This document shows, one piece after another, positions 1 through 48,813 of a stretch of 48,813 nt of DNA. The notes under the pieces were generated by a model. That model was not told the DNA's origin and did no database searches. It saw only the letters and a list, made by a program, of their open reading frames with translations. Source of the DNA: a virus. Numbering within the stretch: the first letter of the stretch is position 1; every line of letters begins with the position of its first letter. The translations under genes and the position numbers were made by a program. The stretch spans positions 1-48,813 of IMG/VR virus record IMGVR_UViG_3300037847_001519; one strand, written 5' to 3'.

Positions 1-92
1 GAATAACACCATTACTTGTAAAAGCATTACAGGAATCAAATGCAAAAATAGAAGCACTAGAAGCAAGAATAGAAACATTGGAGAACGCATAA
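1..92 (+). CDS. C-terminal end of the giant tail fibre (duplicate of the gene at the right end)
   Basis: Reading from base 3, this fragment encodes the last 29 residues of the 2,537-residue fibre, ending LEARIETLENA and a TAA at 90-92. It is open at the left edge because the window begins inside the gene. The sequence is the terminal helix of the S74-type intramolecular chaperone domain. It is not a separate gene: the full copy is at 41192-48805, and the fragment exists only because the window repeats its first 100 bases at its end. Confidence 0.93.
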   Translation, partial: ITPLLVKALQESNAKIEALEARIETLENA

Positions 93-100
93 GATGGCGA
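1..100. repeat. left copy of the terminal direct repeat
   Basis: Bases 1-98 are identical to 48714-48811, base 99 differs (g here, a at 48812) and base 100 matches 48813. The repeat covers the 3' end of the giant fibre gene and the first two codons of the next gene. It shows that the two window ends join in one continuous molecule, as in a circular metagenomic assembly or a terminally redundant virion genome. The single difference is the third base of an alanine codon (GCG/GCA), so it is silent. Confidence 0.95.
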
Positions 101-1149
101 ACACTAAAATACCAAGCGAGTTATCAAGCACCCCTAGTATTTCAGATGGTGGTAATGCTACAGCGATCACCATAGACTCATCAGAAAATGTAACTTTATC
201 AAATGATCTAACAGTTGATACAAATACATTGCATGTAGATTCTACAAATAATAGGGTTGGCGTAAGGACAGTAAGCCCATCTACACCTTTGGATGTCGTA
301 GGCTCAACAGGTATAAGAGTTAATGAAGATGGTAGCGGTACAAAGGTTATTAACATACGATCAGATTTTGCAGGTGTAGACCCTGCAATTAATGTGTCAA
401 CTAATCATGGTCTTTTATTACAGACAAATAATACAGAACGAGCAAGAATTACTTCAGGTGGAAATTTTAACTTTAACTATGGAACAGGTAATACAGGTAA
501 TAAATATTTTATTGTCAATAGTGGTTCAACCAATGATGGCGGAATCATTTTGCAAAGAGAAAACACAAATAAATGGCAGATAGCTAATATCACAACCGAT
601 GATGATATTAATTTTTATTCTTATGGAACTAGCAATAGTGTTCTAACATTAGATAGAAGTTCAGGAGCAGTAACACAGCAAAATCAACCTACTGCAATAT
701 ATACGCATAGTTCAAACACTGAAGCAGGTGCATATAGATACACTTATTCAGGCTCAGGCACTAGAGAAGTTGTTATGAAACCGCAAACAGCAATTGTTAA
801 TAGAGGTAATATTTATAATACATCAAATGGTAGGTTTACTGCTCCTGTAGCAGGAGTCTATCGCTATGCTTTACATGGCAACCTTTATACTCTTGGAATT
901 GCAAGTAGTGCTTACTTCTTATTAGCAATAACTAAAAATGGTTCGCTTTATGTTTATCATTACGAGGACAATTCTACTAATGCAGCAGGCAGTTGGAAGT
1001 ATGTAAATTATTCAGGATTAATTTCAATGGCAGCAAATGATTATATTGAAATGACATTAAAAACAAACAATTTAACAGATAGCTCTTATCAGAACTTTGG
1101 ATTTGATCTTAACAACTATACTCACTATGAGTTTCAATTACTTTATTAG
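94..1149 (+). CDS. tail fibre / receptor-binding protein with C1q-like C-terminus
   Basis: This 351-residue protein lies one base past the giant fibre stop and is probably co-transcribed with it. Residues 20-35 (NATAITIDSSENV) match a module in the next fibre gene. Residues about 50-75 carry the NNRVG...SPSTPLDV motif seen in many marine phage fibres. The C-terminal 140 residues look like a C1q/TNF-type jelly roll: N-x-R-G, then GRFTAPVAGVYRY, then a Y-F-L-L-A-I-T-K-N-G strand, ending in aromatic strands. Such heads form trimers and commonly bind receptors. There is no S74 chaperone domain, unlike the giant fibre. The role as a host-range protein is inferred from architecture and position. 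Confidence 0.75.
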   Translation: MANTKIPSELSSTPSISDGGNATAITIDSSENVTLSNDLTVDTNTLHVDSTNNRVGVRTVSPSTPLDVVGSTGIRVNEDGSGTKVINIRSDFAGVDPAINVSTNHGLLLQTNNTERARITSGGNFNFNYGTGNTGNKYFIVNSGSTNDGGIILQRENTNKWQIANITTDDDINFYSYGTSNSVLTLDRSSGAVTQQNQPTAIYTHSSNTEAGAYRYTYSGSGTREVVMKPQTAIVNRGNIYNTSNGRFTAPVAGVYRYALHGNLYTLGIASSAYFLLAITKNGSLYVYHYEDNSTNAAGSWKYVNYSGLISMAANDYIEMTLKTNNLTDSSYQNFGFDLNNYTHYEFQLLY

Positions 1150-1157
1150 GAGAAAAA

Positions 1158-1415
1158 ATGGCAGATTACACAATTACACTTACAGACACAGAGCAAAAAG
1201 CAATGGAACATATTGCTGCTGATGTGGATGAATGGATTACTAATGCAGCACAAAACAGAGCAAGAATAGCTATTGATGAAATAGTTGCTAAATTAGTTAA
1301 GCACTGTAATGAAAATGATATTGCATTAGCGGTTGGCAAAGATGCACAAGTTACACAGGCTTATGATTTAAATATCGTTGCAGCAGCTTCATCTGAATCA
1401 GAGCCAAGAGAATAG
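1158..1415 (+). CDS. small acidic protein between two fibre genes, unknown function
   Basis: An 85-residue protein preceded by a clear ribosome-binding site (AGGAGAAAAA then ATG). It is mostly helical by composition, with the acidic start MADYTITLTDTEQKAMEHIAAD followed by a run of I, V and A residues and a serine/glutamate-rich end. It has no signal peptide or membrane segment. Small helical proteins of this kind often sit among fibre genes in marine phages, but I cannot assign a role. Position suggests a fibre-associated or fibre-assembly function; this is inference only. Confidence 0.7.
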   Translation: MADYTITLTDTEQKAMEHIAADVDEWITNAAQNRARIAIDEIVAKLVKHCNENDIALAVGKDAQVTQAYDLNIVAAASSESEPRE

Positions 1416-1425
1416 GATTAAATAA

Positions 1426-2541
1426 ATGGCAAACACTAAAGTTACAAAAGCAGTCTTAGCTGATGATGCAGTAGGACTAGCTCAATTAGATATAAGTAAT
1501 GACCCTAGTGATGGTCAGGCTTTAACTGCTTCTAATGATGGTGCTAATAATTATACTTTGGCATGGGCTAATAACACTTTAGCAGGTATCAGTTCAAGTG
1601 CTGATGCCACAGCGATTACCATTGACTCATCGGAACGTGTGGGTATAGGTGTTACTTCAATGTCAAACAAACTTGTTGTAGGTGGTACAGAAGCAGCAGA
1701 TACAACTTATTTAAGATTACAAAACATACCTGCTACTGCAGCAACACATAAAGTTGCAATGGAGTTTTGGGGTAATGAAGGAACAGCAAATAATGGAACA
1801 TATAACATGGGTAGAATCTACGGTGAATTTGATGGTTCTAGCTATACTGATACAAGGCTTACGTTAGGTAGTGCAAGTGGTGGTGGCACTTTCAATGATG
1901 AAGTAAATATTAAAAATGGAAATGTTGCGATTGGAACTACTAACGCATTTGGTACAACATCAAATAGAACTTGTGTATCAGTAAATGGAACAAACTCAGT
2001 TTCATTAAATGTTGGTACAGGTGGTAGCCAAAGAGGATATATGTTTTCTGATGGCAACTCAACAGTAGTATCAAGTGTAGGTGCAATACCACTTAAATTA
2101 GGTGTTAATGATCAAAACAAAACTGCAACACTTAATACAAGTGGTCAGTTTAGTGCAGCAAATATTTATGATGGTGCTACAGGTGGACGAACTTCAATAG
2201 TAAGTTTTCCAAATACTTCATCTTATCCAAATGTAAGTACATATACATTTAATCTAACAGCAGCACAAGCACCTATTGGTTCAAGAGTGATAATGGGAAT
2301 TAGGATTAGTTCAGGTAATTCTTCAGGTGATCAGTATGCTTATCTAACACAAGACCAACTAAAAGGTAATAGAATCATGGGTTTTATAGAGGGTTGGTAC
2401 TGGAACTTCGGAGGCAGTGCTCTCTACAAGATTGATAATGTAAATGATAGAGCATTTACCTTTACTCATGGAACTATAACAGCAACAAATAGTAATGATT
2501 ATCGTGAAGTATTTTATTACGGATATATAATGGATAACTAA
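1426..2541 (+). CDS. second tail fibre protein
   Basis: A 371-residue fibre-like protein. Its first codons (MANTKVTKAVLADDAVGLAQLD) are a common phage-fibre start, and the opening ATGGC(A/G)AACACTAAA is shared with the gene at 94. Residues about 55-75 repeat the ADATAITIDSSERVGIG module, again as in the first fibre. The middle and end are glycine-, serine- and asparagine-rich beta-structure with an aromatic C-terminus (REVFYYGYIMDN) that looks like a receptor-facing domain. No S74 domain is visible. It probably arose by duplication of the fibre stem with exchange of the tip. Confidence 0.75.
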   Translation: MANTKVTKAVLADDAVGLAQLDISNDPSDGQALTASNDGANNYTLAWANNTLAGISSSADATAITIDSSERVGIGVTSMSNKLVVGGTEAADTTYLRLQNIPATAATHKVAMEFWGNEGTANNGTYNMGRIYGEFDGSSYTDTRLTLGSASGGGTFNDEVNIKNGNVAIGTTNAFGTTSNRTCVSVNGTNSVSLNVGTGGSQRGYMFSDGNSTVVSSVGAIPLKLGVNDQNKTATLNTSGQFSAANIYDGATGGRTSIVSFPNTSSYPNVSTYTFNLTAAQAPIGSRVIMGIRISSGNSSGDQYAYLTQDQLKGNRIMGFIEGWYWNFGGSALYKIDNVNDRAFTFTHGTITATNSNDYREVFYYGYIMDN

Positions 2542-2542
2542 T

Positions 2543-2839
2543 ATGTATAGATTAATTGAAGTAGATGGGGTGGTTGCAGGTTATGAACTGCATGAGGATG
2601 GTACATATACTGTTGAAGAAGCAAAAAACATGGTCAAGTACGGTACAAAAAAACCAACAAAAGCACAAATAAAAGCACTTGATGATGAGAGTGCTGTATT
2701 TAGAAGTAACAAAGATGCTAGAAAATATTTAGCGGATACCGATTGGTATGTTGTTAGAAAAACAGAAACAGGCGAAGCAATTCCTGATGACATTTCCACC
2801 GCTAGACAAGAAGCTAGAGATAGCATACAGAATATTTAA
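2543..2839 (+). CDS. small protein with tail-fibre-assembly-like C-terminus
   Basis: A 98-residue protein starting two bases after the fibre stop. The second half (LADTDWYVVRKTETGEAIPDDI, then arginine/alanine helices) follows a pattern common in small proteins encoded next to phage fibres, where a Y-L-x-x-T-D-W-Y-V-x-R-x-x-E-T-G stretch is followed by R-x-x-A-R. Such genes are usually called fibre-assembly or tail accessory proteins. The N-terminal half is short beta structure followed by a lysine-rich helix. The function is assigned by similarity of pattern and position, not by a full match. Confidence 0.6.
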   Translation: MYRLIEVDGVVAGYELHEDGTYTVEEAKNMVKYGTKKPTKAQIKALDDESAVFRSNKDARKYLADTDWYVVRKTETGEAIPDDISTARQEARDSIQNI

Positions 2840-2879
2840 TCTATGTTAGACTAATAATTTTTATATATAGGAGAAATCT

Positions 2880-3152
2880 ATGGCAGAAGCTAATAAAGAC
2901 GAGAGAACGCTTGTTATTGACGACAAAACTTACAACGTAAGTGATTTCAACGAAGAACAAGTGCAAATGTATAACAAACTTGCTGTAATTGATGGTTTAT
3001 TAACCAACAACAATGATGCTCTAATTAAGCAAAGTGTTTTGGTTGAAGGCTTACAAAAACAGAAAGCTGAACAGTTTGCACTATTGCAAGGTACTTTAGA
3101 TGCAAAAGAAGAAGAGCCAAAAGACGAAGGAAACAGCAAAAAATCCAACTAA
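2880..3152 (+). CDS. small helical protein, unknown function
   Basis: A 90-residue protein behind a strong ribosome-binding site (TAGGAGAAATCT then ATG). It opens with a short beta hairpin (LVIDDKTYNVSDF), then has one long helix rich in Q, E and K, and a charged tail. That layout, a 'DDKxYxVxDF' strand followed by a helical hairpin, occurs in small uncharacterised proteins of marine phages. There is no membrane segment. Its last 53 bases overlap the start of the next gene. Confidence 0.7.
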   Translation: MAEANKDERTLVIDDKTYNVSDFNEEQVQMYNKLAVIDGLLTNNNDALIKQSVLVEGLQKQKAEQFALLQGTLDAKEEEPKDEGNSKKSN

Positions 3153-3315
3153 CGTCAGTGCTTTAGAGTTGCATGAACAGATTTGTGCAATTCGTTATGA
3201 AAACATAGAAAAACGCATGGAGTCAGGCTCTAAGCGATTTATTCGTATGGAAGGCATGATTATTGGCTTATACGGTACGATAATTGGTATCTACATATTA
3301 GAGAGGTTATTCTAA
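3100..3315 (+). CDS. small single-pass membrane protein
   Basis: A 71-residue protein with a basic N-terminus, a helical middle (LHEQICAIRYENIEKRM) and one C-terminal membrane span (about residues 51-69, MIIGLYGTIIGIYILERL). The layout of an amphipathic helix followed by one membrane helix resembles small holin-like or XhlA-like phage proteins, but it is far from the lysis genes. The ATG at 3100 gives a long overlap with the preceding gene; a later non-ATG start is possible because the first 17 residues are low-complexity lysine/threonine. The stop overlaps the next start codon by one base. Confidence 0.65.
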   Translation: MQKKKSQKTKETAKNPTNVSALELHEQICAIRYENIEKRMESGSKRFIRMEGMIIGLYGTIIGIYILERLF

Positions 3316-3971
3316 TGGCAGGACTTACAATCACAACTGAGCCGACACAAGAGCCAGTAACTCTTCAAGAAGTAAAAGAATACTTACGCATAGAAGATTC
3401 TACAGACGAGAGATTACTTAGACCATTTATAGAAACTGCAAGACGTTTTGCAGAAGAACATATGGGTAGAACGCTTATGCAGACTACTTACACTATGTTT
3501 GTTGATGCCTATGATGAAATGGCAGACCCTTTGTGGGAAGGTGTCAAAACAGGTCCATACTTAAACTACTACAAGAACTACATCATCTTACCTAGACCAC
3601 CTGTGACTTCTGTAACGTCTGTAAGTACGTTTAATGACTCAGATACAGAAACCACAATGGCAGCTTCTAAGTATTACGTAGACACAGCGAGAGAGCCTGC
3701 TAGGGTTGTTCTTAGACAAGGTGAAACATTTCCAACAGCATTGAGAGTAGCCAATGCGATTAAAGTGGTTTATGTTGCAGGGTATTCAAGCCAATATAGT
3801 ATTCCTGAACCTATCCGAATGGGTATCTTGCAACATATCGCTTATATGTATGAGCATAGAGGTGATATGTATGAAGCATCAGCACCGATACCACCTTTAC
3901 TCAAATCTTTATACGCACCATACGTAGTTCACAAAGCACTAGGTACATCTAGCTTACTTGCGGTAGGATAA
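3315..3971 (+). CDS. head-tail connector protein (gp6-like)
   Basis: A 218-residue protein whose N-terminus matches the HK97 gp6 / phiE125 gp8 connector pattern: a short strand, then EPVTLQEVKEYLRIEDSTDERLL and two helices (LRPFIETARRFAEEHMGR). This family forms the ring below the portal that joins head and tail. A central segment (ILPRPPVTSVTSV) and the C-terminal helical bundle are also typical. It starts the block of neck genes (3315-5132), whose members overlap by 1-4 bases. Unusually, these genes lie after the fibre genes instead of directly after the capsid. Confidence 0.85.
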   Translation: MAGLTITTEPTQEPVTLQEVKEYLRIEDSTDERLLRPFIETARRFAEEHMGRTLMQTTYTMFVDAYDEMADPLWEGVKTGPYLNYYKNYIILPRPPVTSVTSVSTFNDSDTETTMAASKYYVDTAREPARVVLRQGETFPTALRVANAIKVVYVAGYSSQYSIPEPIRMGILQHIAYMYEHRGDMYEASAPIPPLLKSLYAPYVVHKALGTSSLLAVG

Positions 3972-4300
3972 TGGCTACCAGTATTGGCAGGATGCGACAC
4001 AAGGTAAAGTTGCAAAAGCCAACCTCAACACGTGATGCAGGGGGTGGTGTATCTCAAACCTATACAACCTTAAAAGAACTGTGGGCAGATATAAAGCCAG
4101 TTTCAGGCTCAGAGAAGTATAGACAAGGAAAAGTGCAAGAAAGTGTCACACACGAGATTACAATACGCTACAGAGACGATCTAGGGACAGATTACCGAAT
4201 ACAATACGAATCACGTAACTTTAATATTAAGGTTGCTAGAAATATTGACGAAAGAGATAGATATTGGGTATTGCAATGTTCAGAAGGTGAGGCCATCTAA
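3971..4300 (+). CDS. head closure / head-tail joining protein
   Basis: A 109-residue protein of the phage head-tail joining family (SPP1 gp16 / HK97 gp7-like). Diagnostic features are the RHKVKLQKPTSTRDAGGGVSQ opening, the ELWADIKPVSGSE strand, the I-R-Y-R-D-D strand and the closing IDERDRYWVLQCSEGE. The family forms the second neck ring that seals the filled head. It overlaps its neighbours by one base at each end (TAATG style), indicating translational coupling. Confidence 0.85.
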   Translation: MATSIGRMRHKVKLQKPTSTRDAGGGVSQTYTTLKELWADIKPVSGSEKYRQGKVQESVTHEITIRYRDDLGTDYRIQYESRNFNIKVARNIDERDRYWVLQCSEGEAI

Positions 4301-4728
4301 TGTTTAAAATTGCAAATCTTAAAGAATTTAATGCCAAACTAAAAGAAAGGCTTGATGATGGTGCAAGAAAAAATGTAAGACGTGCAGTATTTAAAGGCAC
4401 AAATCTAGTACGTAATACCGCTGTAGAATCAATAAAAAGTGGTAATAAATCTGGTAGGGTTTACAGAAGAGGTAGCGTAACACATGTAGCATCTGCTCCA
4501 GGTCAAGCACCTGCCGCTGATACAGGTTTTTTGGATAGTCAGATTACAACAGAAGTTAAAGTGCAGGATAATAAAGTTATTGGTCAAATTATTGCATCAG
4601 CACCATATGCTAAACACTTGGAGTTTGGTACAAGCAATATATTACCAAGACCTTTTATGCAACCTGCCCTGCAGAAAAATAAAAAAAAGATAGTTGAGAT
4701 ATTTAAAAGAGAGGGTGTGGTTAAATGA
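4300..4728 (+). CDS. HK97 gp10-like neck / tail completion protein
   Basis: A 142-residue protein with the gp10 family signature near its end: Y-A-K-H-L-E-F-G-T followed by PRPFMQPAL and a basic helix. The N-terminal half is helical and basic (NLKEFNAKLKERLDDGARKN), and the middle contains the S-A-P-G-Q-A-P-A-x-D-T-G-x-L loop typical of the family. These proteins help complete the tail before it joins the head. The stop overlaps the next start by four bases. Confidence 0.85.
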   Translation: MFKIANLKEFNAKLKERLDDGARKNVRRAVFKGTNLVRNTAVESIKSGNKSGRVYRRGSVTHVASAPGQAPAADTGFLDSQITTEVKVQDNKVIGQIIASAPYAKHLEFGTSNILPRPFMQPALQKNKKKIVEIFKREGVVK

Positions 4729-5132
4729 GTTTAGGACAATTTGCATTACAAAGCGCAATCTATTCAAGACTAAACACAGATAACAATTTAACAAGTACCC
4801 TTGGCGCAACTATAGTTGATGAAACTTTACTGGGAGATTCTTATCCATTTGTAACACTTGGTGAAGAAACTACCACAGATTACAGCACAAAAGACGTTGA
4901 TGGTGGTGAAACAACTATTAATATACATATTTGGTCACAATATAAAGGTAGCAAGGAAACCAAGAATATTATGGACAGAATCCATACTTTATTGCATGAT
5001 TATAGTTTAAGTGTCACAGGATTTAATCTAATAAACCTTAGATTTGAGTTCAGTGATATAATGAGAGACCCAGATGGGGTTACAAGACATGGAGTCATGC
5101 GATTTCGTGCAATTATATTAGGTACTAGCTAA
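4725..5132 (+). CDS. tail terminator protein (DUF3168-like)
   Basis: A 135-residue protein with the DUF3168 / tail-terminator pattern: a start helix (LQSAIYSRLNTDNNLTS), a PFVTLGEETTTD strand, an I-H-I-W-S strand followed by a helix (ETKNIMDRIHTLLH), then a C-terminal G-V-x-R-H-G-V-M-R-F-R-A strand. The family caps the growing tail tube and provides the head-binding surface. It sits immediately before the major tail protein, the usual order in HK97-like tails. Confidence 0.8.
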   Translation: MSLGQFALQSAIYSRLNTDNNLTSTLGATIVDETLLGDSYPFVTLGEETTTDYSTKDVDGGETTINIHIWSQYKGSKETKNIMDRIHTLLHDYSLSVTGFNLINLRFEFSDIMRDPDGVTRHGVMRFRAIILGTS

Positions 5133-5147
5133 ACATAGGAGAATAAT

Positions 5148-5561
5148 ATGGCAGCACAAAAAGGAGCATCACTCTTGCTCAAAGTCGGAGATGGAGCATC
5201 ACCTGAAAGTTTCACAACTATCGGTGGGCTTCGTTCAACATCAATTACTCTAAATGATGAAGCTGTTGATGTAACCAACAAAGATTCATCAGGTAACAGA
5301 GAACTACTTGCAGATGGTGGTATTCACTCAATGTCTATTTCAGGCAGTGGTGTATTCACTGATGCAGCTAGTGAAACTACACTTAGAGGTAAAATGAACG
5401 CAACATCATTTTCTAACTTTCAGGTAATTATTCCTGATTTTGGAACATATACTGGTGCATTCATGGTCGCTTCATTAGAGTATGCAGGTGAACATAATGG
5501 TGAGGTAACTTACAGTGTTACCCTAGAATCATCAGGCTCAATTACATTCGCAACAGTCTAA
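5148..5561 (+). CDS. major tail tube protein
   Basis: A 137-residue protein of the TP901-1/GTA-type major tail protein family: A-A-Q-K-G-x-x-L-L-L-K-V, then TTIGGLRSTSITLNDEAVDVTNKDSSG, a conserved G-I-H-S-M-S-I-S-G-S-G-V-F-T-D strand, and a closing Y-S-V-T-L-E-S-S-G. It should form the tail tube hexamers. It has its own good ribosome-binding site (TAGGAGAATAAT), as expected for an abundant protein. Its stop shares a base with the next start. Confidence 0.88.
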   Translation: MAAQKGASLLLKVGDGASPESFTTIGGLRSTSITLNDEAVDVTNKDSSGNRELLADGGIHSMSISGSGVFTDAASETTLRGKMNATSFSNFQVIIPDFGTYTGAFMVASLEYAGEHNGEVTYSVTLESSGSITFATV

Positions 5562-5806
5562 TGGCTTGGAATAAAGTCAACGTAAGTGTTGGTAAGACAA
5601 AAGTTGTCGCTGACATGAACGGTACAGATTTAGAAATGCCGAATGTAGTTGAACTAGGCGATAGCATCAATATTGATGGTAAACCCTACAAGGTGTCATC
5701 TTTTGAGGTAGACGAGAGAGATGATAGATTAAAAATAAAACTTGCAATGGCAAGTCCAAAAAAAGAGGTAAAGTCAGATGGCAAATCCAATGAAAGGGGA
5801 AGTTGA
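5561..5806 (+). CDS. small tail-region protein, unknown function
   Basis: An 81-residue beta-rich protein (KVNVSVGKTKVVADMNG, then DSINIDGKPYKVSSFEVDERD) with a basic, hydrophilic C-terminus. It lies between the major tail protein and the tail assembly chaperone, overlapping the latter by 29 bases. No family is recognised. Position suggests a tail accessory role; the IDGKPYKV motif resembles small beta-barrel or head-fibre folds, but this is not enough to assign a function. Confidence 0.65.
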   Translation: MAWNKVNVSVGKTKVVADMNGTDLEMPNVVELGDSINIDGKPYKVSSFEVDERDDRLKIKLAMASPKKEVKSDGKSNERGS

Positions 5807-6122
5807 AGTCACCTTAGGTGATGACACTTACAATTGTCGCTTAAACATTGATTCGCTTGTAAAAATAGAAAGCGAAATTGGCGTTGGAATAATACAATTG
5901 GCTCAAAAAATGAGTCAAGCTGATATTAGAATCACAGAACTTGCTACTGTTCTTAGGTATGCACTTAGGGGTGGTGGTAATGACTTTGATAATAAAAAAG
6001 TATTTAAACTTATTGAAGCTAATGGGATTGTTGCTGTTAGTGCTGTCGTAGCAAGTCTTATTAGCGATACATTAAGTGACCCAAAGGAAGAATCTGAGGG
6101 AAAGGAAGAAGCAGTAGCATAA
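5778..6122 (+). CDS. tail assembly chaperone, N-terminal (gpG-like / GTA gp10-like)
   Basis: A 114-residue protein resembling the GTA gp10-type tail assembly chaperone family: G-E-V-x-V-T-L-G-D-x-T-Y-N-C-R-L-N-I-D-S-L, then a helix (KIESEIGVGIIQLAQKM), an ALRGGG turn and an acidic end. Tail chaperones coat the tape-measure protein during tail assembly. The gene ends a few codons after the heptamer GGGAAAG at 6098-6104, read G GGA AAG in this frame. A -1 slip there continues into the next reading frame and gives a predicted 179-residue G-T type fusion. The gene is therefore best read as one product of a two-product pair. Confidence 0.8.
   Translation: MANPMKGEVEVTLGDDTYNCRLNIDSLVKIESEIGVGIIQLAQKMSQADIRITELATVLRYALRGGGNDFDNKKVFKLIEANGIVAVSAVVASLISDTLSDPKEESEGKEEAVA
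6098..6104 (+). other. programmed -1 ribosomal frameshift site (GGGAAAG)
   Basis: The heptamer GGGAAAG lies in the X XXY YYZ register of the upstream chaperone gene (GAG GGA AAG), the same heptamer used by phage lambda for gpG/gpGT. Slipping back one base opens the frame that runs without stop from 6098 to the TAA at 6314-6316. A purine-rich Shine-Dalgarno-like AGGAAG at 6085-6090 lies seven bases upstream, where such elements stimulate -1 shifting in dnaX. The upstream frame has no ATG in the segment between the slip site and 6146, yet encodes the conserved D-W, which supports expression by frameshift. Confidence 0.8.
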
Positions 6123-6145
6123 CAGAGATAGACTGGAGAAGATAT

Positions 6146-6316
6146 ATGGAAATCTGCTTGGGAATGATGTTTATGTCACCAAGGGATTTTTGGAATCTCG
6201 CACCACGTGAATTATATGCTGCTGTAGAAGGCTTTGCCGAATTTCACACATCACAAAAAGAAAAACCCATGTCTAGGGAAGAACTAGACGATCTCATGGA
6301 GTTATATCCTGACTAA
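6146..6316 (+). CDS. tail assembly chaperone, T-like extension (GTA gp10.1-like)
   Basis: The first ATG in this frame gives 56 residues: MEICLGMMFMSPRDFWNLAPRELYAAVEG and a hydrophilic tail ending LYPD. The pattern L-x-x-S-P-x-x-F-W-x-L-x-P-R-E-L is diagnostic of the small GTA-type chaperone that follows gp10. Codons just upstream of the ATG in the same frame read I-D-W-R-R-Y, and that D-W belongs to the family's usual N-terminus. I therefore think the main product is a -1 frameshift fusion to the preceding gene, with the frame open from 6098. The stop overlaps the tape-measure start (TAATG). Confidence 0.78.
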   Translation: MEICLGMMFMSPRDFWNLAPRELYAAVEGFAEFHTSQKEKPMSREELDDLMELYPD

Positions 6317-8229
6317 TGGCTCAACCTATTGATGAACTAATAATTCAGATCAAGGCAGATACTAAACAACTGCAAAAAGAACTTGATCAAATACAAGGCA
6401 AGATAAGAACAACTGGTATCGCAGGTGGTGCTGCCTTTGGTGTTGCAGGTGGTGGTCTAGGTGCTAAATTAAAAGGTTTAAAAGGTCCTGCTGTTGCAGC
6501 TACAGGAGCATTCGTGGCAATGGGTGTAGCTATAGCAAAAGTTGCACAAATTGGAAGTCAATTTGAAGACCTTAAAGATTCCCTTGATGTTGTCTTTGGA
6601 AGCATGGAAGCAGGCAACGAAGCCATGGGTAAAGTATTTACTTTCGCACAAACAACACCATTTCAAATAGAAACTGCTACTAAGGCATTTATTGCTCTTA
6701 AATCTGCAGGAATAGAGCCAAGCATGGAGATGTTACAAACATTTGCTGATACTGCTTCTGTTTCTGTTGACCAATTGGGTACATTTGAAGCACTAATAAG
6801 AATGGTGCAAAGATCAGCATCAGGTGGTATGGGTCTTGAAGAATTAAACATGATATCTGATAGGGGTATAGATGTTTTAGGTATATTAAGTGAAAAATTA
6901 AATCTTGGTAAAGACGATATAGCTGCATTTGGTAAAAGTGCAGAAGGTGCTGCAATTATTGTTGAGGCACTTACAGAAGGATTAAATGAAACATTTGGTG
7001 GTGCTATGCAAACCAAAATGGATAATTTATCCACTAAAACATCAAATATGGTGATTGCTTTTAAACAACTTGGAGATCAAATATTTAAAAGCGGAATAGA
7101 TACCATGTTGAAATCAATGGCAGACAGTATGACAGATTTTGCTAATGGTATTGCAACAGCGATGGCTGCAACAAGAGGTGAAGGTTTGGGTATTGTTTTG
7201 ACTGGAGATGAAGCCGATGATTTAGATGCAATTGGTCAAGAGATACAAAGACTTCAGGATAAACATATAGAAGAGAATAGACTTAATAAATTGAAGGTTG
7301 GACCAGCACAAACAAGACCTGGCAGATTTGGTTTTGCAAAAGAAAGGGCAGCAGAACTTGCGGTACTTGAAAATTTACAAAAAGCAGAAGATCAATTACT
7401 TGATTCATACCTGATTGAATTTGAAACTAAAGCTAAAATATCAGATCAACAAAAAGATGACATAATGCAAAAAGGCAAATTATTACAGCAGTTTACCTTT
7501 TTGGAAAAAGAAATAAAAAAACTTGCAGGTGATACACAGATTCTTGCTGACACGCAAGATAACCTAGGGCAAATATTTGAGGATAATGAATTAAAGTTTG
7601 CTCAAATGGGTATTATGACCTTGCCTGAACTGAGAGAAAAATTTAAAGAAATACAAGATGCATCATCTGATTTAGCTACAACTTTTAATGATGAACTAAA
7701 ACAAGCAGTACAAACTCAATCATTGGCTTTTACAACAGACTTTGTTAATGCCTTAATGGAAGGAGAAAATGCTCTTAACTCATTTAAGAACTTTACACAG
7801 AACATGGTCAGTCAGATTGTGGCTACTTTTTTACAGCTTACTGTAGTAAATACAATATTAAATAGCATATTTGGACAAGGCACATTTAGTACTTTGAATA
7901 TTAACTCAGGCGAAATAACTAAAGGTAAGTTAGCAGGTGGCGGTAGGATACAAGCAGGAAAACCTACTCTTGTTGGTGAACGTGGTGCAGAATTATTTAT
8001 ACCTGATAGTAGTGGTGTTGTAATGAACAATATGAACACAAAAAGTGCTTTAGGTGGTGGTACACCGGTCATAGTAAATCAATCATTAAACTTCTCTACA
8101 GGTGTTGTACCTACTGTAAGAGCAGAAGTAACCAAGATGCTACCTCAAATAGCTGATGTAACAAAAGGTGCAGTATTAGAATCAGCAATGCGAGGTGGTG
8201 CATACGCAAGAGGATTAAGACGTGGCTAG
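6316..8229 (+). CDS. tail tape-measure protein
   Basis: A 637-residue protein. It starts with a coiled-coil helix (DELIIQIKADTKQLQKELDQIQGKI) and glycine/alanine-rich hydrophobic segments. Residues about 75-200 form the tape-measure N-terminal domain: D-x-F-G-S, FAQTTPFQIE, LQTFADTASVSVDQLG, ISDRGIDVLGIL. The C-terminus has the usual GKPTLVGERGAELFIP loop, then short helices and an arginine-rich end. Tape-measure length sets tail length; at about 1.5 angstrom per residue this would be a tail of roughly 95 nm. The gene follows the two chaperone frames, which is the standard order. Confidence 0.92.
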   Translation: MAQPIDELIIQIKADTKQLQKELDQIQGKIRTTGIAGGAAFGVAGGGLGAKLKGLKGPAVAATGAFVAMGVAIAKVAQIGSQFEDLKDSLDVVFGSMEAGNEAMGKVFTFAQTTPFQIETATKAFIALKSAGIEPSMEMLQTFADTASVSVDQLGTFEALIRMVQRSASGGMGLEELNMISDRGIDVLGILSEKLNLGKDDIAAFGKSAEGAAIIVEALTEGLNETFGGAMQTKMDNLSTKTSNMVIAFKQLGDQIFKSGIDTMLKSMADSMTDFANGIATAMAATRGEGLGIVLTGDEADDLDAIGQEIQRLQDKHIEENRLNKLKVGPAQTRPGRFGFAKERAAELAVLENLQKAEDQLLDSYLIEFETKAKISDQQKDDIMQKGKLLQQFTFLEKEIKKLAGDTQILADTQDNLGQIFEDNELKFAQMGIMTLPELREKFKEIQDASSDLATTFNDELKQAVQTQSLAFTTDFVNALMEGENALNSFKNFTQNMVSQIVATFLQLTVVNTILNSIFGQGTFSTLNINSGEITKGKLAGGGRIQAGKPTLVGERGAELFIPDSSGVVMNNMNTKSALGGGTPVIVNQSLNFSTGVVPTVRAEVTKMLPQIADVTKGAVLESAMRGGAYARGLRRG

Positions 8230-9091
8230 AATAATTACAATGCCAACCACACCTAACTTCACTAGAAGTAGTTTTCGTTTGGTTAGAACAATAGGTACAA
8301 CAGTATCACCTTTTACTGGTCAAACTAAAACTCAAGAATTTGATGGTGTTTATTGGGTAGCTGAAGTTACCTTACCACCCATGAAAAGAGCAGTTGCTAA
8401 AAATTGGCAATCATTTTTGTTGGAACTTAAAGGGACAACAAACCATTTTAAGTTTGCTGACCCTGATGCACTTACAAATACAGGAACATACAGTACAAAC
8501 TATTTAGAAGGTGATAAACGTGTAAACAATACAAGTGTTACGTTATCTTTTAGTGGTAGCACCATAACAGCAGGTGCATCAACTTTTAGTAGTGCTAGAG
8601 CAGGTGATTTTATACACGTCACAGGTGCAACTAATGATGCAAACAATGGTACACACAAGATAACTTCAGTGACTTCTGCAACCGTTGTGGTTGTAGATAG
8701 CACACTTACCACAGAATCAAGCACAGCAAGTTGTAAAGTAAGACAGAATGTCAAGGGTGCTACAGGATTATCGCTTCTCGCTTCGTCTAACGGTGCTAGT
8801 GGCACGATAAAGCAAGGAGACTACTTAGGGGTCATATCCAGTGCAAGCGAGTCGGGAACACCTTCACAGTATTTAATGGTTGTAGAAGATGCAACAGCTA
8901 CATCAGACTCAGGTAAAGATTTTTATTCAGTTAAGACAGAGCCAAAGCTAAGATCAGACCTAGCTGATGGTAATTATGTAATATTTAATAATCCAAAGGG
9001 ATTGTTCCGACTTGTTGATAACGAGGTGGAATGGTCAGCAGACCGAGCATCAACATACGGAATATCTTTTTCATGTATTGAGGTCATCTAA
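8222..9091 (+). CDS. distal tail / minor tail protein
   Basis: A 289-residue protein directly after the tape measure, the place of the distal tail protein. The N-terminal 75 residues (a basic start, then WVAEVTLPPMKRAVAKNWQSFLLELKG and FKFADPDAL) fit a distal-tail N-terminal barrel. Residues about 90-170 are an inserted threonine/serine-rich beta domain (GSTITAGASTF, FIHVTGATNDANNG), and the C-terminus returns to the barrel (LVDNEVEWSADRASTYGISFSC). The insertion may be a carbohydrate-binding or adhesion module. Assignment rests on position and pattern. It overlaps the tape-measure stop by eight bases. Confidence 0.65.
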   Translation: MARIITMPTTPNFTRSSFRLVRTIGTTVSPFTGQTKTQEFDGVYWVAEVTLPPMKRAVAKNWQSFLLELKGTTNHFKFADPDALTNTGTYSTNYLEGDKRVNNTSVTLSFSGSTITAGASTFSSARAGDFIHVTGATNDANNGTHKITSVTSATVVVVDSTLTTESSTASCKVRQNVKGATGLSLLASSNGASGTIKQGDYLGVISSASESGTPSQYLMVVEDATATSDSGKDFYSVKTEPKLRSDLADGNYVIFNNPKGLFRLVDNEVEWSADRASTYGISFSCIEVI

Positions 9092-9739
9092 ATGGCATCA
9101 AGAACTGGTATTGACAGTGCCATAACCAACCGACTTGGTGCAGATCATCAAGAAATATTTTTTGCAATAAAGGCAGAGTTTGACACAGACGATATCAGAG
9201 TTTGGACTGGTACAGATGATCTAACCATATCAAGTGAAACATATACAGGTGCAGGCAGTTTATTATCTATTGGTGGTATTGAGGATGGTAGAGATTTAAA
9301 AAGTTCAGGTCTTACTGTTGGAATATCAGGTATGGATTCTACTGTACTAAATTATGCACTGACAGAAAATTATCAAAATAGATTTATTACATTGTTCATG
9401 GGATATCTAATGGGTGGTTCAAATGAAGTTGCAGGAACAATAGTTTTATTTAAAGGTCGTATGACTACACTCAGTATTAATGATGATCCTAATGGCTCAA
9501 ATATAACGATTGATGCAGAAAACAGATTAATAGATTTAGATAGACCGTCAAACCTAAGATACACAAAAGAAAGTCAAGAATTTTTATTTACTGGTGATAT
9601 TGGATTAGACAGAGTAAACCAATTACAAGATAAAGAGATTGTATGGGGAAGAAGTTCTGCAAGTGGTGGTTCTACAGGTGGTGGTGGTAGTCATAATGAA
9701 ATGGGCAGAGGTCATAATTTTAGAGATCACATGAAATGA
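9092..9739 (+). CDS. tail hub-type protein (GTA gp13 / DUF2163-like)
   Basis: A 215-residue protein with features of the GTA-type hub family: an N-terminal strand set describing V-W-T-G and SSETYTGAGSLLSIGGIEDG, a central LFKGRMTTLSI, then ENRLIDLDRPSNLRYTKESQ and GDIGLDRVNQLQDKEIVWG. The R-x-x-x-x-D-x-x-R-x-x-x-R-Y-T segment and the final W-G are typical. The C-terminus is a glycine/serine/histidine-rich flexible tail. It sits between the distal tail protein and a cell-wall hydrolase-like gene, matching the GTA order gp12-gp13-gp14-gp15. Confidence 0.7.
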   Translation: MASRTGIDSAITNRLGADHQEIFFAIKAEFDTDDIRVWTGTDDLTISSETYTGAGSLLSIGGIEDGRDLKSSGLTVGISGMDSTVLNYALTENYQNRFITLFMGYLMGGSNEVAGTIVLFKGRMTTLSINDDPNGSNITIDAENRLIDLDRPSNLRYTKESQEFLFTGDIGLDRVNQLQDKEIVWGRSSASGGSTGGGGSHNEMGRGHNFRDHMK

Positions 9740-10152
9740 AGAAAAAAGAAGATTGGATTGATATATTCTTTGAGTTTGTAAGAGAAAACAAAGACAAACC
9801 TTTTGAATGGGGTAAGTGGGATTGTTGCATCTTTGCTAATGCCTGTATCAAAGCCATGACAGGACAAAACTTAATACCAAGCACACTTAAATGGAAAAAT
9901 GAAGAAACTGCAATGAAGGCTATTAAAGATTATGGCAAAACATTAAAAGGTGCAGTAACAAAAGCCTGTAAAGCAAAAAAACTACAAGAAGTAAAACCTG
10001 CATTTATAACAACAGGTGATCTTGTGGTATTTAAAGAAGAATCAGAATTAGTTGGTATATCAGACGGATTTAATATTCTTGCACCAAGTGAAGATGGTAT
10101 AGAGTTTAAGTCGCATGATCTTATAGTCAAGGGTTGGAGAATAAATGGCTAA
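9736..10152 (+). CDS. NlpC/P60-like tail protein (DUF6950-like, GTA gp14 position)
   Basis: A 138-residue protein with W-G-K-W-D-C-C-I-F-A-N at residues about 27-37, the active-site cysteine region of NlpC/P60-like peptidases, followed by a helical segment with an A-x-x-A-x-x-x-Y-G pattern. The second conserved motif is G-D-L-V-V-F-K near residue 95. A catalytic histidine is not obvious: the usual H site reads GISDGFNIL, as in the DUF6950 branch. In gene transfer agents the homologous position holds a tail-borne peptidoglycan peptidase used at entry. Whether this copy is active is uncertain. It overlaps the previous gene by four bases. Confidence 0.7.
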   Translation: MKKKEDWIDIFFEFVRENKDKPFEWGKWDCCIFANACIKAMTGQNLIPSTLKWKNEETAMKAIKDYGKTLKGAVTKACKAKKLQEVKPAFITTGDLVVFKEESELVGISDGFNILAPSEDGIEFKSHDLIVKGWRING

Positions 10153-13100
10153 AGCACTTAAAACTGCAGTTGTCGCAGCTATAGCAATTTACATACCTGC
10201 TGCAGCACTTAAATTAGGTGCACAATTTAGTGTAACCTTATTTGGTAGCACATTAACAGGTGCTACTGCTCTTGCTGTAACAACATTTGCTACTACATTG
10301 GTAAGTGCAGGTATTGGCATGCTTACTTCCAAAGGAATAGAAGCAGGAACAGCAAACTTTGGTTCTAAATTTGCATCAAGAAGTTCATCAGCACCAAGAC
10401 AAATTATCTATGGTAAAACAAGAGTTGGTGGCACCATTTTACATTTAGAAACCACAGGTACAGATAATTTTCTATTGCATATGGTTGTAGCAGTCGCAGG
10501 ACACGAAGTTGAAGCAATAGAAACTGTAAGAATTAATGACAAAGACTTAACAACAACCACAAGTACAATTAGTGGCTCTACAGTGCATACAGTTACCAAT
10601 GCTGATTTTACTAATACAGATAATGATAATAATTTTGGGTCAGGTAGATTAGTTAGATTTACAAAGGTATTAGGAACAGATACACAGTCTGTTGATGGAT
10701 TCTTAGATGCACAGTTATCAAGCATTGGTACAAACCATAGATTTAGAGGTATTGCATACGTCTACATACAAATGGTGTTTGATGCAGAAAAGTTTGGTGG
10801 TGGCTTACCTGCAGTTAGCTTTATAGTCAAAGGTAAAAAAGTTTATGACCCTAGAAACAGTACAACTGCATGGTCAGATAATCCTGCTTTGTGTATTCGT
10901 GATTACCTTATGGATACACGCTATGGCTTAAAAGCCACAAGTGCAGAGATAAACGATTCTACAAGTGCAGGTGGGTTTGCTAGTGCAGCTAATATATGTG
11001 ATCAAACAGTGACACTTGCAGACAGTTCTACAGAAACACGTTACACAGCAAATGGTTTTACTAATATGTCTGCTAATGGTGAAGGGATTATTGAAGCCTT
11101 GTTATCTTCTTGTGCAGGTAAGATGTCATACACAAACGGTAAATTTAATTTATTTGCAGGTGCAGCACAAACACCAAGCCTTACGATTACAGATGATGAT
11201 TTATTGCAACCTGTAGCAATCTCTACAAAACCACAGTCAGGTGATATGTATAACACTGTAAAAGGTATCTATGTTGATGCTAGTAGTGATTATCAAGGTA
11301 CAGAATCGCCTGTGTATCAAGATTCAACATTTCTTGCAGCAGATACACCGACAAGTGAATCAAGTGCTAATTATGTAAAAACCTTAGAGGTACAGTTCCC
11401 ATTTACCACAAGTGAAACAATGGCACAAAGACTACAAAGGATTGCACTTAATGGTAATAGACAAACAACACAAATAAATCTTCTTACTACAACTAAGTTT
11501 ATGAGGTTACAACCAAATGATTGGGTGTATGTAACCAATGATAGGCTTAGTTATAGCAATAAAGTATTTGAAGTTGTAAGCATGAATTTAGAAGTGGTTG
11601 GAGATGATGTACCAACAGTAGCTACTAGATTGGTACTCAAAGAGATTGCTTCAAGCATATTTACGTTTGCTAGTAACGCTTATGAAACAGGAGTATCAGA
11701 AGGCTCTACTGTTAGCACAGGAACATACGCTATAACTGCACCTAGTAGCTTGTCTGCAACGGTAACAACAAACAATAGCTTTACCATTAACTCTAAAAAC
11801 GTAACGCTGTCGTGGACTAATAATACAAACCAAGTTGTTAATGGTACAGAAGTACAATACAAACTTAGCAGTGATTCAACTTATATTGATGCAGGTATTG
11901 TTGGTAGAGATATAACTAAGTTTACGCTTACAGGTTTAGAAGTTGCCAAAACATACAATATTCGTATAAGACATATCAGCACCTTTAATACTTATTCTGC
12001 TTTTGCCACAGTCAACGCATCAACAGGTGGTACTGCATTTACTAACATAGAAGATGGTGCAACAGCAGGTGCAAGGGTTGGAACAAACTTAAAAGCTGTT
12101 GACGGTGTAACAAATCTTGGTGCTGTAGATGTTATAAACAGTCAACTTTCACTTGGTGTATCAGGCACAACATTGATTCTTAACAATGGTGGTGGTAATA
12201 CAACATTAGGGGAAGATAACGTAGGTTTTCCAAGTGGTAGTATTAATAAACTAGGTGGTATTGCAGCAGGTGCAGACGTTACAGCAAATAACACTGCTAA
12301 CGATACAAGCAATGTGAATGGCACAGCAGCAAGCACAGTAAAAAATAATGCTGCAGTTGGTAACACAAGTGCAACAAACTTTAATTCATTCTTGACTGAC
12401 GTAGCCAGTACATCAGGCTCAACTGCAATCGCAGGTAATAATATCAAATCAGGAAGCATAGATGGTAGCTTAATATCAGTAGATAACTTAAACCTTAAAA
12501 CACAAGGCACTTCTGCATCAGGAACATCTAAGTCATGGGGAAGTAGTGCTAGTGATGTATTTATTGCAGATATAGGTACAGCAGCAGGTTTCTATCAAGG
12601 CTTTGTAAGTCTTGATCTTACAAGTGGTAGTTCAATGGCAGGTGGTCAAATATCTGTAAGAATAAAAGAAGGTAGCACAACAAAAGCTGATTACAGGTTT
12701 CCATTCACACAAGAATTTGACGGTGGTGATGGTTTAGAAACAAGTGATCAAGGTGAGTTGCAAGTTAGTTTTGGATACTTCTATTCAGGAACATCAACTC
12801 TATCATTGTATGTTCGTGGTGATTCTAATGGGTCAAGTTCAACTGCAACTGTCAAAGCACGTGTCGTCAAGTTTGGTGCAGAACAACCAAATACTTTTAC
12901 ATTTACAGACGTGACAGGTGCAAGTACAGGTTCAACTAATACATCTAATACAGTAACGCTAAGTGGCTTTACAGGTACGCTTGTAGCACAACTATCAGGA
13001 CATTCCTCTGCTACATTTAAAGTCAATAGTGGTAGTTATACAAGTGCAGATAAGAATGTTACTTCAGGCGACACTGTAAACGTAAGGCTAACTGCTTCAG

Positions 13101-13657
13101 CAAACTCAGGAACAACAAGAAGTGCAACCTTAGTGCTAAGTGGTGTAGGTGATACCTATTCAGTAACGACCAGTGGCACATATACACCTGATAGTGGTGA
13201 TACGTTTGGTTGCTTTGCAAAAAATACACCTATATGGATGTCTGATCATTCTTTTAAAAATATACAAGATATTAAGGTAGGTGATGTTGTTAAATCATTT
13301 AACATTGCAGAAGGTATGGTAGAAAACAAAGAAGTAACAGAAGTTATGGAGATGCGTAGAGATGTTATCTATCACGTGAAGCATAACAAAGGGACATTAA
13401 GAATAACTGACGGACACCCTGTTTATGTAGATGGCAAAGGTTGGTGTGCAATAGATTCTGTAAAAGCTACAGATATACACAAAACACCATCGCAAGATTT
13501 GCTTGTAGGAGATATGCTTAAAACTGCACTAGGATCATCAGAAATCAAATCTATAGAGAAACAAGAAGAGCAAGATGTTTATAACATCAATAGAGTTGCA
13601 GACAATCATAATTTTTATGCAGGACAAGTATTAGTACATAACGTAGAATTAAAATAA
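10145..13657 (+). CDS. tail tip / host-specificity protein (J-like, GTA gp15-like) with C-terminal Hint domain
   Basis: A 1,170-residue protein. It begins with two hydrophobic segments (residues 4-55), then a J/gp15-like hub region (VGGTILHLETTGTDN, GHEVEAIETVRINDKDL, CIRDYLMDTRYGL). A fibronectin type III-like domain lies near residues 530-625 (VTLSWTNNTNQVV, YNIRIRHIST). Serine/threonine-rich beta domains follow. The last 148 residues are a Hint (intein-like) domain: Cys1023 at the N-terminal splice position, TDGH at 1088-1091 (block B T-x-x-H), and a terminal H1165-N1166. The residue after the asparagine is valine, so full protein splicing is not expected; N-terminal cleavage before Cys1023 is possible. 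It should form the tail tip that contacts the cell. Confidence 0.85.
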   Translation: MAKALKTAVVAAIAIYIPAAALKLGAQFSVTLFGSTLTGATALAVTTFATTLVSAGIGMLTSKGIEAGTANFGSKFASRSSSAPRQIIYGKTRVGGTILHLETTGTDNFLLHMVVAVAGHEVEAIETVRINDKDLTTTTSTISGSTVHTVTNADFTNTDNDNNFGSGRLVRFTKVLGTDTQSVDGFLDAQLSSIGTNHRFRGIAYVYIQMVFDAEKFGGGLPAVSFIVKGKKVYDPRNSTTAWSDNPALCIRDYLMDTRYGLKATSAEINDSTSAGGFASAANICDQTVTLADSSTETRYTANGFTNMSANGEGIIEALLSSCAGKMSYTNGKFNLFAGAAQTPSLTITDDDLLQPVAISTKPQSGDMYNTVKGIYVDASSDYQGTESPVYQDSTFLAADTPTSESSANYVKTLEVQFPFTTSETMAQRLQRIALNGNRQTTQINLLTTTKFMRLQPNDWVYVTNDRLSYSNKVFEVVSMNLEVVGDDVPTVATRLVLKEIASSIFTFASNAYETGVSEGSTVSTGTYAITAPSSLSATVTTNNSFTINSKNVTLSWTNNTNQVVNGTEVQYKLSSDSTYIDAGIVGRDITKFTLTGLEVAKTYNIRIRHISTFNTYSAFATVNASTGGTAFTNIEDGATAGARVGTNLKAVDGVTNLGAVDVINSQLSLGVSGTTLILNNGGGNTTLGEDNVGFPSGSINKLGGIAAGADVTANNTANDTSNVNGTAASTVKNNAAVGNTSATNFNSFLTDVASTSGSTAIAGNNIKSGSIDGSLISVDNLNLKTQGTSASGTSKSWGSSASDVFIADIGTAAGFYQGFVSLDLTSGSSMAGGQISVRIKEGSTTKADYRFPFTQEFDGGDGLETSDQGELQVSFGYFYSGTSTLSLYVRGDSNGSSSTATVKARVVKFGAEQPNTFTFTDVTGASTGSTNTSNTVTLSGFTGTLVAQLSGHSSATFKVNSGSYTSADKNVTSGDTVNVRLTASANSGTTRSATLVLSGVGDTYSVTTSGTYTPDSGDTFGCFAKNTPIWMSDHSFKNIQDIKVGDVVKSFNIAEGMVENKEVTEVMEMRRDVIYHVKHNKGTLRITDGHPVYVDGKGWCAIDSVKATDIHKTPSQDLLVGDMLKTALGSSEIKSIEKQEEQDVYNINRVADNHNFYAGQVLVHNVELK

Positions 13658-14013
13658 TGGCATCATACGCATACACATACACAGTTACAGATTATTACTA
13701 CACTAATCATAATGGCAAAAAAGTCATTGTTAGTATTTTTTTTGACATAGCTTGTACTAGAACAAATGACGATAGCACCACAAATAATGTAACTATTACA
13801 GGTGAGCAGATTACATATTCTGCACTTAGTGCTGAGAAAGTAATACAACAAAGATCAGATGACGATTACACGTTGACCAACAGATCAGACTTTACAGATT
13901 TTGATAGCCTAACAATACCTGATGACCTAGTAACTTGGATACAGGCCCATTATTCAGATTCAATTAATTTAGAGGGGTTGCAGCTTAGAGTTGATGCCTT
14001 GATAGATGGATAG
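13657..14013 (+). CDS. hypothetical protein following the tail tip gene
   Basis: A 118-residue protein starting on the last base of the tail-tip stop (TAATG). It opens with a tyrosine/threonine-rich strand run (YAYTYTVTDYYYTNHNGKKV), has a beta middle, and ends in helical acidic sequence. There is no signal peptide. No family is recognised. The tight coupling to the tail-tip gene suggests a tip accessory or assembly protein, but the sequence gives no direct evidence. Confidence 0.65.
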   Translation: MASYAYTYTVTDYYYTNHNGKKVIVSIFFDIACTRTNDDSTTNNVTITGEQITYSALSAEKVIQQRSDDDYTLTNRSDFTDFDSLTIPDDLVTWIQAHYSDSINLEGLQLRVDALIDG

Positions 14014-14356
14014 CTTTATACAAATAATTAATGAGGTTGGCTTTCCAATAGCAACAGCACTAGGTCTTGGTTTCTTCATATGGAAACTAATCAACAGAAT
14101 TATTGATGGCATGGAACAAAAGCTAGATACCTTAGATGACAAACAAGCCGAACTAATATCTAATATGGAAGAAAGGTTAGGGACAAAGTTAGATTCACAA
14201 CATGGCATACTGGTCGCCTTGATAGATAGAGTACGTAGCCTAGACAATGAGATTATTAGACAAGACACGCTTATTAAAACAATACTAGGTGTACCACAGC
14301 TTATAGATAGTTCAAAGATTGCTAAAGCAGATAGAGATGATCAAAGGAAGGATTAG
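14006..14356 (+). CDS. membrane-anchored coiled-coil protein, holin-like
   Basis: A 116-residue protein with one membrane span at about residues 12-31 (GFPIATALGLGFFIWKLI), followed by about 70 residues of heptad-patterned coiled coil (MEQKLDTLDDKQAELISNMEERLG) and a charged end. Phage proteins of this layout, with one N-terminal span and a long helix, occur among holin-like or accessory lysis proteins. It is the first gene of the lysis/curli block and overlaps the previous gene by eight bases. The holin role is inferred from position and topology. Confidence 0.6.
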   Translation: MDSFIQIINEVGFPIATALGLGFFIWKLINRIIDGMEQKLDTLDDKQAELISNMEERLGTKLDSQHGILVALIDRVRSLDNEIIRQDTLIKTILGVPQLIDSSKIAKADRDDQRKD

Positions 14357-14823
14357 TGGATTCCTTTACTAGATTATTACTAGCAATAGTTACAGCATGG
14401 GCAATGATGATAGGTGTAGGTCTGTATGTCAGTGCAGACGAGATGACACACAGTTTTAAAAACCCAAGTTTTTCAGGTGTTGGCACTTCTGCACATTGGC
14501 TAACCATAGAAAATCAAGAAGCTAATAGGAAGAAAGCAATCAAAGACGAGATAAAGGCTTACCAAGAAGATTTAGAAAGGGAAGCAGAAAACACAACACT
14601 TGCTAGATTTATTCGTAATTTAGAAAGTAGAATATATGCACAACTATCAAGACAGTTAGTTGATAACCTGTTTGGTGAAACACCTAATGAATCAGGTACA
14701 TTAGAGCTAGAAGGCAATACAATAGAATATTCTGTTGACGGTGATTTCATAACTTTGATTATTACAGATGCAGATGGAAATACCACAGAGATTACTTTGC
14801 CTATCGGTGATTTTTCTTTTTAG
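14356..14823 (+). CDS. csgF: CsgF-like curli assembly factor
   Basis: A 155-residue secreted protein with a GTG start at 14356 that overlaps the previous stop. The signal peptide is about residues 1-27 (LLLAIVTAWAMMIGVG), with cleavage likely after VSA. The mature start carries T-H-S-F-K-N-P-S-F (N36-P37), matching the F-x-N-P-x-F by which Escherichia coli CsgF inserts into the CsgG pore. The helical middle (FIRNLESRIYAQLSRQLVDNLFG) and the final beta hairpins (TIEYSVDGDFITLIITDADG, TEITLPIGDF) also follow CsgF. CsgF couples the CsgG channel to curli nucleation at the cell surface. It lies directly upstream of a csgG homologue, overlapping it by 56 bases. Confidence 0.88.
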   Translation: MDSFTRLLLAIVTAWAMMIGVGLYVSADEMTHSFKNPSFSGVGTSAHWLTIENQEANRKKAIKDEIKAYQEDLEREAENTTLARFIRNLESRIYAQLSRQLVDNLFGETPNESGTLELEGNTIEYSVDGDFITLIITDADGNTTEITLPIGDFSF

Positions 14824-15604
14824 TTGCACGAACTGGTCAGTACTTAACAACTATCAATTACCTGTAAGCCTAGTTAAACAAGCAGAGGTTGGTGTACTTA
14901 TCAACAAAGAACTTGCTGATATAGGTAAACCATTCATAAAGCCAACGATTGCTGTCTATCCAAACAGCTTTACAGACCAAACAGGACAACGTAGAAGCAA
15001 TAGCACATATGCTTCATTCTCAACAGCTATTACACAAGCACCTAACGCATACCTTATACGTGCCTTAAAACATGCAGGAGAAGGACATTTTTTTGATGTC
15101 GTAGAACGTGTTGGACTTGATAACTTAACAAAAGAGAGACAACTTATAAGGTCTACACGCAAAGACTTTAAAGAGGATAAAGATTTACTACCCCTAACTT
15201 TCGCAGGTTTGTTGATGGAAGGGGGTGTGATAGGATATGAAAGCAACGTCAAATCAGGTGGTTTGGGTGCAAGGTATCTAGGGATAGGTACTACAAAAGA
15301 ATATAGACAGGATTCTGTTACTGTTTCTTTACGCACCGTGTCAGTTAGCACAGGCAAAGTCTTGACCGAAGTGCTTACCACAAAGACAATTCTTAGTGTT
15401 GCATTAAGTCAAGATGCTTTTAGGTTTATCTCTAGTGGCACAGAGTTAGTAGAGATAGAAAATGGCATGGTTGAAAATGAGTCTGTAAACATAGCCTTAC
15501 AAAGTGCAGTAGAAACTGCTGTATTGGAAACCATAAAACTAGGTGTGAAAAATAATTTATGGAGTATACCTGATGAAGAAATGCTTAATGCTATTCGTGG
15601 TTAG
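14768..15604 (+). CDS. csgG: CsgG-like outer-membrane secretion channel lipoprotein
   Basis: A 278-residue lipoprotein. The signal is MQMEIPQRLLCLSVIFLFSC, with the lipid-bearing cysteine at residue 20. The family core is very well conserved: DQTGQ and FSTAITQAPNAYLIRAL, RVGLDNLTKERQLIR, and I-G-Y-E-S-N-V-K-S-G-G-x-G-A-R-Y-x-G-I-G at 155-174, nearly identical to E. coli CsgG. TKTILS and FRFI strands follow. CsgG forms a nonameric outer-membrane pore that exports curli subunits. The constriction residues of E. coli (Y51, N55, F56) align as roughly S, S and F here, so the pore eyelet may differ. Start chosen for the signal peptide; it overlaps csgF by 56 bases. Confidence 0.93.
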   Translation: MQMEIPQRLLCLSVIFLFSCTNWSVLNNYQLPVSLVKQAEVGVLINKELADIGKPFIKPTIAVYPNSFTDQTGQRRSNSTYASFSTAITQAPNAYLIRALKHAGEGHFFDVVERVGLDNLTKERQLIRSTRKDFKEDKDLLPLTFAGLLMEGGVIGYESNVKSGGLGARYLGIGTTKEYRQDSVTVSLRTVSVSTGKVLTEVLTTKTILSVALSQDAFRFISSGTELVEIENGMVENESVNIALQSAVETAVLETIKLGVKNNLWSIPDEEMLNAIRG

Positions 15605-16274
15605 TGGATTTTTATTTGCTGATAACGAAGTTTATGTAGATCAAGTCGGTGCAACATTAAACCTTGATATAGAACAGCTTGGCTCTAACAACATTATTGG
15701 TGGTAGTGATGCTGTTGCAGGTGGTATGACTGCATTAGACCTAGATGGTACAACAATGACACTAGACGTAAATCAAATTGGTGATAGTAACAAGTTTCTT
15801 GGTGATATTACCTCTGATACTTTTACTGGTTTCTTTGAATTTGATGGCGATTCTAACGTCTTTGATATACAAGTTGACCCAACCAATACCTATGGTGCTG
15901 ATAGTGGTAACTTTAATGTTGACGTAACAGGGGGTAGTAATACCTTTGAATTAAATGTGGCTACTGCTGACCTTGCAGGAACGCTTGACCTTGATTGGAT
16001 AATACAAGGTGATTCAAATGATCTTACATTCAATATTGACTATGATGGTGCAACCAATTATGTTGATATAGATGGAGATTCAAACACAATTAATTTTGAT
16101 GCAGATGGATATTCAGGTGGATATTTCTATTTGGATCAGACAGGTAATTCAAGAACATTTAACATAGATCAACAGAGTACCCTAGCCAGTGATTGGTTAC
16201 AAATTAATTCTAATGGCAACAATGGCACTATTTGTGTCAAACAAAATGATGGGGGAACAAGTACCTCGTGCTGA
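15573..16274 (+). CDS. curlin-repeat secreted protein (CsgA/CsgB-like)
   Basis: A 233-residue protein with a signal peptide (MKKCLMLFVVSGFLFA) followed by about nine curlin-like repeats. Each has the Q-x-G-x-x-N or G-D-S-N core flanked by alternating hydrophobic strands: EQLGSNN, NQIGDSN, FDGDSN, TGGSN, IQGDSN, IDGDSN, QTGNS. This is the cross-beta design of curli subunits, here with an acidic, aspartate-rich variant. It ends with a cysteine pair (TICVKQNDGGTSTSC). Encoded directly after CsgG, it is the obvious export substrate. The first 32 bases overlap the csgG end and the last 86 bases overlap the next gene. Whether it forms amyloid is inferred. Confidence 0.82.
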   Translation: MKKCLMLFVVSGFLFADNEVYVDQVGATLNLDIEQLGSNNIIGGSDAVAGGMTALDLDGTTMTLDVNQIGDSNKFLGDITSDTFTGFFEFDGDSNVFDIQVDPTNTYGADSGNFNVDVTGGSNTFELNVATADLAGTLDLDWIIQGDSNDLTFNIDYDGATNYVDIDGDSNTINFDADGYSGGYFYLDQTGNSRTFNIDQQSTLASDWLQINSNGNNGTICVKQNDGGTSTSC

Positions 16275-17298
16275 CGTAGGTAATGTATCTGAACTAAATG
16301 GTGTTGCTCGTATTGTACGAGATGAGCCAGTACAAGCATCGCTAGAAGCCAATATAAAGAGCTATGACACGTTAGAAACGTCTAATGGTCGTATGGGTAT
16401 CACTTTCCTAGATGATACACAGATAAGGCTTACAGAACACTCTCAGGTCTTGGTAGATGAATTTGTTTTTGACCCAAACCCTGATAATTCCAAGATGGCA
16501 CTTAATTTTGCCAAAGGCACTGCACGTTTTGTTACAGGCAAACTAGGGCTAGTACCTAAGAAAAACATAAAGATACGCACCAACAGTGCGACAATCGGTA
16601 TTAGGGGTACTGATTTTACAATCACAGTTAATGAAATAGGTGAATCATTAATTATCCTTTTACCTAACCTTGATGGCACAAGCAGTGGTGAAATAGAAGT
16701 AACTACAGCTATGGGTACAGTTTTGTTAAACAAGCCTTATGAATCTACAGTTACCACAGTCTTTGAAGCACCCCCAAGTAATCCTGTCATCTTAGATTTA
16801 ACCCTAGACATCATAGACAATATGCTTATTGTCAATCCACCTGAACGTGTAAGGGAAACCATAGAAGAAACCACGTCATCATCAAGCAATGTCTTAGATG
16901 TAGATTTTTTAGAGTTTGATGAATTGGATGCAGACTACTTTGCTAAAGATGAACTAGAGTTTACCGAACTAGATATTAACTATCTTGATGTTAATTTCTT
17001 TGAAGATTTGCTAAAGGTGATAGACGAATTAGACAAGTTAGCTGAAGATGATTTAGAGCAAGAACAGCAGATTACAAGGATTGTAGGTACAAAAGTCGGT
17101 CAAGACCCAACAACACAGATCATTACATTAGTACAAGGTGAAGTTATTAGCTTACGCAGAAAAGTTGAACAATCGGTACAAGTTGATTTAAACTCTAGTC
17201 AGGGATACACAGTTATCTTTATACAAGACGGTGTATCAAATACAATTAAGATTAATGGTGGTGGCGACTCAGTAATAAAAATTACACAAGGCTCATGA
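16189..17298 (+). CDS. secreted FecR-domain protein with C-terminal curlin-like repeat
   Basis: A 369-residue protein with an N-terminal signal (YKLILMATMALFVSNKMMG). Residues about 30-175 form a FecR domain: a GVARIVRDEPVQ strand, SYDTLETSNGRMGITFLDDTQIRL, FAKGTARFVTGK, then IRTNSATIGIRGTDFTI. Next is an acidic helical stretch (residues about 235-290) and, at the end, a single curlin-like repeat, Q346-x-G-x-x-N351, followed by beta strands (TIKINGGGDSVIKIT). FecR-type domains occur in cell-surface proteins as well as in signalling. With CsgG, CsgF and curlin neighbours, it may be a nucleator or anchor for the curlin-like fibre. That is inference. Its first 86 bases overlap the curlin gene. 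Confidence 0.8.
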   Translation: MIGYKLILMATMALFVSNKMMGEQVPRADVGNVSELNGVARIVRDEPVQASLEANIKSYDTLETSNGRMGITFLDDTQIRLTEHSQVLVDEFVFDPNPDNSKMALNFAKGTARFVTGKLGLVPKKNIKIRTNSATIGIRGTDFTITVNEIGESLIILLPNLDGTSSGEIEVTTAMGTVLLNKPYESTVTTVFEAPPSNPVILDLTLDIIDNMLIVNPPERVRETIEETTSSSSNVLDVDFLEFDELDADYFAKDELEFTELDINYLDVNFFEDLLKVIDELDKLAEDDLEQEQQITRIVGTKVGQDPTTQIITLVQGEVISLRRKVEQSVQVDLNSSQGYTVIFIQDGVSNTIKINGGGDSVIKITQGS

Positions 17299-17675
17299 AA
17301 ATAAACTTCATAATTATAGGTATATGTGCAACTGTTTTAGGTGGCAGTTTGCTATATATCAAATGGCTTCAAGCAGAAAATGAAACCCTAAGAGCAAACC
17401 AAGCAAAGCTAGAACAATCAATAGCAGACCAAAACGAGAGTATAAAAAATTATCTTGCAAATCAAAAACGTCAGACAGAGCAGATAACATTACTTGAAAC
17501 CCAACGCCAAGAAGCACAGAGAGAACTAAGTAAACTAAGAGATACATTTGCCAAACATGATATAGGAAAGTTGGCATTAGCAAAACCAAAGCTAATAGAA
17601 AACATAGTCAATAAAGGCACAAAAAAAGTTAAAGACGACATGATAGAACTTACTAAACCTGAACAATATGATTAG
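17295..17675 (+). CDS. i-spanin-like (Rz-like) membrane protein
   Basis: A 126-residue protein with an uncleaved N-terminal membrane anchor (INFIIIGICATVLGGSLLYI) and a long coiled coil rich in E, Q, K and R (residues about 25-85), ending in a charged basic tail. This is the topology of inner-membrane spanins. It overlaps the FecR-domain gene by four bases and the next lipoprotein gene by eight, matching the common Rz/Rz1 pair arrangement. Spanin pairs fuse inner and outer membranes in the last step of lysis. Confidence 0.72.
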   Translation: MKINFIIIGICATVLGGSLLYIKWLQAENETLRANQAKLEQSIADQNESIKNYLANQKRQTEQITLLETQRQEAQRELSKLRDTFAKHDIGKLALAKPKLIENIVNKGTKKVKDDMIELTKPEQYD

Positions 17676-18048
17676 ATATCTACCAATTTTATTTCTTACC
17701 TTGACAGGTTGCTCCCTACTTACAAGCCAAACTAAACCTGTTGAGGTAAGAACTATTGCTGAACCTGCACCTATGTTTCACCCACCCATGCCATTGGAAT
17801 TGCAACTCAAAGATATTGAATGGACAATTCTTACTCCTCAAACAATGGGCGATTTATTGGATGATATAGAGGGGGGTTCAGCAGTACCTACTGCATACTA
17901 TGCTTTAACATCACAAGGCTATCAAAACCTTTCAGAAAACACTGCAGAAAATAAAAGATACATCAGAGATGTCATTGCAGTAGTCAAATATTATCGGTCT
18001 TTAGACGATAAAGAAGAGCCAAAAGAAACTAGACAAGAAGAAAACTAG
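17668..18048 (+). CDS. o-spanin-like lipoprotein
   Basis: A 126-residue lipoprotein with signal MIRYLPILFLTLTGC and a canonical lipobox (LTGC, cysteine 15). A proline-rich stretch follows (AEPAPMFHPPMPLEL), as in many o-spanins. The second half contains TAYYALTSQGYQNLSENTAEN and a helix ending VVKYYRS, a conserved pattern in marine phage lysis regions. It follows the i-spanin-like gene with an eight-base overlap. Together they would span the periplasm. The lipoprotein character itself indicates a Gram-negative host. Confidence 0.72.
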   Translation: MIRYLPILFLTLTGCSLLTSQTKPVEVRTIAEPAPMFHPPMPLELQLKDIEWTILTPQTMGDLLDDIEGGSAVPTAYYALTSQGYQNLSENTAENKRYIRDVIAVVKYYRSLDDKEEPKETRQEEN

Positions 18049-18062
18049 ACGATACTATCGGT

Positions 18063-18088
18063 AATAACTTTTATCTATAGGAGTTATT
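18063..18088 (+). promoter_or_regulatory. hairpin presenting the ribosome-binding site of the next gene
   Basis: AATAAC at 18063-18068 can pair with GTTATT at 18083-18088, placing the Shine-Dalgarno TAGGAG (18078-18083) in the loop and at the stem edge, just before the ATG at 18090. A second short palindrome, CGATACTATCG, lies at 18050-18060. Such a structure could modulate the timing of a lysis gene. The stem is short and AT-rich, so its stability is uncertain. Confidence 0.4.
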
Positions 18089-18089
18089 T

Positions 18090-18260
18090 ATGGATATGAT
18101 AATCAATTTAGTAAGCATGATTACTGTAATAGTAACTGTTGCTTCTATCATTGCTGCTGTTACTCCAACACCTAAAGACGATGAATGGATTGGTAAGTTA
18201 TATAAACTTGTTGATCTTGCAGCGTGTAATTGGGGTTTTGCAAAGGACAAAAGCAAATAA
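18090..18260 (+). CDS. small membrane protein, possible holin
   Basis: A 56-residue protein with one hydrophobic span (residues 4-24, IINLVSMITVIVTVASIIAAV), then P-T-P-K-D-D-E and a helix (WIGKLYKLVDLAACNWGFAKD). Small proteins with a membrane helix, a TPTPKDD turn and a C-terminal helix recur in marine phages near lysis genes. Here it sits between the spanin-like pair and the nuclease and lysozyme genes, so a holin role is plausible. The start is set by a strong TAGGAG seven bases upstream. Confidence 0.6.
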   Translation: MDMIINLVSMITVIVTVASIIAAVTPTPKDDEWIGKLYKLVDLAACNWGFAKDKSK

Positions 18261-18284
18261 GATTAGTGCATTAGCACACTTACT

Positions 18285-18665
18285 ATGACTGACTCAGTAA
18301 TTCCATTTGTATACGAAGCCGAACTAGACAGGGTTGTTGATGGCGATACCATTGATGTAATACTTGATCTTGGTTTTAATGTTAAGTTGCATAAACAAAG
18401 ATGCAGATTAGCAGGTATAGATACTCCTGAATCTCGTACAAGAGATTTAGAAGAGAAGAAACTAGGCTTGGCAGCCAAAGCAAGACTGCAGGAGTTATGT
18501 CATGGTAAATTCAAAATACAATCGCTAGGTAAAGGAAAGTATGGCAGAATATTAGCAATACCTTTCACAGAAGATGGTCAAAATATTTGCGAAATACTTA
18601 AAAAAGAAGGTCACGCAGTTGAATATTGGGGTGGCAAGAAAACCAAAATATGGGGGGGATACTAA
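18285..18665 (+). CDS. thermonuclease-like (SNase fold) nuclease
   Basis: A 126-residue protein with the staphylococcal-nuclease fold: V-V-D-G-D-T-I-D-V (D19, D21), C-R-L-A-G-I-D-T-P-E (R41, D46, E49) and K-Y-G-R (R88). These match the calcium ligands and catalytic Arg35, Glu43 and Arg87 of the family with correct spacing. It has no signal peptide, so it would act in the cytoplasm, perhaps in degrading host DNA or RNA, unless it is released on lysis. It lies between a possible holin and the lysozyme gene. Confidence 0.88.
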   Translation: MTDSVIPFVYEAELDRVVDGDTIDVILDLGFNVKLHKQRCRLAGIDTPESRTRDLEEKKLGLAAKARLQELCHGKFKIQSLGKGKYGRILAIPFTEDGQNICEILKKEGHAVEYWGGKKTKIWGGY

Positions 18666-18666
18666 T

Positions 18667-19110
18667 ATGGTTATATCAGACGAAGGTGTTGCCTTAGTAA
18701 AAAAGTTTGAAGGGTGTAAATTAGAAGCCTATAAATGTGCTGCAGGTGTTTGGACTATTGGTTATGGTTCTACCAAAGGTGTGCAGAAAGGTGATGTATG
18801 GTCGCAAACAAAAGCAGAAATGATGCTTGAAGAAGAACTGTACGACTTTGCACAACAAGTAGATGAATTGGTAACTGTTCCACTAAATCAATGTCAAGCT
18901 GATGCACTTATCTCTTGGACATTTAATTTAGGTGCAACTAACTTATCTAAGAGTACATTGCTAAAAGTCCTTAATAGTGGCTCGTATGACGATGTACCTG
19001 CGCAGATTAAAAGATGGAATAAGGCTAATGGTAAGGTACTAGAAGGACTCGTTAGACGACGAGAGGCAGAAGCGTTGCTTTTTGAAGGCAAGGAATGGGA
19101 ACACGTCTAA
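18667..19110 (+). CDS. endolysin, phage-type lysozyme (GH24)
   Basis: A 147-residue muramidase of the T4/lambdoid lysozyme family. The catalytic triad is visible with exact family spacing: E15 (FEG), C24 (in place of the aspartate) and T30 (WTIGYG), the E-C-T version seen in many phage endolysins. Later motifs are PLNQCQADALISWTFNLG, LLKVLN and GLVRRREAEALLF. It has no signal sequence, so it needs a holin or other pore to reach the wall. I chose the ATG at 18667; the frame extends upstream to an ATG at 18574, but that part overlaps the nuclease and is not lysozyme-like. Confidence 0.9.
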   Translation: MVISDEGVALVKKFEGCKLEAYKCAAGVWTIGYGSTKGVQKGDVWSQTKAEMMLEEELYDFAQQVDELVTVPLNQCQADALISWTFNLGATNLSKSTLLKVLNSGSYDDVPAQIKRWNKANGKVLEGLVRRREAEALLFEGKEWEHV

Positions 19111-19337
19111 TGGCATTGTCCAAAACACAGAACAAAAGGCTAGGTGGCATTTTAACAGTTATGTTCAAAGAAGAACTGCCACAGGACGTAGAACAACAAT
19201 TAGTACAAGAGGGGTTTGTAGAAAAAAATGATTCTGATATTCAACTCACAGATAAAGGAATTGATGAAAAAAACCGACTCTGTACTCTTGCAGGACTTAA
19301 TATCAAATATTCTAGCGAAAGAAAAAAAGAGGACTGA
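19110..19337 (+). CDS. small hypothetical protein after the lysozyme
   Basis: A 75-residue protein starting on the last base of the lysozyme stop (TAATG). The sequence (LSKTQNKRLGGILTVMFKEELPQDVEQQLVQEGFV, then QLTDKGIDEKNRL) looks like a small winged-helix-like fold of the 'L-T-D-K-G' type, where a strand pair follows two helices. It has no membrane segment. Function unknown. It overlaps the next small gene by one base (TGATG), so the three genes form a coupled set. Confidence 0.65.
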   Translation: MALSKTQNKRLGGILTVMFKEELPQDVEQQLVQEGFVEKNDSDIQLTDKGIDEKNRLCTLAGLNIKYSSERKKED

Positions 19338-19495
19338 TGTACCTAATGTCGCAATGTCAAAACTGCGAGAAGAAGAAATTAGATTGTACATGCGCAGGAA
19401 GCAAAGGTCTGTTTTGGGAAGAAACAACCAAGAAGTTTTACACTTGGATAGAATTAAGAGAATTTTATAAAAAAAAGGCTAAGAATAAATCCTAG
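19337..19495 (+). CDS. small zinc-ribbon-like protein
   Basis: A 52-residue protein coupled to its upstream neighbour by a TGATG overlap. It contains C7-x2-C10 and C17-x-C19 within a lysine-rich segment, which could bind one zinc ion, and then an aromatic/charged helix (FWEETTKKFYTWIELREFY). Its end runs into the terminator hairpin. I prefer this frame to the alternative frame covering 19264-19470 because of the stop-start coupling and the ordered cysteines. Function unknown; it is the last gene of the rightward late transcript. Confidence 0.62.
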   Translation: MYLMSQCQNCEKKKLDCTCAGSKGLFWEETTKKFYTWIELREFYKKKAKNKS

Positions 19496-19500
19496 CCTTT
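19474..19500 (-). terminator. bidirectional terminator between late and early blocks
   Basis: AAAGGCTA at 19474-19481 pairs with TAGCCTTT at 19493-19500. Read on the minus strand, the stem is followed by a run of T residues (the AT-rich stretch 19466-19476 on plus), a good rho-independent terminator for the leftward genes. On the plus strand the stem lies at the end of the last late gene and could also stop rightward transcription. A smaller stem AGGTGA/TCACCT follows at 19502-19517. Confidence 0.75.
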
Positions 19501-19531
19501 AAGGTGATAAATCACCTGCCCAAGTATGAAG

Positions 19532-19723
19532 CTACAGTATATCAGTTTTTACTTTCTTTGTTTCTTTTCTACCTGATAAATATACGACTTGTGTAAACTC
19601 AATACGTTTACCATTTTCTAACCTAGATTCGTAATAATGGTATTCAACCATCTTATCTAGTTCTTCGTCAGTTAATTGTTGCTTTCTTATTTCAAGCATT
19701 GATCTTGTATATGGATATGCCAT
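19532..19723 (-). CDS. small hypothetical protein
   Basis: A 63-residue basic protein (MAYPYTRSMLEIRKQQLTDEELDKMVEYHYYESR, then RIEFTQVVYLSGRKETKK), one helical half and one beta half. It is the last gene of the leftward early block, just before the terminator. An upstream in-frame ATG at 19744 would add seven residues; I chose 19723 because an AAGGCGG ribosome-binding-like sequence lies 9-15 bases upstream. No family recognised. Confidence 0.55.
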   Translation of the reverse strand: MAYPYTRSMLEIRKQQLTDEELDKMVEYHYYESRLENGKRIEFTQVVYLSGRKETKKVKTDIL

Positions 19724-19765
19724 TTTATAATACCGCCTTATCATTTTTTTTACTCACGTTATACA

Positions 19766-19909
19766 TTATTTACCCCACTTACATTTAATAATATCTTCTT
19801 TAATATTATGGTGTGTTTCTCTCCAAGAATTAGCCATGACTACAAATATACCTGCAATATTTGCAAGTAAAAATATTCCTAGCACAATAAAAATAATATT
19901 AATAATCAT
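19766..19909 (-). CDS. small membrane protein
   Basis: A 47-residue protein whose first half is a strong hydrophobic helix (IINIIFIVLGIFLLANIAGIFVV), followed by a short charged cytoplasmic or periplasmic tail ending CKWGK. Its ATG overlaps the end of the upstream gene by 11 bases, in the compact style of this block. Single-span micro-proteins like this are common in phage early regions, where they may act on host membrane proteins. That role is speculation. Confidence 0.55.
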   Translation of the reverse strand: MIINIIFIVLGIFLLANIAGIFVVMANSWRETHHNIKEDIIKCKWGK

Positions 19910-20198
19910 GATATTTTTGTTCTTCTAATTGAGAGAGATCACCTTCAGATAAAATATCCTCATCTTTATTGTCCTTATAACTTTGCAAAGCATCATCAAG
20001 AATTGGCTTGACAGATTGATAAGCCTTTTGTTTATCATCTGCAATACTACCTGAACAATGCATAGCGGCATAACTAAAAACTTTCCTTAATTTATTACAC
20101 AATACCATTCTCAAGTATTTATCTTGTTCATCAAGCATTTCTTCATCAATTTCAGATAATACTTGTTGTGTTAGTTTTACCAAATTTTCTTTATTCAT
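19899..20198 (-). CDS. hypothetical helical protein
   Basis: A 99-residue protein from the ATG at 20198 (MNKENLVKLTQQVLSEIDEEMLDEQDKYL). It is largely helical and acidic, with a cysteine-containing middle (VFSYAAMHCSGSIADDKQ) and an acidic end. The frame is open for 21 more codons upstream, but that part overlaps another gene. It starts inside the last codons of the upstream gene (eight-base overlap). No family recognised. Confidence 0.6.
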   Translation of the reverse strand: MNKENLVKLTQQVLSEIDEEMLDEQDKYLRMVLCNKLRKVFSYAAMHCSGSIADDKQKAYQSVKPILDDALQSYKDNKDEDILSEGDLSQLEEQKYHDY

Positions 20199-20355
20199 CT
20201 TTTGTAATATCAATGTCTTTGTATAGAATTTTGCTTTTAAAGTTATGCTCATCAATAGCATCTTTAACCAAGCTAATTAACTCATCATATTCAGGATAAT
20301 GGTCAATATCAACTTTGATTTTAACCTCTAATTCCATGTCAGCTGTTCTTATCAT
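20191..20355 (-). CDS. small hypothetical protein
   Basis: A 54-residue protein with a good ribosome-binding site (GGAGATATAAG then ATG). The sequence (MELEVKIKVDIDHYPEYDELISLVKDAI) is a strand followed by a helix and ends with a second strand (FKSKILYKDIDI), a small alpha/beta unit. It overlaps both neighbours by a few bases, which supports it as a real member of this operon. Function unknown. Confidence 0.6.
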   Translation of the reverse strand: MIRTADMELEVKIKVDIDHYPEYDELISLVKDAIDEHNFKSKILYKDIDITKDE

Positions 20356-20564
20356 CTTATATCTCCTACTATTTTTTTAATTTCAAAGTCATACCACTGC
20401 ATGACTTCATATTTACACTTATCCCAATCTGCAGAAAATAACTCTGATATTTTTTGTACTGCATCTTGGTAACCATATTCATCAACAAACTCAACAAAAT
20501 TATGTTTTATGCAACTCAATGTTAGTTGGCTAATGACCTCTGTAGATTTTATACCTTTATTCAT
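20352..20564 (-). CDS. small hypothetical protein
   Basis: A 70-residue helical protein (TEVISQLTLSCIKHNFVEFVDEYGYQDAVQKISELF, then WDKCKYEVMQWYDFEIKKIV) behind an AAGGAAA ribosome-binding site. The repeated aromatic/acidic helix pattern resembles many uncharacterised phage early proteins. The stop overlaps the next start by four bases. No family recognised. Confidence 0.6.
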   Translation of the reverse strand: MNKGIKSTEVISQLTLSCIKHNFVEFVDEYGYQDAVQKISELFSADWDKCKYEVMQWYDFEIKKIVGDIR

Positions 20565-20719
20565 CTTTTTATTTCCTTGTAATGTGATGTTATGTTGTTA
20601 TCTAAATAACACTCAACTCTGTTTTGGGCATCTAATAAATTATCAAATGTTCTTACAAGTTTGTGTTCCCCATACCTACCGATATGAGGAAACCAAACAT
20701 ACACTTCATACTGAATCAT
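20561..20719 (-). CDS. small hypothetical protein
   Basis: A 52-residue protein (MIQYEVYVWFPHIGRYGEHKLVRTFDNLLDAQNRVE). A beta hairpin is followed by a helix (FDNLLDAQNRVECYLDNN), a layout reminiscent of small phage proteins with a strand and a 'D-A-x-x-R' helix. The stop overlaps the next start (ATGA) and its own start overlaps the previous stop, so it is embedded in the operon. Function unknown. Confidence 0.58.
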   Translation of the reverse strand: MIQYEVYVWFPHIGRYGEHKLVRTFDNLLDAQNRVECYLDNNITSHYKEIKR

Positions 20720-21072
20720 GATAGAGGTATGAACTCCATATATGGTTCTTCAATATGATCTATTGGCATCCATTCAAGATGTTCTTCAATATCTTCAATG
20801 GTCTTAGGGCAATCAATTATATTACCTTCACCATCATTAGCAGATACTAAACATATGCCTGCATAAACTGCACCTAATTTAAAGTATCTTTGCTCAGTAG
20901 TTAATAAACCTTCATCATCTACAATTAGATCAACATTATTTCCAAGAGAAACAATATCTATTAATCTGCAATTCATGGTTTCACGAATCTCTGTAAGATC
21001 AGAAGTATTAACATCTATCTCATCAACAGTTTGTGTGAAAGGGTCTATCTTTATCATTCTTTTTAGTTTCAT
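20716..21072 (-). CDS. DUF3846-like protein
   Basis: A 118-residue protein from the ATG at 21072, set by an AGGAAATATT ribosome-binding site. The start (M-I-K-I-D-P-F, then VDEIDVNTSDLTEIRETMN), the central strand (NNVDLIVDDEGLLTTEQRYFKLG) and the late AGICLVSANDGEGN match the general pattern of DUF3846 proteins found in phages and plasmids, in which strand-loop-strand precedes an N-x-x-A/G region. The role of that family is unknown. The gene starts just beyond the terminator at 21089-21113. Confidence 0.55.
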   Translation of the reverse strand: MKLKRMIKIDPFTQTVDEIDVNTSDLTEIRETMNCRLIDIVSLGNNVDLIVDDEGLLTTEQRYFKLGAVYAGICLVSANDGEGNIIDCPKTIEDIEEHLEWMPIDHIEEPYMEFIPLS

Positions 21073-21088
21073 AATATTTCCTATAAAA

Positions 21089-21114
21089 AAAAGGCAGCTG
21101 TTATGCTGCCTTTT
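21089..21114 (-). terminator. rho-independent terminator embedded in a gene end
   Basis: AAAGGCAGC at 21090-21098 and GCTGCCTTT at 21105-21113 form a 9-bp stem with a six-base loop. On the minus strand it is followed by a T-rich stretch (the A-run at 21085-21091 on plus). The 5' arm is made of the last codons (K-A-A) of the ArdC-like gene and the loop contains its stop codon, so the terminator is part of the coding sequence. Confidence 0.82.
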
Positions 21115-21382
21115 GGTTAACTCTTTCAAGAATAGGTTTGACGTCAAATACATTAAAGTATTTTTTGACTTTAACCTTCTCACCAGTAGCTTTATCTTCT
21201 TCTTCTTTAAAGAAAAACAAAGTTGCACAAGCCTTTAGACCTTTAAGAGTCTTACCTGATACACCTTGGATTTTTAAAGCTTGTTTGAAAGTAACAAAGC
21301 TATCGTCCTCGTTGAAGCCTGCTTCTGACAGAATGTCAACGTTGGCTCCTGAGTAGTTATTTTGAGTTATATAATTTTTCAT
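21101..21382 (-). CDS. ArdC-N-like single-stranded DNA-binding domain protein
   Basis: A 93-residue protein from the ATG at 21382 (GGAGATAAC upstream). The pattern Y-x-G-x-N-V-D-I-L, then F-V-T-F-K-Q-A-L, a G-K-x-x-K-G-x-K-A stretch and an F-N-V-F-D-V end resembles the N-terminal ssDNA-binding domain of ArdC antirestriction proteins. The zinc-peptidase half of ArdC is missing, so this is a stand-alone domain. It is the first gene downstream of a strong leftward promoter and is followed by its own terminator, suggesting early and abundant expression. An antirestriction role is inferred. Confidence 0.62.
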   Translation of the reverse strand: MKNYITQNNYSGANVDILSEAGFNEDDSFVTFKQALKIQGVSGKTLKGLKACATLFFFKEEEDKATGEKVKVKKYFNVFDVKPILERVNQKAA

Positions 21383-21411
21383 GTTATCTCCTTTTATCAA
21401 ATTATGTATAC

Positions 21412-21440
21412 ATCTTAATTCCATTTTGGAATAAAGTAAA
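21412..21440 (-). promoter_or_regulatory. leftward promoter with operator in its spacer
   Basis: On the minus strand, TTTACT (21435-21440) and TAAGAT (21412-21417) are spaced 17 bp apart, and the ATG lies 30 bp from the -10. The spacer contains the perfect inverted repeat ATTCC-ATTTT-GGAAT (21418-21432 on plus). The same element recurs at 24156, 29111, 31003 and 36920, which suggests a common regulator. Confidence 0.7.
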
Positions 21441-21469
21441 CACTTTTTTAAGTTTTTTTTTATTTTTTT

Positions 21470-21805
21470 TTAAAAGGGTAAATCGTCTATTTTTGGATCA
21501 TCTTGTGTTCTTTGCCACAATCTCTTTGCTTCTGTCTGTCCATAGTCTGCAGGTAATCCATAATGTTTAAAGAAAGCAGATTCACTTCCATATTTTGTAT
21601 GCAGTAAAGAATGATGACGAAAACAAAGTGGTATTACATTATCATCGCCTGCACGCAACGACATACCTCTTTTACCATTCCATGGCTTTAATAAATGATG
21701 TGCTTGTATATTATTTGACCCAACGTAATAACCTGCCCTACAAATTAAGCAGGGCAGACTAGCTACGTATTCCAAATGTTGGCGATTGGTAAGTCTTTTA
21801 GACAT
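21470..21805 (-). CDS. HNH endonuclease-like protein
   Basis: A 111-residue protein with a zinc/HNH core: C19-x2-C22, A-H-H at 35-37, R-G-x-x-L-R, then N-V-I-P-L-C61-x-x-H-H and H69. This matches the small HNH proteins (DUF968-like) found in phage recombination blocks. It ends DDLPF, an acidic tip resembling the C-terminal tail of single-stranded DNA-binding proteins. The neighbours are a putative ssDNA-binding protein, an annealing protein and an exonuclease, so a recombination nuclease role is likely. Confidence 0.78.
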   Translation of the reverse strand: MSKRLTNRQHLEYVASLPCLICRAGYYVGSNNIQAHHLLKPWNGKRGMSLRAGDDNVIPLCFRHHSLLHTKYGSESAFFKHYGLPADYGQTEAKRLWQRTQDDPKIDDLPF

Positions 21806-21820
21806 ACACAGATTATAGAA

Positions 21821-22189
21821 TTAAAAAGGTATTTTTGCCCCTATAGCATTATTGTCCTTTTCTTCTTCTATCTCTTGAAAGCCAAGACTTGTATATGGTG
21901 TACCTTGCTCGCTTTCTCTTGCCCAACAACCTAATTTATATGTTTGGCAATCTTGTGTAATCTTACCCCCCATATCAGGTGATCTCTCACTTTTCTTTTG
22001 CTGTGGGTCATTTAGATGTAAAAGACCTACACATTCAAAAAATTCGTATTTATCTTCACCTTTATTGTTTTGGCTTTTTAAAATACCACCGTATCTTTTT
22101 TTACCATTGATGGTATAGGTACCTTTTCTTAAAACTTGTGCATTAGTTTCATGCCATAGATACCCTTTCTTTTCATTATCATTATCCAT
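21821..22189 (-). CDS. putative single-stranded DNA-binding-like protein
   Basis: A 122-residue protein. The beta-rich N-terminal half (TYTINGKKRYGGILKSQNN, KYEFFECVGLLHLND) and a later G-C-W-A-R-E-S-E-Q-G-x-x-Y-x-S-L-G-F strand resemble small OB-like or DUF736-like proteins. The C-terminus is acidic and ends with IGAKIPF, similar to the last residues of bacterial SSB tails (a D-x-x-I-P-F tip). It lies in the recombination block. The SSB-like role is plausible, but I cannot see a clear OB-fold signature. Confidence 0.5.
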   Translation of the reverse strand: MDNDNEKKGYLWHETNAQVLRKGTYTINGKKRYGGILKSQNNKGEDKYEFFECVGLLHLNDPQQKKSERSPDMGGKITQDCQTYKLGCWARESEQGTPYTSLGFQEIEEEKDNNAIGAKIPF

Positions 22190-22448
22190 TTTCTACTCCT
22201 ATTAATCTGTATTGATAACCTTTTCCACCACTAATTCTTTTTTTAAGAATTACCTCACCAAATTGTGGTAAATCATATTTTGATCTTGCCCAATCTTTTC
22301 GCAAATTTCTTATTGATGCAGATATCGTTGGCTCACCATAGAATTTACCTGTACGTTCCTTAATGGTCTTTTGTAAATCCCAAAAAGTCCACCAATGACC
22401 ATTTCGCATACAAAGATATACACAATCGTCTAATGAAAACTTTGGCAT
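22182..22448 (-). CDS. winged-helix-like protein
   Basis: An 88-residue protein (FSLDDCVYLCMRNGHWWTFWDLQKTIKERTG, EPTISASIRNLRKDWA, then a hairpin K-K-R-I-S-G-G-K-G-Y-Q-Y-R-L-I). Helix, helix, recognition-like helix and beta wing fit a winged helix-turn-helix. Similar small proteins accompany the annealing and exonuclease genes of phages. The role may be DNA binding in recombination or regulation. It overlaps the neighbours by 1 and 8 bases. Confidence 0.6.
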   Translation of the reverse strand: MPKFSLDDCVYLCMRNGHWWTFWDLQKTIKERTGKFYGEPTISASIRNLRKDWARSKYDLPQFGEVILKKRISGGKGYQYRLIGVENG

Positions 22449-23092
22449 TATGCCACCTCATATAAACTTATGAGTGTTGAGAATGAATCATATACATCAT
22501 TATCATTAGCATTACTCATTGCTTCGTCAATAACTTTTCTGTTTACCTGAAATAAATTTATATGTTCGTCATTATTAGGGTCGTTCATAAGACGTCTACA
22601 AGCATTAAGTAACCCTACTTCATCATATGCAGATGCTAAGGGTGCTTTATTATTTTCTGATGAAAGTAGTTTGTACTTTATCTTTGGTGCTTCTGCCTTA
22701 TTGTTTATGGCATTATCTACCTCAAAACTGCTAGCATATTCACCACCACCTAGACCACAAGATGCTAATGCTCTACCAATAGCAGAGGTACAACAGTTTT
22801 CTAGTGCAGATGTTTTATTGACCATACCTGAGCCTCTAAACTCCTCTGCATAGTCATTACCTATTTCTCTCCATTCACCATTCTCGTAGGTATGTACTGT
22901 AGCCTTTACCACAACTCGTTCTAAGTCATGATGTATAACTTCTGTAGATATCCTAGCGTCAGTACCAAAGTGTGTTCTAAACGTCTGTAAACGCTTGTCC
23001 ACAGTTGTATAGAATTTACCTTTAATATTAGTTTTTTCTTCATTAGAAAGGTTTGCAATATCGTGTATTGCTCTTATCAATTTATCGTTCAT
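22448..23092 (-). CDS. ERF/Rad52-like single-strand annealing protein
   Basis: A 214-residue protein. The core resembles phage annealing proteins of the ERF/Rad52-like type: a YTTVDKRLQTFRTHFG helix, ISTEVIHHDLERVVVKATV strands, E-E-x-R-G-S-G-x-V-N-K-T-S-A-L-E-N-C-x-T-S-A-I-G-R-A-L-A and LGGGEYASSFEV. The V-N-K-T-S-A-L-E-N-C motif is especially typical. It would anneal complementary single strands after resection by the neighbouring exonuclease. The C-terminal quarter is a variable acidic helix. Confidence 0.75.
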   Translation of the reverse strand: MNDKLIRAIHDIANLSNEEKTNIKGKFYTTVDKRLQTFRTHFGTDARISTEVIHHDLERVVVKATVHTYENGEWREIGNDYAEEFRGSGMVNKTSALENCCTSAIGRALASCGLGGGEYASSFEVDNAINNKAEAPKIKYKLLSSENNKAPLASAYDEVGLLNACRRLMNDPNNDEHINLFQVNRKVIDEAMSNANDNDVYDSFSTLISLYEVA

Positions 23093-23884
23093 TTAAATAC
23101 TCCATAGTTGTTTTGCAGCAACCTTATCTTCGTCTGACCACATCCAATAGTCATAATCAGGGTAGAATAAAGAAGCTACGGTATATATATCATCTGAATA
23201 CGAAAGCACATTCATCATTGCAAATGCAGCTTTCTTCAATACAGACACGTGGTTTTCTACATTTGTAATTTCTCTAGTAACTACTTGCTGTTGCTTAGAA
23301 GTTACATGCAGAAAATCTACAAGTGCAGGCTTGTCTTCTGCTACGCTGTAAAGGCTTAGCTGACGACAAATACTTAAAGGTGTTTCAGAGAGCAACCTTG
23401 CAGTTGTTTTAATATCTCTAATACAATCCTCATAAGTAAGGTCAATATATCCAATAATAGGTATTGGTATATCTTCAAATTCTATTTCTATTTTTCTTTG
23501 GCACTCTATGGGTTTCCATTCAAGCTTGTTGTAAAAATCTACGCCTAGCTTTACCCAAGGCTCTAATTTTTCTCGTTCTTTGCCAACATCATTTAAGTCA
23601 TAGTCTTTTTCGGATTGGTAATATTCATGTAAAGAATCAAAATCCATTTCTGCATTGACAATTGATCTTTGTATCTTTTGTTCTTGGTTTAAATCTAAGT
23701 CAAAAGAATTGCAAATGGCATTATCAATAGCTGTACCTCTCCACATAGCAGGATTGCTAGAGGACTTATAACCACTTACCTTAAGTATCCAATGACATGG
23801 ACTTGATATAAATTGATTTATAGAACTTGCTGATAGGTGTTCTACACCGTGTACTTCAAATGGATTATTCTTCATCATAACCAA
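23093..23884 (-). CDS. PD-(D/E)XK exonuclease (RecB/Cas4-like)
   Basis: A 263-residue nuclease. The start L-S-A-S-S-I-N-Q-F (residues 17-25), R-G-T-A-I-D (49-54), I-I-G-Y-I-D (143-148), R-D-I-K-T (156-160) and R-Q-L-S-L-Y (174-179) are the ordered motifs of the RecB-type PD-(D/E)XK exonuclease family. Asp148, Asp157 and Lys159 would be catalytic. With the annealing protein next door it makes a two-component recombination system like lambda Exo/Beta. It lacks a helicase. A start at the later ATG (residue 4) is equally possible. Confidence 0.82.
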   Translation of the reverse strand: MVMMKNNPFEVHGVEHLSASSINQFISSPCHWILKVSGYKSSSNPAMWRGTAIDNAICNSFDLDLNQEQKIQRSIVNAEMDFDSLHEYYQSEKDYDLNDVGKEREKLEPWVKLGVDFYNKLEWKPIECQRKIEIEFEDIPIPIIGYIDLTYEDCIRDIKTTARLLSETPLSICRQLSLYSVAEDKPALVDFLHVTSKQQQVVTREITNVENHVSVLKKAAFAMMNVLSYSDDIYTVASLFYPDYDYWMWSDEDKVAAKQLWSI

Positions 23885-24107
23885 AATACCTTTCTATCTT
23901 TTTTATAAGATTTTTATTTGTTTTAATTTTTTGTTTAACAAAGAAAAGATGATCTTTCCATGCACCTAAATTATCATCACCTCTTTCTTTTGCTCTGCTG
24001 TAATCAATCTCAGCACGCATAAGGTCTGTTTCGTATTTCTCTAGGTATAAGTAGTCGTGAATGACTTTTAGTTCTTCTCTGTTAAATCTAAGTCTTGGTT
24101 CTGTCAT
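23865..24107 (-). CDS. small helical protein, unknown function
   Basis: An 80-residue protein, almost entirely helical and charged (MTEPRLRFNREELKVIHDYLYLEKYETDLMRAEIDYSRAKERG), suggesting a coiled coil or small dimer. It is the first gene of this leftward run, divergent from the Cro-like gene, with a GAGG ribosome-binding site. It overlaps the exonuclease start by 20 bases. No family recognised. Confidence 0.6.
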   Translation of the reverse strand: MTEPRLRFNREELKVIHDYLYLEKYETDLMRAEIDYSRAKERGDDNLGAWKDHLFFVKQKIKTNKNLIKKIERYFGYDEE

Positions 24108-24128
24108 TTTTTTTACCTCAATTTAAGA

Positions 24129-24157
24129 TTGTCATTTTTTATACATAGCATTATAAT
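24129..24157 (+). promoter_or_regulatory. rightward promoter of the Cro-like regulator
   Basis: TTGTCA (24129-24134) and TATAAT (24152-24157) are separated by 17 bp, a near-consensus sigma70 promoter, and the ATG of the regulator lies 29 bp past the -10. It is the strongest promoter match I see in the window. Confidence 0.78.
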
Positions 24158-24170
24158 TCATATTTGGAAT
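24156..24170. promoter_or_regulatory. operator-like element at the regulator's own promoter
   Basis: ATTCA-TATTT-GGAAT overlaps the end of the -10 and the start region of the rightward promoter. It is a one-mismatch copy of the inverted repeat ATTCC-N5-GGAAT at 21418-21432. Placed here, a protein bound to it would block the regulator's own transcription. Confidence 0.55.
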
Positions 24171-24185
24171 AATTAATAGAATATT

Positions 24186-24395
24186 ATGAAATTAAAAACT
24201 TACCTTAGAGATAACAAACTAACTCAAATGGCTTTTATAGATAAAGTTATGCAAGAGCAAGATGTCAAGATTCCACAAGGTACATTGGCAAAATGGATTA
24301 ATGGTCAAAGAGTGCCAAGAAAAAATGAAATGTTGGTAATTTATAAGGCAACAGAGTGTACTGTTGAGCCTAATGATTTTTATTTAGGAGAATAA
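24186..24395 (+). CDS. Cro-like helix-turn-helix regulator
   Basis: A 69-residue protein with the small XRE/Cro fold: LKTYLRDNKLTQMAFIDKV, then helix-turn-helix Q-G-T-L-A-K-W-I-N-G-Q-R-V-P-R, and a short C-terminal strand (TVEPNDFYLGE). It is transcribed from a near-consensus promoter that carries an operator-like palindrome. As the only obvious transcriptional regulator of this type in the window, it is the best candidate for the protein that binds the shared GGAAT elements at 21418, 29111, 31003 and 36920. Confidence 0.8.
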   Translation: MKLKTYLRDNKLTQMAFIDKVMQEQDVKIPQGTLAKWINGQRVPRKNEMLVIYKATECTVEPNDFYLGE

Positions 24396-24396
24396 A

Positions 24397-25011
24397 ATGC
24401 AAGTAACAGAAGTTAATGTGGCAGAACTAAAACCATTTAAAGATAACCCAAGACAACATACAGATAAGCAGATTAAACAGATTGCAAAATCTATAGAAGA
24501 ATTTGGCTTTTTAAATCCTATATTAATTGATGAAAACAATACGATACTTGCAGGTCATGGTAGATACATGGCATCACTACAGCTTGAGTTAGAAAAAGTA
24601 CCTACTGTTAGTGTTGCTAATTTAGATGAAGAACAAAAGAAAGCATTGGTTATTGCTGATAATAAAATTGCAACAAATTCCACCTGGGACGAAGATTTAT
24701 TGTGGGAACAAATAAGACAATTAAATGAAAATGGTTTTGATCTTAATATTCTTGCATTTGATCAAATGGAAATTTTGCCAATGTTAAACGCAGATAATGT
24801 TGTAAATGATCCAAGTACAGAATGGGTTGATATGCCTGAATATGACCAAGAAGATTTAATGCCAAAAAGAACAATATTATTGCACTTTGAAAAAGAAGAG
24901 GATATTGAAAGTTTTAGTCAATTAGTTGGTCAAAAAATAACCGATAAAACAAAATGGATTTGGTATCCCGAACAAGAAGAATTTACTGTTGCTGATAAGC
25001 AATATGAATGA
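24397..25011 (+). CDS. ParB/Srx-fold domain protein
   Basis: A 204-residue protein. Its first 110 residues are a ParB-like N-terminal domain: V-A-E-L-K-P-F-K-D-N-P-R-Q-H-T, I-A-K-S-I-E-E-F-G-F, P-I-L-I-D, I-L-A-G-H-G-R-Y and ADNKIA. Modern work shows such domains bind and hydrolyse nucleotides. Here there is no DNA-binding half; instead the C-terminus has a separate module (TILLHFEKEEDIESFSQLVG, DKTKWIWYPEQEEF). ParB-like proteins are frequent partners in DNA-modification gene sets of phages. It is cotranscribed with the glycosyltransferase-like gene. Confidence 0.82.
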   Translation: MQVTEVNVAELKPFKDNPRQHTDKQIKQIAKSIEEFGFLNPILIDENNTILAGHGRYMASLQLELEKVPTVSVANLDEEQKKALVIADNKIATNSTWDEDLLWEQIRQLNENGFDLNILAFDQMEILPMLNADNVVNDPSTEWVDMPEYDQEDLMPKRTILLHFEKEEDIESFSQLVGQKITDKTKWIWYPEQEEFTVADKQYE

Positions 25012-25882
25012 TCTTAATCCACAGTTCCCATTATTTATACCTAGCAAAGGTAGACATGACTCAAGATTAACCAGCAAATGGTTAGACCATATTGGCGTAC
25101 ATTACAGACTTGTTGTTGAGCCACAAGAATATGATCTGTATTTAAAAGAGGTTGGTGACGAATCTAAAATTTTAAAATTAGATATGTCATATAAAGAAAA
25201 ATATGAGTTGTGCGATGATTATGGTTTATCTAAAACTACCGGTAGTGGCCCTGCAAGAAATTTTATTTGGGATACAGCAGTGTCAGAGGGTTGGGATTGG
25301 CATTGGATAATGGACGATAACATAAGATCGTTTAGAAGAATGAATAAAAATAGAAAAATAAAAGTCGCTAATGGTACACCATTTAGGATTATTGAGGACT
25401 TTTGCCTACGTTATGAAAATGTTGCAATGGCAGGTCCACATTATGATTATTTTTTTCCATCAAGAGTTACTAAGCCACCTATAACTGTTAATACAAGAAT
25501 CTATAGTTGTAATCTTATTAGAAATGATGTGCCTTACAGGTGGAGAGGTCGTTATAACGAAGATACTATTTTATCCTTAGATATGCTTAAAGGTGGTTGG
25601 TGTACAGTATTATTTAATGCAATCTTGCAAGATAAAGCTACAACACAAACAGTCAAAGGCGGTAATACTGACGAACTGTATGCAGATGGAACACTTGATA
25701 AATCACAAATGCTTGTAGATTTGCACCCTGATGTATCAAAACTATCATTCAAATATGGAAGATGGCATCATCATGTAGACTATAAGCCATATATGAAAAG
25801 TAATAAATTAGTTAGGAAAAGCAATTGGAAACCAACAGGTAAAATAAATAACTATGGTATGCAGCTTAAAATAAAAAAATGA
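25004..25882 (+). CDS. TAGT-type glycosyltransferase (TET-associated glycosyltransferase-like)
   Basis: A 292-residue protein from the ATG at 25004 (an alternative ATG at 24989 adds five residues). Ordered motifs match the TAGT family: P-x-F-I-P-S-K-G-R, R-L-T-S-K, I-G-V-x-Y-R-L-V-V-E-P-Q-E-Y, G-P-A-R-N-F-I-W-D, H-W-I-M-D-D-N-I (the metal-binding D-D), A-G-P-H-Y-D-Y-F, then R-W-R-G-R-Y-N-E-D-T-x-L-S and G-G-W-C-T-V-L-F-N-A. The family is associated with sugar transfer to modified bases in phage DNA. No TET/JBP oxygenase is found here. It overlaps the ParB-like gene. Confidence 0.8.
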   Translation: MNDLNPQFPLFIPSKGRHDSRLTSKWLDHIGVHYRLVVEPQEYDLYLKEVGDESKILKLDMSYKEKYELCDDYGLSKTTGSGPARNFIWDTAVSEGWDWHWIMDDNIRSFRRMNKNRKIKVANGTPFRIIEDFCLRYENVAMAGPHYDYFFPSRVTKPPITVNTRIYSCNLIRNDVPYRWRGRYNEDTILSLDMLKGGWCTVLFNAILQDKATTQTVKGGNTDELYADGTLDKSQMLVDLHPDVSKLSFKYGRWHHHVDYKPYMKSNKLVRKSNWKPTGKINNYGMQLKIKK

Positions 25883-26748
25883 ATATTCTTATAACAGGTG
25901 GTCTTGGATTTGTAGGCTCAAATTTAGTAGCAGAGTTCTTGGCAACACAGCACAAAGTTTTTGTATTGGATAACTATTTTACTGGTACAAAAGACAATAG
26001 ACATGAAGGTGCTAATTACACATTTGGTGAAACAGCAGATATTTATAATATTTATCATGATATAAAAATTGATCTTATTTACCACCTTGGAGAATATGCA
26101 AGAGTTGAGCAAAGTTTTGAAGATATAGATTTGGTATTTAAGTACAATTGGAACAGCATTTATCAAGTTTTAAAATTAGCAAAATATCTTGATGCTAAGT
26201 TGGTTTATTCAGGCTCAAGTACAAAATTTGGTGATGATGGTACAGCAAGATACACGTCACCTTATGCTTATACAAAACATGCAAACTCAGAATTGGTAAA
26301 AACTTATTGCGAATGGTTTGATATAAAGTATGCCATAACTTATTTTTACAATGTATATGGAAAAAATGAGATTGCTAATGGCAAATATGCAACTGTTGTA
26401 GCAAAGTTTTTAGAAGCTAAAAAACAAAACCAAAATGCAACCATTGTTGGTACAGGTAAGCAACGTAGAAACTTTACTCACATTGACGATATTATTGATG
26501 GATTGGTTATGGTTGGATTAGATGGTTATGGTGATGGGTATGGTATAGGAAGCGCAGAGAGTTACAGCATTATTGACCTAGCAAATATTCTTAAAATGAA
26601 AATAGAATATTTACCACAAAGAAAAGGCAACAGAGAATCTGCTCCTGTTTTAACAGACAAGACAAGAAGTCTTGGTTGGAAACAGAAGCATAATCTGCAA
26701 AGATATTTAGAAGATCAATTAAAATTAATACTTGACCAATCATCATAA
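25879..26748 (+). CDS. NAD-dependent sugar-nucleotide epimerase/dehydratase (GalE-like)
   Basis: A 289-residue extended short-chain dehydrogenase. The nucleotide-binding G-G-x-G-F-V-G is at residues 7-13, catalytic Y129-x-x-x-K133 (SPYAYTKHA), and catalytic serines S113/S114 are in YSGSS. The T-G-K-Q-R-R-N-F-T-H-I-D-D motif near 195-210 is typical of UDP-glucose/GalNAc-type 4-epimerases. It likely makes a UDP-sugar for the neighbouring glycosyltransferase. It overlaps that gene by four bases, and its 3' end overlaps the oppositely transcribed helicase gene by 34 bases. Confidence 0.85.
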   Translation: MNILITGGLGFVGSNLVAEFLATQHKVFVLDNYFTGTKDNRHEGANYTFGETADIYNIYHDIKIDLIYHLGEYARVEQSFEDIDLVFKYNWNSIYQVLKLAKYLDAKLVYSGSSTKFGDDGTARYTSPYAYTKHANSELVKTYCEWFDIKYAITYFYNVYGKNEIANGKYATVVAKFLEAKKQNQNATIVGTGKQRRNFTHIDDIIDGLVMVGLDGYGDGYGIGSAESYSIIDLANILKMKIEYLPQRKGNRESAPVLTDKTRSLGWKQKHNLQRYLEDQLKLILDQSS

Positions 26749-28415
26749 GGCTCAAATTCTATAAACTTTTTTGACTTCTCATCATAGATAAATTTAACCT
26801 CACCAATTTTTCCATATAGGTCTTGTTCTCTTATTTTTCTTGTAATAACTCTTGTAGAGTTATCATCAAAATCTCTATGTACTGTTATGACAACATCAGA
26901 CTGATTGTGCCAATGACTAGCACCTGATATATCGTAAGCACTTGGTGGCATGTATGAGCCATCATTACTTTTTGGTAGTTTTGTAGGGTGTGCTACAACC
27001 CAAACGACAGTTTCATATAATCTAGTAAATCTTTTACAAGTAGATATGAAATCTCTTATGTGTTCATCTTCTCTTTGATTACCGCTTCTTGTGGCATTAA
27101 CTTCATTGTAAGGGTCAATAATGATTCCATTAATACCATATTTATTAACTGCATTTGTAGCTATCTCCATAATTAATTGGATATTTGGTACTGCATCTTT
27201 GGTTTCTATAAAATAAAAGTGTTTATCTATAAAAGACATTGCATCATTAAGTTCTGATTTATCCATTCTATTTTCAAAACCAATATCAAAAGGCTTTTCT
27301 TTGTACATCTGTGCTATACGTCTTATATGCATGCTTGTACTATGTTCAGGAGAAAAAACAGCAAATTTCCAACCATGTGTCATGGCTAGATTCATTAATA
27401 CCTGATCTAAAAATACAGACTTACCATGATTAGGTATACCTGTAATTGTATGAAAGGTGCTTGGCAATATTTTATAAATTCTATCTAAATCGCCCATGCC
27501 TATTTCTAATGGCTTTACATAGTTACCATCATATAAATCATTTACTTGATTATAGTAATCTCTAGCACGATATAGACCATCAACAGGATAGGGTATTGCA
27601 TTATCAATTAGTTCTTTTAATTTTAATGTGCCATGTTTTGTTAATATATCATTTGCATCTTTACAGTCGTCAGGACATTTAACATACCAACATCTATCTT
27701 TACCAAATCTGTGTAACAACTCTTTATGTAATGATCTGCCTGCTTCATCTTTATCTGTAAAAAGAATTATTTTTTTGGCTTCTAATGGACAATTTTCTAA
27801 TGCTTTAAACCTTGCATCACCTTTTTTGTATCTAGCTTCTTTGGCAGCACCATCAGGTAAAGTACAGACAGATTTAATGCCTGACTCATAGACAGATAAA
27901 ACATCAATCTCGCCTTCTACAAAAACAACAGTATCGCTTCTATAACAATTATTGTAGTTATACAGAGTACGTTTAGCATTCGCAGACTGTCTAAAGTTTT
28001 TATTTTTATCTCTAAATTTAATATTGGTAAGACTTCCATCCTTATCGTAGTAAGGAAAGGCGTACCATTTATCCTCAGCGTGTATGTTTAACGCTTTAAG
28101 AGTTTCTATAGATATACCCCTATTTGTAAAATAATTCGTTAGATCGTCTGTCTGTAGCATCTGTGATGGCTCTTGTGGTTTTACTATCTTTGGTCTTTTT
28201 GGTACAAATCTTGTACCATTTTTTTCCTTGAAACCACCTTGAAACTCACAGTGGTGACATTTATAAACAAAACCATTTTCGTTTAAGGTAAGACTTAAAG
28301 GATTATCTCTAGGGTTATGTGGTGGTTGACACTTAGGACATTTAACTTTCTGTGGTTCGTAATCCCAATTTCTTGGTTTAATACCAAGATTCATTAATTC
28401 ATCACGTGTTTTCAT
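26715..28415 (-). CDS. bifunctional primase-helicase (Toprim plus DnaB-type)
   Basis: A 566-residue protein like phage T7 gp4 or TWINKLE. The zinc ribbon is C26-x2-C29 and C53-x2-C56. The Toprim domain has V-E-G-E (E167) and T-D-K-D (D221, D223). The DnaB-type helicase has Walker A G-I-P-N-H-G-K-S (residues 326-333), then F-S-P-E-H-S, D-P-Y-N-E and A-H-P-T-K motifs. It would prime and unwind at the replication fork. The window has no phage DNA polymerase, so host polymerase is presumably recruited. Its 3' end overlaps the convergent epimerase gene by 34 bases. Confidence 0.88.
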   Translation of the reverse strand: MKTRDELMNLGIKPRNWDYEPQKVKCPKCQPPHNPRDNPLSLTLNENGFVYKCHHCEFQGGFKEKNGTRFVPKRPKIVKPQEPSQMLQTDDLTNYFTNRGISIETLKALNIHAEDKWYAFPYYDKDGSLTNIKFRDKNKNFRQSANAKRTLYNYNNCYRSDTVVFVEGEIDVLSVYESGIKSVCTLPDGAAKEARYKKGDARFKALENCPLEAKKIILFTDKDEAGRSLHKELLHRFGKDRCWYVKCPDDCKDANDILTKHGTLKLKELIDNAIPYPVDGLYRARDYYNQVNDLYDGNYVKPLEIGMGDLDRIYKILPSTFHTITGIPNHGKSVFLDQVLMNLAMTHGWKFAVFSPEHSTSMHIRRIAQMYKEKPFDIGFENRMDKSELNDAMSFIDKHFYFIETKDAVPNIQLIMEIATNAVNKYGINGIIIDPYNEVNATRSGNQREDEHIRDFISTCKRFTRLYETVVWVVAHPTKLPKSNDGSYMPPSAYDISGASHWHNQSDVVITVHRDFDDNSTRVITRKIREQDLYGKIGEVKFIYDEKSKKFIEFEPYDDWSSINFN

Positions 28416-28424
28416 TTTATTCTC

Positions 28425-29063
28425 CTAACCTGCAAGGTTGTTTAATGATTTGTTTTTATTTTTTGGTCTTATGACACCTTGGTTATCTGTTTCAAAATAA
28501 TCCATCCATCGTTCTTGATTTAGCCATGTAGTAGCATGAGGTATAAATCTTTCCTCTGTTTGTAAATTATCTTTTTGAAATAACTCTACACTATATAAAA
28601 TTCTACTATGTTCTTTTTCGTCTATTTTAATAAATGATTTGTATGCACTCTTTTTAGATACCTTTCTTGGATAAACCTTCCAAAACCATTCAAAGTTTTC
28701 GCTATATTTAATTTTAGTATTATCTTTAGTATTGGTGGTAGTGGTGGATACATGGGGGGTATCCTGTAGGGTACTAGGGTTTTTATTTACACTAGGTAAT
28801 TTAAGGTGGTAGCGATTACTGGTAAAACCACCATTGTCTAATGTTCTGTGTTCTATCTCTATATAACCAAGTTCTACAAAGTGTTTTACTGCTTGCTGTA
28901 CACTTTTAACAGTATTTAAACCTATCATTTTTGATAAATGTTTGTAACTAGGGTAACAAGTGTTGTTTTCGTCTGCATAATTTGCAAGAATCACTAGAAT
29001 AAGTTTTTGTGTTGGATTTAAGCCTTGTATTTTTAAGGCACGATTTAAGCATTCTATGGACAT
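28425..29063 (-). CDS. replication initiator / helicase-loader-like protein (O-like)
   Basis: A 212-residue protein. Residues 1-95 form a winged helix-turn-helix typical of phage O or DnaD-like initiators (L-N-P-T-Q-K-L-I-L-V-I-L-A-N-Y-A-D, Y-P-S-Y-K-H-L, G-Y-I-E-I). A threonine/asparagine linker follows. The C-terminus has the F-x-W-F-W-K-V-Y-P-R-K-V-S-K-K-x-A motif and P-H-A-T-T-W-L-N-Q-E-R-W, seen in phage replication proteins that work with DnaB-type helicases. It sits next to the primase-helicase. The ribosome-binding site is AGGAGG, close to the ATG. Confidence 0.75.
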   Translation of the reverse strand: MSIECLNRALKIQGLNPTQKLILVILANYADENNTCYPSYKHLSKMIGLNTVKSVQQAVKHFVELGYIEIEHRTLDNGGFTSNRYHLKLPSVNKNPSTLQDTPHVSTTTTNTKDNTKIKYSENFEWFWKVYPRKVSKKSAYKSFIKIDEKEHSRILYSVELFQKDNLQTEERFIPHATTWLNQERWMDYFETDNQGVIRPKNKNKSLNNLAG

Positions 29064-29083
29064 TCTTCCTCCTGAAAAAATCC

Positions 29084-29125
29084 ATAATAATAGGTAACAG
29101 TTTAGATTTAAACCCTATTTGGAAT
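29084..29125 (-). promoter_or_regulatory. leftward promoter with GGAAT element, upstream of the initiator gene
   Basis: On the minus strand, TTTAAA (29107-29112) and TATTAT (29084-29089) are 17 bp apart, and the ATG is 21 bp from the -10. The shared element AACCC-TATTT-GGAAT (29111-29125 on plus) overlaps the -35 and the stop of the upstream dehydrogenase gene. It belongs to the same family as the sites at 31003 and 36920. Confidence 0.65.
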
Positions 29126-29963
29126 AATTTATATTATTTGTTTTTTCTCTGTTAGTTAATTCGTATTCTTGTCGGTAAAAATCATTTATGTAGATAACTT
29201 CTTTAAGTAAAGAAAAATCACCTTTAGAAAATTGTAAAAAAGCATTTATGTCTTTAGGAAAACACGCACCACCAAACCCACGCTTTCTGCCCTTATCAGC
29301 AACCTTAGTATGACCTTTGGCAATTCTCTTATCTGCAGTAACAGCATTAACTATAGTATCCCAATTACAATCATGTTCTTGTACTAAATCATATAGTTGA
29401 TTAAAAAATGTAACCTTTGTTGCTAGAAACGTGTTAATTGCATATTTTATAAATGATGCTTCTTTTACAGACATCTGATGAAATATTTTGTTTTTAATCT
29501 TAGAGTTACGATAGACCTCAATTAATTTTTCAATTGCTTTTGTTTCTCCACCAACAATATGTTGTGGTGCATTTAAAAAATCTTCTTTTGCATTTTGTTC
29601 TGTTAAAAATTCAGGATTGTAAATAACTCTTTTATGTATAGGTACATCACTTGGTACAACAGTACTTTTAATTACAATAATAGCATTTGTATTTTCCAAT
29701 AAATCATTAACTGTGTTCTGCACAATACTTGAATCAATGGCACCATTATCTAGTTGTGGCGTAGGAACACATACAAAAATTACATCTAGGCAATCTTCCT
29801 TATACTCATAGAAGGAATCATATAAGCGTTCAATCTCACAAATACTAGGAAAAGCAGGATCATAAACAGTTATGCTGAATTTATCTTGGTCAAGAAAAGC
29901 ATTTTGTACAGCTTGTCCTACAAAGCCATGACCAACAATACCTATTCTGTATGGGTTTAACAT
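29115..29963 (-). CDS. UDP-glucose/GDP-mannose dehydrogenase-like enzyme, truncated
   Basis: A 282-residue enzyme. The Rossmann motif G-H-G-F-V-G is at 11-16, V-C-V-P-T-P at 64-69, N-P-E-F-L at 116-120, the catalytic lysine/asparagine pair at K173 and N177 (I-K-Y-A-I-N), and the catalytic cysteine C234 in G-G-A-C-F-P-K-D. The usual C-terminal UDP-binding domain (about 120 residues) is absent, so it is short for the family. It would oxidise a UDP-sugar to a UDP-uronate if the truncated form is active. With the epimerase and TAGT it forms a sugar-nucleotide set. Confidence 0.83.
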   Translation of the reverse strand: MLNPYRIGIVGHGFVGQAVQNAFLDQDKFSITVYDPAFPSICEIERLYDSFYEYKEDCLDVIFVCVPTPQLDNGAIDSSIVQNTVNDLLENTNAIIVIKSTVVPSDVPIHKRVIYNPEFLTEQNAKEDFLNAPQHIVGGETKAIEKLIEVYRNSKIKNKIFHQMSVKEASFIKYAINTFLATKVTFFNQLYDLVQEHDCNWDTIVNAVTADKRIAKGHTKVADKGRKRGFGGACFPKDINAFLQFSKGDFSLLKEVIYINDFYRQEYELTNREKTNNINYSK

Positions 29964-29968
29964 TTCTA

Positions 29969-30148
29969 TTACTCCTTTTTAGCTTTGTAAAACGCCCATG
30001 GTGTTCGTACTGTAAGACCATCTACAAGCATGGTCTTGACACTATCTTTTGCCCAATAACCTCTACCTTCTGTATATTCAATAGCTTCTTCCAAAGTTAT
30101 CTCTTCCCATTCATCAGGCTTGTCAGCATACATTTTAAGAATCTTCAT
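29969..30148 (-). CDS. small hypothetical protein
   Basis: A 59-residue protein (MKILKMYADKPDEWEEITLEEAIEYTEGRGYWAKDSVKTML) of alpha/beta layout with a final aromatic TPWAFYKAK. It has a good ribosome-binding site and sits between the dehydrogenase and the next small gene. Small proteins with a W-E-E-I-T-x-E-E-A motif often bind nucleic acid or serve as early phage factors; I do not recognise it further. Confidence 0.55.
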   Translation of the reverse strand: MKILKMYADKPDEWEEITLEEAIEYTEGRGYWAKDSVKTMLVDGLTVRTPWAFYKAKKE

Positions 30149-30150
30149 TA

Positions 30151-30360
30151 TTACATCTCCTCTATAATGTATTTGTTATTGGTACTATGATAAATGTAAC
30201 TTGGATCACCGTACATAGTAGGTACAAAACCAATGTGGTGGTTAAGTTCATCTCTCATAACCCAACCACCCATACGCTCACTTGAATTAGCTTCACAAGG
30301 TATATTGTGATCTTTAGGTGCTTTGTCTAAATAGATTTGTTTTGCTTTACTAAATTCCAT
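30151..30360 (-). CDS. small hypothetical protein
   Basis: A 69-residue protein from the ATG at 30360, which follows the upstream stop by two bases. It contains F-S-K-A-K-Q-I-Y, a N-S-S-E-R-M-G-G-W segment and G-F-V-P-T-M-Y-G-D-P-S-Y-I-Y-H-S, a beta-rich unit with conserved aromatic and glycine residues. No family recognised. Confidence 0.55.
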   Translation of the reverse strand: MEFSKAKQIYLDKAPKDHNIPCEANSSERMGGWVMRDELNHHIGFVPTMYGDPSYIYHSTNNKYIIEEM

Positions 30361-30362
30361 AA

Positions 30363-30596
30363 TTAACCACAAAGTTTTTTGATCATTCTTTTAATAGCGT
30401 AATGTTCTTGACGTCTTTGTCTAAGGTCAGACAAATCATCTTGTCGCATATGATATGTACCAAGTGATTCAATTAGCTTGCCATTTGTCTTAGCGTACCA
30501 ATATGCATCATCTACTTGTTGTGCTTGTGCATTATCAGCGTACTCAAGCCAATACCTGAGTACGTCTGCTTCTTTTTTGGTTAGTTCTATTTTCAT
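30363..30596 (-). CDS. small helical protein
   Basis: A 77-residue helical protein (MKIELTKKEADVLRYWLEYADNAQAQQVDDAYWYAKTNGKL, then RQDDLSDLRQRRQEHYAIKRMIKKL). The N-terminal L-T-K-K-E-A-D-V-L-R-Y-W-L helix and basic C-terminus are frequent in phage early operons. The start is at 30596, overlapping the previous gene stop. Function unknown. Confidence 0.58.
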   Translation of the reverse strand: MKIELTKKEADVLRYWLEYADNAQAQQVDDAYWYAKTNGKLIESLGTYHMRQDDLSDLRQRRQEHYAIKRMIKKLCG

Positions 30597-30949
30597 TATC
30601 TGCACTCCCCAAGACCAACCATTTCACGCATATAACCACCACTTCTCTCAAAGGGTGTTTCACCTTCTTCATCTTGATAGGCTTGATATTCAGACCTTGC
30701 ATATTCAAGTTCGTTAGTAAGACACTCAATTGCTTCGTCAAGTGTTTCACCGTAATCCTTCCAATTAGTGATATAACCACATTTAATTGAAGGTCCTTTT
30801 GGCATAATACCTTTAGATATACAGAATCGGCAGTATCGCTCATCAACTATTGCAGGAAAACTACCTGAGTATTTTCTCCATGCAAAGTTATATTGAATTT
30901 CAAGTTCTCTGGCTTGGTGCCATTTGCTTTTATAATTTTGATTTTTCAT
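30596..30949 (-). CDS. hypothetical protein, first gene of a leftward operon
   Basis: A 117-residue protein with an aromatic/basic start (MKNQNYKSKWHQARELEIQYNFAWRKY), a C-x2-C pair (Y-C-R-F-C-I) that may bind metal, an L-D-E-A-I-E-C-L-T-N-E-L-E-Y helix and a glycine-rich end. It follows a GGAAT-family promoter and a clear ribosome-binding site (AGGAGTAAT). No family recognised. Confidence 0.6.
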   Translation of the reverse strand: MKNQNYKSKWHQARELEIQYNFAWRKYSGSFPAIVDERYCRFCISKGIMPKGPSIKCGYITNWKDYGETLDEAIECLTNELEYARSEYQAYQDEEGETPFERSGGYMREMVGLGECR

Positions 30950-30976
30950 ATTACTCCTATATCAATTTATAAGTAC

Positions 30977-31017
30977 ATAATATAGTGTTACCACAAAAAG
31001 TAAACCCCTTTTGGAAT
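30977..31017. promoter_or_regulatory. divergent promoter region with GGAAT element
   Basis: On the minus strand, TTTACT (30999-31004) and TATTAT (30977-30982) with a 16-bp spacer form a promoter whose -10 is 28 bp from the ATG at 30949. The element AACCC-CTTTT-GGAAT (31003-31017) overlaps the -35. A second partial copy (ATTCC-TTTTT-GGCTT) is at 31037-31051, on the side of the rightward terminase genes. Confidence 0.65.
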
Positions 31018-31030
31018 ATATAATTAATTA

Positions 31031-31079
31031 CTAATTATTCCTTTTTGGCTTCTTTTGTTTTATCATGCGTGATAATTAG
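31031..31079 (+). promoter_or_regulatory. inverted repeats in the terminase leader
   Basis: CTAATTAT at 31031-31038 is the exact complement of ATAATTAG at 31072-31079, and inside lies the smaller TATCA-TGCG-TGATA stem (31061-31074). The two share bases, so they are alternatives. The region could be an RNA leader structure or a protein site controlling the first late gene. No good -10 is seen for the rightward direction here. Confidence 0.35.
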
Positions 31080-31088
31080 TGAGAATTA

Positions 31089-31658
31089 ATGAGTAAAAAA
31101 ACCACCACCACAAGATTTACCGATACCTTAAAACTTAAGGCAAGAAATGATTATGTACAAGGTATTGACAATGAAGAAGGTGCAAAGAACATGCCAACCT
31201 TAGATGAGTTAGCAAAGAAATATAAGGTTGCAAAATCCACACTATACAGAGTTGCAAAAAAAGAAGCATGGAAAGTGGATAGGGAAAGGTTTCAAATACA
31301 GTACATGGCAAAGCTTGACAAAGAGCGTGTCAAAAATCTGCATGAAGAATCCATAAAGTTTGATACAACAAGTTTAAATATTGCTAAATCTCTAATGGTA
31401 ACAGTAGGGCAAGCAATAAATACAAATGCCTTGGATAAGCAACAAGGTAAAAAAGGGTTACCACCTAATCAATTAAATGCTTTAGCTAATACTGCAATAC
31501 AAGCACAAAGATTAGCAAAACTTGCCTTAGGTGAAGCCACAGACAATATGAATCTTAATGCCAATATCCAAGACGCAGATGCCTTCAGAGAAGCTATGGA
31601 ATTGCTTGACTCAGTTGCAGAGCAACGCAGAGAAAGCAACGATCAAGCTGTACACTGA
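31089..31658 (+). CDS. terminase small subunit
   Basis: A 189-residue protein. An N-terminal helix-turn-helix (PTLDELAKKYKVAKSTLYRVAKKEAW) matches small terminases that recognise the packaging site. A long central helix region (EESIKFDTTSLNIAKSLMVTVGQAI) forms the oligomer core. It begins the rightward late transcript and is followed directly by the large subunit, whose frame opens 101 bases before this gene's stop. It has an AGTGAG ribosome-binding site. Confidence 0.85.
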   Translation: MSKKTTTTRFTDTLKLKARNDYVQGIDNEEGAKNMPTLDELAKKYKVAKSTLYRVAKKEAWKVDRERFQIQYMAKLDKERVKNLHEESIKFDTTSLNIAKSLMVTVGQAINTNALDKQQGKKGLPPNQLNALANTAIQAQRLAKLALGEATDNMNLNANIQDADAFREAMELLDSVAEQRRESNDQAVH

Positions 31659-32865
31659 TTGGCTAAAGACTGCTAGATCAAAACAACTAACCCCTAAAGA
31701 AAAGCATTACATATGGCTAATTCTTGCAGGTCGTGGTTGGGGTAAGACTAGAACAGGCGCTCAAGATATTGCTGTGTATGCCTTGCGTAATCCAAATACT
31801 ATAAGTGCAGTTGTAGCGCCAACAGCAGGTGATCTTCGTAGAGTTTGTTTTGGTGGTCCTAGTGGTCTTACCTCTATTATTCCAAAAGAATGTTATTCAA
31901 GCGATGCTACGCTAAAAGGATACTCGTCTAGTATGAGTGAGATAAGATTATTTAATGGATCAAAAATTGTTGGCTATGCAGCATCAGAGCCTGAGAGGTT
32001 AAGGGGACCACAGTTTCACAGAGCATGGTGTGATGAAGTGGCTGCATGGAGATATCCAGAAGCCTTTGATCAACTAATGTTTGGCTTACGTCTTGGCAAT
32101 AATCCACAATGTTTAATAACCACAACACCAAAACCAACCAAAATAATTAAAGACTTAGTATCAAGAGATGATGTGGTTGTTACATCAGGTAGTACATTTG
32201 AGAATGAAGATAATCTTGCTGAAAGTGCATTAGCTATGCTTCGTGATAAATATGAAGGTACAACACTAGGCAGACAAGAATTGTTTGCAGAGATACTAGA
32301 AGATGTAGATGGTGCATTATGGAATATGAAGCTAATAGATGAAGCTAGATTGTCAGAAGAAACAGAAAGGGACTTGTCGCAGATAATAGTTGCAATAGAC
32401 CCTGCTGTTACTGCCAATGACGATTCTGATGAAACAGGCATAGTGGTAGTTGGAAAAGATCATAATAATGAGTATTATGTACTAGAAGATTTGTCAGGCA
32501 GACATACTGCCGATAAATGGGGTAAAATTGCAGTCAACGCATATTATGACTGGGACGCAGACAGAATTGTTGCAGAAGTTAATAATGGCGGTGATTTGGT
32601 GGAAAGACTAATTAGGAATGTAGACCCCAATATTCCATATAGGTCAGTCCGTGCTACAAGAGGTAAAATTGTAAGAGCAGAGCCAATTGCAGCACTTTAT
32701 GAGCAAAGGCGAGTTCACCATATGGGTATATATCCTGAACTAGAATCACAAATGTGTACTTATACAGGAGATACAAAAACTAGCCCTGATAGATTAGATG
32801 CTTTAGTATGGGGACTAAGCGAACTGAATAAATCATTGGGTAATGTAAATTGGAGAATTAGCTGA
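31558..32865 (+). CDS. terminase large subunit
   Basis: A 435-residue packaging motor. Walker A A-G-R-G-W-G-K-T is at 57-64, Walker B with W-C-D-E (D159, E160), coupling motif T-T-T-P-K-P, and nuclease residues D281-P (A-I-D-P-A), E in V-A-E-V-N-N-G-G-D and D in S-P-D-R-L-D-A-L-V-W. It resembles the GTA/COG5323-type large terminase. The ATG at 31558 gives a 101-base overlap with the small subunit; TTG codons downstream, near residue 18-20, are alternative starts. Confidence 0.92.
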   Translation: MPISKTQMPSEKLWNCLTQLQSNAEKATIKLYTDWLKTARSKQLTPKEKHYIWLILAGRGWGKTRTGAQDIAVYALRNPNTISAVVAPTAGDLRRVCFGGPSGLTSIIPKECYSSDATLKGYSSSMSEIRLFNGSKIVGYAASEPERLRGPQFHRAWCDEVAAWRYPEAFDQLMFGLRLGNNPQCLITTTPKPTKIIKDLVSRDDVVVTSGSTFENEDNLAESALAMLRDKYEGTTLGRQELFAEILEDVDGALWNMKLIDEARLSEETERDLSQIIVAIDPAVTANDDSDETGIVVVGKDHNNEYYVLEDLSGRHTADKWGKIAVNAYYDWDADRIVAEVNNGGDLVERLIRNVDPNIPYRSVRATRGKIVRAEPIAALYEQRRVHHMGIYPELESQMCTYTGDTKTSPDRLDALVWGLSELNKSLGNVNWRIS

Positions 32866-34943
32866 TGGCAATAATAGATAACATCAAAAACTTTTTTACT
32901 GGCGATCCTGAACAAAAACAAAACTACTCTACAGTCGGTTTTTTTGGAGTAGGTACAGGGGACGCTAAACAATACAAATATCAAGACCTAGCAAAAGATG
33001 GCTACATGCAAAATGCCATTGTGTATAGATGTGTCAATGAGATAGCTAATGGTGCAAGTGCTGTGCCATATATGATTAAACAAGGCGATGATGTTCTTGA
33101 ATATCACCCAATTATGGATTTACTTGATAGACCAAACCCACTACAAAGTAATTCAGAGTTCTTTGCTAGTCTATATGGTTACTTAATGCTTTCAGGTAAT
33201 AGCTATGTACTAAAGGTTGGTGCAGATAATCAACCACCAAGCGAACTACATTTATTAAGACCTGACAGAATTACAATTAAAGGTGGACAAAACTACATAC
33301 CACAAAAATACCAATACATTATTAGTGGTCGTGTCCATGCAGAGTATGAGGTAGATCAAGAAACTGCTAACAGTGATTTAAAACAAATAAAGCTATGGAA
33401 TCCATTAGATGATTATTATGGGTTATCTCCACTAGCTGCAGGTGCACTAGAGATTGATCAGCACAATATGTCAGCAAAACATAATGTTAATTTATTAAAC
33501 AATGGTGCAAGACCAAGTGGTGCTGTTGTATTTAAACCAAGAGATGATCAAGGCTTTGCTGTAAATCTAACAGAATCACAAAGGCAACAGTTACTTACAG
33601 ACCTTAATAATAGATTTAGTGGCACAAGTAATGCAGGCAGACCAATGCTTTTAGAAGGCGACTTTGATTGGAAGGAAATGGGTTTATCACCAAAAGACAT
33701 GGACTTTGGTAATCTTAAACACATGGCTACGACAGATATAGCACTTTGTTTTGGTGTGCCAAGTCAATTAGTAGGTGTACCTGATGCACAGACTTACGCA
33801 AACGTAGCAGAAGCAAGATTAGCATTATATGAAGAAACAATAATTCCATATCTCAAAAAGATAGAATCAGACTTAAATGAATGGCTTGTACCTATGTTTG
33901 GTGAAGATTTAATGTTTTGTTATGACATAGATTCTATACCTGCATTATCAGAAAGGCGCAAGAAAATTTATGAGAATGTTGCCTTAGCAGTAAGAGAAGG
34001 AATCATTACCAGAAATGAAGCAAGAGAACGCCTTGGTTTATCACCATTAGATGGTGCTGATGACTTATTGGTAAATGCTGCATTATTTCCTTTAGGTACA
34101 GATGCACCGCCAAAGCCTGATCAAAGCAATGAAGAAGATGCTAAAGATTATGAAGATTTATTAGATGAAGAAATTGCACAGCTTTTAGAAGAAGAAAGCA
34201 AAGAAGATTCTTTGTTTGATGTACATGATTGGGAAGCATTTGAAGAACATAAGGCATTATCTGATCTTGATCTAAAACCAACAGCAGGTATGGCAGAAGA
34301 AGCAGAACGTGGTTTAAATTGGAGAAGAGAGTTTAATAGAGGTGGTACAAGGGTAGGAGTTGCAAGAGCAAACCAGTTGATTAGACGTGAATCATTATCT
34401 CCTGATACTGTAAAAAGAATGTTTAGTTTTTTTGCAAGACATGAGGTAGATGCACAAGCAGAAGGATTTAGACAAGGCGAAAAAGGATATCCTAGTAATG
34501 GCAGGATAGCACACGCTCTTTGGGGAGGGGACAGTGGCAAGTCTTGGTCTAAAAAGAAACGTGATCAAATAAATAGAGAATTAGAAAAATCTATTGATCT
34601 TGAGAATTTAGATTTTGAAGATTTTGATGAAACAAAAGCACCAAAGGTATCTGAAAAAGTAAGAGAAGCACTGCGAGGTAAGGTTAGTGACCATAATGAT
34701 AAATATGGCGATAATCCTGCTAAGCGTGTAAACCTTAGAATGTTAGAAGCTGTATTCCGTAGGGGTGTGGGGGCCTATAATACGAATCCTGGTTCGGTAA
34801 GACCCGGTGTTAGATCAAGTGACCAATGGGCATATGCTCGCGTGAATGGTTTCTTACATGCTGTAAGGACAGGTAGGTTTAAAAGAGGTAAATTTGATAC
34901 CGACTTATTACCAAAAGGGCATCCATTAAGTAGTAAAAAATAA
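32865..34943 (+). CDS. portal protein with long C-terminal extension
   Basis: A 692-residue protein. Residues 1-440 are an HK97-type portal (GYMQNAIVYRCVNEIANGASAVPY, HPIMDLLDRPNP, LSGNSYVLKVG, YGLSPLAAGALEID, FGVPSQLVG). Two extra modules follow. One (about 470-570) has LNWRREFNRGGTRVGVARA, F-S-F-F-A-R-H-E-V-D, Y-P-S-N-G-R-I-A-H-A-L-W-G-G-D. The second (about 595-692) has R-G-V-G-A-Y, N-P-G-S-V-R-P, QWAYARVNGFLHAVRTG and D-L-L-P-K-G-H-P-L-S. These resemble domains often encoded separately or fused to other phage structural or enzyme proteins. The portal is the head's DNA gate. Confidence 0.88.
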   Translation: MAIIDNIKNFFTGDPEQKQNYSTVGFFGVGTGDAKQYKYQDLAKDGYMQNAIVYRCVNEIANGASAVPYMIKQGDDVLEYHPIMDLLDRPNPLQSNSEFFASLYGYLMLSGNSYVLKVGADNQPPSELHLLRPDRITIKGGQNYIPQKYQYIISGRVHAEYEVDQETANSDLKQIKLWNPLDDYYGLSPLAAGALEIDQHNMSAKHNVNLLNNGARPSGAVVFKPRDDQGFAVNLTESQRQQLLTDLNNRFSGTSNAGRPMLLEGDFDWKEMGLSPKDMDFGNLKHMATTDIALCFGVPSQLVGVPDAQTYANVAEARLALYEETIIPYLKKIESDLNEWLVPMFGEDLMFCYDIDSIPALSERRKKIYENVALAVREGIITRNEARERLGLSPLDGADDLLVNAALFPLGTDAPPKPDQSNEEDAKDYEDLLDEEIAQLLEEESKEDSLFDVHDWEAFEEHKALSDLDLKPTAGMAEEAERGLNWRREFNRGGTRVGVARANQLIRRESLSPDTVKRMFSFFARHEVDAQAEGFRQGEKGYPSNGRIAHALWGGDSGKSWSKKKRDQINRELEKSIDLENLDFEDFDETKAPKVSEKVREALRGKVSDHNDKYGDNPAKRVNLRMLEAVFRRGVGAYNTNPGSVRPGVRSSDQWAYARVNGFLHAVRTGRFKRGKFDTDLLPKGHPLSSKK

Positions 34944-35758
34944 TGCTTGCACAAAAGCAGATTCGCACCTTTCGTAGAGGTAGAGTTAACGCAAGACGAG
35001 AAGTTGCTAGACAACTTAGAATTCGCACTAATTTAGAAAAACAATACTATAGAAAGCTAAATTCGTTATTTAGACGTTTCGTAAACGTTCGTACAGGGCT
35101 TTATAAAGAATATGGAATATATGAGATAGGTGTTGCACAACGAGCCTTAGACGAAGAGTTGCAACCTATTACCCTTGCACATTATCGCAGAGTTTTCAGA
35201 ACTATCTATGACAGTAATAATGAAATTTATGATCGTGGTACAAAAGATGAAGAAATCTTTGTCATGGGTAGATCGTTAGACTTTGAGAAACTTGTAAATG
35301 ATTACTTTAGAACAAGAACACTAATATTAGCAGGCATAAGTGCAAGAATAGCTTTGCGCATAGATACTATTATCAGACAGGGTAGAGCAGATAATATGAC
35401 GTTACCACAGATCGCAAGAGAGATTACAAGCAAGGTAATACCACTTACTAGATCAAGGGCAGCATTAATCGCAAGAACAGAAACACATAACGCAGCAAGT
35501 TTTGCTAGCCATATGTACCACAATCAAGTCAGAAACGATCTAGGTATAAAAATGCTAAAAAGATGGACTGCTACCAATGATGCAAGAACAAGATCAGCAC
35601 ACAGTCAAGCCAATGGACAAACTGTAGACATGGATGAAAAGTTTACTGTTGGTGGCACGCAAATGGATTTCGCAGGCGATCCTGCAGGTGGTGCAGCTAA
35701 TACTGTTAATTGTAGATGTGTAATTATCTATGTGGACGAGGATGATATCGTTGAATAA
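34943..35758 (+). CDS. MuF-type head morphogenesis protein (SPP1 gp7-like)
   Basis: A 271-residue protein with the MuF domain in its C-terminal half: a L-I-A-R-T-E-T-H-N-A-A-S helix, then K-R-W-T-A-T-N-D-A-R-T-R-S-A-H-S, M-D-E-K-F-T-V-G-G, G-D-P-A-G-G-A-A-N-T-V-N-C-R-C-V-I. The conserved H and N-C-R-C are in place. The N-terminal half is a basic helical region. MuF proteins travel in the head and may be ejected. It overlaps the portal stop by one base. Confidence 0.9.
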   Translation: MLAQKQIRTFRRGRVNARREVARQLRIRTNLEKQYYRKLNSLFRRFVNVRTGLYKEYGIYEIGVAQRALDEELQPITLAHYRRVFRTIYDSNNEIYDRGTKDEEIFVMGRSLDFEKLVNDYFRTRTLILAGISARIALRIDTIIRQGRADNMTLPQIAREITSKVIPLTRSRAALIARTETHNAASFASHMYHNQVRNDLGIKMLKRWTATNDARTRSAHSQANGQTVDMDEKFTVGGTQMDFAGDPAGGAANTVNCRCVIIYVDEDDIVE

Positions 35759-35862
35759 GTGAGTGTGGTATTAGGTGCAAAGTTGGAGGATAAATAGGTA
35801 GAACACCATATACCTTTTTGTAAAGCAACACTCACATTACTTTAAAAATTCTCTACCTATTT
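35759..35862. other. interleaved inverted repeats (possible pseudoknot / terminator)
   Basis: Between convergent genes lie two perfect stems in interleaved order: GTGAGTGT (35759-35766) pairs with ACACTCAC (35828-35835), and AAATAGGTAGA (35792-35802) pairs with TCTACCTATTT (35852-35862). The second left arm can also form a shorter hairpin, AGGTA/TACCT, with TACCTTTTT (35811-35819), which has a T-run and looks like a terminator. The arrangement permits a pseudoknot or a switch between two states. Confidence 0.5.
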
Positions 35863-35865
35863 AAG

Positions 35866-36114
35866 TTAGTTAATAGTTAGTTCAGTTCCATCAAAATAGA
35901 CAGTATCATCACAAGCGACCCATTTCCATATTTTATTTTCCTCAAGCAACATATAGGCTTCTGTATACATCTGTGCATCATATGGCTCCTTGGACATAAG
36001 AAACTGTTCAGCTAACTTCTTATTGGAAAATATCTGCTCATCAAATATATGATACGGTGTTTGTGTGCTGTACCTTTTAATGTAATTGACTCTGTATCTG
36101 ATTGACTGCTTCAT
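35866..36114 (-). CDS. small hypothetical protein in the leftward island
   Basis: An 82-residue protein (IRYRVNYIKRYSTQTPYHIFDEQIFSNKKLAEQF), with an aromatic-rich strand then a helix ending in E-A-Y-M-L-L-E-E-N-K-I-W-K-W-V. It is the last gene of a four-gene leftward island inside the late head block. No family recognised. It overlaps the upstream gene by four bases. Confidence 0.58.
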   Translation of the reverse strand: MKQSIRYRVNYIKRYSTQTPYHIFDEQIFSNKKLAEQFLMSKEPYDAQMYTEAYMLLEENKIWKWVACDDTVYFDGTELTIN

Positions 36115-36329
36115 ATATATCTTAAATCACCACAAGATGAACCAACAGATTGAGTAGCAACTTCCATGGCATACAAAATACCTTTTCTATTAGGTTTTAC
36201 ATTGATGATCTTAAATTCTGCAACTGTCGTATCTTTTATAAAGTTAAAATATTTGTCAGCTTTTCTTTTATTGTCAAAGAAATAGGTTCCTTCGTTTCTG
36301 TTTCTGTCAATTACTATATAAATTCTCAT
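36111..36329 (-). CDS. small hypothetical protein in the leftward island
   Basis: A 72-residue protein (MRIYIVIDRNRNEGTYFFDNKRKADKYFNFIKDTTVAEFKIINV) of alternating strands and helix, with a short C-terminal segment. The I-Y-I-V-I-D start and K-R-K-A-D-K-Y-F-N helix are typical of compact early phage proteins, but I cannot name a family. It is coupled to its neighbour by a four-base overlap. Confidence 0.58.
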   Translation of the reverse strand: MRIYIVIDRNRNEGTYFFDNKRKADKYFNFIKDTTVAEFKIINVKPNRKGILYAMEVATQSVGSSCGDLRYI

Positions 36330-36338
36330 ATTTTTACC

Positions 36339-36518
36339 TCAATGTAGTTGTTTACCGTATTTCATAATTTCATGTAGCTTTGCCCAATCATCATCTGATA
36401 CTAGATTCTGTACTTGCTCCATTGTCATAGAAGCAATATCTGCTTGGTACTTTATGGACATCTTAACTAGGATATCCATAAGTGGTGTCATCTGACCTAA
36501 TTCTTTACTTCTTGTCAT
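36339..36518 (-). CDS. small hypothetical protein in the leftward island
   Basis: A 59-residue protein (MTRSKELGQMTPLMDILVKMSIKYQADIASMTMEQVQNLV). It is helical with many methionines, and ends S-D-D-D-W-A-K-L-H-E-I-M-K-Y-G-K. It has an AAGGAGAATTGC ribosome-binding site. Similar small helical proteins are often found as early phage host-modulating factors. No family recognised. Confidence 0.58.
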   Translation of the reverse strand: MTRSKELGQMTPLMDILVKMSIKYQADIASMTMEQVQNLVSDDDWAKLHEIMKYGKQLH

Positions 36519-36544
36519 TGCAATTCTCCTTTTTAAATTTATAT

Positions 36545-36865
36545 TTATACAATGTGTGCAAAATTATCTCTTGCATCAATCCAAACATCTTTTACAGAAT
36601 CTTCAAAAGACATGTCTTGTTCCACAAACTTCTGTGCTGCAATCCAACCTTGTTTAACTGATACAGTTTCTGACCAATCAAGATATGTACCTTCTGCATC
36701 AAGCCATCTAACAACTTGTGATGGTTCAACATTCCAAGATATACATCTATTCTTCATAAATATATACCAATCAATAAGATCGCCATCATATACACTACAT
36801 GAATCAGAACCATATCTATATAAGGCTCTGTCTAAAGATTTTTTTGGTTTAAATTTGTATTTCAT
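36545..36865 (-). CDS. small hypothetical protein, first gene of the leftward island
   Basis: A 106-residue protein with a basic start (MKYKFKPKKSLDRALYRYG), an aromatic stretch (DLIDWYIFMKNRCISWNV) and a helical C-terminal half (VKQGWIAAQKFVEQDMSFEDSVKDVWIDARDN). It is the promoter-proximal gene of the island, behind a TAAGGAGATAAA ribosome-binding site and a GGAAT-family promoter. Function unknown. Confidence 0.6.
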   Translation of the reverse strand: MKYKFKPKKSLDRALYRYGSDSCSVYDGDLIDWYIFMKNRCISWNVEPSQVVRWLDAEGTYLDWSETVSVKQGWIAAQKFVEQDMSFEDSVKDVWIDARDNFAHIV

Positions 36866-36892
36866 TTTATCTCCTTATCAATTTATATGTAC

Positions 36893-36956
36893 ATGGTAAA
36901 AGGTTTCTTGATATTTGTAAACCCCTTTTGGAATATTATTTTAATAAATTTATATA
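36893..36956. promoter_or_regulatory. divergent promoters sharing the GGAAT element
   Basis: Minus strand: TTTACA (36916-36921), 17 bp, TACCAT (36893-36898), 28 bp to the ATG of the leftward gene. Plus strand: TTGGAA (36928-36933), 17 bp, TATATA (36951-36956), ahead of the protease gene. The shared element AACCC-CTTTT-GGAAT is at 36920-36934 and overlaps both -35 regions. Confidence 0.72.
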
Positions 36957-36957
36957 G

Positions 36958-37003
36958 GTCTATATATTGTGCTATCCTACACATTAATTTACTATATATA
37001 GAC
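36958..37003 (+). promoter_or_regulatory. inverted repeat ahead of the protease gene
   Basis: GTCTATATAT at 36958-36967 is exactly complementary to ATATATAGAC at 36994-37003, just before the ATG at 37006. The gene has no clear Shine-Dalgarno, and the right arm occupies that position. It may be a regulator site or a translation-control hairpin in the protease leader. Confidence 0.4.
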
Positions 37004-37005
37004 AT

Positions 37006-38067
37006 ATGCCAATACCGAAACCTAACACAGGGGAAAGTAGACAACAATTTTTAGATAGATGTATGGGAGATGACACTATGACAACAGAATATGATTCTGA
37101 TCAACGTCTAGCAGTCTGTGCAGCAGCATACAATTCCAAAGAAGATTCCAACGAGAATGACCAAAAAGAACAACTAAGACGTGATGTTTTTACAACTGAA
37201 GAAGAAGCTGAAGCAAGAGCAGAAGCCATAGGTTGCAGTGGCACACATAGCCACACAGAAGATGGTCAAACAATCTATATGCCATGTAGTTCACATGACG
37301 ATTACGTAGAACGTACTGGTAGAGATGTCGCAGGTTACAAAAAGCCAAAGAAAAAAGACGAAGATTGTGGGTGTGATAACTCTATGGACAATGTAGAGGA
37401 TTTAAAATCTTTTATAGATATCAAAACAGAACTCAAGGCATGGCACGATGATGAAGATGAAGAAAAAGCCACAGGTGAATTTGAAGGTTACGGTAGTGTG
37501 TTCAACAATACTGATCTTGGTAATGACGTTATTAGGAATGGTGCATTTAAAAAGTCTTTGTCAAGACGTGGTGCTAAAGGAGTTAAACTCTTATACCAAC
37601 ATAAGTCAGATATGCCAATAGGTGTCTTTGAATCAATCAAAGAAGATGAACACGGTTTAAAAGTCAAAGGTAGACTTGCTATGAAAACACAAGCAGGTCA
37701 AGAAGCATATGAATTAATGAAGATGGGTGCTTTAGATGGTCTATCTATAGGCTTCAGAGTCAACCCCAAAAAAGTTTCTTACGATAAACGTACTAAAAAA
37801 CGTGTTATTGATGAAGTAGATTTGATGGAGATATCTCTCGTTACGTTTCCTATGAATCCACAGGCGACTGTGCGTAGTGTGAAAGGCGAAGAAATTTCTA
37901 TTAGGGAATGGGAAAATGGTATGCGAGATGCTTTCCATCTTTCTCGTTCAGAAGCGAAACAAGCTGCAAAAGCAGTGCATGAAGTATTTACTCAACGAGA
38001 TGTTGAGGACAATACGGAATTGGTAGATGCCATTAAACAATTAACCAAAACCTTAAAACAAGCATAA
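37006..38067 (+). CDS. prohead protease (HK97-type, S78) with N-terminal extension
   Basis: A 353-residue protein. An N-terminal unit of about 45 residues (PKPNTGESRQQFLDRCMGDD, then D-Q-R-L-A-V-C-A-A-A-Y) and a histidine/cysteine-rich segment (G-C-S-G-T-H-S-H, M-P-C-S-S-H-D-D-Y) precede the protease. The S78 protease spans about residues 140-300: F-E-G-Y-G-S-V-F, L-L-Y-Q-H-K, G-L-S-I-G-F and M-E-I-S-L-V-T-F-P-M-N-P. His and Ser of the catalytic set are visible. It cleaves scaffold and capsid N-termini. It starts a new transcript after a leftward island. Confidence 0.88.
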   Translation: MPIPKPNTGESRQQFLDRCMGDDTMTTEYDSDQRLAVCAAAYNSKEDSNENDQKEQLRRDVFTTEEEAEARAEAIGCSGTHSHTEDGQTIYMPCSSHDDYVERTGRDVAGYKKPKKKDEDCGCDNSMDNVEDLKSFIDIKTELKAWHDDEDEEKATGEFEGYGSVFNNTDLGNDVIRNGAFKKSLSRRGAKGVKLLYQHKSDMPIGVFESIKEDEHGLKVKGRLAMKTQAGQEAYELMKMGALDGLSIGFRVNPKKVSYDKRTKKRVIDEVDLMEISLVTFPMNPQATVRSVKGEEISIREWENGMRDAFHLSRSEAKQAAKAVHEVFTQRDVEDNTELVDAIKQLTKTLKQA

Positions 38068-38079
38068 TAGGAGAAAACT

Positions 38080-39297
38080 ATGTCAGAACATGACGTAAAA
38101 GAATCCCTTACAGAATTTGGTCAGGCTTTTGAAGAATTTAAGAAAGTCAATGACGAAAGACTGGAAGCGATAGAAAAAGGCGAAGGTACAGCTTACTTAG
38201 ACGAGAAGATGCAAAACATTGAGTCAAAACTTGATGCTTTTGAAGATATCTCACAGAAGCTAAACCAAGCCGAAACCAATGCTGAAAACATCAAGGAGCA
38301 GGTTGCTAAACTAGAAACAGTCATCAAACGACCAAATTCAGGTTTAGATACTAAGCAAGTTGATGAAAGGGTTGCTGCTTTTGATCTTTACTGCAGAAAG
38401 GGCATTGATGCTCTTGAGCCTGCTGAAAAGAAAGCATTAACAGTATCCAATGACAGCACTGGTGGGTATCTTGCACCACCTGAGTACGTGAGAGAGTTAC
38501 TAAAAACTGTAACTGAAATCTCACCAATCAGAAGTATTGCAAGAGTTAGAAGTACAGGACAAAGATCAATCCAAGTTCCAAAAAGAACTTCACAGTTCTC
38601 TGCGGAATGGGTTGCTGAGTCAGGTACAAGAAGTGAAACCACTGGATACAACGTAGGTCTTGAAGAAATCCCTGCACATGAGCATTACGCTTTAGTGGAT
38701 ATTTCTGAGCAAGACTTAGAAGATTCAGTATTTGACCTAGAAGCTGAAATGCAATCAGAGTTTGCAGAGCAATTTGCAAAAGCTGAAGGTACAGCTTTCG
38801 TAAGTGGTAACTCAGTTGGAAAACCTGAAGGTATCTTAACTAACAGCAATGTTGGTGAAGCTGTATCAGGTAGTGCATCTGCTCTTACTGCAGACGGTCT
38901 TATCACTTTAGTGCATAGCATTAAATCTGATTACATCAGAAATGGTACATTTGTATTTAACAGATCAACACTTTCTGCTATCAGAAAACTTAAAGATACT
39001 GCAGGACAGTACATCTTCCAACAAGGAATGATGTTGTCAGGTGGTATGTCATCAACAATCTTAGGGCATCCATATGTGGAAGCAACTGATATGCCTGATG
39101 TTGCAGCTAATGCGTATCCAATCGCATTTGGTGATTTCAACAGAGGTTATATGATTGTTGACAGGGTGGCTTTAGCAGTATTGCGTGACCCATTCACACA
39201 AGCTACAACTGGTAATGTAAGATACATTGCTAGACGTAGAGTTGGTGGACAAGTCGTTCAAGCTGAAGCTATAGTAAAACAAAAAGTATCAACATAA
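38080..39297 (+). CDS. major capsid protein (HK97 fold)
   Basis: A 405-residue protein. Residues 1-110 are a helical scaffolding-like delta domain (EFGQAFEEFKKVNDERLEAIEKGEG), to be cleaved by the protease. The mature capsid region carries T-G-G-Y-L-A-P-P-E-Y-V, E-I-S-P-I-R-S-I-A-R-V, a R-S-E-T-T-G-Y strand, Q-D-L-E-D-S-V-F-D-L-E, F-A-K-A-E-G-T-A-F-V-S-G-N and G-V-F-N-R-S-type late strands. It has an AGGAGAAAACT ribosome-binding site, fitting high expression. Confidence 0.95.
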   Translation: MSEHDVKESLTEFGQAFEEFKKVNDERLEAIEKGEGTAYLDEKMQNIESKLDAFEDISQKLNQAETNAENIKEQVAKLETVIKRPNSGLDTKQVDERVAAFDLYCRKGIDALEPAEKKALTVSNDSTGGYLAPPEYVRELLKTVTEISPIRSIARVRSTGQRSIQVPKRTSQFSAEWVAESGTRSETTGYNVGLEEIPAHEHYALVDISEQDLEDSVFDLEAEMQSEFAEQFAKAEGTAFVSGNSVGKPEGILTNSNVGEAVSGSASALTADGLITLVHSIKSDYIRNGTFVFNRSTLSAIRKLKDTAGQYIFQQGMMLSGGMSSTILGHPYVEATDMPDVAANAYPIAFGDFNRGYMIVDRVALAVLRDPFTQATTGNVRYIARRRVGGQVVQAEAIVKQKVST

Positions 39298-39309
39298 GGT
39301 AGGTGATAT

Positions 39310-39759
39310 ATGAGAGATTTAGCTAACAATATTTCAGTTGCACAATCTATTGCCCCTGTTGTCGGTTCTTCTGATACTAATGGTACAGGGATTGATCTAC
39401 AAGGCTTTGAATCAGCTACTATCGTTGTAGATACAGGTGTTGAAGGAGATACTTTATCTTCAAGTGTGAAGGTTGACTTCATTCTTCAAGATTCTTCTGA
39501 TAACTCTTCATGGTCTGCAGTAACAAGCAATAGCCTTGTAACTGACGGAGCAGTTGATTCATCAGGTATCTTTTTGACCTTAGATGCAAATGGCGAAACA
39601 CCACAAGTAACCTCTATTGGTTATGTTGGTGGTAACAGGTATGTCAGAGTTGTTGCCGATTTTACAGGCACACACTCTAATGGCACACCGATTGCTGTTT
39701 CAGTTATCAAAGGTCATCCAAGACACAATGTAGATGCTGATAGCAACTCAAGTCGTTAA
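39310..39759 (+). CDS. capsid decoration-like protein
   Basis: A 149-residue beta-rich protein placed directly after the capsid gene and before a strong terminator. The order of strands and the ending (G-N-R-Y-V-R-V-V-A-D-F-T-G-T, then PIAVSVIKGHPR) match small head-associated proteins of marine phages. The Ig-like pattern (I-V-V-D-T-G, W-S-A-V, I-F-L-T-L-D-A-N-G) suggests an outer capsid decoration or head-binding protein. This assignment is by position and pattern. Confidence 0.65.
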   Translation: MRDLANNISVAQSIAPVVGSSDTNGTGIDLQGFESATIVVDTGVEGDTLSSSVKVDFILQDSSDNSSWSAVTSNSLVTDGAVDSSGIFLTLDANGETPQVTSIGYVGGNRYVRVVADFTGTHSNGTPIAVSVIKGHPRHNVDADSNSSR

Positions 39760-39768
39760 TTAGACTTT

Positions 39769-39796
39769 TTGGGGGGGTTAAACCCCCCACTTTTTT
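39769..39796 (+). terminator. rho-independent terminator after the capsid genes
   Basis: A G-run and C-run (seven G residues at 39771-39777 and six C residues from 39783) form a stem through the loop TTAAA, followed by six T residues at 39791-39796. It would allow strong capsid expression with partial read-through to the genes beyond. Confidence 0.85.
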
Positions 39797-39809
39797 ATAG
39801 GTAAAGAGA

Positions 39810-40184
39810 ATGGCAGGAAAAAAATACAAAATCTTAGTTCCAAAAGCAGGAGCAGACGATTCACAGGGTACACAGGTAAAGCTATATCAACTTGACGAAA
39901 TAGTTGATGCTAAAGAAGATTGGCAAGATAGCTTAATGAGTGCATTTGTACAGAATGGTTGGGCTATGGAAGTCAAAGCAGACAGTGCAGAAGAATCAGT
40001 AGAAGTAGAAGCTGACATCAAAAGAGCAAGAAACGAAGATGGTACACTTAAAGGTGACGATCCTAGTACTCCTGATGTTAATGAAGCATGGGAAGGTGGT
40101 AAAGCACCTAAGAAAAAAGCTACTAAAAAGAAAAGCACTGCTAAAAAGACAACAGCAAAGAAAACTACCAAGAAAAAATCATAA
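39810..40184 (+). CDS. protein with lysine-rich histone-like C-terminal tail
   Basis: A 124-residue protein. The first 80 residues are a short domain (K-Y-K-I-L-V-P-K-A-G-A-D-D, a helix with W-Q-D-S-L-M-S-A-F-V-Q-N-G-W) followed by an acidic segment. The last 25 residues are a lysine/threonine/alanine repeat (K-K-K-A-T-K-K-K-S-T-A-K-K-T-T) like histone H1 tails. Such tails can bind DNA or negatively charged surfaces. It sits after the capsid terminator, before the oxygenase. Function unknown. Confidence 0.6.
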   Translation: MAGKKYKILVPKAGADDSQGTQVKLYQLDEIVDAKEDWQDSLMSAFVQNGWAMEVKADSAEESVEVEADIKRARNEDGTLKGDDPSTPDVNEAWEGGKAPKKKATKKKSTAKKTTAKKTTKKKS

Positions 40185-40192
40185 GGTGAGTC

Positions 40193-40753
40193 ATGAACTC
40201 ACTTTGGTATCTGTATGACACAGAGTTTTCTACAGACGTTTGTGCTGACATACTAGGTAACTGGAATGACTTTGAAGCACAGAAAGGTAAGGTAGGGGAC
40301 AAACACTTTGCACACAAGGAATCTGTACGCAGTTCCAAGATCAACAAGTTTCCATACGGAACACCACAACAAGCAGAGTTTCAAAAACTTTTAGAGCCAT
40401 TTATAACTGTAGCCAATAGAGAATGTTTTGGTTTCAATCTAAATGGTTTTTGCGAATTTCAAATAGCAGAATACAACGTAGGTGACTTCTATGTTGAACA
40501 TATTGATACCAACATCAATGATAGCGAGTCACACAGAAAATTAAGCATAACCTTACAACTTACAGACCCCAATCTCTATGATGGGGGTGATTTTCAGTTT
40601 GGTTGCAACATTGCTAACCCTACAAGCGAAACATTAAGACAAAAAGGCTCTATGCTTTTATTTCCATCATTTTTACCCCATAGCGTATATAAAGTCACAA
40701 GAGGTAAGCGATATGCCCTTGTTGGTTGGTACGAAGGCAAGAAGTGGTCATAA
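40193..40753 (+). CDS. 2-oxoglutarate/Fe(II)-dependent oxygenase
   Basis: A 186-residue protein of the PiuC/P4H-like 2OG-Fe(II) family. The H-x-D iron motif (V-E-H-I-D-T-N) precedes R-K-L-S-I-T-L-Q-L-T-D-P and D-G-G-D-F-Q-F. The distal ligand histidine and the 2OG-binding arginine are in F-L-P-H-S-V-Y-K-V-T-R-G-K-R-Y-A. Such enzymes hydroxylate proteins or small molecules. Its location among structural genes (before the fibre) suggests modification of a virion protein, while its distance from the sugar genes argues against a DNA role; neither is proven. Confidence 0.83.
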   Translation: MNSLWYLYDTEFSTDVCADILGNWNDFEAQKGKVGDKHFAHKESVRSSKINKFPYGTPQQAEFQKLLEPFITVANRECFGFNLNGFCEFQIAEYNVGDFYVEHIDTNINDSESHRKLSITLQLTDPNLYDGGDFQFGCNIANPTSETLRQKGSMLLFPSFLPHSVYKVTRGKRYALVGWYEGKKWS

Positions 40754-40758
40754 ACACT

Positions 40759-40842
40759 ATGGCAAATTACACTAATGATGATATTATTAACAGAGCAGAT
40801 GCACTTTGTGGTAGATACCATGTATACATTGGAGATTTTTAA
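40759..40842 (+). CDS. 27-residue peptide, tentative
   Basis: MANYTNDDIINRADALCGRYHVYIGDF, coupled to the next gene by a TAATG overlap and preceded by the oxygenase stop. The reading frame is short but starts with the same M-A-N start seen in fibre genes and has a sensible composition. There is no strong ribosome-binding site. It may be a leader peptide for the gene at 40842 or just a chance frame. Confidence 0.35.
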   Translation: MANYTNDDIINRADALCGRYHVYIGDF

Positions 40843-41192
40843 TGACAGCAGGTTTCCACCATTTCGTTATAGAACAAGGTGCTACATTTTCAAAAGTTCT
40901 TACGCTTAAAGATTCAAGCGATGCAGTAGTTGATTTAACAGGTTATGCAAGTGCCGAGATGGATTTGCGTAAAAATGCTGATGGCTCTGAAGTCTTAACC
41001 CTTACCACAGGTAACAGCAGAATATCTTTAGGTGGTAATGCAGGAACAGTAACACTCACAATATCAGCAACAGATACAGCAAGTATGACTGTAGATGATG
41101 GTGTGTATGATTTAGAGATAGTAAGTGGTGGTGGTGTTGTAACAAGAATACTAGAAGGCACTTACAGTGTCAGACCAAACATAAGTAAATAA
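40842..41192 (+). CDS. fibre-adjacent Ig/BppU-like structural protein
   Basis: A 116-residue beta protein: F-x-H-F-V-I-E-Q-G-A-T-F-S-K-V-L-T-L-K, V-D-L-T-G-Y-A-S-A-E-M, G-S-E-V-L-T-L-T-T-G-N-S-R-I-S-L-G, T-V-T-L-T-I-S-A-T-D-T-A-S-M, a Y-D-L-E-I-V strand and L-E-G-T-Y-S-V. This is the layout of small immunoglobulin-like phage baseplate/fibre linker proteins, which often precede fibres. It overlaps the giant fibre start by one base. Confidence 0.72.
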   Translation: MTAGFHHFVIEQGATFSKVLTLKDSSDAVVDLTGYASAEMDLRKNADGSEVLTLTTGNSRISLGGNAGTVTLTISATDTASMTVDDGVYDLEIVSGGGVVTRILEGTYSVRPNISK

Positions 41193-44100
41193 TGGCAATA
41201 TCTAAAGTAACAGTTAGCGACAACGATACCATTAATACCGTAGAGGTAGCAGATACCAATGCAATTACCGTTGTTACCGTAGGAACACAAGGTCCTGAAG
41301 GTCCAAACACGATATTAGGTGCAAGTGTTGCCAATGCGTACCCTGTAGGCTCTACAGACGATGGTGCAGGTCTAATCTATGACCATGCCAACACAAGATG
41401 GCTAGCATCAACTAACAGTCTTGCTAATAGCCTTAACTTTAAAATACCAAACCTTACATTTAATTCAGGACAAACAGTATCTTCTATTCTTGACGAAGAT
41501 AATATGGGTTCAGACAGCAATACTGCCCTTGCAACCCAACAATCTATCAAAGCATACGTAAATAGCCAAATATCAGGTGTTGATCTTGATTTTCAAGGCG
41601 ATAGTGGTGGTGCTTTATCTATTGTACTCGGTAGCGAAACATTAACCGTTGCAGGTGGTACAGGTATTGATACTGTGGGTTCAGGTAACTCTTTAACAGT
41701 TGCCATTGACTCTACAGTAGCAACATTGACTGGAACACAGACTCTTACCAACAAAACATTAACAGCACCTATATTAAACACCGTAGACATAAACGGTGGT
41801 GATATTGATAGTGCAACTACCATAAATAAGTCACCTACAATCACATTAGCAGGTGATTTGAGTGGTAATGTCACCTTAACTAACTTAGGCGATGCCACAT
41901 TAACTGCAACAGTAATCAATAACAGTGTAGCATTAGGTACTGACACCACAGGCAACTATGTTGCTGAGATCAGTGCAGGTGAGGGTATAGATGTTAGTGG
42001 TAGCGGCTCTGAAACAGCTACAGTAACAATATCTGCAGAAGATGCTACAAGTAGCAATAAAGGTATTGCAAGTTTTGATGCAACAGACTTTAGCGTATCT
42101 AGTGGTGCTGTAACCATACAGACAGAGAGAATCCAAGACATTGTAGGTGCTATGGTTTCAAGTAATACCGAAAGTGGTATTGCTGTTACTTATGACGACA
42201 CCAACGGAAAGCTAGACTTTAATGCTGACGATTTTGTAATCAGTCTTGCAGGTGATCTTGGTGGTTCTGTAACTATAACCAATCTTGCTAGTGCAACACT
42301 AACAGCAACAATCCAAGCCAATAGTGTAGCTTTAGGCACAGATACAACAGGTAATTATCTAGCTACTCTTGCAGCTTCCAATAGTGGAATAGACGTAGCA
42401 AACAGTGGTTCTGAAAGTGCTGCTGTAACAGTCGGTCTAAATACTGAATACGTACAAGATTTAGTAGGTGGAATGGTAAGTTCCAACACAGAATCAGGTA
42501 TTGCAGTAACTTATGACGATACAAATGGCAAATTAGATTTTAATGTAAGTGACCCAGTTATAACGCTTAGTGGTGATGTAGCAGGTTCAGGTACGCTGAC
42601 TAATCTTGGTGATCTGACTATTACAACCACCATTCAAGCTAATTCGGTGGCTCTTGGTACAGATACCACTGGTAATTACATCGCTACAGCAACAGCAGGA
42701 GAGGGAATAGATATCTCAGGCAGTGGTAGTGAGTCTGCAGCTATTACCATAAGTGCCGAAGATGCCACCGACTCTAACAAGGGTATTGCATCTTTTGACA
42801 GTACTGATTTCACGGTATCAAGTGGTGCAGTCACAGTAAATGCTGAACGTGTGCAAGATATTGTTGGTGCAATGGTCACTAGCAATACAGAAAGTGGCAT
42901 AACCGTAGAATATCAAGATAGCGATGGTACGTTAGACTTTACCATTGGCACACTTAACCAAGACACCACAGGAAACGCTGCAACTGCAACAGCATTAGAA
43001 ACAGCAAGAACAATCGGTGGTGTTTCTTTTGATGGTACAGCAAACATAGATTTAGCAGGTGTAAACACAACAGGTAATCAAGACACCACTGGTAACTCTG
43101 CTACAACCACAGCTTTAGCCACTGCAAGAACAATACACGGTGTAAGTTTTGACGGAACTGCCAATATAGATTTAACAGAAGTCGTACAGGATACTGTCGG
43201 TGGAATGTTCTCTAGTAATACTGAAACAGGTATTACAGCAACCTATCAGGATTCTGACGGAACAATAGACTTAGTTGTTGGAACTCTAAACCAAGATACA
43301 ACTGGTAATGCAGCAACAGCGACAGCTTTAGAAACTGCTCGTACAATAGACCTGAGTGGCGATGTAACTGCATCAGGGGTTAGCTTTGATGGCACAGGCA
43401 ACATTACCCTTAGTACCACAATCGCTGCAAACAGCGTAGCCTTAGGTACAGACACTACTGGAAACTATGTAGCTACTATTGCAGGTACAAGTAACGAAAT
43501 TGAAGTCAGTGGGTCAGGTTCAGAAAGTGCAACAGTAACCATTGGCTTACCAAGTGATGTAACGATTGGAAATGATCTAACAGTTACAGGTGATCTGACC
43601 GTCAATGGAACTACAACAACTGTAGCCACAACAAACATGGTGGTTAGTGATAACCTCATAGAACTTAATAATGGTGCTTCTTCCAATGCCAATGATTCAG
43701 GTATTGTTATTGAAAGAGGTAGCACAGGTGATAACGCTATCATCATGTGGGATGAAAGTGCTGATAAATTTACAGTCGGTACAACCACAGCAACAGGTGC
43801 AAGTACAGGCAATTTAACTGTAACTACAGGCACACTCGTAGCAAATATAGAAGGTAACGTAACAGGAAATGTTACAGGTAATCTTACAGGCAATGTAACA
43901 GGCAATGTAACTGGTGATGTTACAGGTAATGCTGATACTGCTACCACTTTGGCAACAGCTAGAACTATTGGTGGTACAAGTTTTGACGGTAGTGCAAATA
44001 TTGCAGTTGCTCTTGCTACTGCAGCAACCACACTTGAAACAGCACGTACTATTCATGGTGTTAGCTTTGATGGTAGCGCAAACATTGATCTTACAGAGGT

Positions 44101-47100
44101 AGTTCAAGATACAGTAGGTGCAATGTTCAGTAGTAATACTGAAACCAACATAACTGCTACCTATCAAGATGGAGATGGCACGATTGATCTAGTTGTAGAT
44201 TCAAGTAGTGCAACAGAAACACTTACTAATAAAACAATAACCAATCCAACTATAAGCGATCCTGAATTTTCAGGTACGCTTAGTACAGCACCTAGTGAAA
44301 ACACTACACAAACTCTTACAGTTACAGTAGCAAGTAAAACAAGTGAACACCCATATGATGGCGGTAGTTCAAATGCTTACGTTATAGATGGTGTGGAATC
44401 GCCTTATCTAACTTTAACACCTGATACAACTTATAGGTTTGATCAGTCTGATAGTTCTAACAGTGGACACCCACTTGCTTTTTATTATGAATCAGACAAA
44501 ACAACTTCTTATTCAACCGGTGTTACAACCAATGGAACTGCAGGTAGTGCAGGTGCTTATACAGAAATAAAAGCTACAGCAAGTACACCTACAGTTTTAT
44601 TCTATCAATGTACTGCTCATGCCCTCATGGGTAACAGAGTAAACTTTGATACAAGAAACCTAACAGGATTTGACACAGACGATCTCAGCGAGGGGTCAAC
44701 CAATCAGTATTTTACCAATGCTAGATCACGTGGCTCAATAAGTGTAGGCTCAGAAGGTAGTGCTAGTGGTAATGGTGCAATAGCGTACAACAGCACATCA
44801 GGTGTCTTAACTTATACTCCGCCTGTACTAAGTGGATTGACAGGTGATACAGATGACGTATCAGAAGGAAGCACCAACCTCTATCACACCACTGAACGTG
44901 TACAAGATGTGGTGGGTGGTCAATTTGTAACCAATGGAAGCCACACTGGTCTATCTGCAGCTTATGATGATGCAGGAGATGGTGCGATTGATTTATCTAT
45001 CTCTAGTGGGGGTGTTACGAATGCTATGTTGGCAGGGTCTATTGCTAACGACAAACTAGCCAATAGCAGTATTACAGTAACCGATGGCACAAACTCTACG
45101 GCAACAGCATTAGGTGGAACTATTACCTTCACAGCAGGTGAGGGTGTAGATATCACAGAATCAAGTGGCACAATCACTATTGCAGGTGAAGATGCTACAA
45201 GTTCAAACAAAGGAATAGCCTCGTTTACAGGCGATTTTTCAGTAAGTAGTGGTGCAGTATCTCTTGCTAATTCAGGTGTCACTGCAAACAGCTACGGAAG
45301 TGCTACAGCTATTCCTGTCATAACTGTTGATGCTAAAGGTAGATTGACAGCAGTAAGCACTGCAAGTATCTCAACTAGCTTTACTTTATCTGATGGCTCA
45401 AACACACAAAGCATTGCAGGTGGCGATACTCTTACAGTTTCAGGTACAAGCAATGAGGTAGATGTTGCTGTAAGTGCGACAGATACATTGACAATAGGAT
45501 TGCCTAATGATGTAACGATCTCAAACAATCTTACTGTTAGTGGTAACTTAGTTGTTACTGGTACGACTACACAGACTGGTTCTGTAGTTACAGATAATAA
45601 CTTTACAGGTCTTACTAATGCTAATACAGGTAACGCCACAGACTTTGGTTTCTACGGTAAGTATGTAGAATCAAGCACTACCAAGTATGCAGGTCTTTTC
45701 TATGATGCTTCTACTGATAACACCTTTAGATTATTTGTAGATTCGCAGACAGTACCTAGCACGACAGTAAATACAAGTGCTACAGGTTATGCCGCAGGTG
45801 ATCTAGTTATTGGTGGTCTTACAACTACAGGTATAACTATTGGCTCAACAGCAGTCACATCAACTGCTGCAGAACTGAACATACTTGATGGTGTAACTTC
45901 TAGTACAGCAGAGTTAAACATTCTTGATGGAGTTACCTCAACAACTGCAGAGTTAAATATTCTTGACGGTGTTACAAGCACCACTGCAGAACTTAATATT
46001 TTAGATGGTGTTACATCTACAACTGCTGAACTCAACATATTAGATGGTGTAACTGCAACAGCATCAGAGATCAACATTATTGATGGCGATACAAGTGCTA
46101 CATCAACCACACTAGCTGATGCCGATAGGGTTGTTGTTAATGACAATGGCACAATGAAGCAAGTTGCCTTGACTGACTTTGAAACATACTTTGAATCAGC
46201 ACTAGACACACTAAGCAATGTAACTACAGTAGGTACGCTAGGAACTTTAGCTGTCACAGGCGATGTCACAATTAATACCAATGTATTGAAGGTTGATACT
46301 TCTAATAATCGCATTGGAATAAAAAACGCTTCACCTGACGTAACACTAGATATCGGTAGTGCAACAGATGCGATACATGTACCAGTAGGAACAACAGCAC
46401 AAAGACCATCTAGCCCTGCAGCAGGTTACTTTAGATACAACACCACAACAGGTAAATTTGAAGGCTATACGAATGCTTGGGGTGCAATAGCAGGTAGTGG
46501 TAGTGGTGGTACATCAACCCTCAGTGTCAATACATTTACTGGAGATGATTCAACAACTGCATTTACGTTAAGTCAAGCACCTGCATCAGAAGATAACCTA
46601 ATTGTCTTTATAGAAGGGGTTTATCAAAACCCTAACGATTTTGTACTTAATGGCACGACCTTAACGCTAGACTCAGCACCACTTGCAGGTCGTAAGATTG
46701 TTGTTTATCACGTAAGTGCAGCAGTTTCAGGTAATAACCTCAACCATGATCAATTTACAGCTAATGGAAGTACTGCAGCATTTACGCTAAGTATTGCACC
46801 TATTCATGAAAACAACACACAGGTATTCATAGATGGTGTATATCAGCAAAAAGATAGCTATGCAGTTTCAGGCACAACGCTAACGCTAGACGCAAATCCT
46901 GCTAATGGTGCGAAAGTAGAGGTGATGACCTTTACACAAACTGATGTAAATACTTTACCTGCATCATTTGTTTCAGGCTTAACAGAAGTAACTGCAGCAA
47001 GTACAGATCACATGATGATCTTTGATGCTACGGACAATTCACTTAAAAAGGCTTTAGTATCAGATGTGATAGAAACTGTTGGGTCTAATCCAACATTTAC

Positions 47101-48805
47101 TACAGCAGCAATTACAAATACTTCTACTGGTGATTCCTTAACGATTACAACCACAGAGGATTCAAGTACAGCAGCACCAGTCATCTCATTAAAAAGAAAT
47201 TCAGGCTCACCTGCTGATGCAGATTACTTAGGGCAACTTAAATTCAAAGGTGAGAATGATGCTGACCAAGAAGTAGTTTACGCAAAGGTTACAGGTAAGA
47301 TTGATGATGCTAGTGACGGTACAGAAGATGGCTTGCTTGAGTTTGCTAACATCAAAGCAGGTAGTCAAACAATTACTGCAAGACTTAAATCAGACAAGTT
47401 TCAACTACTAAATGGCACTGCACTTGATGTAACAGGTACTTATACAGGTCCAATAGGTTATTTTGAGCAAGAAGGCACAGGCGGTGGTAATCATGGCTTA
47501 GAAGTAAGATGTGCTTCTACAAGTGCATGGGCTTTCCTTACAAAAGTCAATGGTACTGCAAAACTTGGACAAACAGGCGATGTTACCTATGTTGGGGGTC
47601 AATTAGGCATAGGCACAACTTCGCCATCTGCTTCACATGCCATAGATATACATAACACTGCACCAATAATAAATATTAAAGACACTAATGGATCAGGAAG
47701 TGCAGCCACAGGTTACATACAGTGGCAAGATAGCGGTGCAAACAATAAAGCATATATTGGATTAGGGTCAGGCTCAACTAATACCCTGCATATTACAAAT
47801 TATGTAGACGAAGGTCGTATTGATTTGTTAACCAATGGCGAAACACAATTTGTTGTTACTAACAAAGATAACGTAGATAGTGAAGATATTGCTGTATTAC
47901 AAGGTACTGCAACAGGTGGATCAGATGTAATTGATGCAATCAGAATGACAAAGATGGGGTATGGAGCATCTTATCAATGTACACAATTTGGTGTTGCAGG
48001 TGGTGGTCGTAATATTTCTTTAATGTATGACCCATCCTCTAACACTGATGGTGGTTTTGGTGGTAATGGTGAATGTGTTGTTGGTAATGGATTTAAAATG
48101 ATATCAGCTTACAACACCAATGCAGGATTTTTTGGAGTATTAGCCACAAATAGTTCCAATCAAGTATTAATTGGTGGTAACTATTCAGTGCAAGGTCATA
48201 TTACTATTGATACTGACGGTGAAATTAGACTATTTGATCAACAATCTGTGCAATCTAATTATACTGGTCTAGGTCAGTGTCAAGGTGTATATAGCGATAC
48301 TATATCTGCTTTTGCTTGTTCAAGAAACTCAAGTGGTGCATCACTGTATGTATCAAAACAAAATACAGGCACAAGCGACATGATCGCTTTCCATGTGAAT
48401 GGTAATGATGTTGGTGAAATTACAACTAATGGTAGTAACTCAACGACATTTAGTGGTACATCAGATTACAGACTTAAAGAAAATGTTGAGCCTTTACCAA
48501 ACGCCACACAAAGACTCAATGCCTTAAATCCAGTAGCCTTTAATTGGATTAGAGATGGACAAGAAGATGAAGGCTTTTTAGCACATGAAGTACAAGCACA
48601 AGTACCTTATGCTGCAACTGGTAGTAAAGATGAGGTATATACAGAAGAGAATACACCACCTGAAATGGAAGATAGAATAGGTCAACCAAAATATCAGAAG
48701 GTTGATTATGGAAGAATAACACCATTACTTGTAAAAGCATTACAGGAATCAAATGCAAAAATAGAAGCACTAGAAGCAAGAATAGAAACATTGGAGAACG
48801 CATAA
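41192..48805 (+). CDS. giant tail fibre with S74 intramolecular chaperone
   Basis: A 2,537-residue fibre. N-terminus: a short strand block and a G-T-Q-G-P-E-G-P motif. Residues about 200-650 repeat modules with SVALGTDTTGNY and VQDIVGAMVSSNTESGI. A VTGN tetrapeptide run lies near 43853-43930. A cupredoxin-like domain is near residues 1035-1160 with H1093, C1140, H1143, M1146. A six-fold 13-residue repeat (AELNILDGVTSTT) is at 45869-46102. Late NPNDFVLNGTTLTLD-type pairs and two 'GIGTTSP'-like modules precede the C-terminal S74 chaperone (S2424-D-Y-R-L-K-E-N). S74 domains trimerise fibres and then cleave before that serine. Confidence 0.9.
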   Translation: MAISKVTVSDNDTINTVEVADTNAITVVTVGTQGPEGPNTILGASVANAYPVGSTDDGAGLIYDHANTRWLASTNSLANSLNFKIPNLTFNSGQTVSSILDEDNMGSDSNTALATQQSIKAYVNSQISGVDLDFQGDSGGALSIVLGSETLTVAGGTGIDTVGSGNSLTVAIDSTVATLTGTQTLTNKTLTAPILNTVDINGGDIDSATTINKSPTITLAGDLSGNVTLTNLGDATLTATVINNSVALGTDTTGNYVAEISAGEGIDVSGSGSETATVTISAEDATSSNKGIASFDATDFSVSSGAVTIQTERIQDIVGAMVSSNTESGIAVTYDDTNGKLDFNADDFVISLAGDLGGSVTITNLASATLTATIQANSVALGTDTTGNYLATLAASNSGIDVANSGSESAAVTVGLNTEYVQDLVGGMVSSNTESGIAVTYDDTNGKLDFNVSDPVITLSGDVAGSGTLTNLGDLTITTTIQANSVALGTDTTGNYIATATAGEGIDISGSGSESAAITISAEDATDSNKGIASFDSTDFTVSSGAVTVNAERVQDIVGAMVTSNTESGITVEYQDSDGTLDFTIGTLNQDTTGNAATATALETARTIGGVSFDGTANIDLAGVNTTGNQDTTGNSATTTALATARTIHGVSFDGTANIDLTEVVQDTVGGMFSSNTETGITATYQDSDGTIDLVVGTLNQDTTGNAATATALETARTIDLSGDVTASGVSFDGTGNITLSTTIAANSVALGTDTTGNYVATIAGTSNEIEVSGSGSESATVTIGLPSDVTIGNDLTVTGDLTVNGTTTTVATTNMVVSDNLIELNNGASSNANDSGIVIERGSTGDNAIIMWDESADKFTVGTTTATGASTGNLTVTTGTLVANIEGNVTGNVTGNLTGNVTGNVTGDVTGNADTATTLATARTIGGTSFDGSANIAVALATAATTLETARTIHGVSFDGSANIDLTEVVQDTVGAMFSSNTETNITATYQDGDGTIDLVVDSSSATETLTNKTITNPTISDPEFSGTLSTAPSENTTQTLTVTVASKTSEHPYDGGSSNAYVIDGVESPYLTLTPDTTYRFDQSDSSNSGHPLAFYYESDKTTSYSTGVTTNGTAGSAGAYTEIKATASTPTVLFYQCTAHALMGNRVNFDTRNLTGFDTDDLSEGSTNQYFTNARSRGSISVGSEGSASGNGAIAYNSTSGVLTYTPPVLSGLTGDTDDVSEGSTNLYHTTERVQDVVGGQFVTNGSHTGLSAAYDDAGDGAIDLSISSGGVTNAMLAGSIANDKLANSSITVTDGTNSTATALGGTITFTAGEGVDITESSGTITIAGEDATSSNKGIASFTGDFSVSSGAVSLANSGVTANSYGSATAIPVITVDAKGRLTAVSTASISTSFTLSDGSNTQSIAGGDTLTVSGTSNEVDVAVSATDTLTIGLPNDVTISNNLTVSGNLVVTGTTTQTGSVVTDNNFTGLTNANTGNATDFGFYGKYVESSTTKYAGLFYDASTDNTFRLFVDSQTVPSTTVNTSATGYAAGDLVIGGLTTTGITIGSTAVTSTAAELNILDGVTSSTAELNILDGVTSTTAELNILDGVTSTTAELNILDGVTSTTAELNILDGVTATASEINIIDGDTSATSTTLADADRVVVNDNGTMKQVALTDFETYFESALDTLSNVTTVGTLGTLAVTGDVTINTNVLKVDTSNNRIGIKNASPDVTLDIGSATDAIHVPVGTTAQRPSSPAAGYFRYNTTTGKFEGYTNAWGAIAGSGSGGTSTLSVNTFTGDDSTTAFTLSQAPASEDNLIVFIEGVYQNPNDFVLNGTTLTLDSAPLAGRKIVVYHVSAAVSGNNLNHDQFTANGSTAAFTLSIAPIHENNTQVFIDGVYQQKDSYAVSGTTLTLDANPANGAKVEVMTFTQTDVNTLPASFVSGLTEVTAASTDHMMIFDATDNSLKKALVSDVIETVGSNPTFTTAAITNTSTGDSLTITTTEDSSTAAPVISLKRNSGSPADADYLGQLKFKGENDADQEVVYAKVTGKIDDASDGTEDGLLEFANIKAGSQTITARLKSDKFQLLNGTALDVTGTYTGPIGYFEQEGTGGGNHGLEVRCASTSAWAFLTKVNGTAKLGQTGDVTYVGGQLGIGTTSPSASHAIDIHNTAPIINIKDTNGSGSAATGYIQWQDSGANNKAYIGLGSGSTNTLHITNYVDEGRIDLLTNGETQFVVTNKDNVDSEDIAVLQGTATGGSDVIDAIRMTKMGYGASYQCTQFGVAGGGRNISLMYDPSSNTDGGFGGNGECVVGNGFKMISAYNTNAGFFGVLATNSSNQVLIGGNYSVQGHITIDTDGEIRLFDQQSVQSNYTGLGQCQGVYSDTISAFACSRNSSGASLYVSKQNTGTSDMIAFHVNGNDVGEITTNGSNSTTFSGTSDYRLKENVEPLPNATQRLNALNPVAFNWIRDGQEDEGFLAHEVQAQVPYAATGSKDEVYTEENTPPEMEDRIGQPKYQKVDYGRITPLLVKALQESNAKIEALEARIETLENA
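43853..43930 (+). repeat. VTGN tetrapeptide repeat in the giant fibre
   Basis: Six consecutive tetrapeptides, V-T-G-N, V-T-G-N, L-T-G-N, V-T-G-N, V-T-G-D, V-T-G-N, encoded with varied codons. Such runs form short beta-helical or triple-helix turns in fibres. Confidence 0.75.
45869..46102 (+). repeat. six 13-residue ILDGVT repeats with varied codons
   Basis: Six units of 39 bases encode the near-identical 13-residue sequence A-E-L-N-I-L-D-G-V-T-S-T-T, with the last two degenerate. The bases at silent positions differ strongly between units, so the DNA is not a simple tandem repeat. This fits coiled or beta-helical fibre structure held by selection on the protein. Confidence 0.85.
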
Positions 48806-48813
48806 GATGGCAA
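48714..48813. repeat. right copy of the terminal direct repeat
   Basis: Identical to 1-100 except for base 48812 (a instead of g at 99). It contains the end of the giant fibre gene and the first bases of the gene that begins at 94. The duplicate indicates that the genome closes, with the difference being a silent codon change. Confidence 0.95.

Follow-up and report, generated by a model that had tools for sequence, protein, structure and literature searches.

The locus examined here raises the question of why a phage would carry genes of a curli-type secretion system in its lysis region, and whether these genes export a fibre or open a pore. The window, by which we mean the whole stretch of DNA analysed (IMG/VR record IMGVR_UViG_3300037847_001519, 48,813 nt), begins with 98 bases that repeat at 48714; the record thus probably represents a genome of 48.8 kb that is near-complete and was assembled as a circle. 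Its head and tail genes (TerL, portal, prohead protease, HK97 major capsid protein, major tail protein, tape measure and gpJ) identify the carrier as an HK97-type siphophage, and the host is probably a marine bacterium. Every phage record is less than 60% identical to the window terminase, and megablast of window DNA 10000-22000 against the phage collection returned no matches.

Other features of this genome deserve mention. The gpJ-like tail-tip protein (10145-13657) has a C-terminal Hint/intein-type autoprocessing domain at residues ~1019-1166 (Vint 1.7e-6, Hint 7.7e-6) and ends in ...VLVHNVELK; such a domain on a central tail fibre looks unusual. A TET-associated glycosyltransferase (24989-25882; PF20691, 2.7e-38) has a ParB-like gene and a sugar epimerase as neighbours, a possible DNA or surface modification set. 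At 41192-48805 lies a gene for a 2537 aa repetitive fibre protein with an S74 chaperone domain at its C-terminus, and the final ~98 nt of this gene are those repeated at the window start.

The genes of interest lie on the + strand. A sequence-only reading of this DNA had placed four consecutive genes at 14356-17298, and we find them there: a CsgF-like pore partner (14356-14823), a CsgG outer-membrane lipoprotein pore (14768-15604, with the start at 14768 or 14774), a curlin-like fibre subunit (15573-16274) and a secreted FecR-domain protein (16189-17298). The flanking genes are also as described in that reading. Upstream is the gene we call TMcc (14006-14356; phrog_18771/phrog_9829), whose 116 aa product has one N-terminal transmembrane segment and a coiled coil and which belongs to the conserved module as its first gene. 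Downstream, outside the module and on the same strand, are an i-spanin (Rz-like; 17295-17675; phrog_739, E = 3e-15) and an o-spanin lipoprotein (17668-18048; phrog_812, E = 4e-12), followed by a nuclease and then an endolysin (phage lysozyme; 18574-19110; PF00959, E = 4e-48). From gpJ (10145) through the o-spanin (18048) the genes abut or overlap throughout, and we found no +-strand terminator-like site in 9500-20500, an arrangement consistent with one late operon. Promoter-like sites are no more frequent than expected by chance.

Pfam searches, which the sequence-only reading had proposed for CsgG, CsgF and the curlin repeat, gave matches for CsgF (PF10614, E = 3.8e-19), CsgG (PF03783, E = 1.9e-49) and the FecR domain (PF04773, E = 8.4e-11), each above the Pfam curated cut-offs. 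The same proteins match PHROGs (CsgF, phrog_35372, 5e-45; CsgG, 2e-63; FecR-domain protein, phrog_37870, 9e-72), in all cases unknown-function families, so kin of these proteins are already in phage databases. The CsgG core, said to be almost unchanged from enteric bacteria, is in fact identical (IGYESNVKSGG) to that of E. coli CsgG in the alignment to solved structures (3x2r, 4uv3, 6l7a and 6si7; profile E = 2e-63), and the cysteine of its lipobox, LFS-C, is invariant across 21 sequences. In CsgF, a signal peptide is followed by the insertion motif DEMTHSFKNPSFSG; the F-x-N-P-x-F pattern claimed for it occurs as F-K-N-P-S-F in the window copy and as F-x-[NS]-P-[AS]-F in relatives. CsgF had no match among PDB chains. 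Two features of type VIII (curli) secretion are present: a CsgG pore whose core and lipobox cysteine are conserved, and a CsgF with N-terminal F-x-N-P-x-F. The CsgE gate (PF10627) gave no match in the window in a search that detected the E. coli control; CsgE is not essential in E. coli (PMC7029224) and is absent from pelagiphage modules too (PMC9599517).

The curlin-like protein, 233 aa with a signal peptide, degenerate repeats and two conserved C-terminal cysteines, required a less direct route. The window copy alone has no Pfam match at E<1, and in this respect the earlier assignment of a curlin-repeat gene is weaker for the window protein itself. Its relatives support the assignment: Curlin_rpt (PF07012) matches 10 of 20 close orthologues (best 2.5e-4), and a phage curlin profile, which included one second-type curlin, recovers the curlins of bacterial csg operons with E down to 3e-10. 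The AlphaFold model is all-strand and solenoid-like (pLDDT 81), and of the four viral proteins that match it best in fold, three bear the name 'Curlin associated' (E 1e-4 to 1e-3). Foldseek against the PDB found no solved curlin-like structure, and a PDB sequence search returned antibody noise only. The identity of this protein is thus weaker for the window copy alone than via orthologues, fold and profile cross-matches. The gene is under constraint, with dN/dS of 0.05-0.11.

The FecR domain is the sole Pfam match of the last protein, which has an N-terminal signal-like segment, an acidic linker and a curlin-like C-terminal hairpin. The N-terminal cytoplasmic domain and transmembrane segment of FecR anti-sigma regulators are absent from it, and a search for sigma-70 region 2 (Sigma70_r2) across the window found none. 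The published label 'iron regulator FecR' is therefore a misfit for this secreted-type protein. Its signal-like segment is coded at 16189-16274, where 86 nt are shared, in a different frame, with the part of the curlin gene that codes for the C-terminus; this overlap is retained in many window-type phages and not in HTVC008M. The last 30 residues carry a conserved, curlin-repeat-like Q-x-G...Q pattern. A looser test, with a motif picked after looking, was significant: 115 distinct C-termini contained 120 occurrences, where shuffled sequences gave a mean of 17, and the density of the motif there is about nine times that of the remaining sequence. A position-weight test for the curlin repeat against shuffles was not significant, profile alignment of the C-terminus with second curlins was weak (36%) and the structure model is poor (pLDDT 46). 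Since significance was not reached in the stricter tests, we only suggest that the protein is a FecR-curlin chimera acting as nucleator or cap.

TMcc has been named differently before. The gene or genes before csgF in pelagiphages were labelled histidine kinase (PMC9599517), and in HTVC008M the two genes at this position are TMcc homologues of 93-94 aa; from position, copy number and size, we infer that the published kinase is TMcc. The label does not fit a 116 aa protein that lacks HisKA and HATPase_c, and Pfam found no kinase domain in the TMcc proteins tested. As a holin, TMcc has weak PHROG matches only (E 0.016-0.035).

How constant is this gene set? We collected viral loci with window CsgG, TMcc and HTVC008M CsgG as seeds, 80 with each. 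Among loci with long enough flanks, counted without dereplication, TMcc and CsgF are found before the csg genes or interspersed with them in 51/51 window-type and 69/69 myo/podo-type cases (120/120 CsgG-seeded), and curlin and FecR adjoin csgG in 68/68 and 44/44 (112/112). The absence of these two genes beside csgG in all relatives, which the sequence-only reading had named as grounds for rejection, was thus not seen, and no CsgG-seeded viral locus with enough flank has csgG without curlin. A CHASE2-adenylate cyclase (Pfam: CHASE2 3e-25, cyclase 2e-20) follows FecR in 33/43 window-type and 20/21 myo/podo-type loci and is absent from the window and several relatives. All five module genes are under strong purifying selection in the window lineage: dN/dS is 0.02-0.15, with many dS values near saturation, and 0.02-0.10 in a close pair (L003) that is 94-99% identical.

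Some individual records call for separate comment. In an HTVC008M-type subgroup (L219-L232), TMcc lies between csgF and csgG with spanins immediately upstream, so there is lysis proximity there too. On a contig of a Maricaulis MAG (L161, NZMJ01000004.1) there is a module of 87% identity, along with TMcc, tm160 and lysozyme; we reject this as host evidence, since the contig probably comes from a phage and was binned with the MAG. A 1.5 kb record labelled 'Salmonella phage' was set aside, as it resembles a csg fragment from a bacterium.

A maximum-likelihood tree built from 67 CsgG proteins sets the 42 that come from phages on one side of a starred branch (100/98), where they split into a window-type group (97/89) and a myo/podo group (100/96); the 'sipho' label in this tree denotes similarity to the window, confirmed from tail genes only for contigs that include them, and a few branches are long. 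Window-type CsgG is thus a well-supported sister clade of the myo/podo type, carried by HK97-type siphophages. On the bacterial side, CsgF is present in 34 of 299 genomes of one alphaproteobacterial order, and CsgF-CsgG occurs in 22 alphaproteobacterial loci with curlins mostly next. Phage profiles for TMcc, the FecR protein and the CHASE2-cyclase found none of them in these curli loci (0/22), which makes the three phage-associated additions relative to that order.

The set itself had been thought little described, and this does not hold: it is already published for pelagiphages as HK-CsgF-CsgG-CsgA/B-FecR-(CsgA/B)-AC (PMC9599517), CsgGF has been reported (PMC7029224, PMC9004378), and two surveys note in passing csgG in phages from seawater or csgGF in temperate viruses from sediment. 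The five-gene set was previously known from pelagimyophages, Melnitz and HTVC023P-type podophages. What is new here is the siphophage CsgG sister clade, the lysis-locus site, the module-less lysis contigs described below and the absence of TMcc, FecR and cyclase from the 22 alphaproteobacterial operons; neither the siphophage clade nor the lysis-locus site was found in the literature searched.

Comparison with these systems shows what is shared and what differs. The pelagiphage modules (HTVC023P-type podophages and pelagimyophage HTVC008M) have the same CsgF-CsgG-curlin-FecR order with a short gene before it, at 36% identity for FecR and 50% for CsgG. However, their carriers are myo- or podophages of SAR11, whereas the window module belongs to a siphophage, sits in a lysis locus, falls in the separate sister CsgG clade, and has a single TMcc of 116 aa where the pelagiphages have two short ones, and it lacks both a second curlin and an adenylate cyclase. 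The Methylophilales phage Melnitz (PMC9004378) has two TMcc genes, then CsgF, CsgG (43% identical), curlin and FecR in this order, but it is a myophage with a second curlin and a cyclase, and no lysis gene was found beside its module. Although csgA/B were stated to be missing from Melnitz (PMC9004378), its record (L083, MZ577097.1) annotates two 'curlin associated repeat' proteins at 8611-9636. Caulobacterales-type alphaproteobacterial operons share CsgF-CsgG followed by curlins, but have none of the additional phage partners, and their CsgG lies outside the phage clade. E. coli curli (csgBAC/csgDEFG) shares the CsgG core and the CsgF insertion motif; unlike it, the window has extra TMcc and FecR partners, degenerate curlin repeats, no CsgE found and no CsgC or CsgD seen.

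The placement of the module could point to a role in lysis itself. As proposed for Melnitz, the CsgG/CsgF pore might be repurposed as a gated outer-membrane pore or a pinholin that times lysis, and several observations fit: 42/43 window-type modules have a lysis-type gene (endolysin, spanin or holin-like) no more than 9 kb away, TMcc and spanins or a holin-like gene flank the module, and the CsgE gate was not found. Of the myo/podo-type modules, however, only 4/21 are near such a gene. Five contigs (L084-L086, L088 and L097) have TMcc-tm160-endolysin, with SNase before or between where seen, and zero csg genes; four of them (L085, L086, L088 and L097) keep the order SNase-TMcc-holin-like-endolysin. 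No CsgG was found anywhere in these module-less records, one of which is 58 kb long. Module-less L086 and L025, which has module and cyclase, are 87% identical in tm160 and 74% in TMcc. A holin or pinholin should turn up in all lysis cassettes of the same type, and the module does not. The module thus looks like cargo inserted after TMcc and ahead of the further lysis genes, in a lysis locus that also occurs on its own. In addition, CsgG crosses the outer membrane, not the inner, and the pore always comes with curlin and FecR, with purifying selection on both. The lysis-region placement given by the sequence-only reading is confirmed, but its option of a pore for lysis is weakened by the module-less loci, the myophage placement and the universal curlin, and we regard that option as improbable.

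We instead favour a phage type VIII (curli) system that secretes a curlin-like surface fibre late in infection and rides as cargo in the late/lysis operon, to which we assign a probability of roughly 65%. None of the loci examined has the pore without curlin, and curlin evolves under constraint; the set is therefore better explained by fibre export than by a pore alone. Purifying selection acts on fibre and pore genes alike, as expected if both matter. Beyond the observed gene identities, order, conservation, purifying selection, phage-clade phylogeny and module-less contigs, we infer the export, fibre formation, timing and benefit of the module. Late in infection, CsgG would insert as an outer-membrane lipoprotein pore and CsgF would plug into it; the curlin-like protein would then leave through CsgG and assemble into a fibre on the surface of the infected cell. 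The FecR-domain protein is unlikely to regulate iron and probably serves as a secreted partner, be it nucleator, cap or anchor, and TMcc may be an inner-membrane partner. The late-operon position argues for action around lysis, when the fibre would most likely act at the cell surface to aggregate cells or to tether neighbours and progeny. Counting against fibre export are the degenerate curlin repeats, the lack of a Pfam match for the window curlin itself and the lack of a solved curlin-like match in Foldseek; against aggregation, no clumping was seen in cultured Melnitz-infected cells (PMC9004378).

The same gene set would also suit a surface coat that chiefly shields the infected cell, blocking superinfection or offering a decoy surface, as proposed in PMC9599517. 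The late-operon position suggests expression when exclusion matters least, however, and we consider shielding as the chief purpose rather unlikely. Import of nutrients or cofactors through the pore, under control of FecR and adenylate cyclase (PMC7029224, PMC9599517), draws on the cyclase that follows FecR in many relatives. Yet the window and several relatives have no cyclase there, the FecR protein lacks regulator architecture in a window with no sigma-70 region 2 found, and import has no need of a curlin; import thus seems very improbable. Returning to fibre export, we offer as a speculative extension that the module is a phage-specific curli derivative common to three tail types, in which TMcc and a secreted FecR-curlin chimera replace CsgE/CsgB and whose siphophage lysis-operon site might yield, at burst, an amyloid net holding progeny and neighbouring hosts.

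Taken together, these observations extend phage-encoded curli secretion to HK97-type siphophages and separate lysis pore from fibre export, two ideas that have been mixed in the literature. The module-less lysis loci and the strict five-gene core make the choice between them testable. If the fibre is real, free-living bacteria would acquire a surface amyloid just before lysis, and this would affect aggregation, encounter rates and gene exchange.
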